Part shown: in pieces, positions 1 to 43,963 of the stretch
How positions within the stretch are numbered: position 1 is the first letter of the stretch
How the letters are laid out: every line of letters starts with the position of its first letter
Position numbers and translations under genes: made by a program
Origin: Fibrobacter succinogenes
Lineage (GTDB): Bacteria; Fibrobacterota; Fibrobacteria; Fibrobacterales; Fibrobacteraceae
Length of the DNA stretch: 43,963 nucleotides
NCBI GenBank assembly: GCA_902767785.1
Contig: CACXIR010000001.1
Location: forward strand, 1-43,963
Reading direction: 5' to 3'
The notes under the pieces: model-generated
The model's input: only the letters and a program-made list of their open reading frames with translations
Databases searched by the model: none
Told to the model about the DNA's origin: nothing

Positions 1-1327
1 GTATCCTCCACCAGGTGAGAGGATTGCCCAGTGCAAATTCCTGGTCGTCGTTTTCAAAAGAAAAATAAATGACAAAAGCCTTAGCGCGGATATTGCGAAG
101 GGAAACGAATCCCCAATAGCGGCTATCGGCGGAATTATCCCGGTTGTCACCCATCATAAAGAATTGGGGCGTCTTGACCGTATAGCTTTCAATAGGCTTG
201 CCGTCAACAAGCAGCCGGCGGCGAATTTCAAGGCGTGGATTCTCGGCAGCCGGCACAACAGAGCTATCTGCTACCTGTGCAGAAGAATCTGCAGCGGCAA
301 TGCTGTCCGTTACAGCCTCATCGCCACGATTCAACCGCTCCACATTCCCTTCTAGGTCCCGCAATATGGAAGCATCTAATCCAATATAGCTGACCTGCCG
401 CATCATGCCGCCCTTTTGGTGCGGATTCAGCATAGGCAGGAACCCGATTCTGGAAAGTTCTTTGAAATAGGCAAAGCTCATGGTTCCCGTGATGGTATCG
501 CCCTGGACCAAATTCTTCTGCAACACCGTGCGGTTGTACCGCAGCATGTCATTTATCAGAAGGCTCCTGTCGTTTTCCACCGGAATATAGAAGTTTTCAA
601 ATTCGTAGTTGTTTTCTTCTACACCGTCCTTCCATAGAGAAATATCAAGTTCTACATGACTATCTGGATTTTCTTGCAAAACAATGGAACGCACCCACCA
701 AAGTTTTTCAAGGGGCAAGGAATCAACGTAAAAAACATCACCCACAGACGGAATCACAAAAGTTTCCCGTTCGTCCTTTGGAGACTTGGTGCGGAACGTA
801 GAAGTCCACTTTCCGTGGCCAGGAAGCGTATCTTGCCGCACGCCGTTAAAATAAAGCTTTCCCTCGTGTACCGCCAGGGTATCCCCACTCACGCCCACGC
901 ACCGCTTAATGTAATCCTTGGGGCCATCTGCATAGTGAATCAAATGAGGCTGGCCTTCTTCGGGTTCGTGATCCCAATAGAAATTGCCAAACATCAAGGC
1001 GTTGAACAAGTGGGTATAGCGACCCGGATTGTTGTCAGGGTATTCGGGTTCACCGGGATAGCGGAAAATCGCCACATCTCCCCTCTCTGGCAAGGTATAA
1101 CCAGGGAACTTCTGATTGCTAAAAGGAATGGGGGAACCATAGGTAAACTTAAGTCCCAGTAAAAAGTCCCCCGTCAAAAGGGAATCCTCCATAGACCCGC
1201 TAGGAATCTGGAACGCCTGAATAACGTACTGGATAACAATAAGGGCCAAAACCACAGGAACAATAATCTCACGAGCCATGGACTTCATGAACTTTTTCGT
1301 AGAAAATTTTTTAGGCTGTTCTTCCAT
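1..1327 (-). CDS. lepB: signal peptidase I (C-terminus beyond left edge)
   Basis: This is the membrane peptidase that removes signal peptides from exported proteins. The start codon at 1327 is followed by a basic N-terminus and one membrane segment (about residues 20-38). The nucleophile motif IPSGSM follows, with catalytic Ser45. The lysine box is YIKRCVGVSGD and the C-terminal box is MMGDNRDNSADSRYWG, so all catalytic elements are present. At more than 440 residues it is long for the family. A large insert separates the lysine box from the C-terminal box and contains a low-complexity Ala/Asp/Ser stretch; long forms are also known in Bacteroidota. The gene begins 11 bp after the LytTR regulator stop, so it is probably the distal gene of that operon. 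The frame stays open to base 1. Family assignment is secure; the exact end is not visible. Confidence 0.93.
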   Translation of the reverse strand, partial: MEEQPKKFSTKKFMKSMAREIIVPVVLALIVIQYVIQAFQIPSGSMEDSLLTGDFLLGLKFTYGSPIPFSNQKFPGYTLPERGDVAIFRYPGEPEYPDNNPGRYTHLFNALMFGNFYWDHEPEEGQPHLIHYADGPKDYIKRCVGVSGDTLAVHEGKLYFNGVRQDTLPGHGKWTSTFRTKSPKDERETFVIPSVGDVFYVDSLPLEKLWWVRSIVLQENPDSHVELDISLWKDGVEENNYEFENFYIPVENDRSLLINDMLRYNRTVLQKNLVQGDTITGTMSFAYFKELSRIGFLPMLNPHQKGGMMRQVSYIGLDASILRDLEGNVERLNRGDEAVTDSIAAADSSAQVADSSVVPAAENPRLEIRRRLLVDGKPIESYTVKTPQFFMMGDNRDNSADSRYWGFVSLRNIRAKAFVIYFSFENDDQEFALGNPLTWWRI

Positions 1328-1338
1328 ACAACACTCAG

Positions 1339-2106
1339 CTAAAGGCTACGCACCTTTTTTACAAAATTGCGGCTTACCAACAGACAGGTACGATTCTTGT
1401 CCCGCAAAACAACGTTCAAGCGACTCATGTCCGACTTGCGGATTTCGGAAATATAGTCAATGGCCACCAAATGGGCCCTATGGATTCGCACAAAACGGGA
1501 GGGATCCAATTTCTTTTCCAAATCAACCAAAGGCGTGTCAATTACATATTGCCCAGAAAGGGCATAAACCGTAGTGTACTTTTCTTCGCTGTGGAAACGG
1601 ATAATCTCATCTACACTTATCAACAAAATACGATCGCCAATCTTCACCTGGACACGTTGCAAATAATTATTCGCCGAATTGACCAACTGCCTAAAGGAAT
1701 CCCAAGAGAAATTCTCTGGCAACTGGTTCTCGGATTCTGCCGTGGCAAGGAGCTTGCGCAACTTTTCTATGGTCTTTTCCAATCGGGCAGGCTCCACGGG
1801 CTTCAGCAAATAATCTACGGTGTTTTCTTCGTAGGCCCGCAGGGCGAAATTATCGTAAGCCGTGGTGAATACGATAAGGGGCACATCTTCTTCCAAGTTC
1901 CTTAACGCTTCAAAGGCGTCCATATCCGCCATCTGGATATCCAAAAAAACCACATCGGGCAAAAGCTCCTCTATCTTGCTTATGGCTTGGCCGCCAGAAG
2001 ACGCCTCCCCCACTATTTCAAGTTCAGAAGCATATGGCTCCAAAAGGGAGCGCATGCGCAGACGCGCCAAGGGTTCATCGTCTACCACCAAAGCCCGACA
2101 ATGCAT
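1339..2106 (-). CDS. LytTR-family response regulator
   Basis: A 255-residue two-component response regulator. The receiver domain (about 1-120) has the acidic pair at residues 9-10, the phospho-acceptor Asp56 in VVFLDIQMAD, a Thr-Thr switch near 81 and conserved Lys102 in LLKPVEP. The second half (about 145-250) is a LytTR DNA-binding domain, recognisable from the IDEIIRFHSEEKYTTVY-like segment and the FVRIHRAHLV segment. It therefore likely acts as a phosphorylation-dependent transcription factor. No histidine kinase gene lies in the window, so its sensor is elsewhere. The start at 2106 abuts the stop of the NlpE-like gene, with AAGGAAA about 8 bp upstream. Its position between an envelope-stress-type lipoprotein and signal peptidase suggests control of envelope functions, which is inference. 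Confidence 0.9.
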   Translation of the reverse strand: MHCRALVVDDEPLARLRMRSLLEPYASELEIVGEASSGGQAISKIEELLPDVVFLDIQMADMDAFEALRNLEEDVPLIVFTTAYDNFALRAYEENTVDYLLKPVEPARLEKTIEKLRKLLATAESENQLPENFSWDSFRQLVNSANNYLQRVQVKIGDRILLISVDEIIRFHSEEKYTTVYALSGQYVIDTPLVDLEKKLDPSRFVRIHRAHLVAIDYISEIRKSDMSRLNVVLRDKNRTCLLVSRNFVKKVRSL

Positions 2107-2559
2107 CTACTTTGTTTCCTTTTTCGGAGTCGTATAAATTCTAATGAGTTCCGACTTAAACCCATCCTGATCCGTGTAAACCGTCCCTGCCCCCGTTAAA
2201 AGGGAGAAGGAACCATAAGACCCCTTCTGGAACACCCAACGAATCTGGCCATTAGAAAGGACCATGGTCAGCTTATCCCCCGACAGGGAGAAATTTCCCT
2301 GCAGAGTGTCCGTCTGTATGGAATCTGGCGTTGCACCCTGCACAATGCTCTGTACCACTACGGCAGAGCTGTCTTCCTTCAATTCCACCTTCACCATGTT
2401 CGCCCTACATCTATCACAAGGCAGCCGGCCAGAATACAAACCGACAACACCTTCTGGGGTTTCAATCTTTTTCAAGGGCGGCAAAGAGGCAGGTTCTTCC
2501 TTAGAGCACCCTACAAACAAGAGTGCAAGCAAAAGGGATGTCCAAACTAAATTTCTCAT
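2107..2559 (-). CDS. NlpE-like lipoprotein
   Basis: A 150-residue lipoprotein. The chosen start (2559) gives MRNLVWTS followed by a hydrophobic stretch and lipobox FVGC with Cys18; an upstream in-frame Met at 2601 would run into the preceding gene and add a non-signal extension. After the anchor comes GLYSGRLPCDRC, the hallmark of the NlpE N-terminal domain, including the CxxC pair (Cys48, Cys51). In enterobacteria NlpE senses surface contact and lipoprotein trafficking defects and activates the Cpx two-component system. Here the next gene, abutting it, encodes a LytTR response regulator, so a sensing link is plausible but unproven. The rest is a small beta-rich domain of the META/NlpE kind. 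Confidence 0.8.
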   Translation of the reverse strand: MRNLVWTSLLLALLFVGCSKEEPASLPPLKKIETPEGVVGLYSGRLPCDRCRANMVKVELKEDSSAVVVQSIVQGATPDSIQTDTLQGNFSLSGDKLTMVLSNGQIRWVFQKGSYGSFSLLTGAGTVYTDQDGFKSELIRIYTTPKKETK

Positions 2560-2569
2560 AAAGTACAAT

Positions 2570-3481
2570 CTATAAATTTTCAGGCCATAAAAGTGCACCA
2601 CGGCCTACCCTAAAGCCCAAAGTATGGTGCTTGTACAGGGGTTCTTTCTTGTCTCGCGCGGTGGGTGCAATATCCTTTGCCACACTACTCCATCCACCGC
2701 CACGGATTACACGCGATGAACCCGATGCCGCACCAGTGGGATTATCTACACTTTTGTTCTCGTAAGTCCCATACCAATCATTCACCCATTCTGCCACATT
2801 TCCCGCCATATCGTATAGACCATAGTCATTGGAAATAAAGCTAGCGACAGCGACTGGTCCCTTAGTTTGTGCATAATAGGCATATTTTTTTGCCTCATCC
2901 GTATTCCAATAATAAGTGGTAGTGGTGCCCGCGCGGGCGGCTACTTCCCATTCGTTTTCAGTCAGCATACGGATAGCATCGGCCGCGCTATAATCGATAA
3001 ACAAACTGTCCAAATAGTAGTCCGAACCTACAGACGTGTAAACATATGCCGTATCGGCACCCAAAAGCTTTGAATAGGCATTGCAGAAAAGAGCCGCCTG
3101 GAACCAGTTGACATTTTCCACCGGCAATGAATCGCCCTCGTTCCCTTGCTGAGGAAGTTCCCCCATAACAAGCTTGTAGGCTTTACGAGTTACCTCCGTA
3201 GAAGCCACCTCAAAAGCAGAAATACCATATTTCGCCGTTCCTCTGGTGATAACAGAAGCGGGAACTTTCACCCACGTAAAAAGGGAATCCAACTTTTTAT
3301 CGGCGGAACCGGAAGAGGAGCTTGTAGATGTCCCACTGGAAGAATTGGCTTCACCTCCATTCTCGTCGGGAATCGTTGGTTCAAAGGTCTGCTCGCCACC
3401 GGAAGCGGAACAGGCACACAAAGAAAATGCTGCCACCCACAACATGGCAATGAAAACACTAAAGGACTTGGCGAGTTTCAT
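2570..3481 (-). CDS. FGE-fold (SUMF1-type) lipoprotein
   Basis: A 303-residue lipoprotein with a formylglycine-generating-enzyme-type domain. The start at 3481 is preceded by AGGAG with a 9-bp spacer; the Met codon at 3490 has no spacer. The lipobox ends at Cys24 and is followed by a Ser/Thr-rich linker (about 50-65). The SUMF1-type domain runs from about 70 to 300, with VENVNWFQAALFCNAYS, LTENEWEVAARAG, GLYDMAGNVAEWVNDW, RVIRGGGW and LGFRVGRG. The copper-binding Cys pair needed for formylglycine formation is not visible in the RVIRGGGWSS to LGFRVGRG segment. It is thus more likely a binding or structural protein than a sulfatase activator. Such lipoproteins are numerous in Fibrobacter. It sits 12 bp after the M6-like gene. 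Confidence 0.82.
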   Translation of the reverse strand: MKLAKSFSVFIAMLWVAAFSLCACSASGGEQTFEPTIPDENGGEANSSSGTSTSSSSGSADKKLDSLFTWVKVPASVITRGTAKYGISAFEVASTEVTRKAYKLVMGELPQQGNEGDSLPVENVNWFQAALFCNAYSKLLGADTAYVYTSVGSDYYLDSLFIDYSAADAIRMLTENEWEVAARAGTTTTYYWNTDEAKKYAYYAQTKGPVAVASFISNDYGLYDMAGNVAEWVNDWYGTYENKSVDNPTGAASGSSRVIRGGGWSSVAKDIAPTARDKKEPLYKHHTLGFRVGRGALLWPENL

Positions 3482-3493
3482 AGTGTACATCTC

Positions 3494-6400
3494 CTATCGA
3501 ATAACGCCTATGCGATACAGTTTTTGCTTGGTCTTGCCGCTTACAAATTTCACTTTGAGGCGAGCGGTATAGACATCGCTACCCAGTTTTTTCAGGTCCA
3601 GGTTTTCGAACTGGTTGCGGCCTTGGGCCGGAGCATTCATTTTCGCCTGGAACACGCAGTAACCTGTAATGTCATAAATTTCAAGCGTGGCATTCTTTGC
3701 CGGGGCGCCAATTTCAAAGCGGGCCTTGGCGTCGCCGCCCCGTACCGGATTGGGGTACATGAAGAATTCCGTAATCTCGTCCTTGGCTATTTTCTTTTCG
3801 GGTTCCCGCAACTTGGAAGCGTCAAAGAATCCCATACGTTCATTACCGCCCGCAGGCAGTGTCCATGCCGCAGGGGAAGTTTCCGCATTGGCAGAAGCCT
3901 TACGCAGGCGGAAAGCCGCCAAGTTGTTGCGGTGCAGCGCATAGAGTTCAGGACCTGCAGACTTCTTGTCCGAAACCGCATTGGCCACAAATATGCCCAT
4001 GGGTTGCAACGTTCCTGTAGAATCCAAGTATTCAAAACTGCCTGCCGCCAGGGGGAATCCCTCGGTCACCTGCTTTCCCTTGCCGGTAAAGGCATACACA
4101 AGTCCATCACTGCTAGGCACCAGAATCTCGGGAATGTCGTCACCCGTCACGTCCACAAGCAGGGGGTCGCTGAAGAACCCATAAATTGGAGACCCGCGGG
4201 AAATCTTCACCGGGAACCCTGCAATGGGCAGGCCTGAACGGTCCAGGGCATACACCAGATTGTCTCCCAGGAACACTACTTCGGGGTAGCCGTCATTGTT
4301 GACATCGCCAATGGCAATGCCGGAGGTTTCGTCCTTCAGGCCGCTTGTGCCTGCGGCACCGCGCTTGTAGGGCTTAGTCCAGAGGGTTTTGAGGCCACTC
4401 TTGCTACCATTACCGTTCTTGCCGCCAAGGCTCACCGCAGTAACAGTTCCGCGGCTGCCCACTGCAACCACCTCCACAGAGCCATCCCGGTCCATGTCGG
4501 TACAGGCAATGCGGAAGGATTCGCCTTTCTTGGCTTCCAGGTTTTTAGGGCCGCCAACACCTACAAAAAGGTTCCCGTCACTTAGGGCATAGGCATTGGT
4601 CTCACCGCAAATAGCCATATCGGTAAAGAACACCGGCTGCGAATGGGAATCCGATATGGATATTCCATGATTGGATGTGCCCGTGGCCTTCTTGAATGTG
4701 GTTGCATCCACAACGGTTACGCCTTTGCGGTCCGCAATCCAAATTTTTCCATCATGAATCATGGGTCCCGCCGTAGCGGAATCCACCGCCAATTCATCTT
4801 GCATGGGAATGCCGCCCACAAAGCGGGTCTTCACCAGCATATTCCTGTGCAGGCTATAAACATCCTTGCCATCGCTGGCCAGGCCCACCAACACTCCATT
4901 GCTCGGGCCCACACGGTACAAAGGCACCTCTCGCTTCGCACTATCGCGTGTTAAGGATTTTTGCGTTATTACCGTGTCTGCCACAAACAGCGTGTCGCCC
5001 AAGGCATTGAATACCTGGAGGGTTCCGTTTGCGGCACCTACCACTAAAAGTTTTTCGCCTTCGTGTTCGGGGTCGTCTACAAACACCGCCCCACGCACCG
5101 CAGAGGCAAGCCCCACATTGCGAGGGAACTTGCTCCCTTCGATGCTGCCGTCATCGATGCTGATGGTAACGCTGATTATAGGCGCCGTAAAATTCACGAC
5201 ACTATCGCCCATGAAGGCGTTGGAAGTCTTTTCCTTGCGGAATTCCTTTGGCACGTTCACCGTAATCTTGATTCCGGTATAACCACCCTGAGTAGTCATG
5301 GTGTTGGCATAGCCTGTGGGCCAAATGGTCTTGACCGTATCAAACCTCTCCTTGGAATCCTTTGCCGGGATGCGCACATGGGGCAACAAGTCCGTGCCGC
5401 TACCGTAGTCGTAGGTGTCTTCGCCCAAAGCATTCTTGAAGGACTTGCCAATAGAAAGGATACCATCGGACTCCACCAGGCCAATGCCAAACTGGTGGTC
5501 CCGCAGGGTGTCGCCGCCCCAAAAGTTGGCGACGCCGTATTGAAGGGTTTCCCGCAGGTACCACTCGTTCACCTTCCAAACCGCAATGCCGCTGGCAGGC
5601 AGGCCAGCGTCAAAAGAACTGGGGGCCAGAATAAATCCGCTCAACTGTTTCCCATTGGGTTTGCACTTGCCCTTCACACATACTTCATCTTCGAATAAAA
5701 GGTGAATGCTATCCGCAGGAACCGTCTTGGTTTGTGTTTCCTGCCCGGGATCCGCCTTGGAAACGTAATCCACTGATACGGTGCCCTCCTTGTTCCAGGA
5801 ACGCTGACGGTTTTCAATAAGCAGGTATTCGCTGGCGTTAAGGGGAACCTTCACGATTTCGGTACCCAGGCCGCTGCCGGCCGCCGCCACTTCTACCGTC
5901 ACGGGGTGACCCGCCGTAGGGCGAACTTCCTTCACTTTGCTCCAGCCCATGTACAGCCTGTCCCAGGCGGCCGGCAACGATGGCAAGAAACCGTTGCCCG
6001 CATTGTAGCCCGCAAAATCCATCATGTCAAAATAGCCCAGGCGAGAAATTCCCTTCACCACGTCATAGGTATTAGGCAGTCCCAACTCACGTCCAACCTG
6101 GTTCACCATAATGCCGTTAATGCCCCAGTTGAGTCCGTCTTGAGAAGCGGTTTCGCTCACCACCATAATGGAACGGAGGGTATCCGTAGCAGAGGAATCC
6201 ACGCCCTTCAAAGCAAGCGCCGTCACCACGGTATCGCCGCTTTCTCCTACGCCCATCACCGGCACAACATTCTCATTCTTGGCGGAATCCGGCATAAGGT
6301 ACATCCAGGCATCCTTATCCACAAAGATGTCCAGAAAATCGCCTGGCGTATCCGCATTGCGAGTCCCCATGCTGCCACCATCCACCAAGCGACTGGCACC

Positions 6401-6916
6401 AGCGTGGGCAATCATATACACACGTTTGGTATTGGGGTTCTTGGAAAGAGGAATTTTAAACGGCGACTCGCTAGAGGAATGTACCTTGGCCACCGCATCG
6501 TAAATAAAATTCAGATAAAGGCGACTTCTGTCCTCATCATATTCGGCAGTCTTTTCGCCCTTGCTCTTGCTAGTCCTATTGTAGCCCATAATGGGCTTGT
6601 CCAGCGTGTAAAGAAGAGTTTTTTCAGGGAACACCCGGGCTTTCACCGCCAGTTTTCCACCACTGGCCGCCTTGTAATAGGCATTCACATAATCAAAATG
6701 CCGCAACCAATAGTTAGGATTGGCACGTGTTCCCGAAGGGTCCAGCTTATAGGTGGTCTTGGTATCGGTATTGAAGGTACCCGTTCCCGTCGTCAGGGAA
6801 TTGTCAGGCTTTTCTACCTTGAAATCCACCAGGAGTACAAAAACCTCTAAAGTGTCCTGGGCAAAAACGCCAAGACTCGACAACAAGAACAAACAGGCAA
6901 AAATCCACTTCTTCAT
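3494..6916 (-). CDS. M6-metalloprotease-like surface protein, active site lost, T9SS-like tail
   Basis: A 1140-residue exported protein. Residues 1-19 form a signal peptide ending VFAQ. Residues 20 to about 420 resemble the M6 (immune inhibitor A-type) peptidase domain. The place where HExxHxxGLPxxYD is expected reads NQVGRELGLPNTYD (residues 272-285), so both zinc-binding His residues and the catalytic Glu are replaced. The middle and later parts hold beta-propeller or FG-GAP-like repeats with DMDRDGSVEVVAVG (near 810-830), DVNNDGYPEVVFLGDNLVYALDRSG and DVTGDDIPEILVPSSDGLVYAF. The last ~95 residues start at FFMYPNPV and end LYRIGVIR, a T9SS type-A-like sorting or anchoring tail. It probably works as a surface binding protein rather than a protease. 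It lies 19 bp after the DUF4292-like gene. Confidence 0.8.
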   Translation of the reverse strand: MKKWIFACLFLLSSLGVFAQDTLEVFVLLVDFKVEKPDNSLTTGTGTFNTDTKTTYKLDPSGTRANPNYWLRHFDYVNAYYKAASGGKLAVKARVFPEKTLLYTLDKPIMGYNRTSKSKGEKTAEYDEDRSRLYLNFIYDAVAKVHSSSESPFKIPLSKNPNTKRVYMIAHAGASRLVDGGSMGTRNADTPGDFLDIFVDKDAWMYLMPDSAKNENVVPVMGVGESGDTVVTALALKGVDSSATDTLRSIMVVSETASQDGLNWGINGIMVNQVGRELGLPNTYDVVKGISRLGYFDMMDFAGYNAGNGFLPSLPAAWDRLYMGWSKVKEVRPTAGHPVTVEVAAAGSGLGTEIVKVPLNASEYLLIENRQRSWNKEGTVSVDYVSKADPGQETQTKTVPADSIHLLFEDEVCVKGKCKPNGKQLSGFILAPSSFDAGLPASGIAVWKVNEWYLRETLQYGVANFWGGDTLRDHQFGIGLVESDGILSIGKSFKNALGEDTYDYGSGTDLLPHVRIPAKDSKERFDTVKTIWPTGYANTMTTQGGYTGIKITVNVPKEFRKEKTSNAFMGDSVVNFTAPIISVTISIDDGSIEGSKFPRNVGLASAVRGAVFVDDPEHEGEKLLVVGAANGTLQVFNALGDTLFVADTVITQKSLTRDSAKREVPLYRVGPSNGVLVGLASDGKDVYSLHRNMLVKTRFVGGIPMQDELAVDSATAGPMIHDGKIWIADRKGVTVVDATTFKKATGTSNHGISISDSHSQPVFFTDMAICGETNAYALSDGNLFVGVGGPKNLEAKKGESFRIACTDMDRDGSVEVVAVGSRGTVTAVSLGGKNGNGSKSGLKTLWTKPYKRGAAGTSGLKDETSGIAIGDVNNDGYPEVVFLGDNLVYALDRSGLPIAGFPVKISRGSPIYGFFSDPLLVDVTGDDIPEILVPSSDGLVYAFTGKGKQVTEGFPLAAGSFEYLDSTGTLQPMGIFVANAVSDKKSAGPELYALHRNNLAAFRLRKASANAETSPAAWTLPAGGNERMGFFDASKLREPEKKIAKDEITEFFMYPNPVRGGDAKARFEIGAPAKNATLEIYDITGYCVFQAKMNAPAQGRNQFENLDLKKLGSDVYTARLKVKFVSGKTKQKLYRIGVIR

Positions 6917-6935
6917 ACTGTTTCAATCTACAAAA

Positions 6936-7685
6936 TCACTGGTCCACAGGCTTAAAGCTCTTGGGAATATTCAGGCGCCAGGTGCCCAGGCTAAAGGACT
7001 TCCCGCGGGTTACCTTTTTTACGCGAATATCCAAGAACATCTTTCCGTCCCGCTCAAAGCGGATGCTCTTGGGAACATCGTAGCCATCAAACGTGCCAAA
7101 TTCCGAAAAAGAGATCTTTTCGGGCTTGCCATCGCGGCCTTGCCGCAAAATCCAGTTCACATGGCCCTCGGATTCGTTATAGGTAAACAGACGTCCCGTA
7201 GACTCCTTTGCACGGGTCACAGGCACTCCGGCAGAATCGCCAGACCACTCCTTGGTGATTTTTTCCGGCAATAGAATGCCTTCAAAAAGAGCTGCAATTT
7301 GATGGATATGCACCAGCGGGAGCGAAGCATCGTTCAAAAGCCCCACCATGTAGCCGTTCCCCTTCACGTAAAGTTTTTCCGTGGGAAACACCATCTGCCA
7401 TCCCGATTCCTGCCACAGCATGGACGCCACCCCTATTCCAAGGGGACCTGTGAGTTCCAGGCGGTAGCGCTTGCCAGGGACAGAAAACAGCACGGCGTCA
7501 AATTCTTGGACCTTACCTTCTTCCGCCATGATTTTCAGTTGAAACTTGGCACGCAAACTATCTCGCGGAACTTCGGCAGCGGGTACAGTGCCAGCTTGCG
7601 TCGCGCCAGCGTCACCGCCACGACTTCCGGCACAGCCCGCTAAAAAAAAGACTACGGAAAGCACCAAGAAGAAAAGACTACGCAT
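6936..7685 (-). CDS. LolB/DUF4292-like outer-membrane lipoprotein
   Basis: A 249-residue lipoprotein with signal sequence MRSLFFLVLSVVFFLAGC and lipid-anchor Cys18. The mature part contains a beta-rich domain: RAKFQLKIMAEEGKVQEFDAVLFS, then YRLELTGPLGIGVASMLW, then a Met/Val-rich segment. This is the layout of LolB-like and DUF4292 proteins that bind lipid or lipoprotein acyl chains. In LolB the role is insertion of lipoproteins into the outer membrane; whether this protein does that is not shown by sequence alone. It is flanked by the TPR lipoprotein (10-bp gap) and the M6-like protein (19-bp gap), consistent with co-transcription. A general outer-membrane assembly role is the best guess. 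Confidence 0.65.
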   Translation of the reverse strand: MRSLFFLVLSVVFFLAGCAGSRGGDAGATQAGTVPAAEVPRDSLRAKFQLKIMAEEGKVQEFDAVLFSVPGKRYRLELTGPLGIGVASMLWQESGWQMVFPTEKLYVKGNGYMVGLLNDASLPLVHIHQIAALFEGILLPEKITKEWSGDSAGVPVTRAKESTGRLFTYNESEGHVNWILRQGRDGKPEKISFSEFGTFDGYDVPKSIRFERDGKMFLDIRVKKVTRGKSFSLGTWRLNIPKSFKPVDQ

Positions 7686-7695
7686 TGGAAAAAAC

Positions 7696-9648
7696 CTACT
7701 TCTTGTGGGCCTTCAAGAATTCATGGGCGGCCTTGTGGTCAGGTTTCAGCTTGAGTACCTGCTTGTAAGACTTTATGGCCTCGGGAACCTTGCCCACGGC
7801 CGCCTGAATGGCCGCCATGTGTTCCCAGTAAACATAGTCTTCCTGAAAGTTCTCGCTTTTGATTTGGAGCATTACGGCATATGCCTCTTCAAACTTTCCT
7901 TGACGGTAAAGTCCCCACGCCTTGGAATCCAAGAAGGCTTCCGAGGGAAGCTTTCCCACTTCCAACGAAAGCGCTTTCGCAACCAAAGCTATTCCCTTTT
8001 CCAATTCTTCAGGGGAGCGATTCAGGTCTATCAGCGAGTAGCCGTAGTAGTTCATGACCTCGGGGCGGTCAAGCTCACCCCTGTCTGGTGCCGCCAGCAG
8101 GTATTCAAAGAGTTTGAAAGAGGCGTCGTATTCGCCCATACGCTCCAAGTTCATGGCCATGGAAAAGCGGATAAGCAGGCTGGTAGAATCCGCCATCAAC
8201 ATGCTTTCCCACAGCAGGTTGGCCTTGGCCCTAGCCTCTTTCGCCTTAAACAGCCTCAAGGAATCCGACTTGGCCTCTTCCTCAATGCTACGGGCTTCCG
8301 CCACCAAAACTTTGGCGTAGGTGTGTTGCAAATGCCTAAATGTCCGTTCCGCCTTCTGGTTCACCTGCGCAAGAGAAGCCGAATCTGCGATGCCCGCCAT
8401 AGGCGTCCAGCTGTTCCACACCCCAAGCAAAGAATCCAGCAGGGCGTACGCTTCCTTATACCGGCCCGCAAAGCCGTATGTCATGGCAAGGAAGTCCTTG
8501 TCTGCCCCATCCAGAATGGAATCCGCCATCACTGCATAGGCTACCGCATCATCCTTCTTCTTTTCGGTCAGTGCAATTCCCGCTAAGGCCCGGCAAGACT
8601 GTGCCGCATAAGACTTGTTTCCGCTCAAGCCTTCCAACGCCTTCTGGTAGTGGACCTTGGCACTGTCCGATTCATTCTGGGCATATTCATAGTTGGCCAG
8701 ATAATACAGCATCACCGGAGAGACCAACCCATCGGTATAAATTTTCTTTCTCAAAAAGGCAAGCGCTTCGGCACGGTTTTTTTCCGCAATGGTCAGGAGT
8801 ACCAAGTTGACGATGTTTTCTTCGTATTCACCTACTGTCGTAAGCGTGTCCGCCACGGCACGGGCTTCCACAAAACGCTTTTGGATTACAAGCCCCTGCA
8901 CCATCTGGAACAAATGTTTTTTATCTCCGGTAGCCTCATAGGCCTTCGAGAAAAGCTCCACCACTGCAGAATCCCTGTGCATGTCCAACAGCAAGTTCAG
9001 CTGCCGCTGGAACAGCGAAGAGATGTAGTTCACCTGGGGCAACAGCAAATCATAGACCCGAACCAATTCCTTGGTATCATGAACCGCCTCCAAAAACAAA
9101 CTATAATCGTACAGCAAGGTCATGTCTTGATAGCGGGAAGAATCCAAAGCCAAGTTGAAGTACTTGCGGGCAGAATCCGCAACGCCATCCTTCACATACA
9201 ATTTTGCAAGCAACTCATACTGGGAAGCGTTCACCTTTCCAGGAAGCTTGTTGGCACGCTGTGCCAGCACCAAGGCCACGGAATCTTCACCGTGATTCGC
9301 CATGCGTTCTGCTATGGCAAAGGAAAGGTAGCGGCTTTCAGGGTCAGCCTCAAAGGCCCGCTGCCAAAAGACCTCTGCCAGGGACTTTTCGCCACGGAGT
9401 TCCATTTCCATGGCACGGATAAAGGATTCGTGCGCCACGTCCAAATTCTGTACAGGCTTTTCCTTGCCTTTGCCCGAAGCATCCAAAGCCGCAGCAATAG
9501 CCGCAGAATCGGCAGCACTAAGAACCGCCTGCGAACTTCCGGCATCCTTGCGGGGCGCGGAACTGCAAGCCACAAGGAAAGTGGCGACAGCAAGCGCAAT
9601 CGTCAAACGGAATCCGCAAAAATGAACGGGGCGGCAGAACATGGTCAT
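7696..9648 (-). CDS. TPR-repeat lipoprotein
   Basis: A 650-residue lipoprotein: N-terminal segment, hydrophobic stretch and lipobox FLVAC with Cys28. The mature protein is almost entirely helical. TPR-type units are visible at, for example, AEVFWQRAFEADPESRYLSFAIAERM, DSARKYFNLALDSS, AKVHYQKALEGLSGN and the clear C-terminal unit VPEAIKSYKQVLKLKPDHKAAHEFL. TPR proteins scaffold protein complexes, often in outer-membrane assembly. The start overlaps the PASTA gene stop in an ATGA arrangement (9645-9648), which indicates translational coupling. A second Met two codons in (9642) is an equally possible start. Partners are unknown. Confidence 0.82.
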   Translation of the reverse strand: MTMFCRPVHFCGFRLTIALAVATFLVACSSAPRKDAGSSQAVLSAADSAAIAAALDASGKGKEKPVQNLDVAHESFIRAMEMELRGEKSLAEVFWQRAFEADPESRYLSFAIAERMANHGEDSVALVLAQRANKLPGKVNASQYELLAKLYVKDGVADSARKYFNLALDSSRYQDMTLLYDYSLFLEAVHDTKELVRVYDLLLPQVNYISSLFQRQLNLLLDMHRDSAVVELFSKAYEATGDKKHLFQMVQGLVIQKRFVEARAVADTLTTVGEYEENIVNLVLLTIAEKNRAEALAFLRKKIYTDGLVSPVMLYYLANYEYAQNESDSAKVHYQKALEGLSGNKSYAAQSCRALAGIALTEKKKDDAVAYAVMADSILDGADKDFLAMTYGFAGRYKEAYALLDSLLGVWNSWTPMAGIADSASLAQVNQKAERTFRHLQHTYAKVLVAEARSIEEEAKSDSLRLFKAKEARAKANLLWESMLMADSTSLLIRFSMAMNLERMGEYDASFKLFEYLLAAPDRGELDRPEVMNYYGYSLIDLNRSPEELEKGIALVAKALSLEVGKLPSEAFLDSKAWGLYRQGKFEEAYAVMLQIKSENFQEDYVYWEHMAAIQAAVGKVPEAIKSYKQVLKLKPDHKAAHEFLKAHKK

Positions 9649-10409
9649 CAGTCCACAATCACAAAGTCGATCTTAGTGTCAGGCAACAGGTAGTCCCCTT
9701 CCTTGGGGAACGTTTCCAGGACCGTATTAGACGCTTCGCCGTTTTCGGCCTTGACCCTCTTGACGCTGCCAACTTTGAATCCCAACTGTTCCACCTTTAC
9801 AAACACGTCGTCAATGACTTCGCCTTCAAAAGACGGCAACAGAATGCGGCCTGTGGTCGCACCTGCAGAAATAATCACGTTCACCGTATCGCCTACACGA
9901 ACGGTATCGCCCGCCATGGGGTCCGTACGGATAACCACTCCCCGCGGAATGCTTTTGTGAGCACCCTTGATGATTTCACCTTGCACAAGGCCTGCACGGG
10001 TAAGCGTTATGGTGGCCTGTTTCTGGCTCTTGCCGCGCAAGTCGGGAATTTCCACCTGACGGAGTCCCAAGCTCTTGGTAATCTGCACCGTGCGGCCGAT
10101 CTTTGCAGTGCGGCCCGCAGCAGGCAACTGCACCAGCACGCGGCCGGCGGGCACCTGAGCATTGTAGCGGCCTTCTTCCAACCAATGGGCCTTGAAGCCG
10201 GCGGCCGCGAGGGCGGACTCCGCCTCTTCCACCGTCATGCCTTCCAGGTTGGGAACCGGACCTGTCTTGCTAAAGTGTCCCGAAAAAATGGGCATCACAA
10301 TTTTATCTACCGCCAAGGCGAGGACCACCACCACGACCACCCAAAGGATGGCCGCCCTAATAAGCGGAGATGTCTTAATCCATGTAAAAAACTTCTTTAT
10401 CTTGTTCAT
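9648..10409 (-). CDS. membrane-anchored PASTA-domain protein
   Basis: A 253-residue protein with a short basic cytoplasmic N-terminus (MNKIKKFFTWIK), one transmembrane segment (about 18-38) and three PASTA-type repeats: PNLEGMTVEEAESALAAAGF, IPDLRGKSQKQATITLTRAGL and LPSFEGEVIDDVFVKVEQLGF. PASTA domains bind peptidoglycan fragments or beta-lactam-like ligands and usually sit on Ser/Thr kinases or penicillin-binding proteins. Here no kinase or transpeptidase domain is attached, so it is a stand-alone PASTA protein. The start at 10409 is chosen because an earlier in-frame Met (10499) lies inside the regulator gene and gives no sensible signal. The gap after the Crp-type gene is 19 bp. Confidence 0.85.
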   Translation of the reverse strand: MNKIKKFFTWIKTSPLIRAAILWVVVVVVLALAVDKIVMPIFSGHFSKTGPVPNLEGMTVEEAESALAAAGFKAHWLEEGRYNAQVPAGRVLVQLPAAGRTAKIGRTVQITKSLGLRQVEIPDLRGKSQKQATITLTRAGLVQGEIIKGAHKSIPRGVVIRTDPMAGDTVRVGDTVNVIISAGATTGRILLPSFEGEVIDDVFVKVEQLGFKVGSVKRVKAENGEASNTVLETFPKEGDYLLPDTKIDFVIVD

Positions 10410-10428
10410 TAACCTATCCGTAGGATCC

Positions 10429-11139
10429 CTAGCCCTTGGTAGCCTTCTCTTGCAGGGATTCTTCGTCAAAGATGACAATGTCCTTGCCGGTAATGGCAAT
10501 GGCGCCAGCCTTGACTAAAATGGAACTAATACGGCTCACCGTCTCTCGTGTGGTGCCCGACATGTCCGCCAGCTGCTGCTGGGTGGGGCGATTGTGGATA
10601 ACCGTCACCATCTTGCCGTTGTCCGTATGGATACGCACACCCCGTTCTTCCATAAGGTTCAACAGGGTACCCGCCACGCGACCACTTACGGACATGGTGG
10701 AAAGGGAACCAATCTGCTTGTTAGCCTTGCGGAGGCGCTTGCTCATCTCGGAGAGGAGGGACATGGCCAACTCAGGGTACTGCTTGACCAAGGAAAGGAA
10801 TCCTTCGCGGTAGATAATGAGCATTTGGGAGTCAGTCACCGTGCGGACCGAGGCAGACCGGGGTTCTCCATCAATCAAGGACATTTCGCCAAAGAAATCC
10901 CCGCGTTCCAAGAAGCTGAGGATGGTTTCTCGACCGTCCACGCCGGTCATGTAAACCTGAACAGAGCCCGAGGCAATAAGGTAGAGGGCCTGGACAGAAT
11001 CGTCCCCTTCTAGAACCACCGTCTCGTCGCGATTGAAGTTCTGCACCTCAACCAGATTGGCCAAGAGCTTGAGCTGTTCGTCGGACAATTCCGAAAACAG
11101 CTCCACGCCCTTAAGCAACTCTAAAACGGGTACGTCCAT
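10429..11139 (-). CDS. Crp/Fnr-family transcriptional regulator
   Basis: A 236-residue regulator. The cyclic-nucleotide-binding fold spans about residues 10-125 (EDDSVQALYLIASGSVQVYM-type beta roll, then RGDFFGEMSLIDGEPRSASV, with the phosphate-binding-cassette-like GEMSLIDGEPRSA). A dimerisation helix follows, then a winged helix with recognition segment PTQQQLADMSGTTRETVSRISSIL. This is the usual Crp layout; the ligand cannot be deduced. The start at 11139 is preceded by AGGAGG with a 5-bp spacer; an in-frame Met further upstream (11172) would add a basic stretch and bury the ribosome binding site. It lies 41 bp after purA and 19 bp before the PASTA gene. Confidence 0.93.
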   Translation of the reverse strand: MDVPVLELLKGVELFSELSDEQLKLLANLVEVQNFNRDETVVLEGDDSVQALYLIASGSVQVYMTGVDGRETILSFLERGDFFGEMSLIDGEPRSASVRTVTDSQMLIIYREGFLSLVKQYPELAMSLLSEMSKRLRKANKQIGSLSTMSVSGRVAGTLLNLMEERGVRIHTDNGKMVTVIHNRPTQQQLADMSGTTRETVSRISSILVKAGAIAITGKDIVIFDEESLQEKATKG

Positions 11140-11180
11140 TTTCCGCCTCCTTGTTTGCGGGCCGCCAGGCACCGCAGTTC

Positions 11181-12464
11181 TTAATCCAAATCTACCACGA
11201 TGCTCTGGTCGCGCTTGGCACCGATCGAAATCATGCCGATCTTCACGCCCACCAGTTCTGCCATACGATTCAGATACTTACGGGCATTTTCCGGCAGGTC
11301 TTCCAGCTTGCGGCACTTGGTGGTATCGCACTTCCAGCCCGGCATTTCTTCATAGACCGGCACACAACGGCCCACCTTGGAAAGCTGGTTCGGGAAGTTT
11401 TCGATCTTTTCACCGTCACATTCGTAATGAGTGCAAATCTTGATGGTATCGAAGGTGTCCAGCACGTCCAGCTTGGTAATGGCCAGGTGCGTGAGACCGT
11501 TCACCACGGCAGCCTTGCGAACCACCGGGGCATCGAACCAACCGCAGCGGCGGTTACGGCCCGTGGTTGCACCATATTCGTTACCAATCTTGCGGAGCAC
11601 ATCGCCCGTTTCGTCCAGAAGCTCCGTGGGGAACGGACCGTTACCCACGCGGGTCGTGTAAGCCTTCACCACGCCCACCACCTGGTCGATAGCCGTGGGG
11701 CCAATGCCAGCACCGCAGCTCGCATAGCCTGCCACCGTGTTGCTGGAGGTCACGAAGGGGTAAGTACCCTGGTCCACATCGAGGATAGTTCCTTGGGCAC
11801 CTTCGAACACCAGACGCTTGCCTGCCTTCACGGCGGCATAGAGCATGGCGCTCACATCGCGCACGAACGGCTTGATCTTCTGGCCCAGCTCCAGGTAGTC
11901 CTTAATGACCTGTTCCGGATCAATTTCGGGAACATCGTACATCACCTTAAATTCTTCGTTGTGAACCTTGGCCATGGCTTCGACGCGGGGGCGAAGTTCG
12001 CGTTCGTCCATGAGGTCGCCCACGCGAACACCGATACGGTTCACCTTGTCGCTGTAGCAGGGGCCAATGCCGCGGCCCGTCGTGCCAATAGCACCCTTGC
12101 CGGCCTTCTTTTCCTTGGCCTTGTCGAGGGTAGAATGGTACGGAAGCACCACGTGTGCGTTGTCGGCAATGAACAAGCGTCCTTCGGGGTTGATGCCCTT
12201 GGTGTGCAGGTCGGCGATTTCAGCCAGGGTCTGCACCGGGTCAAGCACCACGCCATTGCCAATCACGCAAATTTTGTCATCATGCATAATGCCCGAGGGA
12301 ATCAGGTGGAACACGAACTTCTTGTCGCCCACTTCCACGGTATGGCCTGCATTGGCGCCGCCCTGGAAACGCACAATGTAGTCTGCGTCCAGAGTCAGAA
12401 AATCAACAACCTTGGCCTTGCCTTCGTCACCCCACTGGGAACCGATTACAACACGATTTGCCAT
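11181..12464 (-). CDS. purA: adenylosuccinate synthetase
   Basis: This enzyme condenses IMP with aspartate using GTP to make adenylosuccinate, the first step from IMP to AMP. The 427-residue protein opens with MANRVVIGSQWGDEGKAK. The family P-loop is usually GDEGKGK; here the second Gly is Ala, a small deviation. GGANAGHTV (IMP and catalytic His region), GRGIGPCYSDK, FEGAQGTILDVDQGTYPFVTSSN and TTGRNRRCGW follow in order and are canonical. The start at 12464 has GAAGGA just upstream; an in-frame Met at 12542 would add a 26-residue basic extension absent from the family. It is the first gene of the long minus-strand cluster and has its own promoter candidate. Confidence 0.97.
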   Translation of the reverse strand: MANRVVIGSQWGDEGKAKVVDFLTLDADYIVRFQGGANAGHTVEVGDKKFVFHLIPSGIMHDDKICVIGNGVVLDPVQTLAEIADLHTKGINPEGRLFIADNAHVVLPYHSTLDKAKEKKAGKGAIGTTGRGIGPCYSDKVNRIGVRVGDLMDERELRPRVEAMAKVHNEEFKVMYDVPEIDPEQVIKDYLELGQKIKPFVRDVSAMLYAAVKAGKRLVFEGAQGTILDVDQGTYPFVTSSNTVAGYASCGAGIGPTAIDQVVGVVKAYTTRVGNGPFPTELLDETGDVLRKIGNEYGATTGRNRRCGWFDAPVVRKAAVVNGLTHLAITKLDVLDTFDTIKICTHYECDGEKIENFPNQLSKVGRCVPVYEEMPGWKCDTTKCRKLEDLPENARKYLNRMAELVGVKIGMISIGAKRDQSIVVDLD

Positions 12465-12508
12465 ATATCCTTCGTTTTTTGTCTTTCTAGTTAAACACGA
12501 AAATTTAA

Positions 12509-12578
12509 GCGCAGAGGCCTTCCCTGCGCCCTTTTTCGCCATAAAGATAGAATAGTAGTTAAGAGGCGAAACCTACAA
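12509..12578 (-). promoter_or_regulatory. candidate purA promoter and leader hairpin
   Basis: Reading the minus strand, TTGTAG (12573-12578) is separated by 18 bp from TATTCT (12549-12554), a plausible sigma-70-type promoter giving a leader of about 75 nt. Within the leader, GCGCAG and CTGCGC (12524-12529 and 12509-12514) can pair around a 9-nt loop. No known purine riboswitch architecture is recognised. Confidence 0.35.
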
Positions 12579-12613
12579 GGGGCTTACATTTAAGGGAAAA
12601 AGGGCAAAAAAAC

Positions 12614-12619
12614 TATAAT
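12614..12619 (+). promoter_or_regulatory. -10 hexamer TATAAT, probable leaderless start for the acetyltransferase
   Basis: A consensus TATAAT ends 6 bp before the ATG at 12626, so transcription would begin at or next to the start codon. No Shine-Dalgarno-like purine run precedes the ATG. The -35 is not obvious at 16-18 bp. Confidence 0.5.
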
Positions 12620-12625
12620 TTAACC

Positions 12626-13261
12626 ATGCTAAAACAACCCGACCCAAACATTGCCCACCCGATTCCGAGTGCGGAATCCATGACTTTCATCAAGCCGACC
12701 ATCAAGAACCCGAACATCATCGTCGGGGACTTTACTTACTTTGCAGGCGGCGATTTTGAAAGCCATGTCACCCATCACTACGACTTTATCGGGGACAAGC
12801 TCATCATCGGCAAGTTCTGCCAGATTGCCGCCGGCGTGGAATTCGTGATGAACGGGGCGAACCACCAGATGAACGCGGCCACCACTTACCCGTTCAATAT
12901 CTTCGGCACATGGGAGCAGCCCGCCCAGGCCCAGAGCGACCTTCCGCTCAAGGGCGATACCGTCATCGGAAACGACGTATGGATCGGGCAGAACGCCACA
13001 ATCCTCCCCGGAGTGCATGTCGGCGACGGTGCGATTATCGGGGCAAATGCGGTCGTGGGCAGCGATGTCGAACCCTACACCATCGTGGTAGGCAATCCGG
13101 CCAAACCGCTCCGCAAGCGTTTCGACGAAGAACTCACCGGACTGTTACTCAAATTCAAATGGTGGGACAAGCCCATCGACGAAATCAACAAGCTCTTGCC
13201 TATCCTTACCTGCAGCGATCTAGAAAAAATCAAAGCCGAGCTTAAGGCCCGGCTTGTGTAA
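12626..13261 (+). CDS. Vat/CatB-type hexapeptide acetyltransferase
   Basis: A 211-residue left-handed beta-helix acetyltransferase of the xenobiotic acyltransferase group (streptogramin A and chloramphenicol acetyltransferases of Vat/CatB type). Family-defining segments are [44 protein letters not shown] (catalytic His region), the FNIFG loop and hexapeptide turns in [20 protein letters not shown] and [12 protein letters not shown], followed by [17 protein letters not shown]. It would transfer acetyl from acetyl-CoA to a hydroxyl of a small molecule; chromosomal members often have unknown natural substrates, so drug resistance should not be assumed. It is divergent from purA and convergent with moxR, whose stop lies across a palindromic repeat. 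Confidence 0.9.
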
Positions 13262-13266
13262 AAGAA

Positions 13267-13295
13267 GATCCCCGGTCGGAGCCGGGGATGACAAT
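13267..13295. repeat. palindromic repeat copy 1
   Basis: An 8-bp perfect stem ATCCCCGG / CCGGGGAT with loop TCGGAG, followed by the tail GACAAT. It sits in the 55-bp convergent gap between the acetyltransferase and moxR, where it could also end transcription. A second copy in the same orientation lies at 14377-14404. Confidence 0.75.
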
Positions 13296-13316
13296 GAAGG
13301 AGAGCGTTTCTCCTCA

Positions 13317-14300
13317 CTAAGGAACTTCCACAGAGTCGAGAATCTTCTGCACGACGGTCTCGGCGGAAACTTCTTCCGCTTCGGCCTCGTAGCTTAAGAT
13401 AATGCGGTGGCGGAGCACTTCCATCGCGACAGCCTTCACATCTTCCGGCGTCACGTAGGCGCGGCCCTGAATGAACGCATGGGCCTTGGCGGCCTGGGCA
13501 AGACCGATAGAAGCACGCGGAGAGGCACCCACTTCCACAAAGCCGACCAGGTCGCTGCGCTTGATGCTGCCCGGATCACGAGTTGCAAGCACCAGGTTCA
13601 CGATGTATTCGCGCACGCGTTCGTCCACGTACACCTGCTTCACCAGCTGGCGGGCGGCGAGGATATCTTCCTTCGTGGCGACGGCCTGCGGCTGGCGCAG
13701 CCCCGCACCGGCGACGGCGTCGAGAATCTTCATTTCGTCAGCCTTGTTCGGGTAGCTGACCTTCACCTTCAACAGGAAACGGTCCACCTGAGCTTCGGGC
13801 AGCGGATACGTACCTTCCTGCTCGATGGGGTTCTGCGTAGCAAGCACCAGGAACGGCTCGTCCAGCTTGAATGTTTCATCGCCGATGGTGATGTGGCGTT
13901 CCTGCATGGCTTCGAGCAAGGCGCTCTGCACCTTCGACGGAGCACGGTTAATTTCGTCGGCCAGCACGAGGTTCGTAAAGAGCGGGCCCTTACGGGTTTC
14001 GAACTTCGCTTCCTTCGCGTTGTAAATCGTGGTACCCAGCAAGTCGGCCGGCAACAGGTCGGGAGTGAACTGAATGCGCTTGAAGTCCAGCGACACGGCA
14101 TCGGCAAAAGCCTTCACCGCGGTCGTCTTGGCAAGGCCCGGCAGGCCTTCCAGCAGCACGTGACCGTCCGCCAAAATACCCGTCAGAATGCTTTCCACCA
14201 GAGCCTTCTGGCCAATTACCGTACCTTCCACTTCACGCAGCAAATTCATGCAAAAAGCACTCTGCTGTCTAACCTTTTCCGAAAGTTCCTGAATATCCAT
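13317..14300 (-). CDS. moxR: MoxR-family AAA+ ATPase
   Basis: A 327-residue AAA+ chaperone-like ATPase. Walker A is LLEGLPGLAKTTAVKAFA, Walker B is NLVLADEINRAP, and the sensor region VLATQNPIEQEGTYPLPEAQVDRF plus the C-terminal lid domain are typical of MoxR. These ATPases remodel client proteins together with partners carrying DUF58, VWA or BatD-type domains. No DUF58 or VWA gene adjoins it here; a BatD-like protein is encoded about 2 kb away but separated by unrelated genes. AGAGG precedes the start at 14300. It is flanked by the two palindromic repeats, which may delimit it as a single-gene unit. Confidence 0.93.
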   Translation of the reverse strand: MDIQELSEKVRQQSAFCMNLLREVEGTVIGQKALVESILTGILADGHVLLEGLPGLAKTTAVKAFADAVSLDFKRIQFTPDLLPADLLGTTIYNAKEAKFETRKGPLFTNLVLADEINRAPSKVQSALLEAMQERHITIGDETFKLDEPFLVLATQNPIEQEGTYPLPEAQVDRFLLKVKVSYPNKADEMKILDAVAGAGLRQPQAVATKEDILAARQLVKQVYVDERVREYIVNLVLATRDPGSIKRSDLVGFVEVGASPRASIGLAQAAKAHAFIQGRAYVTPEDVKAVAMEVLRHRIILSYEAEAEEVSAETVVQKILDSVEVP

Positions 14301-14376
14301 TTAGTTAACCTCTTCTGTTTTCGCGAATTAAGATACAAAATTCCACGAAAAAAGGCAAATGGACGTCTAAAAAAGA

Positions 14377-14404
14377 GATCCCCGGTCAAGCCGGGGATGA
14401 CAAT
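14377..14404. repeat. palindromic repeat copy 2
   Basis: ATCCCCGG / CCGGGGAT stem with loop TCAAG and the same GACAAT tail as copy 1, in the same orientation. It lies between the end of the TfoX-N gene and the start of moxR. Except for the loop, the two copies are identical across the core, which suggests a dispersed repeat family rather than two unrelated hairpins. Confidence 0.75.
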
Positions 14405-14432
14405 TGTAGTAACGGGCGTGACAAATCGCCGG

Positions 14433-14762
14433 TTATTTCTTCTTCTTGGCTTTCGCGGGAGCAGGCAACTCCGGCAACATGGCATCAAGCAAACGTACCA
14501 GCAGGCCGTTATCTTCAATCTGGTCGTTAGTCACGCGGAGCATGGGCTTTGCGCCGTCGTAGGGCAACTGCTTCTTTGCGCCGGGGAGCATCGCCAAGGC
14601 CGCAGGCATAGGCTTTACCAGCAGGCGATCATCGTAAATTCCGCCGAAAATTTTTCCGTCGGCATATAGAATATACTCGCCCATCATCTTGCGGGTGGTC
14701 ACCCGCAATTCACCCTTAAACCGCTGCAAAACATGGTCACGGAACTTTTCAGAACTCGGCAT
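14433..14762 (-). CDS. TfoX N-terminal-domain protein
   Basis: A 109-residue cytosolic protein matching the TfoX/Sxy N-terminal domain: RVTTRKMMGEYILYADGKIFGGIYDDRLLVKP is the characteristic core, followed by a short helical part and a Lys-rich end. In gamma-proteobacteria Sxy/TfoX co-activates competence genes with CRP, but stand-alone N-domain proteins are widespread and mostly uncharacterised. The start at 14762 has GAGG about 7 bp upstream. It is divergent from the SMR transporter across 54 bp that contain a perfect dyad, so the two genes may be co-regulated. Confidence 0.85.
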   Translation of the reverse strand: MPSSEKFRDHVLQRFKGELRVTTRKMMGEYILYADGKIFGGIYDDRLLVKPMPAALAMLPGAKKQLPYDGAKPMLRVTNDQIEDNGLLVRLLDAMLPELPAPAKAKKKK

Positions 14763-14786
14763 ATACACCCCTCGGCGATTTTTCCT

Positions 14787-14810
14787 AATATACAAATTAT
14801 TTTGTATATT
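14787..14810. promoter_or_regulatory. perfect 10-bp dyad between tfoX-like and SMR genes
   Basis: AATATACAAA and TTTGTATATT form perfect inverted arms around TTAT. Both arms contain a TATATT hexamer (14805-14810 on plus, 14787-14792 on minus), so the dyad coincides with the -10 regions of both divergent genes. On the minus strand TTGGAA at 14809-14814 sits 16 bp from its -10. It may be a repressor operator or simply symmetric promoters. Confidence 0.6.
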
Positions 14811-14816
14811 CCAAAT

Positions 14817-15149
14817 ATGCTCAATTATCTATTCCTGTTGCTCGCCATTGTCGCAGAAGCCGCCGGTACCACGCTCCTCAAGATGTCGGAGCAGTTCACC
14901 AAGCTCGTCCCGTCCATCGCCTCGCTCGTCTGCTACGTGGCGTCGCTCTACCTGTTGAGTCTTTGCCTGCGAACCATCCCCATCGGCATCGCGTACGCTA
15001 CCTGGTCGGCGCTCGGCATCGCCCTCATTACAATAAGCGGCATCTTCTTTTTCAAGCAGATGCCGGATCTTGGAGCCATCATCGGGCTTATTCTAATTAT
15101 TTCCGGCGTAGCGGTTCTCAACCTGTTTTCGAAGATGGATATCCACTAG
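14817..15149 (+). CDS. small multidrug resistance (SMR) family transporter
   Basis: A 110-residue inner-membrane protein with four transmembrane segments and the SMR signature. Glu14 in AIVAEAAGTTLLKMSE is the conserved proton/substrate-coupling residue of EmrE and stands at the same number. The second half has PIGIAYATWSALGIALITISGI and a final GLILIISGVAVLNLF segment. Members exchange protons for cationic compounds, guanidinium or polyamines; the substrate here is unknown. The start at 14817 keeps the normal SMR length; an earlier in-frame ATG (14733) lies inside the opposite gene. There is no ribosome binding site, and the -10-like TATATT ends 6 bp before the ATG. Confidence 0.92.
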   Translation: MLNYLFLLLAIVAEAAGTTLLKMSEQFTKLVPSIASLVCYVASLYLLSLCLRTIPIGIAYATWSALGIALITISGIFFFKQMPDLGAIIGLILIISGVAVLNLFSKMDIH

Positions 15150-15151
15150 AT

Positions 15152-15583
15152 TCACAAAACTTTTTCCATATACACGCACTGGAACGTATCATGATGCGGC
15201 TTGCCGTTTTCGCTGCGGCTATAGCCAAGACTCTCATAGAACTTTTCCACGCCCACACGGCTTGAAATCTCTACCTTCTTGATGCCCGCCTCACGCATCC
15301 ACTTTTCGGCTTCGGCGACAACGGCTTGGCCTAAATGTTGCCCGCGATATTCCGGCAACACCACGACACGCCCAATTTCGGCAATCCCATCATCCACTTC
15401 GAACCAGCGACAAGTGGCAACCGGGTAAATATCGTCCAACGCAAGAATGTAATGGCAGTTCTCGCCGTCATGCGAATCGATTTCGGCATCAAGCGAAATC
15501 TGATACTTGTGCATCATCGCAGCCATGCGTACATAATAGGCGCCAGCCCGTTCACATTCCTTGGTTACCCGAATAATTTTCAT
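15152..15583 (-). CDS. GNAT-family N-acetyltransferase
   Basis: A 143-residue GNAT acetyltransferase. The acetyl-CoA-binding motif A is IGRVVVLPEYRGQHLGQAVVAEAEKWM, with the pyrophosphate-binding RGQHLG loop, followed by ISSRVGVEKFYESLGY (motif B). The ElaA-like or YjcF-like arrangement, with PVATCRWF before motif A, suggests small-molecule or peptide substrates, not more precisely known. The start at 15583 has AGGAATT upstream and lies 7 bp from the stop of the Cys-repeat protein, so the two are probably co-transcribed. Its stop is 2 bp from the convergent SMR gene stop. Confidence 0.9.
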   Translation of the reverse strand: MKIIRVTKECERAGAYYVRMAAMMHKYQISLDAEIDSHDGENCHYILALDDIYPVATCRWFEVDDGIAEIGRVVVLPEYRGQHLGQAVVAEAEKWMREAGIKKVEISSRVGVEKFYESLGYSRSENGKPHHDTFQCVYMEKVL

Positions 15584-15590
15584 AATTCCT

Positions 15591-16325
15591 TTAGTAAGCC
15601 GCACCCATACACTTGGATGCAAGACCTATGAGAATCGTCTGAAGAACTTCGCTGTTCTTGACAGAGGCCACTAGAAACGCCCTGAGGGTATATTCCTTTT
15701 TCAGTGCGTTCAACAAGCACTGGCTTGCAGACAAGGGTATTCCCTCTTGATTCATGTACCTTATCAGATACTGTTCCGCCTCCGGAGTAAACTTCTCGGG
15801 TATGCACTCGCTCAAATAATCCAAGCCCCACATATCAGAGTCACCAGGCAACCCCTCTTCCTTAACAATCTTTACAAAGCGGTCATAATCCGCCACCATC
15901 CGGGCGTAGGCACAACTGCAAAACTCCCGAGCAGCCTTGTCGCCAACCACTTCCTTCGCCTCTGGGGAACACGCCTGCACAAACTCCTTCTTGAACGTCT
16001 GCTGCTTCATGGCATTGAAAAACTGCTTCATTTCCTCCTCGGAAACTTCCTTGGGAGCAGCAACGCAGCCCATGGCGGCACCCGTCATAAAAGCGATAAA
16101 ATCTGCATTCCCCGTACCCTTTCTCATGCCCGCATAGTAATTCAAGTAGGCCTTTTCGCTATACTGGTTCATCATCTTGTCCAGCACACAAAGGCATTCC
16201 TTCTCGTTTGCCTCCCGTGTACAATCCTCCATAAAGGCCTTACGGGTAGGCTCAGAATACTCGGCGGAACAGACAACAACGGCACCGACAAGCAATCCAA
16301 AAAGACTTTTTCTAAAGCAAGGCAT
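15591..16325 (-). CDS. secreted protein with three Cys-containing repeats
   Basis: A 244-residue protein not assigned to a known family. It has a signal peptide (about 1-20). The mature part shows a repeated pattern of a CxC-type pair, a helical stretch and a lone Cys about 35-40 residues later: Cys35, Cys44/Cys46, Cys87; then Cys119, Cys136/Cys138, Cys174; then a reduced third unit with Cys203 and Cys239. The even spacing suggests disulfide-stabilised helical hairpins in the periplasm or outside. The start at 16325 has AGGGA about 7 bp upstream; a Met two codons earlier (16331) is too close to that site. It follows the BatD-like gene by 29 bp. Confidence 0.7.
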   Translation of the reverse strand: MPCFRKSLFGLLVGAVVVCSAEYSEPTRKAFMEDCTREANEKECLCVLDKMMNQYSEKAYLNYYAGMRKGTGNADFIAFMTGAAMGCVAAPKEVSEEEMKQFFNAMKQQTFKKEFVQACSPEAKEVVGDKAAREFCSCAYARMVADYDRFVKIVKEEGLPGDSDMWGLDYLSECIPEKFTPEAEQYLIRYMNQEGIPLSASQCLLNALKKEYTLRAFLVASVKNSEVLQTILIGLASKCMGAAY

Positions 16326-16354
16326 TTGCATTCCCTCTTTCGCTATCTCGAGTC

Positions 16355-17275
16355 TTATTCCTCTTCCACAATTCCCATGAGTTTCATGGCGGTTTTCCAG
16401 GTTTCCTTGTTCTCGAATCCATCCCGCTTGCCGCCGCCGTAGCGGGCGTGGGCGAATTCTTCCACAAGGCCTTCCCAACCTTCGAGCTTTCCATCTTTTA
16501 CCAGGGCGTCAAGGTTCACGGCGGCGGCACCGTTTTCTCCGGCAGCACCGCCCCCAACAGCGGAAGCATTTACGGGGGCATCGGCAATCCCGAGGCGACG
16601 TGCCACATACTCCTTGCACACGCTCTCCAATTCCAGCAGCCATTCCCGGCTATCGGCCACATTCACCCGCTGCTTGAGCACCAGCATCTTTTCCCTGAGC
16701 GCATCGTAAGCGGCATTCTTTTGAGCAACAGCAGCCCTTGCTGCGGCACGACGCCGCGACCGCCACGCCCCTGCAACCAGCAGGCACACAAAAACAACAG
16801 CCCCAACCACCAAAGGCATAGGGTTAAAAGGAGCCTCTACACGCACATCCACGCTCTCGCTGCGTAAATCCAGGGGTTGCCCCATCTGCGTCGGGATTTC
16901 AAAACGCAGAGCCGGAACGTGCAGGTCGCCCGTATCCTGTGCCACAATCTTGTAGGTAAACGTAATGGAGGCAACTTCCTTGCCGTCCTTTACCGACCGT
17001 GATGACTCTTGGGACACACCCAGCTGCGTAAGCCCCTTGGCATTGGCAGACCCCGTGGGTACTACCAAAAGGGCACTACCCTGCACATTCCAGCTTACCG
17101 TCACCGGGAAATCGAAGGTGTCCCCCACCGTAAGGGCAGGCATCCCGCCTGCAGGCCCAGCCACAACAGAAATTCCCAACTGTTCAGGCGTAGGCATTTC
17201 AACCTGAGCATCACCGCCCTGCATCAAGCCGGCGGCACTATCTTGCCCCACAATGTTCAAAGAGTCATTTTCCAT
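16355..17275 (-). CDS. BatD-like membrane protein
   Basis: A 306-residue protein with an N-terminal beta-sandwich region (about 30-155, including VGDTFDFPVTVSWNVQGSALLVVP and SITFTYKIVAQDTGDLHVPALRFEI), one transmembrane segment (about 160-178), then a basic helical cytoplasmic part with MLVLKQRVNVADSREWLLELESVCKEYVARRLG. This order resembles the C-terminal half of BatD (oxygen-tolerance) proteins that partner MoxR and VWA proteins. It lacks a recognisable signal peptide and the usual N-terminal BatD repeats, so it is either a short variant or mis-started; no upstream Met fits because a terminator lies just before it. It has a TATATT box 7 bp before the ATG and no ribosome binding site. Confidence 0.6.
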   Translation of the reverse strand: MENDSLNIVGQDSAAGLMQGGDAQVEMPTPEQLGISVVAGPAGGMPALTVGDTFDFPVTVSWNVQGSALLVVPTGSANAKGLTQLGVSQESSRSVKDGKEVASITFTYKIVAQDTGDLHVPALRFEIPTQMGQPLDLRSESVDVRVEAPFNPMPLVVGAVVFVCLLVAGAWRSRRRAAARAAVAQKNAAYDALREKMLVLKQRVNVADSREWLLELESVCKEYVARRLGIADAPVNASAVGGGAAGENGAAAVNLDALVKDGKLEGWEGLVEEFAHARYGGGKRDGFENKETWKTAMKLMGIVEEE

Positions 17276-17282
17276 ATAGCAG

Positions 17283-17288
17283 AATATA
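17283..17288 (-). promoter_or_regulatory. -10 hexamer TATATT before the BatD-like gene
   Basis: On the minus strand TATATT ends 7 bp before the ATG at 17275, and no Shine-Dalgarno sequence lies between. It overlaps the A-rich side of the neighbouring terminator, so a chance match in AT-rich sequence cannot be excluded. Confidence 0.35.
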
Positions 17289-17321
17289 AAAAAAGCCCGG
17301 ATTCAAAATCCAGGCTTTTTT
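17288..17321 (-). terminator. intrinsic terminator after GH8 gene
   Basis: AGCC-C-GGATT / AATCC-A-GGCT stem with one mismatch and a 3-nt loop, flanked by A and T runs on both sides. It lies 20 bp past the GH8 stop and can work in either direction. Confidence 0.85.
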
Positions 17322-17340
17322 GCACAATTCCACCAAGGAA

Positions 17341-18750
17341 CTAGAACGGCATCAAGTAAGCACCATTTAGCAACTGGGAGTACATGGATAGCAAAATGTC
17401 AGGGAAATAGCTGGAAACAGTGTTCGACACGGACTTTTTGTTGACCTCCTGCGTACAGGCGTCAAGCCAAGTCTTATTCCCCGCAATTCCCGTTGCACAC
17501 CAAGCACCAAGCCACTGACTAGGAATGGTGCCGCTAGCGGCCTTGTCTGGACCTAAATCGGTGTTCCAGGTATAGCTTGTTCCCAGGGCGTTTACATTGG
17601 TGGGGTCTCCGCTAGACTTCTTGGAAATAAAATCGTTCAGCGTAGTCAAAATGGCCTTGGCGCGGTCGTCTTGGAACCAGTAGTAATCCCACGCTATACG
17701 CCACGGAATACGCACGGATTCCTTATCGAAACGATACCATGTATAGGTGTTTTCGTTTTTCCCGGCTGCTCCGTTGGGAGGGTTCTTGGCAGCACCAGTA
17801 GCATCACTCCAATCGGGGAACACCCCTGTACCAGCATCCTGGATCTTTTTCATGTAGGTATACATGTTGTCCAAAACGCCGTTCCAATTGTGATTGCCGT
17901 CCACCTTAGCAAACAAGCGGATAGCCACGGGCGAGAAATAGCTCAGGTTATACGTGGGGTCGGTTGTCCACATGCCCGTATTTCCCGAAAGAATCAACAG
18001 GTCATTCTTCTGTATTTCCTCGTCCCAAATAGCATTGATAATCGTCTTGGCATCGTCCAGGTACTCCTGTTTACCAGTGCGGTAATTCATCAGTATCAGG
18101 GCCGTGGCAATGTCAAGGTCGGCATCCGTAGCACTAGAGGCATCAACCTTGCGGTAGTGGAAGCTTACCGTTTCCCAAGGCGTCAGTGCCTTCTTGAAAT
18201 ACGCCCTTTCTCCACGAGAGTAATTCCACAAACTATTGAAGGTTTCGTCGTCGCCGGCAAAATAAGACAAGAGCATGCCGTAGCCAATACCTTCAGACAC
18301 GGTACAAGCTCGGTTCACCATATTCGAGACCGAGGCGTTTTCGACCTTGCAATCGCTCTGGCTCGCCTGAGAAGACCAAATCACGCGGCCAACGGGGGAA
18401 TAGTTCCCAAACACTACGCCAAAGTCGCCCGCAAGTTTGGTGTAGTACACGGCTTCTGCTTCGCGAGTCACGTAATGGAAGCTGTGCCAGTTTTGATAAA
18501 TAGAGGCCGCATTATCCTTGCTTGCGGTAGCGGCCAACGGAACAGGAGAGACGTTCCCGGAGGGTCCACCGTTACCACCATTGCCGCCTTCGCCGCTACC
18601 ACCATTACCACCGTTGCCGCCCTCGCCACTACCGCCGTTTGGCTGCGTGGAATTTCCGTTAGGGACAGATGCAGGGTCATCCGAAGAGCAAGCCATGAAA
18701 AAAGCTAGCGCCCCGCAAACAAAAAACTGCAAAAATTTTCCAAATCGCAT
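17341..18750 (-). CDS. GH8 endoglucanase lipoprotein
   Basis: A 469-residue lipid-anchored glycoside hydrolase family 8 enzyme, hydrolysing beta-1,4-glucan (possibly also xylan or chitosan, as GH8 varies) with inversion. The lipobox is FFMAC (Cys21). A Gly/Asn-rich linker (about 39-62) carries two copies of a 12-residue unit. The catalytic domain holds the GH8 signature VSEGIGYGML with proton donor Glu153, TDADLDIATALILM with conserved Asp at 209-213, YFSPVAIRLF and RFDKESVRIPWRIAWDYYW, where Asp342 is the likely base by family alignment from memory. AAGGA precedes the start. A terminator follows the gene, and the upstream neighbour has its own terminator, so it is probably monocistronic. Confidence 0.93.
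   Translation of the reverse strand: MRFGKFLQFFVCGALAFFMACSSDDPASVPNGNSTQPNGGSGEGGNGGNGGSGEGGNGGNGGPSGNVSPVPLAATASKDNAASIYQNWHSFHYVTREAEAVYYTKLAGDFGVVFGNYSPVGRVIWSSQASQSDCKVENASVSNMVNRACTVSEGIGYGMLLSYFAGDDETFNSLWNYSRGERAYFKKALTPWETVSFHYRKVDASSATDADLDIATALILMNYRTGKQEYLDDAKTIINAIWDEEIQKNDLLILSGNTGMWTTDPTYNLSYFSPVAIRLFAKVDGNHNWNGVLDNMYTYMKKIQDAGTGVFPDWSDATGAAKNPPNGAAGKNENTYTWYRFDKESVRIPWRIAWDYYWFQDDRAKAILTTLNDFISKKSSGDPTNVNALGTSYTWNTDLGPDKAASGTIPSQWLGAWCATGIAGNKTWLDACTQEVNKKSVSNTVSSYFPDILLSMYSQLLNGAYLMPF
18565..18636 (-). repeat. Gly/Asn linker-coding tandem repeat in GH8 gene
   Basis: Codes for two copies of a 12-residue unit (GGSGEGGNGGNG). Repeated GGT/GGC and AAC/AAT codons make it a slippage-prone minisatellite. 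The neighbouring CBM11-like gene carries a related array. Confidence 0.8.
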
Positions 18751-18821
18751 GTAAAATCCTTCTTTTAAGGGTTCTTCTCTGAAATATATATAAAAAAAAA
18801 TGAATTTTTTTTAATTGTAAT

Positions 18822-18853
18822 AAAAAAAAAGGAGGTACAAAGAGTACCTCCCT
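18822..18853 (-). terminator. intrinsic terminator after CBM11-like gene
   Basis: Perfect 8-bp stem GGAGGTAC / GTACCTCC with a 5-nt loop, followed on the minus strand by a run of nine T. It lies about 20 bp after the stop at 18874. Confidence 0.92.
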
Positions 18854-18873
18854 TTCTTAAGTCCCTGTTAGAA

Positions 18874-19890
18874 CTACTTCACCAGAATCTTCTGGCTCAT
18901 GTTCACAGTCTTGCCAGCAATGCGGACCATGTACACACCGGCGTCGAGGCCAGCGAGGTTCATGGAAGCAGTGGAAGAGGCAGTGCCCTTCAGCATCACC
19001 TGACCCTGGAGGTTCACCACTTCAACCTTGGCATTGTCGATGCCAGAGAAGGAGAGGGTACGGCCAGAGAGGATAGCCTTGGCAGAAGAAATGCCGGTCA
19101 GAGCGATGGAAGCAGAACCGCCGTTACCGCCGTTACCGCCGTTACCGCCGTTGCCACCTTCATTGCCGCCGCCGTTGCCGCCAGCGCCGCAACTGCCCTT
19201 GGGGCCAATCTTCTTGATGTTGAAGTGATAGGTACCATCGGAGGCCTGAACCTTGAACTTGACAGCTACGAGGGTCTTGGCAGCATCGGCACCAGAAACC
19301 TCACCCCTCTTGTTTTTATCGCTGGTCTTAGCCCAAGCGGGCATTTCAAAGTCACTCCAGCCAAGATCCTTGCTAATGCCCGAGCCGGAGGGGAGGTCGG
19401 CCTTAGGAGGACCATAAGCCATGTCGGCATCGGCATCACCCTGACCCAATTCGAACATCACTTCGGCTTCGGAATCATAGACAATGCAGATACCGCCCCA
19501 GGAAGAAGCGTCAGCAGGGTCCGACTTGCTGGAATTGGTGGCGTTTTCACCAGCGACGTTGAAGCCCACGCCAGCAAAGCCATCGTAACCTTCGATAGAG
19601 CCCTTGTTGATTTTCATGTCTCCGCAAAGACCACCGCAGTGTTCAATGATGGGCTGCAGGGAGCCGGCACTGTATTCGTTACCCTTTTCTACGGGCCATG
19701 CAATGACAGAGCTACCACCGTCGTTACCGTCAGCATAATCCCACCAGTAACCAGAAGTTTCAGTGCCATTGTCCAAACCGGTCAGCACCCGTTCTTCACC
19801 AGTGGCACCATCCCACATCTTGAATGTGCCCGCGCCAAAAGCTGCGGAAGCAGCCATGGCAACAGATGTTGCTATAATTATCTTTTTCAT
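18874..19890 (-). CDS. secreted CBM11-like carbohydrate-binding protein with T9SS-like tail
   Basis: A 338-residue exported protein without an enzyme domain. A signal peptide (about 1-19, ending AFG) precedes a galactose-binding-type beta-sandwich (about 20-235) with GYWWDYADGNDGGSSVIAWP, the style of family 11 carbohydrate-binding modules and their Fibrobacter relatives; Cys85/Cys89 and Cys135 are present. A Gly/Asn linker (236-258) leads to a C-terminal tail of about 75 residues (AKVEVVNLQGQVMLKG and LDAGVYMVRI, ending KILVK) like T9SS sorting domains. It likely binds beta-glucan at the cell surface. AGAGAG precedes the start. It is divergent from the GH5 at 20123, sharing a 232-bp upstream region. 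Confidence 0.78.
   Translation of the reverse strand: MKKIIIATSVAMAASAAFGAGTFKMWDGATGEERVLTGLDNGTETSGYWWDYADGNDGGSSVIAWPVEKGNEYSAGSLQPIIEHCGGLCGDMKINKGSIEGYDGFAGVGFNVAGENATNSSKSDPADASSWGGICIVYDSEAEVMFELGQGDADADMAYGPPKADLPSGSGISKDLGWSDFEMPAWAKTSDKNKRGEVSGADAAKTLVAVKFKVQASDGTYHFNIKKIGPKGSCGAGGNGGGNEGGNGGNGGNGGNGGSASIALTGISSAKAILSGRTLSFSGIDNAKVEVVNLQGQVMLKGTASSTASMNLAGLDAGVYMVRIAGKTVNMSQKILVK
19117..19185 (-). repeat. Gly/Asn linker-coding tandem repeat in CBM11-like gene
   Basis: Codes for a chain of GGN triplets (residues about 236-258), with nearly identical 9-bp DNA units. It resembles the GH8 linker 0.5 kb away. Confidence 0.8.
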
Positions 19891-20025
19891 AGTTCTCTCT
19901 CTTTGTTGTGCCCCAAAGGGCCGTTTGGAGTAAAATATACTTTATTTTTTTTAAAAGGGGCCTGGCAAACAAAAAAAATTTTTTTTACACAGCTTTTTGG
20001 CGGTAGACAGTGTCTTGCGTCACTT

Positions 20026-20041
20026 GTTTACATGCGGAAAC
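20026..20041. promoter_or_regulatory. GTTT-N8-AAAC half-site pair upstream of GH5
   Basis: Half-sites GTTT and AAAC are spaced by 8 bp as in the stronger dyad at 31815-31834, but the centre is only weakly symmetric. It lies in the divergent region between the CBM11-like gene and the GH5 gene, 17 bp before the GH5 -35 box. It is a weak candidate for the same regulator. Confidence 0.25.
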
Positions 20042-20058
20042 TTTTTTTTTGATTTTAT

Positions 20059-20087
20059 TTGGACCAACTACATTATATGTATATATT
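20059..20087 (+). promoter_or_regulatory. sigma-70-type promoter for GH5 gene
   Basis: TTGGAC (20059-20064) and TATATT (20082-20087) are separated by exactly 17 bp, placing the transcript start near 20094 and a leader of about 29 nt before the ATG at 20123. This is the best canonical promoter in the window. Confidence 0.65.
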
Positions 20088-20122
20088 TTTATGCTCGCAT
20101 TGTTAGGGAGAGATTTGACTTT

Positions 20123-22327
20123 ATGAAAATTTGTAAACTTTTAATTACAATTCTTTTCTTTTCGTTGTCCATTTGCGGCAACTCCACGGCTGCCACGCCC
20201 AAAAAAATTGGGCCCGTATCTTATTACGGTGCCCTGCACACCAGCGGCAACAAAATCATTGGTGCCAAGAACAACCAACAGGCAATGCTTAGGGGAATGA
20301 GCCTTTTCTGGTCCGATGCCACCGGCCAGTCCTATTACAAGAATACGGTCATATCCTGGGCTGTTGACAACCTGCATATCGACGTCTTCCGTTTTGCCAT
20401 GGGCATCGAATATTACAACAGCCAGGGCCAGGCTACCGAGCCCCTGATTGCAACCAATTCCTATAAAGGAAACCCCAACGGCCTTATCAGCCTCCTCGAC
20501 AAGATGGTGAATGCCGCCATCGAAAACGACGTCTACATTATTGTGGACTGGCACAGCCACCGCGCTGAAAATGAGCAATCTTTGGCAGTGGACTTTTTTG
20601 GACGCATGGCAGCGAAATACGCCGATGTCCCCAACATCATTTGGGAAGTCTATAACGAACCGGTGTACACCGGCACAAGTGCTATTGCTAATTACGCAAA
20701 GGCCGTGATTAAAGCCATCCGCGACAATGGTTCCAACAACCTGGCCCTGGTGGGAACCCCAAACTGGTCGCAAATGGGCAACGGTAGTTGCGGCACGGTT
20801 TCTGGAAACAATATAGGCTATGTGTTCCACTTCTATGCAGGGACACACAAACTAGATAGATTCAAGAGCAATATCGAAAACTGCGGTAGCCCCGTATTCA
20901 TTACCGAATGGGGTACCACGAATGCCGATGGCGACGGCAGTCCCGACGCAAGTGCCACCAACGACTGGACCAACTACATGGAAAAAAAGCAGATTCCAAA
21001 CTGCAACTGGAGCCTTCGCCAATACACAAGCCACACCGATGGCAAAAAGGAACAATCCGCATTTTTTGAGGGTTCCGCCCCCCTGACAACCTCCAAAGCG
21101 CTTGACGAGGCCACTCCCTCCACCTCTGGAAAAATCGTGAAGTCATACCTGACCAGCCACAGCCGCTCTTGGGCAGACTCCCTCACAAAGGGGAAACGCT
21201 CAGGAAACTGCGCGGCGGCCCATATCACTGTAAAGGAAACGGATGGAGCCGTTTCTGGAAAACTGAAATCGGGCTGCACCTACACCTCTAGCGACGAATC
21301 CGTCGTGACCGTTTCGGGGACAACTCTGACCATCAAGAGCTACGGCTTTTCCATCTTGACGGCCAATGATGGCACCCAGACCGCCGTTATCGTGCAGGCC
21401 ATACCCAACCAGACCATCAACGGGTTTATGGAGGTGACCTGTGCCTACACGGGAAGCTGCAGCTCGGACAAGGGATCTAGCCAAGCCCTAGACTTTGACG
21501 AGGACGGCAAAAAAGAGTGGGTATTCCCCCCCTCCGGCACCACGGACCAGGGTTCAACCTACACCCTCAAGTCCTTAGACCCCACCGTTATCAACGTCAA
21601 AAAAGCAACCTGCTCTATATCCGCCTGTTCCGGAACGCAACGGGGCAAGAACATTTGGATGTACCAGTTTAACGACTTTGGTTCGGCAAGGATTGTGGCA
21701 ACTGCCCCGGCCGTTACCGGTTTCCGTGCCATGAACGACACAGTAACCATTACCTATACCAAGGGTGAAAACCGCATTTTAGGCTTTAAGAGCAGAAAAA
21801 TGGAACTCGGAGAAACCATCCAGGGGGCACTGCCCGACACCTCGGTGTATGGTTACAAGATTACATACACCTTTGACGGCGAATCCTCATCCCCCTACCT
21901 TACAAGAGCGGGAATCGATGCCGTGGCGGGCAACCAAAAGGCCATTGTCATGGTTACGGCTACCATTCCGGAAACAGATGTCTTGGCCGCCGTAAATAAA
22001 ACCGTCACGTTTACCATTGGCGACACCGTCGCACCCGTAATCGTGCCCACAGAAGACGACCCTGCCAACCCCCCGCCAGCTCTTGCCACCACAGCGGCAA
22101 AGTCGGTTCTTGGGGCAAGGGTGGTTGCCGGCAAGCAGCTCCAGCTATCTAGCGGTGCCCCCAGAGTAGCGATAGCCCGCATCTACGACTTGAAAGGAAA
22201 CATGGTCTTGCAGAAAGAATTCAACGGTTCAAAGACCATTAACTTGAGCCATCTGCCCAAAGGTTCCTACGTCATCCAAGTGCGTCAAGCAAGCCAGCAA
22301 CAAATCATCCGCTGGAATTCCCTGTAA
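20123..22327 (+). CDS. multidomain GH5 endoglucanase with T9SS-like tail
   Basis: A 734-residue secreted glycoside hydrolase family 5 enzyme acting on beta-1,4-glucan by the retaining mechanism. The signal peptide is about residues 1-24. The catalytic domain (about 30-370) contains LRGMSLFWSD, YIIVDWHSH, IIWEVYNEP with acid/base Glu179, VFHFYAG and VFITEWGTT with nucleophile Glu262, the style of subfamily GH5_2. Two or three beta-sandwich/Ig-like modules follow (about 400-690, several Cys). A Pro-rich hinge (EDDPANPPPALATT) then leads to a tail of about 75 residues with VAIARIYDLKGNMVLQKE and LPKGSYVIQVRQ, as in T9SS cargo. The start at 20123 gives the signal peptide; AGGGAG is about 12 bp upstream. 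It is followed by a strong terminator. Confidence 0.93.
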   Translation: MKICKLLITILFFSLSICGNSTAATPKKIGPVSYYGALHTSGNKIIGAKNNQQAMLRGMSLFWSDATGQSYYKNTVISWAVDNLHIDVFRFAMGIEYYNSQGQATEPLIATNSYKGNPNGLISLLDKMVNAAIENDVYIIVDWHSHRAENEQSLAVDFFGRMAAKYADVPNIIWEVYNEPVYTGTSAIANYAKAVIKAIRDNGSNNLALVGTPNWSQMGNGSCGTVSGNNIGYVFHFYAGTHKLDRFKSNIENCGSPVFITEWGTTNADGDGSPDASATNDWTNYMEKKQIPNCNWSLRQYTSHTDGKKEQSAFFEGSAPLTTSKALDEATPSTSGKIVKSYLTSHSRSWADSLTKGKRSGNCAAAHITVKETDGAVSGKLKSGCTYTSSDESVVTVSGTTLTIKSYGFSILTANDGTQTAVIVQAIPNQTINGFMEVTCAYTGSCSSDKGSSQALDFDEDGKKEWVFPPSGTTDQGSTYTLKSLDPTVINVKKATCSISACSGTQRGKNIWMYQFNDFGSARIVATAPAVTGFRAMNDTVTITYTKGENRILGFKSRKMELGETIQGALPDTSVYGYKITYTFDGESSSPYLTRAGIDAVAGNQKAIVMVTATIPETDVLAAVNKTVTFTIGDTVAPVIVPTEDDPANPPPALATTAAKSVLGARVVAGKQLQLSSGAPRVAIARIYDLKGNMVLQKEFNGSKTINLSHLPKGSYVIQVRQASQQQIIRWNSL

Positions 22328-22345
22328 CACAGAGACCATTACAAA

Positions 22346-22376
22346 AGGCTTGCGAACAAATCGCAAGCCTTTTTTT
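22346..22376. terminator. bidirectional intrinsic terminator
   Basis: Perfect 10-bp stem AGGCTTGCGA / TCGCAAGCCT, 5-nt loop, T run on the plus side and a shorter T run on the minus side. It serves the convergent GH5 gene and the six-gene operon ending at 22396. Confidence 0.93.
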
Positions 22377-22395
22377 ATTTAGATAAAGTTAAGAA

Positions 22396-23451
22396 TTATT
22401 TTTTCTTGGCAGGCTTGTAGTCGACACTTGGCCTAAGTTCAAGGCCAATGGTTACCAGCAAGGAAACAATGGGTTCGTGATGATCCTGGGAAAGGTCGTA
22501 CACGGCAACGCCTCCCATGCCTTCACCCTTGACCTGTTCCGCAACAGCCTTCACAGAGGGAATACCCATAAATACGATGGATTCCGATTCGCTAACAGCC
22601 ACCTCGGACTTCGAAGATTCGTCAAAGGTCACCTTGTAGTCGGGAGAATCGAACTTACCCATGAGCTCGGCATAAGAAAGGTAGCCTTCGTTACCGCTGC
22701 CGGTACCCTGATGGCTAGTTCCAAGGCCCTTGGCCCCGGCAAAGGACTTTCCATACAAGTAGACGACAGGCACCAACAGGTCCTTGTTTACGCCAGCGCC
22801 GGCTACAGCGTCCAGAGCCTCCTTAACGGAATTGGCACTCTGGTTGGGCACCAGGGTTCCAGATTCTTCTGTCATCTGGTCGGCCATGAACACATCCACA
22901 TAGGCAAGCTTGTTCAAAGCCTCGGCCTTGTAGGCAGACATTCCTTGAGCAGGGTATACCACTGCCGTCACCAGCTTTCCGTCCAATTCAGAATTAAGGG
23001 CATCCAACATTTTGGCGAAGTCGCTGGCATCTTCTTCGGCCAGGTTCTGCCAATCAAGCTCAACGCCGTCACCGCCCTTTTCTTGCAACCAGGACTTGAC
23101 ATTGGACACAAACTTTTTCAGAAGGTCTTCGGAAGAGGCAATGGCCTTCAGGCTACCCTCGGCCTCCATGCCACCCACAGAAACAACCAGCTTGACCCCA
23201 TTGTCCTTGGCCATCTGCACCAAAGTCTTGAAGTTTTCCGCATCGTTTTCGTCGGCAAAGGCAAGGGAACCGTCTTCACCGGGCAAAAGGGACGCATAAT
23301 GGATGTTGGTCACAAGTTTATAGCGAATGTCCTTGGGATAGAACTGGGAGTACTGGCTCCAATAAGGGTAGTAACCCACAACCTTATCGGCCGCACCATA
23401 GCAAAGGGCACATCCAAGGACTAAAGGGAGAATAAGCTTTTTGATATTCAT
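22396..23451 (-). CDS. GH18-fold protein lacking the catalytic Glu
   Basis: A 351-residue exported protein with a signal peptide (about 1-21) and a GH18 TIM-barrel: VVGYYPYWSQY at the N-terminus, LVVSVGG (motif SxGG) near 88-94, and the active-site strand GGDGVELDWQ (127-135). In active chitinases this strand reads DGxDxDxE; here the third position is Glu and the catalytic acid is Gln135, so ordinary chitinase activity is not expected. Known catalytically silent GH18 proteins act as lectins or inhibitors. A basic end (KPAKKK) closes the protein. It is the last gene of a six-gene operon, 14 bp after the lipoprotein gene, with AGGAG 5 bp before the start. A glycan-binding role at the surface or in the periplasm is inferred. 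Confidence 0.85.
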   Translation of the reverse strand: MNIKKLILPLVLGCALCYGAADKVVGYYPYWSQYSQFYPKDIRYKLVTNIHYASLLPGEDGSLAFADENDAENFKTLVQMAKDNGVKLVVSVGGMEAEGSLKAIASSEDLLKKFVSNVKSWLQEKGGDGVELDWQNLAEEDASDFAKMLDALNSELDGKLVTAVVYPAQGMSAYKAEALNKLAYVDVFMADQMTEESGTLVPNQSANSVKEALDAVAGAGVNKDLLVPVVYLYGKSFAGAKGLGTSHQGTGSGNEGYLSYAELMGKFDSPDYKVTFDESSKSEVAVSESESIVFMGIPSVKAVAEQVKGEGMGGVAVYDLSQDHHEPIVSLLVTIGLELRPSVDYKPAKKK

Positions 23452-23465
23452 ATGTACTCCTCACC

Positions 23466-24350
23466 TCACTTGATTTCGCGGGCAACACCGTTATCGTCGC
23501 AATAAAGCTTGCTCGTCGTTTCTTCCGGGCTAAGGACCGGCCTTACAGGGTTCTTCTTTTCATTGGATTTGCATGGACGATAAACCCACCCATGCAGGCG
23601 GCCATACACCACAAACTGGTACGCAATCGCCTCCAAATCAAGGGGAGCCTTCGCCAGCTTGGCCAAATCGTCCTCGGTATCGTACAGGTTGTAAAAAGCC
23701 AACAGCCCCTTCTGCAACAGAGTGAACGCCCCAGGCGTCACGTGCTGTACGGGGGTGCAAGTTTCTGTGGAATCATAGACGTTGCCCTGGCCCATCAGTA
23801 CAATGGAATCCCCACCCACAACATACTTTTTCGAAACAGCAGTGGTGGCGTCGTTGGCCTTGCCGTAAATGATTTCCATCAAGCCCTTGTCGGAGAAAGT
23901 GATGCTGTCTACGTAGATTTTTGCAGTGTCTGTCTTTTCCAAAATCAAGTTCACAATGCGGTAGGTCCTTTGAGTCACGCAGGAATCTTCTTCCGAAACA
24001 ACGGGGGTCCAAATATCTTCCCAATCATCTTCCGAAAAATGGAGCGCCAAGGGCGACACGAAAATTTCGTGAAGCTTGGCCGTGTCTCCATAAAAGGCTG
24101 TCGTGTCCTTGGACACCATTTCGGAAAAAGCATCCGACTCCATAGCTTCCTTCAGCGAATCGTTGTGAGTACTCACGAAGGTTCTAATTTGGATAGTCCG
24201 GAGTTCGGGGTGCAACTTGGCATAAACGGAATCCACAAAATCCTTGGGGAAGTTTCCCGTATACAGTTCATCGTCGTCAACTTCCATCGACGAACACGCA
24301 GCCATAAAGGCGGCAACCAGAGCGGTCAGATATAAGCGAAAGTGTTTCAT
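23466..24350 (-). CDS. lipoprotein of unknown function (six-gene operon)
   Basis: A 294-residue lipoprotein with signal MKHFRLYLTALVAAFMAAC (Cys19) followed by an acidic stretch MEVDDDE, a usual outer-membrane retention context. No known domain is recognised. The mature part mixes helices and strands, is acidic, and has four Cys, including CVTQRTYRIV, CTPVQHVTPG and two near the C-terminus. AGGGG precedes the start by 8 bp. It lies 11 bp after the third barrel gene and 14 bp before the GH18-like gene, so it is very probably a component of the same complex as the barrels. Confidence 0.75.
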   Translation of the reverse strand: MKHFRLYLTALVAAFMAACSSMEVDDDELYTGNFPKDFVDSVYAKLHPELRTIQIRTFVSTHNDSLKEAMESDAFSEMVSKDTTAFYGDTAKLHEIFVSPLALHFSEDDWEDIWTPVVSEEDSCVTQRTYRIVNLILEKTDTAKIYVDSITFSDKGLMEIIYGKANDATTAVSKKYVVGGDSIVLMGQGNVYDSTETCTPVQHVTPGAFTLLQKGLLAFYNLYDTEDDLAKLAKAPLDLEAIAYQFVVYGRLHGWVYRPCKSNEKKNPVRPVLSPEETTSKLYCDDNGVAREIK

Positions 24351-24361
24351 CTATATACCCC

Positions 24362-26488
24362 TTAGAAATTAACCGTGACATCTGCCACAAAAACATTCTT
24401 GTCGATAGACAAAGTCTTGTTCTCTACACTGGAACCTTCTTGAGTCCACTGGTAACCCAACTCGCTGTTGAGAACGCCATACTGGACCGAGAGGTAAGAA
24501 AGCGGTGCGATCTTCAGGCGGACACCTCCCAAAATCAGGGACTCCGTCGCCTTCTTGATGGCTATATTCTCTGAAATCCAGGCACCAGAACCCAGATGGC
24601 GTTCGTACTGCTGGTACCCGGCCAAGACCGCAATGGGCCCCCAGACATCCAGGGTGGCACCAGCGATGACGCGGCCAGCATTCCTCTTGTAGAAGGAGTC
24701 TTCTTCGCTATATCCATAGGAACCCTGCACCAGAAGCTGGCGGTCCAACCCAAACAGGGCCCCGAAATCCACTCCCAGGCCTCCGGCCATTTCGGTATAG
24801 TTGTTCTCTTCTTCAAGGGTCTTGTCTTGAGTCAGCTTCTTGAACCGGCCATTCAGGGTAATGGCGTCGTTCCACTTTAGGTCCATGCTCAAAGTAAAGC
24901 CCTTCCTGTCAGGGGTGGCCAGGCCATAGGGCTGGGCCAGATCCACCGTCGGGTCCACCAAAGAAAGCAGTTCGCCCATTTCCAGGCGCTTTAGCACCGC
25001 CGCCGAGTACCCATTGCGGTAAAAATGAGCGTTCTTATAGTTGTTGTCCAACCGGGAGTAAAGGTATTCGCTTTCACCGGTATTGCCAATGACATTGGAC
25101 TTTGAGGCGGTAAGCAAGTTGGTCGCATTCAAGCTGGAAGAATTGTAAACGCTAAAATAGAGGTTTTCCAGGCTAGAGGAACCAAAGTTGGCCATCACCA
25201 TGCTGTCAGAGGCTCCCGCATAGAAGGCATTGGAATTGAGGACCACCGCCCCGCCCCTATAGGTGGGAGTAGAGGCCATTTCAGACCAGAAGTCGTCATC
25301 TACTTGAAGGTACTGCCCCCTAACATCGAATTCGATGCTTGCAATATCGCCCTGGACAAAGGGTTCTACATAGAAGCTCCCCCCATGCAGCTTGGCATAG
25401 GATTCGTTCACAGTTTCTTGTCTTTTCCTGAACCTCGGGGCAATGTAGACAATGGAGTCAGAGGTACCATCGCCATAATACACCCTATCCTTTGTCAGCT
25501 CGTAATACTTCTCATCTTTTGCGGTCATGTAGTCCCTTTCTACTTCCCAGTTGGACTTGGCCATTTCTCCCTTTACTCCCAGATTCACAGGAAGGTTCGG
25601 CAACAGCTTTTTGGAATTGAAGCCAAACTCGCCCGATACAACCCGGTTGTCTTCATAATAAACCGTATCGGACGGAGCAATGGTCATAGAACGGCGGCTA
25701 AGGAAACGGTCAAAGGCGTCCACATAGTTCGCCCCCAAATACAAGCCCATGGCTTCGATTCCCAGGCGGCCGCCATAGACGTACCTGTCTGTAAAGTCGA
25801 AATCAAAGAACACCTGGTCGGACTTTTTACCGATATTCCTCATTCTGGACCCTGTAGCCTGGGCAAAAATATCATCGATAAATCCAAGCTCGCCGCTGCG
25901 GAACTCCACATTGAGGCCCTGCATCAAACGACGACTGGTGGTGTCCAGGTTCCTCTGCGAAAGCGCGTAGACGCGCTTTTCAGCAAAGATCTCCGGTTCC
26001 TGCAGCAGCTCCGGCTGGGGAGTCGCCAAGGTAAGGGGGGTATACCCTACGCGCATGTAGCCTAAATTGAAATTCAAGTGATTGTTCAAGATGGTACCAT
26101 CGTACGAGAACCAGTGCCCTATAACCGGGTTATTGTTTTCGTCGTACGCGTTCTGCCAATCTTTGTGCAGGCGCACTTCCAAATGAACCTCTGTTTCCGA
26201 ACTCGGATGAGCGGTAAAGACCAAATTCACGTCTGTGTAGGCCTGATTCTCTTGAGTGGGCGATTTTTCGGCAAACTGGTCGGACTTGGCCATGGAGGCA
26301 TTGCCCCCGGCCTTGGCCGTACCGTTTATCCTAAGGCCCAAAACAGCATCGTTCAAAGAATCCAGTTTTTCCAACAAAGACTTTTGCTGCTGCACAATAG
26401 TGTCCTGACTTTCAGCAAAAGCAGAAGACACGGAGAACAAAACAGCCAAGGCAGGTAAAATAACGAATTTTTTCATATTGTAGTTCAT
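24362..26488 (-). CDS. outer-membrane beta-barrel protein 3 of the operon
   Basis: A 708-residue predicted outer-membrane protein. A signal peptide (cut near AFAES) is followed by a short coiled-coil-like helix (QQQKSLLEKLDSLNDAVL), then alternating polar/hydrophobic strands with many aromatic residues. It ends in ADVTVNF, whose terminal Phe is a typical BAM-recognition signature. Segments such as LNFNLGYMRVGYTPLTL and VYGGRLGIEAMGLYLGANY look like barrel strands of a porin-like channel. It shows no SusC or TonB-box feature. The start at 26488 is preferred, with GAGG upstream; Met five codons in (26476) is possible. It follows the second barrel gene by 15 bp. Confidence 0.75.
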   Translation of the reverse strand: MNYNMKKFVILPALAVLFSVSSAFAESQDTIVQQQKSLLEKLDSLNDAVLGLRINGTAKAGGNASMAKSDQFAEKSPTQENQAYTDVNLVFTAHPSSETEVHLEVRLHKDWQNAYDENNNPVIGHWFSYDGTILNNHLNFNLGYMRVGYTPLTLATPQPELLQEPEIFAEKRVYALSQRNLDTTSRRLMQGLNVEFRSGELGFIDDIFAQATGSRMRNIGKKSDQVFFDFDFTDRYVYGGRLGIEAMGLYLGANYVDAFDRFLSRRSMTIAPSDTVYYEDNRVVSGEFGFNSKKLLPNLPVNLGVKGEMAKSNWEVERDYMTAKDEKYYELTKDRVYYGDGTSDSIVYIAPRFRKRQETVNESYAKLHGGSFYVEPFVQGDIASIEFDVRGQYLQVDDDFWSEMASTPTYRGGAVVLNSNAFYAGASDSMVMANFGSSSLENLYFSVYNSSSLNATNLLTASKSNVIGNTGESEYLYSRLDNNYKNAHFYRNGYSAAVLKRLEMGELLSLVDPTVDLAQPYGLATPDRKGFTLSMDLKWNDAITLNGRFKKLTQDKTLEEENNYTEMAGGLGVDFGALFGLDRQLLVQGSYGYSEEDSFYKRNAGRVIAGATLDVWGPIAVLAGYQQYERHLGSGAWISENIAIKKATESLILGGVRLKIAPLSYLSVQYGVLNSELGYQWTQEGSSVENKTLSIDKNVFVADVTVNF

Positions 26489-26503
26489 TTTCCTTACCTC
26501 CCA

Positions 26504-28675
26504 CTAAAATTCCACATTAATGGAAGCTTCCATTATAGTTTGAGAGAACTTGTGCCTGTAGTGGCCCGACTTGTCTTTTTCTACGTCGTAATAGTCGGGC
26601 AAGTTAAAGGCGTCTTTCGAAGACCCGGCCTCGACCAGGCCCGCAGTGTTGTACTTGTTCCTCACATAGACCTGACCAAAGTTGATGGACAACCAGGCAT
26701 CCTGTGCAACCGTATAGTCGAACCCGACCATCCACTGCTTCTGCTGGCCCTTCATCAATGGGGCGGCCAACCGCTGGAGTCCTGCGCCAATGTCGTTGTA
26801 TTCCGAGATAATGTACTGGGCCCCTGCAGTAAAGCCCAACCTGGGCAAGAACTGCAGGTAAAGTCCAGCATTCATAAAGTCGCTCTTGTATTCTCCAGTG
26901 CCAGCCGTACCGATAACGGCCGCATCAAAATCCATCTTGCGCTCGGAATGCTTGTAAGACCCCGACAGCTCCAGGGGCTTTGTAAAGCCCAGAAGCTTGA
27001 ACACGTCAAACTTCGCACCGCCGCCGTATTCCGTATAGGCCACCTTTTCAAAGCCGGTCACGGGGTTCACCTGCTGGAACATAGAGAACAATCCTTGAAC
27101 CTCCAGGAACTTCTGCAAGTTGAAGGTTCCCACTGCCTGGCCGCCAAGCCTGTTGGATGTGGCAAGGCCGTTGGGCAGGGACATCTGCAAGGCCGGATCG
27201 TCCAAAGTCTCTAACAGGGCTAGCTGAGACCGAGTATAGACATTGGTGCCCCAGGAATTCTTGTTGTAGGGGGCAATGTTGTAGCTCTCAGTCTGGCCAC
27301 CCTTCATGGCGCCGTCGTTTGTCCCAAGGCTCCTGGCCACAGGCGCAAACTTGGGGGCAAAATTGTAGAGGGCATCAAAGGTCGTATACAGGGGTGAATT
27401 CACCCCATATTTTACAGTGTTTCCGTCCTTGTCGGAATTCAGGATACGCTGGGCAAAGAAGCTGGGAGACTGGGCAAGGTTGTTGAACCAGTTGCTGTCG
27501 TTGCGAATGCCGTTAACCGCCAACACGGCACTCCAGCTATCGGTCTTGTAACCCAGGTTCATGGTGACCAGCACTGCAGAACCATTCAAATCCTCTTCGG
27601 TAACATTGTCCACAAAAACAGCCTGGCCATTTTCGTCGACGCCATTCTCTACCTGGATATGGTCATAAACCTTGTCCTGGGACATTGCATATTCTGCCAC
27701 CAGGTCCACCACCAAGTTCTTGCTTCCAAGAATCCCGGCCACGTCGGCACCAACCCTGCCGCTAGCAACGACGGTCTTCTGTGCATCGATGTCGTAGGGG
27801 TTTATGTCCTGCCGTTCGTAGGGCTTATCAAGCCTGTTTCCCGGATGGCGGTAGGTGTAGCTGTAGGAATCCTCGCCGTCAAAAATGTACATGGGCGTTG
27901 CACCCACGTAAACATTCTTGGAAAGGGGGAGCAGCTCCAAGTTGCCCGCCACTAACCACTTGTCCATGTTAGAGGCAAGGGTTGCTCCCGGGAGTTCCTC
28001 TTTAGCCATAATGTTGCCTTCGGCACCGGAAAAGTCCAAAACCGCCGTGCGATTCACGCGTGCAAACAAGGCTTCTGCACGGACCTCGCCCAACATGGGG
28101 GACAATTCCGTGCGGAACTGCAAGTTTGCACCCTGTAAATTGCGTTGGTTCCCCTCGATAAGCTGTTGCTTTTGGGCCATGTGGCGCTTACGGGCGAATA
28201 CCAAAGGTTCGTACATAATGTCTATGCCAGGCAAGAACAACGTCAGCGGAGAATACTGCTGCCGGAAATCGCCAACAACCCAATAAAAGGACTTGCCTAT
28301 ATTCCCTTCGACATTGATCCATTCCACCGACAAAGTCTTGGAGGCTGCAGCAAAATACTCCTGCATACCACCACCCAGGCGCATCATAACGTTAGCCCGG
28401 ACACTTTCGTAGGGGCGGAACCTAAAGTCCAAATCGGCACTTACAAACTCGTTCCTTTCTACATCGGGCATCTTGTTCAATCCCGAAGGGTCTTGATCCG
28501 TATCGAAACTGGAACGCTGAGCCACGGCCCGAATGCTACCGCCAATCTCTACACCACGTTTCGCCAAAACGGAATCTGCTTTAGCATCTAACAATTTCTG
28601 GTTGTCCGCTACAGCCGTGGCAGAAGCTACTACTGTAGACACCAAAAGGGCAATTGCACTTTTCTTCATATTCAT
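26504..28675 (-). CDS. outer-membrane beta-barrel protein 2 of the operon
   Basis: A 723-residue predicted outer-membrane protein. A signal peptide ending about ATAVA leads to a short helix (KLLDAKADSVLAKRG), then a first strand VEIGGSIRAVAQRSS and many amphipathic strands (ADLDFRFRPYESVRANVMMRLGG, LFSMFQQVNPVTGF, AGLYLQFLPRLGFTAGAQY). The protein ends TIMEASINVEF with a terminal Phe, as in BAM substrates. The phrase GDFRQQYSPLTLFLPGIDIMYEPLVFARKR parallels the GYTPLTLATPQPELLQEPEIFAEKR of the third barrel, so the two are distant paralogs. GGAGGGG precedes the start by 6 bp. Function is unknown; a surface channel or adhesin is likely. Confidence 0.75.
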   Translation of the reverse strand: MNMKKSAIALLVSTVVASATAVADNQKLLDAKADSVLAKRGVEIGGSIRAVAQRSSFDTDQDPSGLNKMPDVERNEFVSADLDFRFRPYESVRANVMMRLGGGMQEYFAAASKTLSVEWINVEGNIGKSFYWVVGDFRQQYSPLTLFLPGIDIMYEPLVFARKRHMAQKQQLIEGNQRNLQGANLQFRTELSPMLGEVRAEALFARVNRTAVLDFSGAEGNIMAKEELPGATLASNMDKWLVAGNLELLPLSKNVYVGATPMYIFDGEDSYSYTYRHPGNRLDKPYERQDINPYDIDAQKTVVASGRVGADVAGILGSKNLVVDLVAEYAMSQDKVYDHIQVENGVDENGQAVFVDNVTEEDLNGSAVLVTMNLGYKTDSWSAVLAVNGIRNDSNWFNNLAQSPSFFAQRILNSDKDGNTVKYGVNSPLYTTFDALYNFAPKFAPVARSLGTNDGAMKGGQTESYNIAPYNKNSWGTNVYTRSQLALLETLDDPALQMSLPNGLATSNRLGGQAVGTFNLQKFLEVQGLFSMFQQVNPVTGFEKVAYTEYGGGAKFDVFKLLGFTKPLELSGSYKHSERKMDFDAAVIGTAGTGEYKSDFMNAGLYLQFLPRLGFTAGAQYIISEYNDIGAGLQRLAAPLMKGQQKQWMVGFDYTVAQDAWLSINFGQVYVRNKYNTAGLVEAGSSKDAFNLPDYYDVEKDKSGHYRHKFSQTIMEASINVEF

Positions 28676-28690
28676 CTTTAACCCCTCCCC

Positions 28691-30928
28691 TTAGAACCAA
28701 GCCTTTGTTTCGGCGGAAATATAGTGGAAGTGGAAATCATTTATGGGAGCGGTCTCATCGGAATGAGTCATGTACTTATAGCGGACATGCAAGCCCACGC
28801 GAGCCGCCAAATCCCAGTCAAAGCCTAGGCCTATGGCGGTTTCCAAATAGTTGATGGGAGCCTTTTTATAGGCATACAGGTTCAAAGGCATGTCCGAGAC
28901 CGAACTCGAATACTCTTCTTGGAGGTAAGCTTTTTCCGAGCGGAAGGTTTCCATGCCAAGGATTCCAACCATGTGGAACGACGGCGTTACGGCAACTGCG
29001 GGTTCAAGCTGCCCGTAGAAGCTTGTCATCAACATATCCTTTTGCTTTTCGCTATAGGCGATAGGCGCAATAGTCGTCGAAATTCCCGATAGGGCAAAGT
29101 AGCCCGTCATCATGATATTGCGATCCGTGCCAAACCAGTGCCCGATATCGTAGCCACCCATAAAGGAGAAATAGCTGGACCACTTGGCATGGGTCGGCAC
29201 CTCGTCGTCTAGAGCCTGCTTGGCGTTGTCAAAGGCCACGAAGGATTCCCACAGTTCCCAGGTTCCACCAAAAAGGCCACCGGTCTGGCGGTACTGCTTA
29301 ACACCGCCCTTGGTAGTCTTGTTTGCACCAGCACGGGCTACATAGTGGGGTCCCGAGGCGTTGCCGGAGTCGGCAATGAACAAGGGCTTGTGCTTGGTCC
29401 AGGAATTGGTGCTTTCCCACATGTTGCGGCCATTCAGGCGGTAATTGAACACAATCACGTCCTTGGTTTTTTCAAGCTGGCGGTGCTGGCCATACTGCAC
29501 GTCAAAATACCCGCGGTTGAAGGTGGGTTCCAACTTGAAGTTCAAGCCGGCCATATTGGGGCCATAACGCAGCGAACCTCCATTCAGGTAGGCCTCTCCC
29601 TTACGCCAAGACGGGAAGCGGGAGGGGTTGCTCAAAGAATACGGCGAGTAGAACTCGGCAGGCAGGTAAATGGCTTCCAAAGTCATGGGCCAACCCTCGA
29701 TGTACTTGCTCTGGGCCTTTACATAAACGCCAACCTGAGGGTCGTTCCTGGAAGACTCGTAGGTGTCGCTAGAATACCCCGACGACTTGGAGGCGTCTTT
29801 CTCGTCGTAGCCGGCTACATCCTCGGACCTGTAGAACACCGAGGAATCCGTTACGCTCACGGCCACGTCTGCCATCAAGTAAAACTTCGGAGTGATATTG
29901 CCTCGAACATCCACCGTTCCCACATGGGTGTTCAGGAGCAACGGAACGCTGCCGTTCGACACCCACTGGTTGCGGAATTCCGGTTCGTAAATGATGGCAT
30001 CGTCGAATACGACGCCCATGTAGTTCAAGCCCACCGTCAGGTTTTCTGCGATTTTGTCTTTCGCCAAGCGAGCCGCATACACGCTTCCACGGTAGTCGTA
30101 GCTACCGGACATTTCCAGTTCACCGGGCTGGCCACCATACATACGCAAACCATCACGAGTTCCAGGATCCATGTCTGCAGGCTGGGAAACAAGGAACTGG
30201 GCGTGCATATCGAAGGGCAGCTGGTAAACGTTGGCATAAACGCCACCGAAAGAGCGGTTGGTCCAGAAGGCGCGGCCGCCTTCCTTGACAGGCTTGAAGG
30301 ATTTTTCCTTATAATAGGTGCTCACCGTCTTTTCGTCTTCGAACAGTTCGTACTGCCACACAAAACGGGGATTGGTTTCGCGTTCCCACATGGACAAAGG
30401 CGAGGTGTTGGCCCAAATAACGCCACCAGCGGTCACATAGGCTCCAAAAACCCCGGCACGGATATCTACGCCCACATTCAGTTCCTCGTTGATAGTGGAG
30501 GAATAGAAGTCCGTAGAGTGGTCAAACAGGACCCTTTCATCTTCGGTGGGGACGCCCGTGGGCTGTTTGCCCAGGGAGTTCGTATAAAGGCCGGTCAAGT
30601 CATAGGGCAGCATCAAGTTGGTGAACAAGGTGATGTAAGAGTTGGGCATCGCCACGATGTTCACATTCAAGAGGGCGTCCACGGACGTACGGGCATAGTC
30701 GTTCTGAACCCAAGGGCTCCGTTCAGAATAGTGGAAATTCTTTAAACGGAACGCCATGTAGCCAGACACGGCCAGCGGCAGGTCGTCCTTGCCCAGCAAG
30801 GTCGATTCCATGTTGCCCGAAAGGGTGTCCAGGGATGCATTTATGGAGTCCAGCTGCAACTGGGGCGGCAAGGCCATAGCGGAGCCCGCCAAAAAAGCAA
30901 GAGTAAGTACCGATACTATTTTACGCAT
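28691..30928 (-). CDS. outer-membrane beta-barrel protein 1 of the operon
   Basis: A 745-residue predicted outer-membrane protein. A signal peptide ending SAMA is followed by a helix (QLQLDSINASLDTLSGNM), then strand-rich sequence from LAVSGYMAFRLKNFHYSERSP onward. The shared plan of a short LDS-type helix followed by a glycine-rich first strand links it to the other two barrels. The protein closes with FHYISAETKAWF, again ending in Phe. Tyr and Trp are frequent, which suits a surface that contacts sugars. AAGGGG precedes the ATG. It follows the CBM-like gene by 9 bp and is the first barrel of the operon. Confidence 0.75.
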   Translation of the reverse strand: MRKIVSVLTLAFLAGSAMALPPQLQLDSINASLDTLSGNMESTLLGKDDLPLAVSGYMAFRLKNFHYSERSPWVQNDYARTSVDALLNVNIVAMPNSYITLFTNLMLPYDLTGLYTNSLGKQPTGVPTEDERVLFDHSTDFYSSTINEELNVGVDIRAGVFGAYVTAGGVIWANTSPLSMWERETNPRFVWQYELFEDEKTVSTYYKEKSFKPVKEGGRAFWTNRSFGGVYANVYQLPFDMHAQFLVSQPADMDPGTRDGLRMYGGQPGELEMSGSYDYRGSVYAARLAKDKIAENLTVGLNYMGVVFDDAIIYEPEFRNQWVSNGSVPLLLNTHVGTVDVRGNITPKFYLMADVAVSVTDSSVFYRSEDVAGYDEKDASKSSGYSSDTYESSRNDPQVGVYVKAQSKYIEGWPMTLEAIYLPAEFYSPYSLSNPSRFPSWRKGEAYLNGGSLRYGPNMAGLNFKLEPTFNRGYFDVQYGQHRQLEKTKDVIVFNYRLNGRNMWESTNSWTKHKPLFIADSGNASGPHYVARAGANKTTKGGVKQYRQTGGLFGGTWELWESFVAFDNAKQALDDEVPTHAKWSSYFSFMGGYDIGHWFGTDRNIMMTGYFALSGISTTIAPIAYSEKQKDMLMTSFYGQLEPAVAVTPSFHMVGILGMETFRSEKAYLQEEYSSSVSDMPLNLYAYKKAPINYLETAIGLGFDWDLAARVGLHVRYKYMTHSDETAPINDFHFHYISAETKAWF

Positions 30929-30937
30929 AAAAACCCC

Positions 30938-31681
30938 TTAAATCGCATTCCGGAACGGATAGTTGGACGGGCCTTCATAGGGCTTGCCGTGCTTCTTAAT
31001 TACAATATCGTCAATCCAAACCTTGAACGCTTCATTTTCGTCTTTACGGACTTCGAGACGGAAACCCTTGAAGTTTGCCCAGCTAAAGGGCAGCATCACT
31101 TCGCGGGTATTCTTTGCATCCCAGTAAACGCCTGTCATGCCAAAAAGCTTCAAGGGAATGCTAAAGTGCTTCCAGTCGGTGGTGATTTCGCCCAGGCTCT
31201 TGGAACGGAGCTTTACCTGCAGGGACTCGCCATTGCTCTTCACGCCGTCATCCACCAGCACGAACAAGGCGTTCTCGCCGCCCTTGTCACCCTTGATCCA
31301 AAATTCCAGCACGCCTTCCTCCAAGTAAGGAGTCAGGTCCACGGAACCCGCAATACAAATGGCCACGCCAGAGTAGTCGCTGGCAATAAGCTCGATTTCC
31401 ATGGAAAGGGCACCTTCCATGGCGTACTTGTCCGTGAGTACCGGTTCGGGGTTCTCGCGGGGGTACTGGTAAGTGTATCCACCGCCGCGGGGAATGGCTT
31501 CGCGCATCACCACGGTTACGACTTCTTTGTCTGGTCTAAAGGGTTTAGCCTCTTTTTGGACGAAACGACCCTGGTCGCGGTCACGGTAATCACTGAACCC
31601 GTAGCCCGCAAAGGACAGGGACGCCATCATCAGCGTCAAAAGGGCACTGCAACATAGAATCCGGCATGTTTTTGCATTCAT
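30938..31681 (-). CDS. secreted CBM-like (galactose-binding-fold) protein, first gene of operon
   Basis: A 247-residue exported protein. The start at 31681 gives signal MNAKTCRILCCSALLTLMMASLSFA; an earlier in-frame Met (31765) would add a long non-signal extension. The domain from about 60 to 240 is a jelly-roll of the CBM11/CIA30-like kind: ALSMEIELIASDYSGVAICI, LTPYLEEGVLEFWIKGDKGGENALFVLVDDG, TDWKHFSIPLKLFG, FKGFRLEVRKDENEAFKVWIDDIVIKKHG. The WIDDIVI ending is typical of these sugar-binding modules. No catalytic residues are recognised. It probably presents a glucan-binding site to the barrels encoded after it. A GGAG lies about 12 bp upstream, a weak ribosome site. Confidence 0.78.
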   Translation of the reverse strand: MNAKTCRILCCSALLTLMMASLSFAGYGFSDYRDRDQGRFVQKEAKPFRPDKEVVTVVMREAIPRGGGYTYQYPRENPEPVLTDKYAMEGALSMEIELIASDYSGVAICIAGSVDLTPYLEEGVLEFWIKGDKGGENALFVLVDDGVKSNGESLQVKLRSKSLGEITTDWKHFSIPLKLFGMTGVYWDAKNTREVMLPFSWANFKGFRLEVRKDENEAFKVWIDDIVIKKHGKPYEGPSNYPFRNAI

Positions 31682-31709
31682 ATAAGGCAAAATCTCCAAA
31701 AACAAATCG

Positions 31710-31720
31710 AGTATAATATA
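31710..31720 (-). promoter_or_regulatory. candidate -10 region for the six-gene operon
   Basis: On the minus strand the run TATATTATACT offers several -10 matches (best TATACT), about 30 bp before the start at 31681. TTTAAA (31731-31736) could serve as -35 at 15 bp. Precise boxes are uncertain. Confidence 0.35.
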
Positions 31721-31781
31721 ACTTGTTTTCTTTAAAGAGTGCGTTTCCTTACTAAAAATATACACTCATATCTAACTTTTT

Positions 31782-31800
31782 TAGGGGAAAAACTCCCCTA
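31782..31800. promoter_or_regulatory. TAGGGGA/TCCCCTA inverted repeat in divergent region
   Basis: A perfect 7-bp inverted repeat with a 5-nt A-rich spacer between the six-gene operon and the GH5 gene at 31916. No T run follows on either strand, so it is not a standard terminator; an operator or RNA structure is possible. Confidence 0.4.
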
Positions 31801-31814
31801 TGGCTTAAAACAAA

Positions 31815-31834
31815 GTGTTTTCCTAGGTAAACAC
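31815..31834. promoter_or_regulatory. 20-bp dyad, candidate operator shared by glucan genes
   Basis: GTGTTT-T-CCTAGG-T-AAACAC is symmetric at 18 of 20 positions. It lies 81 bp before the GH5 at 31916 and 133 bp before the six-gene operon. A related 20-mer matching at 15 positions occurs upstream of the paralogous GH5 (35508-35527). Confidence 0.6.
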
Positions 31835-31915
31835 ATTTTTTTCTTCCAAAATGGCGAAAAATTTCCGTAAAAAGGTATTTTTACCCCTGGATAACAGCCC
31901 TACGGAGGCCCCACT

Positions 31916-33061
31916 ATGAAAAAAAGCTTGTTCCTCTTAGCCGTCTTTGGATTGACCCTTGCCGCTTGTTCCGACGACGACTCCCCCACCAAGGCAAAAG
32001 AAAAAGAGGGTGAAGAAAGAACCGTTGTCGCCGTGGACTACACTGCCGGAAGGGCCATGAACCAAAGGCTTGGGAAAGGCATCAACCTGGGCAATTCCTG
32101 GGATTCCCAAAGTTGGGGCAAGCTGGACGGTGGCTGGGAAAACCCCATCGAAGACAACGACTTCAAAGTCATCAAAGAGGCAGGCTTTAACTCCGTTCGT
32201 ATTCCCGTCCGTTGGAACGAAGATTCCGACTACGAGACCCACAAAGTGAAGGCCGAACGGCTGGCCGGCGTCAAGGAAGACATTCAGCTGGCCATAGACC
32301 AGGGACTAGCCGTAGTGGTCAATTTCCACCACTATACCACCCTTAATGCCCTGGGGGGCGGATATTTTAGGGAAAAAGCCGACTCTACAGCCCTGTTTTT
32401 AGCGGAAAAAGAGCATTTCCTTGCCCTCTGGGACCAGGTTTCCAAGGAACTCAACTCCTTCCCCGACTCTCTATTGGTGCTAGAAATCTTGAACGAGCCT
32501 ACCATTCCCGGAGCAGAAATCGTAAACGACATCATGATGAGCGCCTATGAAGTCATCCGCAAGAACGCCCCTAAGAAAACGATCATGTTCGAAGCCTACC
32601 ACGCCGCAAAATTTGCCGATTTGACCGATCTCAAGCTCCCCGAGGACGGCAACATCATTTATAGCGGCCATTATTACGAACCCTACGAGTTCAGCCACGA
32701 GGGACACGGATACGAGTGCGTTGGCGACAAAGCCTACAACAGCACCGCCGCAGCAGACATTAAAGGCTACGTTCAGCTGGCACAAAAACTCTACCCCGAT
32801 GTCAACGGAGGACGCGTTCCCATGAACATGGGCGAGTTCGGCGTCTCTGGCGGTACGGGAACCCAAAGCTCATGCAGTGGTAGTGGCAAGACTTCTGATT
32901 CCAAAAAGGCTCTATGGGCAAAAAAAGCGGCCAAGGCCGCTGAATCCTATGACATTTCCTGGCATTACTGGGGATTCACCAAGGTGGGCGGCTTTGAAGC
33001 ATACAGCCGGAAAGACAGCAAATGGAACCCCGGTTTCCCGGGAGCCTTCTTTGACAAGTAG
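31916..33061 (+). CDS. GH5 endoglucanase lipoprotein (short paralog)
   Basis: A 381-residue lipid-anchored GH5 enzyme for beta-1,4-glucan. Lipobox LAAC (Cys18) is followed by an acidic and Lys-rich linker (about 19-38) and the catalytic domain: GRAMNQRLGKGINLGNSWDS, GFNSVRIPVRW, VVVNFHHY, LLVLEILNEP with acid/base Glu194, YSGHYYEPY, and NMGEFGVSG with nucleophile Glu307, then SWHYWGF. It has no extra module or C-terminal tail. CGGAGG stands 7 bp before the ATG. It is divergent from the six-gene operon and its stop is 5 bp from the stop of a longer GH5 paralog on the opposite strand. Specificity within GH5 is not resolved. Confidence 0.95.
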   Translation: MKKSLFLLAVFGLTLAACSDDDSPTKAKEKEGEERTVVAVDYTAGRAMNQRLGKGINLGNSWDSQSWGKLDGGWENPIEDNDFKVIKEAGFNSVRIPVRWNEDSDYETHKVKAERLAGVKEDIQLAIDQGLAVVVNFHHYTTLNALGGGYFREKADSTALFLAEKEHFLALWDQVSKELNSFPDSLLVLEILNEPTIPGAEIVNDIMMSAYEVIRKNAPKKTIMFEAYHAAKFADLTDLKLPEDGNIIYSGHYYEPYEFSHEGHGYECVGDKAYNSTAAADIKGYVQLAQKLYPDVNGGRVPMNMGEFGVSGGTGTQSSCSGSGKTSDSKKALWAKKAAKAAESYDISWHYWGFTKVGGFEAYSRKDSKWNPGFPGAFFDK

Positions 33062-33066
33062 CAGCG

Positions 33067-35451
33067 CTACCTGACCGCCGAAGCCTTTTTAAGGTAGTTG
33101 TCAAGAACTCCCTTTAACTCGGAATACCAAGAATTCGAGTTCTTATTGTAGGCCTCGAATCCACCAACACCGGCAAAGCCCCAATAGTGCCAAGAGAACC
33201 CATACTGCTCGGCAGCCTGGATAACCGCATTGGTCCATTGGGCGCGCTTGGTGTCGCTAATAGCACTACCACTATTGCCATTGGAGATGCTAACACCAAA
33301 TTCCCCCATGTTAATCGGCACACAGCCGCCGTTTATGTCGGGGAAGGTTGCCGCAATGTCATCGGCATAGCTCTTGAAGTCGTTAGCGATGGTAGATGTG
33401 CTAAAGGTGGCACTCGCGTCCTTGTTATAATTATGACCCTGATGAGTAAAAGTGTAGGGGTCATAGTAGTGACCAGAAACAATTATGTTGCCGTCGTTAG
33501 GCAAGTCCAGCTTTGGTATCTGATTGAACTTGGAGTACCCCGCACTTTCAAACATGATGGTCTTGCCAGGGGCTTTGCTCCTGATTGCCTGGTATGCAGC
33601 CGTCATCAGGTCGTTAATCTGGGCCTGCTGAATATTATGGGGCTCATTGAGGATCTCCAGCACAATCTTGTCATCGGAATAAGAATTCAGCTGGGAGGCG
33701 ATTTGGGACCACATGGCGACAAACTTCTGCTTTTCGCTATTGTATGCTGATTGATTGGAACTGTATTTGGCCGCCGCGTCGTTCAAGGTGTTGTGATGGT
33801 GTGCATCGATAATGACCACAAGCCCCTGGGCAAGCGCTAAATCTATGTCGGACTTGACTCCCGCCATTCTGGCACTATTGATAGAAGCACCGGAGCCGCT
33901 ACCCGAGGCGTCTTTTTCCCAACGTACCGGCAAGCGGATAGAATTGAAACCTGCGTCCTTTGCTATCTTGAACCAGTTGTCCTGAATGCAATTGCTCCAG
34001 CCACAGTCGCCGCTACCTCCACTGCCTTCGGAATCCCAGGAGTTTCCAAAATTAATGCCCCGGCCCAGCTTTTTGTTCATTGCGCGGCCCTTGGAATAGT
34101 CAACTGGCGTTTTCGTCAACTTCCTCCACATGGAATTCAGGCACTGGTAGTATACCGACGACAGCGAAACAACAGCCAAATTATTCGACGACGCACAGGC
34201 GCCCTTTTCTTTGGAAACGGTAGCATTGACCTGCTCCTCTTCTGTCATCTTTTTCCAGTAATTGCTCTTGCATATCACACTGGAGCCTTCATAAGTGCTC
34301 GTTTCCCCCTCTCTCGAAGAATTGCACTCGCCCAAGGACTTTGCCACTTCGTCATTGTATACGGCGGCGGCGGAAACTTGATTCCAGCTAGAATCCTTGC
34401 AAATGAACGTTTTGCCATATTCTGCGCTCTGGGTGTTGGAATTCAAAGCCGTGGCACCTTCATTTTCCTCTGTACATTCGCCCAGGCCATACAAAACGGC
34501 CAAAACGTTAATAGGCTTCAAATACGATGGCGTAATATTGCTGTTTCCGACGTTTTTCGCAATGACGCCCGTAATGGTATAGAGATTCTGGTTAAAGAAT
34601 GCATCACCAACCTTCGCCCTTAAGGATTCGTCGTTCCATGCTCCATCGCTTGCAATGTCAGCCGCAATAGCGTTAATATTGGTCGCTGCATCGGCAGGAT
34701 TGTTCTCTAGCATGAGCGCTATAGTTGCAATGACCAGATTCGCGCCGGCCTGGCCTTCGGTGTTCATATTGATGTCTTCAAAGGGAGTCGGATCATAAAC
34801 CAGGCCCAAAGCAGCCTGCACTTCTTTTTCTGCTTTTTTCTTGGCTTCTGAAAAATCCATTGATTCCATTGCCACCAGGTAGGCAATGCGGTCGTAAGCC
34901 AAGCGCGTAAGAATGTTGACATTGGCCGAAGTACGGCCCTGCATGTTCATTGCGGCCTTCATGGTTATGGTAGCCACATCCTGGCGCTTGAAGTTGTAGT
35001 AGGAGCCAGAAACCTCTATGTACCCATAGTTGGAAGTCAACGCCCCCTGCGAAGTAAAATTACCCTTGTTGGAGGATACCGTAGACCTTACCGCAGAGGG
35101 TGAGTGTGCCATGGTGGACGTGTCCAATCCGTAAACACTTACCGAGGCTCCCGTCTGGAAGGGGCCGAAAGCAGCAATGCCGCTAACCTGGTAACTCAGG
35201 CTTGCAGAAGCGGAATAATCTCCAGAAAGGGAATTTACATCAAAAGGCGGTTTCGCAGGAGCCGACGAAGAACGCGGAGTTTGAGAAGAATTCGAGGAGT
35301 CCAGATTCTCCCCCGACATGTCCGTAGGAAGCGAAGGGGTAGCGCTGTCGGAACACGCTGCCATAAAAGCAACGGAAGTAGTGAAAATCAGCACCAGGCC
35401 ACACGCAAATACCGCGGGCCTACTTTTTTGAGAACTCGTTTTTTTGAACAT
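33067..35451 (-). CDS. GH5 endoglucanase lipoprotein with N-terminal domain and three Cys/Trp modules
   Basis: A 794-residue lipoprotein (lipobox FMAAC, Cys33) with a Ser-rich linker. Residues about 70-325 form a domain I cannot name, partly beta-rich, with a helical part at 200-320. Residues about 330-445 hold three short modules of the pattern GxC, 20-25 residues, then C and a Trp (LGEC to FICKDSSW; LGEC to VICKSNYW; KGAC to YQCLNSMW), which recur in Fibrobacter lipoproteins. The GH5 domain starts near 450 with GRAMNKKLGRGINFGNSWDS; acid/base Glu603 is in LEILNEP and nucleophile Glu717 in NMGEFGVS. Its catalytic half closely matches the GH5 at 31916, so the two are duplicates. No clear ribosome binding site precedes the ATG. 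Confidence 0.93.
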   Translation of the reverse strand: MFKKTSSQKSRPAVFACGLVLIFTTSVAFMAACSDSATPSLPTDMSGENLDSSNSSQTPRSSSAPAKPPFDVNSLSGDYSASASLSYQVSGIAAFGPFQTGASVSVYGLDTSTMAHSPSAVRSTVSSNKGNFTSQGALTSNYGYIEVSGSYYNFKRQDVATITMKAAMNMQGRTSANVNILTRLAYDRIAYLVAMESMDFSEAKKKAEKEVQAALGLVYDPTPFEDINMNTEGQAGANLVIATIALMLENNPADAATNINAIAADIASDGAWNDESLRAKVGDAFFNQNLYTITGVIAKNVGNSNITPSYLKPINVLAVLYGLGECTEENEGATALNSNTQSAEYGKTFICKDSSWNQVSAAAVYNDEVAKSLGECNSSREGETSTYEGSSVICKSNYWKKMTEEEQVNATVSKEKGACASSNNLAVVSLSSVYYQCLNSMWRKLTKTPVDYSKGRAMNKKLGRGINFGNSWDSEGSGGSGDCGWSNCIQDNWFKIAKDAGFNSIRLPVRWEKDASGSGSGASINSARMAGVKSDIDLALAQGLVVIIDAHHHNTLNDAAAKYSSNQSAYNSEKQKFVAMWSQIASQLNSYSDDKIVLEILNEPHNIQQAQINDLMTAAYQAIRSKAPGKTIMFESAGYSKFNQIPKLDLPNDGNIIVSGHYYDPYTFTHQGHNYNKDASATFSTSTIANDFKSYADDIAATFPDINGGCVPINMGEFGVSISNGNSGSAISDTKRAQWTNAVIQAAEQYGFSWHYWGFAGVGGFEAYNKNSNSWYSELKGVLDNYLKKASAVR

Positions 35452-35507
35452 AGCACATATAAAATAGTCTAAAAAAGGGCTTTTTCTCCATTTTGAAAGA
35501 AAAAAAA

Positions 35508-35527
35508 CTGGTTTCCTTGGAAAACAA
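35508..35527. promoter_or_regulatory. CCTTGG-centred dyad, related to the 31815 site
   Basis: Contains GGTTT-CCTTGG-AAAAC, with inverted TTTCC / GGAAA arms. It matches the dyad at 31815-31834 at 15 of 20 positions and lies 56 bp upstream of the long GH5 start (35451). Confidence 0.45.
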
Positions 35528-35607
35528 AGCGCATTTTTTATGGAAATTGGAACGTTTAGTGACGAAAATCACAACATCGCAAGCATTCGCGGAAACCTCT
35601 ACACCCA

Positions 35608-36759
35608 TTGAGAGGCTGCTCGAAACAATATGCTTTTTTCTACATTTGGGGCGTGATTAGCGTAATTGTCCTGACAATGCTCACTGCGGTTTATGGCATC
35701 GCCATTCTCACCTTTGCCGTGGGAATTATCCGCACGCACCGTCACAAGGGGAGCGCCACCCCCTACGTTTCCGTGGTCATTCCCATGCGAAACGAAGAAA
35801 AGTTCCTCCACAGGACCCTGGAAGCCCTGGCGGCACAGGAATACGAAGGGCAGTACGAGATTATTTGCGTGGACGACCGTTCCACTGACTCCACCGGCAA
35901 GATCCTGGACGAATTCGTGGCGGCTCATGGGGACAAATTTCGTGCCATTCACCTGGACCCAAGCCTCCCCAAAGTGGAAAGTCCCAAAAAACGGGCATTA
36001 GAAGCTGGGTTCAAGGAAGCCAAGGGCGAAGTACTGCTAATCATGGACGCCGACTGCGTGCCCACCAGGCGCTGGCTCGCCTCTATGGCAGGGCGATTCG
36101 AAGGGAACATTGCCATTGTGCAGGGTCCCAAGCGCAATACCGGCGGCTGGAGTCCCGTACACCAGTACCAAAAGCTGGAAACCCTGGCCTACACTTCCAT
36201 AGAGGCAGCAGGTTTCAGCCTAGGGCACCCCATGTTGGCAAGCGCCGCCTGCCTGGCCTACAAAAAAGACCTGTTTTTCAAGGTGGGGGGCTTTGGCGAT
36301 TTGGTCAACCTCTCTAGCGGCGACGACGACATGCTCATCCATAAGATGATCAAGGAACCGGGAGTGGAGTTCTGCTACAACTTGAATGCCGACGCTCTAA
36401 TAGAAACTGCGCCGGTGGATTCCCTGAAGGCCCTGTTCTTTCAGCGGGCTAGGTGGAGCAGCAACGGAACAAAATACGACAGTCACTTGTACACGCTGGC
36501 CCTTTCCCTCATCTACACCTTTTTGGTATGGCTTTTCATAAGCCCGATCTTGGTGTTGTTTGCAGGTTTCCCGCTAACCTGGTTTGCCATTCCCATGGGC
36601 GTCAAGGTTCTGTGCGATTTGGTGTTCCTCACCTGTGCCGCAGTAAAACTGCATTCCAAGAGGTTCTTGCTGGCGCTCCCCGTTACCGAAATCATGCAGG
36701 TGCCCATAAACGTGTTCGCGGTACCTTTTGGGCTGCTAGGACTGTTCAAGTGGAAGTAG
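35608..36759 (+). CDS. membrane glycosyltransferase family 2
   Basis: A GT2 enzyme of up to 383 residues making or extending a polysaccharide or glycolipid at the inner membrane. An N-terminal membrane segment (about 11-40) precedes the GT-A domain: YVSVVIPMRNEE, EIICVDDRSTDST, LLIMDADCVPTRRW (DxD-type metal site), SGDDDML, and FQRARW, the QxxRW motif of processive-type GT2. Two or three membrane segments follow (about 290-370). The start is uncertain. The longest frame opens with TTG at 35608; GTG at 35653 or ATG at 35677 would trim or cut the first membrane segment, and none has a good ribosome site. It is convergent with the CCA-adding enzyme gene (8-bp gap). The product made is unknown. 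Confidence 0.85.
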   Translation: MRGCSKQYAFFYIWGVISVIVLTMLTAVYGIAILTFAVGIIRTHRHKGSATPYVSVVIPMRNEEKFLHRTLEALAAQEYEGQYEIICVDDRSTDSTGKILDEFVAAHGDKFRAIHLDPSLPKVESPKKRALEAGFKEAKGEVLLIMDADCVPTRRWLASMAGRFEGNIAIVQGPKRNTGGWSPVHQYQKLETLAYTSIEAAGFSLGHPMLASAACLAYKKDLFFKVGGFGDLVNLSSGDDDMLIHKMIKEPGVEFCYNLNADALIETAPVDSLKALFFQRARWSSNGTKYDSHLYTLALSLIYTFLVWLFISPILVLFAGFPLTWFAIPMGVKVLCDLVFLTCAAVKLHSKRFLLALPVTEIMQVPINVFAVPFGLLGLFKWK

Positions 36760-36767
36760 GGTTCCGC

Positions 36768-38054
36768 CTATAAAACTGCAGCCCGAGCCCAAGACTCCGC
36801 CTGTTCTGCGTTTTGTATAGTGCCGTCTAGCTGGAGTTCAAAGCTCTCACGAATCAAGTCGCCAAATTCCTTCCCGGGTTTCAGTCCCAAGGACATAAGG
36901 AACCGTCCCGTCAAGAAGGGTTCTGGAGCCTTTTCGTAAACGCCTAGTTCAAGGGCACGGGTCTTTAGGCGATTTGCAAAAATTATACGAGCATCTTCAG
37001 GATACTGTGGATTGGAAAACGTAAAAACACAGCATTCCCGCAAGCCGTCCAAAGCTACGGACAACCGCCTTATAAAGGCGTCATCAGGAAACGAGGCATT
37101 GGGAGTAATCGAGGCGGCGTGTTTTAGCAACCTGGGAACGTTCCGCAGGAGTTTCACCTCGTTAGTCATTCCAGCAAGGAAGCGCTCCCAATCTTCGCCA
37201 CAGGAATTGCCCGAAAGTAGGGCCGCGAAAGCAAGGGTCATCCGAGAGTCTTCGCTTTCTCCCGCCGCATTCCTAGAAATATTGTCTAGGAATGCCCCCA
37301 GTTTTTCGTAAGAACCGTCTAGGGGCTTCACCTCCGGGAAAAACCGCAGCAGGTCCATTTCCAAAAACGCCTTAAGGCCCAAAGAAGGCTTTCCCGGTTT
37401 TAAAAGCCACTTCTTGAACTCCTCGTAAATCCGCTCCATGGAAAGGTCTTCTAGCGAAAGGCTCTTGCAAAGTTCCGCCGTTTCCGGTGCCAGGGTCAGT
37501 TCAAAACGACTTGCAAACTGCACCCCTCGCAAAATCCGCAGGGAATCTTCGGCAAAGGCATCGCTTACATGACGAAGCACATGAGCCTTCAAGTCGTCCA
37601 TGCCGCCATAAGGGTCGCAAAGCGTGAGTTCTGGAAGTTCCATGCCCATGGCATTGATGGTAAAGTCCCTGCGCCGGGCGGCTTCCTTGAAAGAGAGCTT
37701 TTCGTCGGTACGGACTACGAAACCCCGGTGGCCGTAGCCTACCTTGCTTTCGGTGCGGGGAAACGAAAAATCTAGGGAAAGCCCCTTCATGGCCAGGTGG
37801 ATCACCCCGAAGGCCTTGCCCACCAAGTTGGTGCGTCCATATTTGGAGAGGATGGACACCAGGGAATCCTGCCCCATATCGTAGACTTCGATATCGTAGT
37901 CGCGGCAGGGCTTTCCCAAAAGGGCGTCACGAACCCAGCCGCCCACCAGAAAGGCGCGGCCACCGGCAGTCCGGATTTCTTCTGCAATCCTCAGAAGCCG
38001 CCCGGGCAATTCAGGGCAGTACTCCTCCCCCGACAATGTGCGTACGGAAACCAT
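36768..38054 (-). CDS. cca: CCA-adding enzyme / tRNA nucleotidyltransferase
   Basis: This enzyme adds or repairs the 3'-CCA end of tRNA from CTP and ATP; poly(A) polymerases of the same class look alike, so that alternative remains. The 428-residue protein has the class II nucleotidyltransferase head: FLVGGWVRDALLGKPCRDYDIEVYD (residues 36-59, catalytic acids 52 and 54), KVGYGHRGFVVRTDE, AARRRDFTINAMGMEL, and the RNA-binding neck with DSLRILRGVQFASRFEL. A helical body follows, with no clear HD motif. It overlaps the preceding lipoprotein stop by one base (TAATG-type junction), so it is translated from the sigma factor and PorZ-like operon. It is convergent with the GT2 gene. Confidence 0.9.
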   Translation of the reverse strand: MVSVRTLSGEEYCPELPGRLLRIAEEIRTAGGRAFLVGGWVRDALLGKPCRDYDIEVYDMGQDSLVSILSKYGRTNLVGKAFGVIHLAMKGLSLDFSFPRTESKVGYGHRGFVVRTDEKLSFKEAARRRDFTINAMGMELPELTLCDPYGGMDDLKAHVLRHVSDAFAEDSLRILRGVQFASRFELTLAPETAELCKSLSLEDLSMERIYEEFKKWLLKPGKPSLGLKAFLEMDLLRFFPEVKPLDGSYEKLGAFLDNISRNAAGESEDSRMTLAFAALLSGNSCGEDWERFLAGMTNEVKLLRNVPRLLKHAASITPNASFPDDAFIRRLSVALDGLRECCVFTFSNPQYPEDARIIFANRLKTRALELGVYEKAPEPFLTGRFLMSLGLKPGKEFGDLIRESFELQLDGTIQNAEQAESWARAAVL

Positions 38055-38548
38055 TACCGCACCACCTCTTCTGTTACAGTATTTTCTGTCGTTGCGGAAT
38101 CTAAGACCGTAGAATCTGCTGCCACCGCAGCAGAGTCAGCCGGAATCGCCGCAGACGAATCTGCACCGAATCGTTCGTATATGGAGGGGCTGCTATTAGA
38201 TGAAGTATCCTGCATCAGTTCAGAAACGGAAATGTCCTGAGGATCTTCGGCAGGAACCGTATCGGCAGAGGTATGCACTTTCTTTGTAGTATCCTGAGCC
38301 GCAAATCGAGCATAAATGCTTTGACGGGTTTCCGCAGAAGCTTGTTTCTTCTTAGCCTCTTCTTCGCGGCAAGCCCGAAGTTCCTCTTCCATAAAAACAC
38401 GCTGGTCTGGTGAATAGGACATGGAATTATAGCGGTATTCTATTTCTTCGCAAACCACGCCCTGCCTTTGCCCTGCACAAGAAACCAAGGCACCGCATCC
38501 AAGAGCCGCAAAGAAAAAACAAACTAGTCTCAAATTCATTCGTTCCAT
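38054..38548 (-). CDS. small lipoprotein with charged helix and Ser/Thr-rich end
   Basis: A 164-residue lipoprotein not assigned to a family. Lipobox GALVSC gives anchor Cys24. After it a helix-rich charged stretch (EELRACREEEAKKKQASAETRQSIYARF) leads to a long Asp/Ser/Thr/Ala-rich, probably disordered region in which IYARFAAQDTT and IYERFGADSS form an imperfect repeat. It lies between the PorZ-like gene (10-bp gap) and cca (1-bp overlap). Two Met codons near the start (38548 and 38539) are both possible. A cell-envelope spacer or complex subunit is a guess. Confidence 0.65.
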   Translation of the reverse strand: MERMNLRLVCFFFAALGCGALVSCAGQRQGVVCEEIEYRYNSMSYSPDQRVFMEEELRACREEEAKKKQASAETRQSIYARFAAQDTTKKVHTSADTVPAEDPQDISVSELMQDTSSNSSPSIYERFGADSSAAIPADSAAVAADSTVLDSATTENTVTEEVVR

Positions 38549-38558
38549 GATACCCCCC

Positions 38559-40550
38559 CTAATGAATTAGGATGATTTTCCCGGTCGATTTCTTAGACCC
38601 TTTCCGAACCACATAGTGGTACACCCCCGGAGCCACCAGGTTCCCGTTCTTGTCGCAGCCATCCCATTCAGCACGGCCACCCAAAACTTCATTGTCGTAG
38701 AAAGACCTAACCAAGTTGCCACCGCGATTGTAAATACTCACAAAAGAGTCGTCCGCAATGTTGTCAATAAAAAGATGGTGTCCAAGTTTAGGCCTGAAGG
38801 GATTAGGGTAAGCCTTCACGCCGGCAGGAGCGTCCGATGTCATGAACTTTTCTGCGCTCCTCAAGTCATTGCGAGAATAACGGGTAACCCCCACGTCATG
38901 GGCAAACCAAGCCATGCCGAAAATAGAGTCTATGGCCATATCATGAATTCTGTTGCTCAACAGCCCATCTTTTGCCGTAAAGTGGACAACCGTCAACGTG
39001 TCCTTGGATTTTTTCTTTTTAGTGAGGCGGTAAGCCCCCTGATCCGAAGTCCCTAGCCAAATATTCCCTTGCACGTCCCTGTCAATGGAGGTGTATTCCG
39101 CACCCATCAATCCCTTTGTGGATCTCGGCTGTATCAAAGTATCTTGATCTTCATCCATATAGGCCAAATTTCCAACCGTTATCATCCACAAAGAGCCGTC
39201 ATCCTTGTCGAAGGCAAAATCTATAGGAGTCTTTCCTTCGGGAGAAGGATAATTTTTCTTTTGAGAAACTATGAGCCTGCCGCCATTTTTCGATGGAGGC
39301 AAAATACGGAACAAATCCAAAGAACCTGTAAGGGAGGCACGGAATTCATCCCTAGAAGAAACATAGACCAGCCACTCTCCCGTAGCTGAATCCAGCTTGG
39401 CAATCAAGGGACCCGCATTAGGAGTTGTCCCCACGGCCTTCGCACAGCTTATTTCGCCGGATTTGGAGACGTAAACCAATCCATATCCCGATTTTTCAGC
39501 TGTAGCGGCTAAAAAGCCAGACCGGTCTGGAGCTATGGTTGTGCCCACAGCTACCGTATATTTTTTCACAATCTGGTCCAGGCAACTATTTTCTTCGCTG
39601 GGGACAAATTCCCTAAAAAGGGAATATCCGTCATCTTCGTACAAAAACAGGCCCATCCCCCACACGTGGGCAAACAACATTCCATCGTCCACAGCCGAAA
39701 GGACCTTCATCCTATAATCGTAAGCCTCTATGGGGTTTCCAACACCCTTCCAAATGGGAATGGCGTCGTGCCAAATGCGTCCGTTGCTATAAGCCATCAT
39801 ACCTTGGGGAGTTGCAGCAACAACGCCTCCCTTGGAAACAGGCGTAAAGTTATAAACCGTCCCCAAAACAAAACCATCCATGATTGAATCTCGGGTCCCC
39901 GCTTTTTGAGGAGTACTTGCAGGAAATGCTACCGCCATTTTTTTCCAAGAAGCAGGATCCACTAGCCGCATATCCTTGGAAAGATTGGGCCAGTCCATTT
40001 TCCTCCCATAGGCAACATCCCCCAGCGAAACATACAGGGAATCGCCACGGGCCATTATTTTCTGCGGCGGTTTCGTGATAAGAGAGGATTCCCCAATTTT
40101 TTCAATAGACAAAAAGAACGCCTTGCTATCCGTTTGGAAAAACCCTAGCCTGTTTTCGAAGGCAACAACAATGACATTGTCCGCTGCGACAGCTTGCCCC
40201 GGAAGGACACGGACATTGCTATTCAGATATGAGCGGTTCACCACCTCCCATCGCCCCGATTTCTTATCGTAAGCAGCGATCAAGCCATATTCCGATATTC
40301 CATAAATCTTGGACGAAGTCTGAACGACTGCGTAGAAGCTGGTAGCCCCCAGGCCATCGGCCGATGTGAACACCTTCTTTAATTTTGGGGTTACAAACTG
40401 AATGCCGCCTTCTGTAGCGTAAACCGTTCCTGAATTATACGGTATGGACGAATGCACCGGGGAAGCAAGCGAAAAGACCTTCCATTCGTCGGCCAAGACC
40501 AATCCCGAAACCAGGAACAATAAAGCAAAAGTGTATTTTAAAAAACGCAC
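38559..40550 (-). CDS. PorZ-like beta-propeller protein with FlgD-type tail
   Basis: A 663-residue exported protein starting at GTG (40550), with signal peptide about 1-20 (cut after VLA). Repeated propeller blades follow: EWKVFSLASPVHSSIPYNSGTVYATEGGIQFV, GLGATSFYAVVQTSSKIYGISEYGLIAAYD, and late blades ADLVYVS-like and IDRDVQGNIWLGTSDQGAYRL, of the two-component-regulator-propeller kind seen in the T9SS component PorZ. The last ~90 residues (VKAYPNPFRPKLGHHLFI, GNLVAPGVYHYVVRKG, KIILIH) are an FlgD/T9SS-type Ig-like tail. In Porphyromonas PorZ helps attach T9SS cargo to the surface. Homology here is by layout, not proven. It follows the ECF sigma gene by 22 bp. Confidence 0.72.
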   Translation of the reverse strand: MRFLKYTFALLFLVSGLVLADEWKVFSLASPVHSSIPYNSGTVYATEGGIQFVTPKLKKVFTSADGLGATSFYAVVQTSSKIYGISEYGLIAAYDKKSGRWEVVNRSYLNSNVRVLPGQAVAADNVIVVAFENRLGFFQTDSKAFFLSIEKIGESSLITKPPQKIMARGDSLYVSLGDVAYGRKMDWPNLSKDMRLVDPASWKKMAVAFPASTPQKAGTRDSIMDGFVLGTVYNFTPVSKGGVVAATPQGMMAYSNGRIWHDAIPIWKGVGNPIEAYDYRMKVLSAVDDGMLFAHVWGMGLFLYEDDGYSLFREFVPSEENSCLDQIVKKYTVAVGTTIAPDRSGFLAATAEKSGYGLVYVSKSGEISCAKAVGTTPNAGPLIAKLDSATGEWLVYVSSRDEFRASLTGSLDLFRILPPSKNGGRLIVSQKKNYPSPEGKTPIDFAFDKDDGSLWMITVGNLAYMDEDQDTLIQPRSTKGLMGAEYTSIDRDVQGNIWLGTSDQGAYRLTKKKKSKDTLTVVHFTAKDGLLSNRIHDMAIDSIFGMAWFAHDVGVTRYSRNDLRSAEKFMTSDAPAGVKAYPNPFRPKLGHHLFIDNIADDSFVSIYNRGGNLVRSFYDNEVLGGRAEWDGCDKNGNLVAPGVYHYVVRKGSKKSTGKIILIH

Positions 40551-40572
40551 GTCAAAAAATTACAAAAAAGAA

Positions 40573-41097
40573 TCATCCCATAAACAGCCTTCTGGCCCTT
40601 TTAATGGCAGAAAGCCTCCTTTTAGATATGGCATTGAAGGATACTCCGTACATGGCACTCAATTCCTTGGTCGTAAGCCCCTTAAGGAAAGCCATCTCTA
40701 TCAATTCCCTATCCTCATTTGAAAGCCTATTTACAGTACGCTTCAGTTCGTCGTTGCGACAATTTCCCGGCTTATAAAAAACGGACCTTTCTACCGGAAG
40801 CGTCTTGTAATCCCCCATAATGTCGGAAACATGGCTAAAAGTCGGCTCCCTGTTCTTGTGACGGGCGGCATCGTAAAAGCAATTGCGAAGTACACAGACA
40901 AGCCAGGGGAAAACAGACTCTTGATACATGATTTTGTCGGCATTTTGGCAAAAACGCAAGGCCACGTTTTGAAAAAGGTCCTTTGCATCCTCCTTGTCCA
41001 TACATTTCGACTTGCATAAATTGTAAATTTGAGGGGAGTATGAATTCCAAGTCTTTTGAACCCATTCCTCCTGAGCCTGTTTTGATTTTTTCTTCAT
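40573..41097 (-). CDS. ECF-type RNA polymerase sigma factor
   Basis: A 174-residue sigma factor of the extracytoplasmic function type. Region 2 is seen in IYNLCKSKCMDKEDAKDLFQNVALRFCQN and FPWLVCVLRNCFYDAARHKNR (the -10 recognition part). Region 4 is VNRLSNEDRELIEMAFLKGLTTKELSAMYGVSFNAISKRRLSAIKRARR (helix-turn-helix for -35). It has no anti-sigma gene next to it. The start at 41097 is chosen because AAGGAAGG precedes it; an earlier in-frame Met (41148) falls in the divergent dsbD region. It heads the operon with the PorZ-like, lipoprotein and cca genes and is divergent from dsbD with a 34-bp gap, which contains a palindrome. Confidence 0.92.
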   Translation of the reverse strand: MKKKSKQAQEEWVQKTWNSYSPQIYNLCKSKCMDKEDAKDLFQNVALRFCQNADKIMYQESVFPWLVCVLRNCFYDAARHKNREPTFSHVSDIMGDYKTLPVERSVFYKPGNCRNDELKRTVNRLSNEDRELIEMAFLKGLTTKELSAMYGVSFNAISKRRLSAIKRARRLFMG

Positions 41098-41114
41098 TGT
41101 TCCCTTCCTTTTGC

Positions 41115-41129
41115 ATTTGCGGCGCAAAT
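41115..41129. promoter_or_regulatory. 15-bp palindrome between sigma factor and dsbD
   Basis: ATTTGCG-G-CGCAAAT is perfectly symmetric with one central base. It occupies half of the 34-bp gap between two divergent start codons, directly upstream of the dsbD ATG. It could be an operator or act on translation of either mRNA. Confidence 0.45.
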
Positions 41130-41131
41130 TT

Positions 41132-43051
41132 ATGAAAATAAAAGCCAAATTCCCATTTTTTGAAATTTTTGCAAACAGCCGTTGTCAAGATTCAAACAAT
41201 TGTTGTCGTTTTGCAAATTCCTGTTTTCTTTTTGTCGCTTTTATTACGGGACTTTTTGCCAGTAGCACGTGTGCCCAGGAATTCAACATGAATTCCATGC
41301 CCCCTCCAGAAATGAGCATGGAATATTCTGCAGGTGCATTGAAAGACGGCGGAAAGCTTTCCGTTTCTATCACCATTCCAGACAAGTGGCACGTAAACGC
41401 AAACAAAGTAACAGACGAATTTTTAAAGCCATCGTCTATTGTTGCAAAAGCCAAGGGTGTTGAGTTTGCCGAAGCAGTTTGGCCAGAACCTATCAAGGAA
41501 TACAACGAAGCGCTGGAACTAGAAATCCTCACCTTCCGCGAAACCTTCACGGTAGAAATCCCTGTAAAAGGCACAACCGGTGCAGACTACGACAGCCTTG
41601 GAACCGAGGTAACCTTCAATTACCAAGCCTGCGACAATTCCATCTGCCTAGCCCCCGCAAGCAAGACCATTTCGCTTGACAGCCGAGCAAGCGAAGGAAC
41701 GAACGAAACCATAAGCGGTGCGGCTAACGGCACGAGCGGCGTAAAAAAAAACGATCCCGAAATAAATAGCAGCAAGAAAGGCCTCACCGCACCTTCTGCG
41801 GGAATTGCACTCCTGCTCTTCTTCGCCTTTGTCGGCGGGATTATCCTGAACCTGATGCCCTGCGTGCTGCCAGTACTTTCCCTAAAGCTGTTCAGCCTCA
41901 TTAAGCAGGCAGGAGAAAGCCGCGGACGGCTCCTCGCCTTGGGAGGAGCCACGACGGCGGGGATCTTGTGCAGTTTTTGGGTGCTAGCCGCCGTCGTCGC
42001 CGCCGTCAAAGCCGGCGGCGGGTCCGCGGGCTGGGGCATGCAATTTCAGAGTGCAGGCTTTATTGCCTTCATGACTGTAATCCTGACTGCATTCGCCATG
42101 AGCTTTTTCGGAATCTTTGAAATATGGCTTCCTTGGAATGCCACTACCAAAATGGACGCGGCAGGCCAGAAGGCGGGAATTGCAGGAGCATTTTTCACAG
42201 GCGCATTGTTGGTGCTTCTGAGTACGCCCTGCTCTGCCCCGCTGCTGGGAACCGCCATGGGGTTCGCCTTTTCCGCCACCACGCCAGTGCTGTTCCTGTT
42301 CTTTACCGCAGCGGGAATCGGACTATCGCTCCCCTACCTGCTGGTCAGTGCCTTCCCCGGCATCCTCAAGGTATTCCCGAAACCCGGCATATGGATGGTG
42401 CATCTGCAGCGTGTGATGGGAATCTTATTGCTCGCCTCCGTGGGTTGGCTTTTCTGGATTGTAAACGAACAGGCGGGAGCTGTAGGTGTGGAACTTTTCG
42501 CAGCCATCGCCATCGCAAGTGTCGCTTGTTCTGTACTGCTTGGAAAATTTGCAAAGCCGGGAACAGCATTCTACCGTGAAATTGCTGTAATTGTACTCAG
42601 CATTATCGCCCTGTTCTCGCTCTGGTTTGCAGCCATCGCTCCTGAATACGAGAAGGCTGCCACCGCAGCATTCAACGCACGCCTGCAAGAAAAGATGACC
42701 GAGGACGGATGGTTCCGCTACAGCCCCGCCCTCATCGAGGAATTCGCCAAGGCAAAGCGAACCGTATTCATAGACGTGACCGCCGACTGGTGCCTCACCT
42801 GCAAAGCAAACGAAGCCGCCGTCCTTGACGATGACGACTTTATCCGTGCCATGGACAGCCTAAACGTCGCCCTGGTCAAGGCCGACTGGACCCGCGAAAC
42901 GCCAGAAGTGAACGCCCTGCTGCAAAGCATGGAAAAGTCAGGCGTGCCCGCCTACGCCATTTACCCCGCCGGGGATGCTAGCCGACAGATTGTGCTGCCG
43001 GAACTCTTAACCGTCGACGGGATTGTGGAAGAGATTATTTCAATTCGCTAA
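41132..43051 (+). CDS. dsbD: thiol:disulfide interchange protein DsbD
   Basis: This inner-membrane reductase passes electrons from cytosolic thioredoxin to periplasmic substrates. The 639-residue protein has all three DsbD parts: a periplasmic N-domain after a late signal segment (about 30-48, CFLFVAFITGLFASS), with CDNSIC as active-site pair; eight-helix membrane domain with NLMPCVLPVLSLKLFS and STPCSAPLLGTAMGF; and C-terminal thioredoxin domain with ADWCLTCKANE. ATG at 41132 is the only Met that keeps the signal segment; no ribosome binding site is visible and the 30 residues before the signal segment are oddly Cys-rich. It abuts the convergent glycogen-synthase-like gene (stops adjacent). 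It likely supports disulfide isomerisation of secreted cellulases and lipoproteins. Confidence 0.94.
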   Translation: MKIKAKFPFFEIFANSRCQDSNNCCRFANSCFLFVAFITGLFASSTCAQEFNMNSMPPPEMSMEYSAGALKDGGKLSVSITIPDKWHVNANKVTDEFLKPSSIVAKAKGVEFAEAVWPEPIKEYNEALELEILTFRETFTVEIPVKGTTGADYDSLGTEVTFNYQACDNSICLAPASKTISLDSRASEGTNETISGAANGTSGVKKNDPEINSSKKGLTAPSAGIALLLFFAFVGGIILNLMPCVLPVLSLKLFSLIKQAGESRGRLLALGGATTAGILCSFWVLAAVVAAVKAGGGSAGWGMQFQSAGFIAFMTVILTAFAMSFFGIFEIWLPWNATTKMDAAGQKAGIAGAFFTGALLVLLSTPCSAPLLGTAMGFAFSATTPVLFLFFTAAGIGLSLPYLLVSAFPGILKVFPKPGIWMVHLQRVMGILLLASVGWLFWIVNEQAGAVGVELFAAIAIASVACSVLLGKFAKPGTAFYREIAVIVLSIIALFSLWFAAIAPEYEKAATAAFNARLQEKMTEDGWFRYSPALIEEFAKAKRTVFIDVTADWCLTCKANEAAVLDDDDFIRAMDSLNVALVKADWTRETPEVNALLQSMEKSGVPAYAIYPAGDASRQIVLPELLTVDGIVEEIISIR

Positions 43052-43963
43052 CTACCGCTTGCCTTCGCGCTTGTATCGCTCGATGCATTCGGCGTAGAAG
43101 TCGTAGGTCTGCTTGGCAATGGACTTCCAGCTGAACACGTCAACGGCCCGCTTGCGGCTCACCTCGCCCATCTTTTTGGCCAGTTCAGGATTGCCCAGCA
43201 CCTTGTTCAGCTTATTCGCAAAATCAGTCTGGAAGGCCTTGGGGTCTGCCGGGTCGAAATCTGTATCGGACACATGCTTCAATGGCACCAGGAATCCGGT
43301 CTCGCCATCCACGATGATTTCGGGAATGCCGCCCACGGCACTACCCACCACTGGAGTACCGCAGCTCATGGCTTCCAGGTTGATAATGCCGAAGGGTTCG
43401 TACAGCGAAGGCGTGGCAAACACGGTCGCATGGCTGTAAAGTACGCGAAGTTCCTCGTGAGGGACCGCCTCCTGAATCCACACCACACCATCGCGAGTTT
43501 TCTGCACATCCTCGATGAGTGCCTTGCATTCATCGGCAAGTTCAATAGTATCGGGAGCACCAGCGCAAAGCACCACCTGGGCAGACTTGTCAATCTGTGG
43601 AATCGCCTGGATCAGCTGGCTAATGCCCTTCTGGCGGGTAATGCGAGAACCTCTTCATTGAAAGTCGGCGCATAGAAATCAGGATCAATACCGTTGTAAA
43701 TCACCTTCACCCGATCTTCAGGTACGCCGTAAAGCTTCATCACATCCTGCTTCATGCCTTGGCTTACCGCAATCACACCGTCGGCAGCCTCGTAGGCCGT
43801 ACGCTCAATCCAGCAGCTCATGGCATAGCCGCCATCGCCCAACTGTTCCGCCTTCCACGGGCGGTGGGGTTCCAGGGAATGGGTGGTAAGTATCAGCGGA
43901 CACTGCAAAAGCCGGCTGGCCAGCACGCCGCCAAAATGGCTGTACCACGTGTGGCAGTGAATC
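43052..43963 (-). pseudogene. glycogen-synthase-like GT4 glycosyltransferase, internally disrupted, N-terminus beyond right edge
   Basis: A GT4 glucosyltransferase of the actinobacterial-type glycogen synthase group. From the right edge the frame reads IHCHTWYSHFGGVLASRL, LTTHSLEPHRPWK and VIYNGIDPDFYAPTFNEEVL, then turns into LPARRALAS and stops near 43612. A second frame resumes at about 43649 with RITRQKGISQLIQ, VVLCAGAPDT and SLYEPFGIINLEAMSCGTPVV (the E-x7-E nucleotide-sugar site) to the stop at 43052. Between the two parts the usual YG...VLFVG stretch (roughly 14-18 residues) is missing, so this looks like a frame-breaking deletion and not only a single-base slip. It may be a true pseudogene or an assembly error. 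Confidence 0.8.

Follow-up and report, generated by a model that had tools for sequence, protein, structure and literature searches.

A conserved six-gene operon as a likely outer-membrane capture-and-entry module for cellulose-derived glucans in Fibrobacter

How do fragments of cellulose cross the outer membrane of Fibrobacter? Fibrobacter is a major rumen cellulose degrader. The mechanism of cellodextrin transport was called unknown by Raut et al. (2019, PMC6851124), who proposed a TonB-dependent route, and whether cellulose chains reach the periplasm is debated among other models (PMC4668043). We analysed a stretch of 43,963 nucleotides from Fibrobacter succinogenes (the window), in which a set of outer-membrane genes lies among cellulase-type genes.

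The operon and its surface-binding products

Six co-directional open reading frames occupy the minus strand of the window, separated by gaps of 9, 15, 15, 11 and 14 bp, exactly as laid out in an initial annotation made from the sequence alone. The operon and its control elements are as follows.

31816–31833, unstranded: palindrome TGTTTWC-N4-GWAAACA, candidate regulator site between the operon and a divergent GH5 gene
31713–31720, minus: probable -10 element TATATTAT of the operon promoter, from an alignment of 12 species
30938–31681, minus: gene 1, secreted CBM30-only protein, 247 aa (Pfam match)
28691–30928, minus: gene 2, outer-membrane protein, probable barrel, 745 aa (signal peptide, C-terminal Phe)
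26504–28675, minus: gene 3, probable outer-membrane barrel, 723 aa, paralogue of gene 4
24362–26488, minus: gene 4, outer-membrane barrel, 708 aa (AlphaFold and Foldseek)
23466–24350, minus: gene 5, fast-evolving lipoprotein, 294 aa (lipobox)
22396–23451, minus: gene 6, non-catalytic GH18-fold protein, 351 aa (Pfam match)
23047–23049, minus: Gln135 codon at the GH18 catalytic position (DGVELDWQ) of gene 6 (sequence and alignment)
22343–22373, minus: intrinsic terminator, 13-pair stem and T-run, separating the operon from the convergent GH5 gene

The single strong terminator predicted earlier was thus recovered, and the -10 element is kept as TATATTRT in the 12-species alignment. The exact palindrome is missing from two other complete Fibrobacter genomes, so this motif has either drifted or is clade-specific.

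Is the grouping fortuitous? Of the Fibrobacter loci spanned by a contig, 16/16 keep the gene order intact, with similar gaps; a 17th (L007) was left out because a contig end cuts inside gene 2. Because order and spacing are kept in all of these loci, the grouping is not due to chance, and scattering of the genes among relatives, which the initial annotation had named as a refutation, was not seen. The operon is also present in four more loci of the family (L054 and L060–L062). Its nearest flanks are cellulase-type genes: GH5 at 31916 (+), 33067 (−) and 19997 (+), and GH8 at 17341 (−). The earlier statement that all flanking genes encode cellulases or cellulose-binding proteins holds for these nearest flanks but not for 18874 (−), whose sole identified domain is a type IX tail, nor for the polyA polymerase and DsbD genes farther from the operon. 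A type IX tail is also found in 19997 (+); we rejected this gene as the counterpart of a GH9 neighbour in strain S85, since it is a GH5 gene with such a tail.

The secreted sugar-binding-fold protein of the initial annotation, gene 1, proved to be a CBM30 (PF21582, E 1.2e-17, 64.9 bits against a curated cut-off of 27, Pfam search). Its orthologues within Fibrobacter are 79–92% identical, and the first CBM30 of Cel51A-type proteins shares 38–44% identity with it. Members of the CBM30 family bind single glucan chains (PMC3079729). Gene 5 carries the lipobox MAAC-SSMEVDDD that marks it as the expected lipoprotein; the lipobox and the acidic stretch after the Cys are retained in most orthologues, and a Pfam search returned no family match. 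Gene 6 matches GH18 over the full profile (PF00704, E 4.2e-35, 122 bits; residues 23–323 against positions 1–317 of 317), but Gln replaces the catalytic Glu of the DxxDxDxE motif, and this Gln is invariant among the Fibrobacter orthologues aligned. Judged by its sequence, gene 6 keeps the GH18 superfamily fold and is not a GH18 chitinase, the catalytic Glu being lost, as had been read initially. A possible lipobox in gene 6 (VLGC) was dismissed because its Cys varies among orthologues.

By locus numbers and domains, the operon matches Fisuc_1525–1530 of strain S85, with Fisuc_1525/FSU_2007 as the predicted counterpart of gene 1 and Fisuc_1530/FSU_2012 as that of gene 6. These cellulose-binding proteins were reportedly first described by Jun et al. 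in 2007. Whatever the substrate, Fisuc_1525 is found in the envelope (PMC4619616). Fisuc_1530 was reported to bind cellulose (PMC3079729) and was found in the outer membrane and the medium (PMC4668043). An expression change on cellulose had been expected; instead, published Fisuc_1530 expression is high and stable on all sugars (PMC6204037), and on cellulose the protein was 1.3-fold less abundant (PMC6851124). These data suggest that expression in S85 is constitutive and not cellulose-induced.

Three large outer-membrane proteins

Genes 2, 3 and 4 each encode a signal peptide and a final Phe. The latter had been noted for the three large proteins and extends to their homologues: 56/56 gene-2 homologues and 65/66 gene-3/4 homologues also end in this residue. 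AlphaFold modelled gene 4 as a barrel of about 22–24 strands (pLDDT 70, pTM 0.68) in which a separate plug domain is absent and an insert at residues ~397–528 is conserved yet of low confidence. The best Foldseek matches of the model are all membrane barrels, pilus ushers included, with low TM-scores. With its modelled fold, signal peptide and C-terminal aromatic residue, gene 4 is, as far as the model can tell, a large outer-membrane barrel; models without barrels had initially been named as a further refutation, which did not come about for this gene. Genes 3 and 4 align collinearly, and gene 3 forms a separate clade in the tree; on this comparison they are paralogues, and gene 3 is probably an outer-membrane barrel as well.

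What is gene 2? Searches of Pfam, NCBIfam and the PDB gave no match, and its AlphaFold model (pLDDT 43) was too poor for a fold search. Comparison of its profile with that of genes 3/4 gave no signal when only genus sequences were used, and a weak, whole-length match (prob 73%, E 3e-5) when remote homologues were added. With its signal peptide and C-terminal Phe, gene 2 is a probable outer-membrane barrel. A PDB sequence search with profiles of both barrel families yielded no credible match, and genes 2–4 have no Pfam match to TonB-receptor barrel or plug families. The initial annotation had stated that no SusC/SusD-type gene is present. This holds for the window, and SusD (PF07980) was not found anywhere in the genome (an 88% complete assembly), with a Bacteroides control genome positive, but two TonB-receptor barrels are encoded elsewhere in the genome.

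We ruled out the PopA superfamily for gene 4, since PopA is 16-stranded with an oligomerisation loop 8 (PMC12228718) and gene 4 has about 22–24 strands. Proteins of the gene 2–4 families, at 700–900 residues, are far larger than ordinary porins. It is extremely improbable that they are general porins that accompany cellulase genes with no selectivity for glucans: the plugless gene 4 model and its membership of no known family would fit such porins, but the size of the proteins and their phylum-wide fixed order with CBM30 partners would not.

Related loci across the Fibrobacterota

Does the wider phylum indicate what these proteins handle? The gene-2 family occurs in 31/41 sampled genera of the Fibrobacterota. 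Outside the family, the locus has a core of gene 2, one gene-3/4 barrel and a CBM30/CBM11/GH51 cellulase of the Cel51A type. An ABC importer, complete or truncated, adjoins this core in 22/30 assessable loci. In 19/30 (10 genera, 3 families) the neighbour is an SBP5 importer or part of one, a count that includes partial importers (contig ends cut L055 and L077, and L059 has SBP5 alone) and does not score L064 and L067 as importer-linked; the genomes examined carry only 2–6 SBP5 genes each. These remote importers comprise SBP_bac_5, two permeases and two ATPases, one with oligo_HPY. In the class genus g5, an importer of another family (SBP_bac_1, MalK-like, CUT1-type) takes the place of the SBP5 importer. 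GH94 phosphorylase labels appear in 8 loci, and L058 has the order SBP5-permease-permease-ATPase-ATPase-gene2-gene3-Cel51A-GH94 on one strand. L058 and its relatives thus hold the binding protein, outer-membrane protein, importer and enzymes that define a glycan utilisation locus by function, whereas the window holds the outer-membrane part and flanking cellulases only. The Fibrobacter operon has no adjoining importer or phosphorylase gene; Cel51A of the source genome lies on a separate, 10-kb contig, which has no barrel gene.

These associations bear on two further explanations. The barrels could merely anchor or display the CBM30 and GH18-fold proteins for attachment to cellulose, with no transport. 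Genes 1 and 6 are of glucan-binding types, the S85 counterpart of gene 6 is a reported cellulose-binding envelope protein and expression is constitutive, all of which suit adhesion; however, three large barrels would be an expensive means of anchoring, and the linkage of remote gene 2–3 relatives to ABC importers and GH94 is left unexplained, which makes a pure scaffold unlikely. Very improbable is a role in secretion, in which the barrels would carry cellulases or the gene 1 and gene 6 products out through the outer membrane. Pilus ushers do appear among the best fold matches of gene 4, with low TM-scores, and genes 1 and 6 lack a Por_Secre_tail/type IX C-terminal sorting domain (Pfam), yet their S85 counterparts were found in the medium. 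Against export, a chaperone or pilin-type partner is absent from every locus read, and linkage to an importer and a phosphorylase indicates the inward direction.

Is the cargo necessarily derived from cellulose? In g5, the closest relatives of genes 1–4 have intact-motif GH18s and a GH20 as neighbours, a hint that the substrate in that genus contains GlcNAc. This context, together with the GH18 fold kept in gene 6, would fit a module for chitin- or N-glycan-type GlcNAc oligosaccharides, or for mixed beta-glucans, rather than cellodextrins. We consider such a cargo quite unlikely in view of the GH5 and GH8 nearest flanks, the CBM30, the Cel51A and GH94 linkage of remote loci and the cellulose binding reported for the S85 counterpart of gene 6.

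Proposed role and comparison with known systems

We propose that the operon likely serves to capture cellulose-derived glucans or cello-oligosaccharides at the outer membrane and to let them enter, with a putative transport function that would do the job of SusCD by means of unrelated proteins. The uptake role is the most likely because of the phylum-wide synteny with importers, cellulase and phosphorylase, and these loci lend support to the initial suggestion of a surface set that may hold or import glucan in place of SusCD. At the cell surface, single chains or cellodextrins would be retained by three proteins: the CBM30 protein (gene 1), the lipoprotein (gene 5) and the non-catalytic GH18 protein (gene 6). 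Glucans would then pass to the periplasm by way of a wide channel made up of the barrels (genes 2–4). There, GH51/GH9 enzymes would cut the entering glucans; an ABC importer would take up the fragments, which a GH94 enzyme would then phosphorolyse. We infer that the operon's products assemble into a single complex, that the barrel fold of gene 4 extends to genes 2 and 3, that the barrels conduct glucans and that the steps follow this order.

Several observations speak against an uptake module: (i) cellodextrins could in reality be received by the two TonB-dependent barrels that other parts of the genome encode; and (ii) the Fibrobacter operon has no adjoining importer or phosphorylase, Fisuc_1530 is reportedly constitutive, the g5 relatives sit in a GH18/GH20 context and the gene 2 model is too poor to establish a barrel.

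A bolder version, possible but doubtful, is that genes 2–4 represent a new kind of multi-barrel importer, free of plugs, which takes single cellulose chains or long cellodextrins from CBM30/GH18-fold receptors and threads them into the periplasm. If so, they would supply the transporter missing from the Fibrobacter model in which cellulose enters the periplasm, and would give the whole phylum an alternative to SusCD. The candidates can now be named by locus number in S85, Fisuc_1526–1528 with 1525, 1529 and 1530, and the question is directly testable.

How does the operon compare with known systems? Like the SusC/SusD loci of Bacteroidota, it brings glycanases together in one locus with outer-membrane barrels and with surface proteins that bind glycans, and some Bacteroides loci reportedly include GH18-fold surface glycan-binding proteins. 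In contrast, the SusD partner was not found in the source genome, gene 5 has no Pfam match, genes 2–4 match no TonB-receptor barrel or plug family, the gene 4 model is plugless, and the inner-membrane step in remote loci is an ABC importer. Membership of the SusC/SusD systems was therefore rejected, given the lack of a TonB-receptor Pfam match and of PF07980.

Gene 6 resembles chi-lectin-like GH18 proteins such as concanavalin B, in which the catalytic Glu is a Gln and the fold is kept; it differs in that the reported ligand of its S85 counterpart is cellulose and in that the gene sits in a barrel operon. PopA radial-oligomer porins (FSU_2404 and FSU_0230; PMC12228718) are outer-membrane barrels of the same organism, but they have 16 strands against about 22–24 in gene 4, and their locus tags are unlike those of the operon. 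A homologue of Fibrobacter Cel51A (endoglucanase F, Fisuc_3111: CBM30-CBM30-CBM11-GH51) occupies the third position in the remote core, whereas the operon retains a free CBM30 only. Finally, the remote loci resemble SBP5-type cellobiose/cellodextrin ABC importers with GH94, such as those of the CbtA type, in carrying SBP_bac_5, permeases, ATPases and GH94. To our knowledge, known SBP5-type cellodextrin importer operons have no dedicated outer-membrane barrels; in the Fibrobacterota, two barrels belong to the remote locus.

The six-gene unit and a nearby candidate operator

The window is a contig from a metagenome assembly of Fibrobacter that totals 2.53 Mb and is 88% complete. The operon comprises:

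31681-30938 (-), gene 1, CBM30 protein
30928-28691 (-), gene 2, outer-membrane protein
28675-26504 (-), gene 3, outer-membrane protein
26488-24362 (-), gene 4, outer-membrane protein
24350-23466 (-), gene 5, lipoprotein
23451-22396 (-), gene 6, GH18-fold protein

The six-gene group is a real unit. By reading ORFs and hairpins in the window, we recovered the six ORFs, their gaps and the terminator as the initial annotation had described them. Its view that all flanking genes encode cellulases or cellulose-binding proteins held for the near flanks, where three genes encode GH5 cellulases, one of them a lipoprotein and another bearing a type IX sorting tail; a GH8 lies farther off, and the remaining window is mixed. 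Among 17 Fibrobacter loci, fetched with gene 3 as our gene-order sample, order and strand were identical; in L007 the contig end falls inside gene 2. Conserved order, proposed earlier as a check on the grouping, was found in all 16 loci covering the six genes and in four others of the same family outside the sample (L054, L060-L062), which carry the complete set. Intergenic gaps in the Fibrobacter loci are nearly all 7-27 bp, with a single one of 72 bp. Identity is highest for gene 1 (79–92%) and lowest for the gene 5 lipoprotein (23–57%). This fast evolution, together with an acidic stretch following the lipoprotein Cys that we take to resemble the Bacteroidota surface-export signal, suggests that gene 5 may be surface-exposed. 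Window proteins with an acidic stretch of this kind, or with a sorting tail, are:

31916-33061 (+), lipoprotein, acidic residues right after Cys (CSDDD)
23466-24350 (-), lipoprotein, likewise (CSSMEVDDD)
17341-18750 (-), lipoprotein, likewise (CSSDD)
18874-19890 (-), 38559-40550 (-) and 3494-6916 (-), proteins of no assigned family that bear a type IX or CHU_C-like sorting tail and lie close to cellulase genes

Upstream of the operon, a -10 element is conserved as TATATTRT. The interval separating gene 1 from the divergent GH5 contains a palindrome of 18 bp, TGTTTWC-N4-GWAAACA, and a recognisable version of it aligns in 12 species. Copies were located at:

31816-31833, window
35509-35526, window
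20025-20042, window
L093:2843, L094:2835 and L098:1501, other loci

Of the three exact copies in the genome, the two besides the operon-GH5 copy each precede a GH9 cellulase, by 55 and 73 bp; GH5 33067- is preceded by a one-mismatch copy at about 58 bp. In all, the three exact copies and one single-mismatch copy precede GH5 or GH9 cellulases by about 55–85 bp; three other one-mismatch sites have no GH5/GH9 neighbour. Of two copies in genome G068, one precedes a putative GH9 gene by 62 bp, and the exact palindrome is absent from two other Fibrobacter genomes. The palindrome is a candidate operator for a cellulase regulon. Given its distance of ~95 bp from the -10 of the operon, its target may be the GH5 and not the operon itself.

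Predicted barrels and binding proteins

Genes 2-5 gave no Pfam or NCBIfam match above cut-off. The initial annotation had proposed three outer-membrane barrels. AlphaFold (31 sequences, pLDDT 70) modelled gene 4 as a barrel of about 22-24 strands, counted from listed strands, with no separate plug domain and a low-confidence insert (residues ~397-528; 27% of its positions invariant in the genus). Foldseek ranked membrane barrels highest for gene 4 (ushers, AlgE, MOMP, maltoporin and OprC); E-values reached 4e-9 but TM-scores only about 0.2-0.5, which makes its exact architecture either new or poorly modelled. Protein export through the barrels would draw on the weak usher similarity, and we regard it as very improbable. 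Gene 3, a probable barrel, is a collinear paralogue of gene 4 (21–24% identity). In a quick tree, the gene-3 and gene-4 clades each include members of families f1, f2 and f3, so the duplication is older than the split of these families; a third clade is the single barrel of remote loci. Gene 2, a putative barrel with a low-confidence model, carries a signal peptide; its homologues end in Phe in 56 of 56 cases, and a weak profile link connects it to genes 3/4 over the whole length. In several Fibrobacter loci (L010-L014), though not in the window, it bears at its N-terminus about 90 extra residues rich in Pro, Ala and Glu.

Gene 1 is a secreted protein with CBM30 only. Gene 6 has a GH18 domain whose DxxDxDxE motif reads DG[VIL]E[LVI]DWQ or nearly so; every Fibrobacter orthologue aligned has the Gln, in agreement with the initial reading of a GH18 fold without the catalytic Glu, and the product is, from its motif, a predicted pseudo-enzyme. 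Some deeper family members (L060, L062) lost the motif in other ways. In class genus g5, barrel-adjoining GH18s retain DxDWE and have a GH20 neighbour, which suggests GlcNAc-oligosaccharides as substrate; for the six-gene form, we consider such a substrate quite unlikely.

From published locus numbers and domains, we infer that the operon corresponds to Fisuc_1525-1530 of the cultured strain S85: Fisuc_1523/FSU_2005 is a GH5, Fisuc_1525/FSU_2007 is CBM30-only and Fisuc_1530/FSU_2012 is a GH18 'chitinase' listed as cellulose-binding (PMC3079729), and 1525-1530 and 2007-2012 exactly accommodate six genes. Fisuc_1525 was reported in the cell envelope on both glucose and cellulose (PMC4619616) and, in another study, in medium only (PMC4668043). 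Fisuc_1530 was detected both in the outer membrane and, at an almost six-fold higher level, in medium (PMC4668043); it ranks among CAZyme genes with high, stable expression (PMC6204037), and its protein was slightly lower on cellulose (PMC6851124). Thus, the system looks constitutive, as Cel51A, rather than induced. Chitinase activity has been measured in S85 cells (PMC6851124); given the catalytic Gln, it is unlikely to stem from the gene-6 counterpart, provided the S85 protein has the same residue.

Synteny with importers and comparison with SusCD

Phylum-wide synteny is the key evidence for the operon's proposed role. The gene-2 profile matches 130/151 genomes (31/41 genera). Farther out than the family and its closest relatives, gene 2 and a single gene-3/4 barrel form the core together with a Cel51A-type protein (CBM30 plus CBM11 in the single one tested by Pfam); these proteins are 47–50% identical over about 740 residues to the Cel51A homologue of the window's genome. 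That homologue (G000:C98, L053, 46-3200) spans two overlapping frames (814 + 340 aa), through either a frameshift or a misassembly, on a contig that also carries TolB- and TPR-type genes. Remote loci were annotated by profile and BLAST, with examples checked by Pfam. An SBP_bac_5 ABC importer, either co-directional or divergent, directly adjoins gene 2 in 19 of the 30 loci with sufficient flanking sequence (10 genera, 3 families), including partial cases (L055 and L077, only ATPase genes within the contig; L059, SBP5 only). L058 encodes, on a single strand, SBP5, two permeases, two ATPases, gene 2, gene 3, Cel51A and GH94; a GH94 label is present in 8 of the 30 loci. Seven genomes of 2.7-6.6 Mb hold only 2-6 SBP5 genes each, so chance adjacency should be rare, estimated below 1% per locus. 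Three more loci have an importer of another family at the equivalent position: L063 and L066 (SBP_bac_1 and MalK-type ATPase confirmed by Pfam) and L065 (permease only by Pfam, in overlapping locus L045; ATPase by BLAST). Two unrelated importer families in one position argue for uptake of a cellulase product as the putative shared role of remote loci. An adhesion scaffold, in which the barrels serve sticking rather than transport, would account for genes 1 and 6 but not for the importer linkage, and we think it unlikely.

Two further arrangements were seen. A FecR/TPR/PEGA-domain gene, possibly a sensor or regulator, lies upstream of the SBP5-barrel-Cel51A-GH94 locus in L058 and L068. In g5 (L040, L041, L042), the module also occurs as a second form of four genes next to intact-motif GH18s and a GH20, which may be a chitin-type version.

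How would uptake proceed? At the surface, glucan would be bound by the CBM30 of gene 1 and the inactive GH18 of gene 6, assisted by the lipoprotein; the barrels would let a chain or oligomer in; GH51/GH9 enzymes, reported in the S85 periplasm (PMC4668043), would trim it; and ABC import would deliver it to cytoplasmic GH94. These proposed post-barrel steps draw on the remote loci and S85 proteomics, and not on the window itself. An energised route across the outer membrane is possible, given that an ExbB/ExbD/TonB cluster (FSU_2400-2403) is reported as cellulose-induced (PMC6851124), though no plug is seen in the gene 4 model.

The initial annotation had noted that no SusC/SusD-type gene is present while proposing that the operon fills the role of SusCD. 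The first point was confirmed for the window. The genome lacks SusD, and the operon proteins match neither a plug nor a TonB-receptor barrel, so we reject membership of the SusCD family. The likeness would instead be functional and, with the importer synteny behind it, our leading inference is that the operon works like SusCD.
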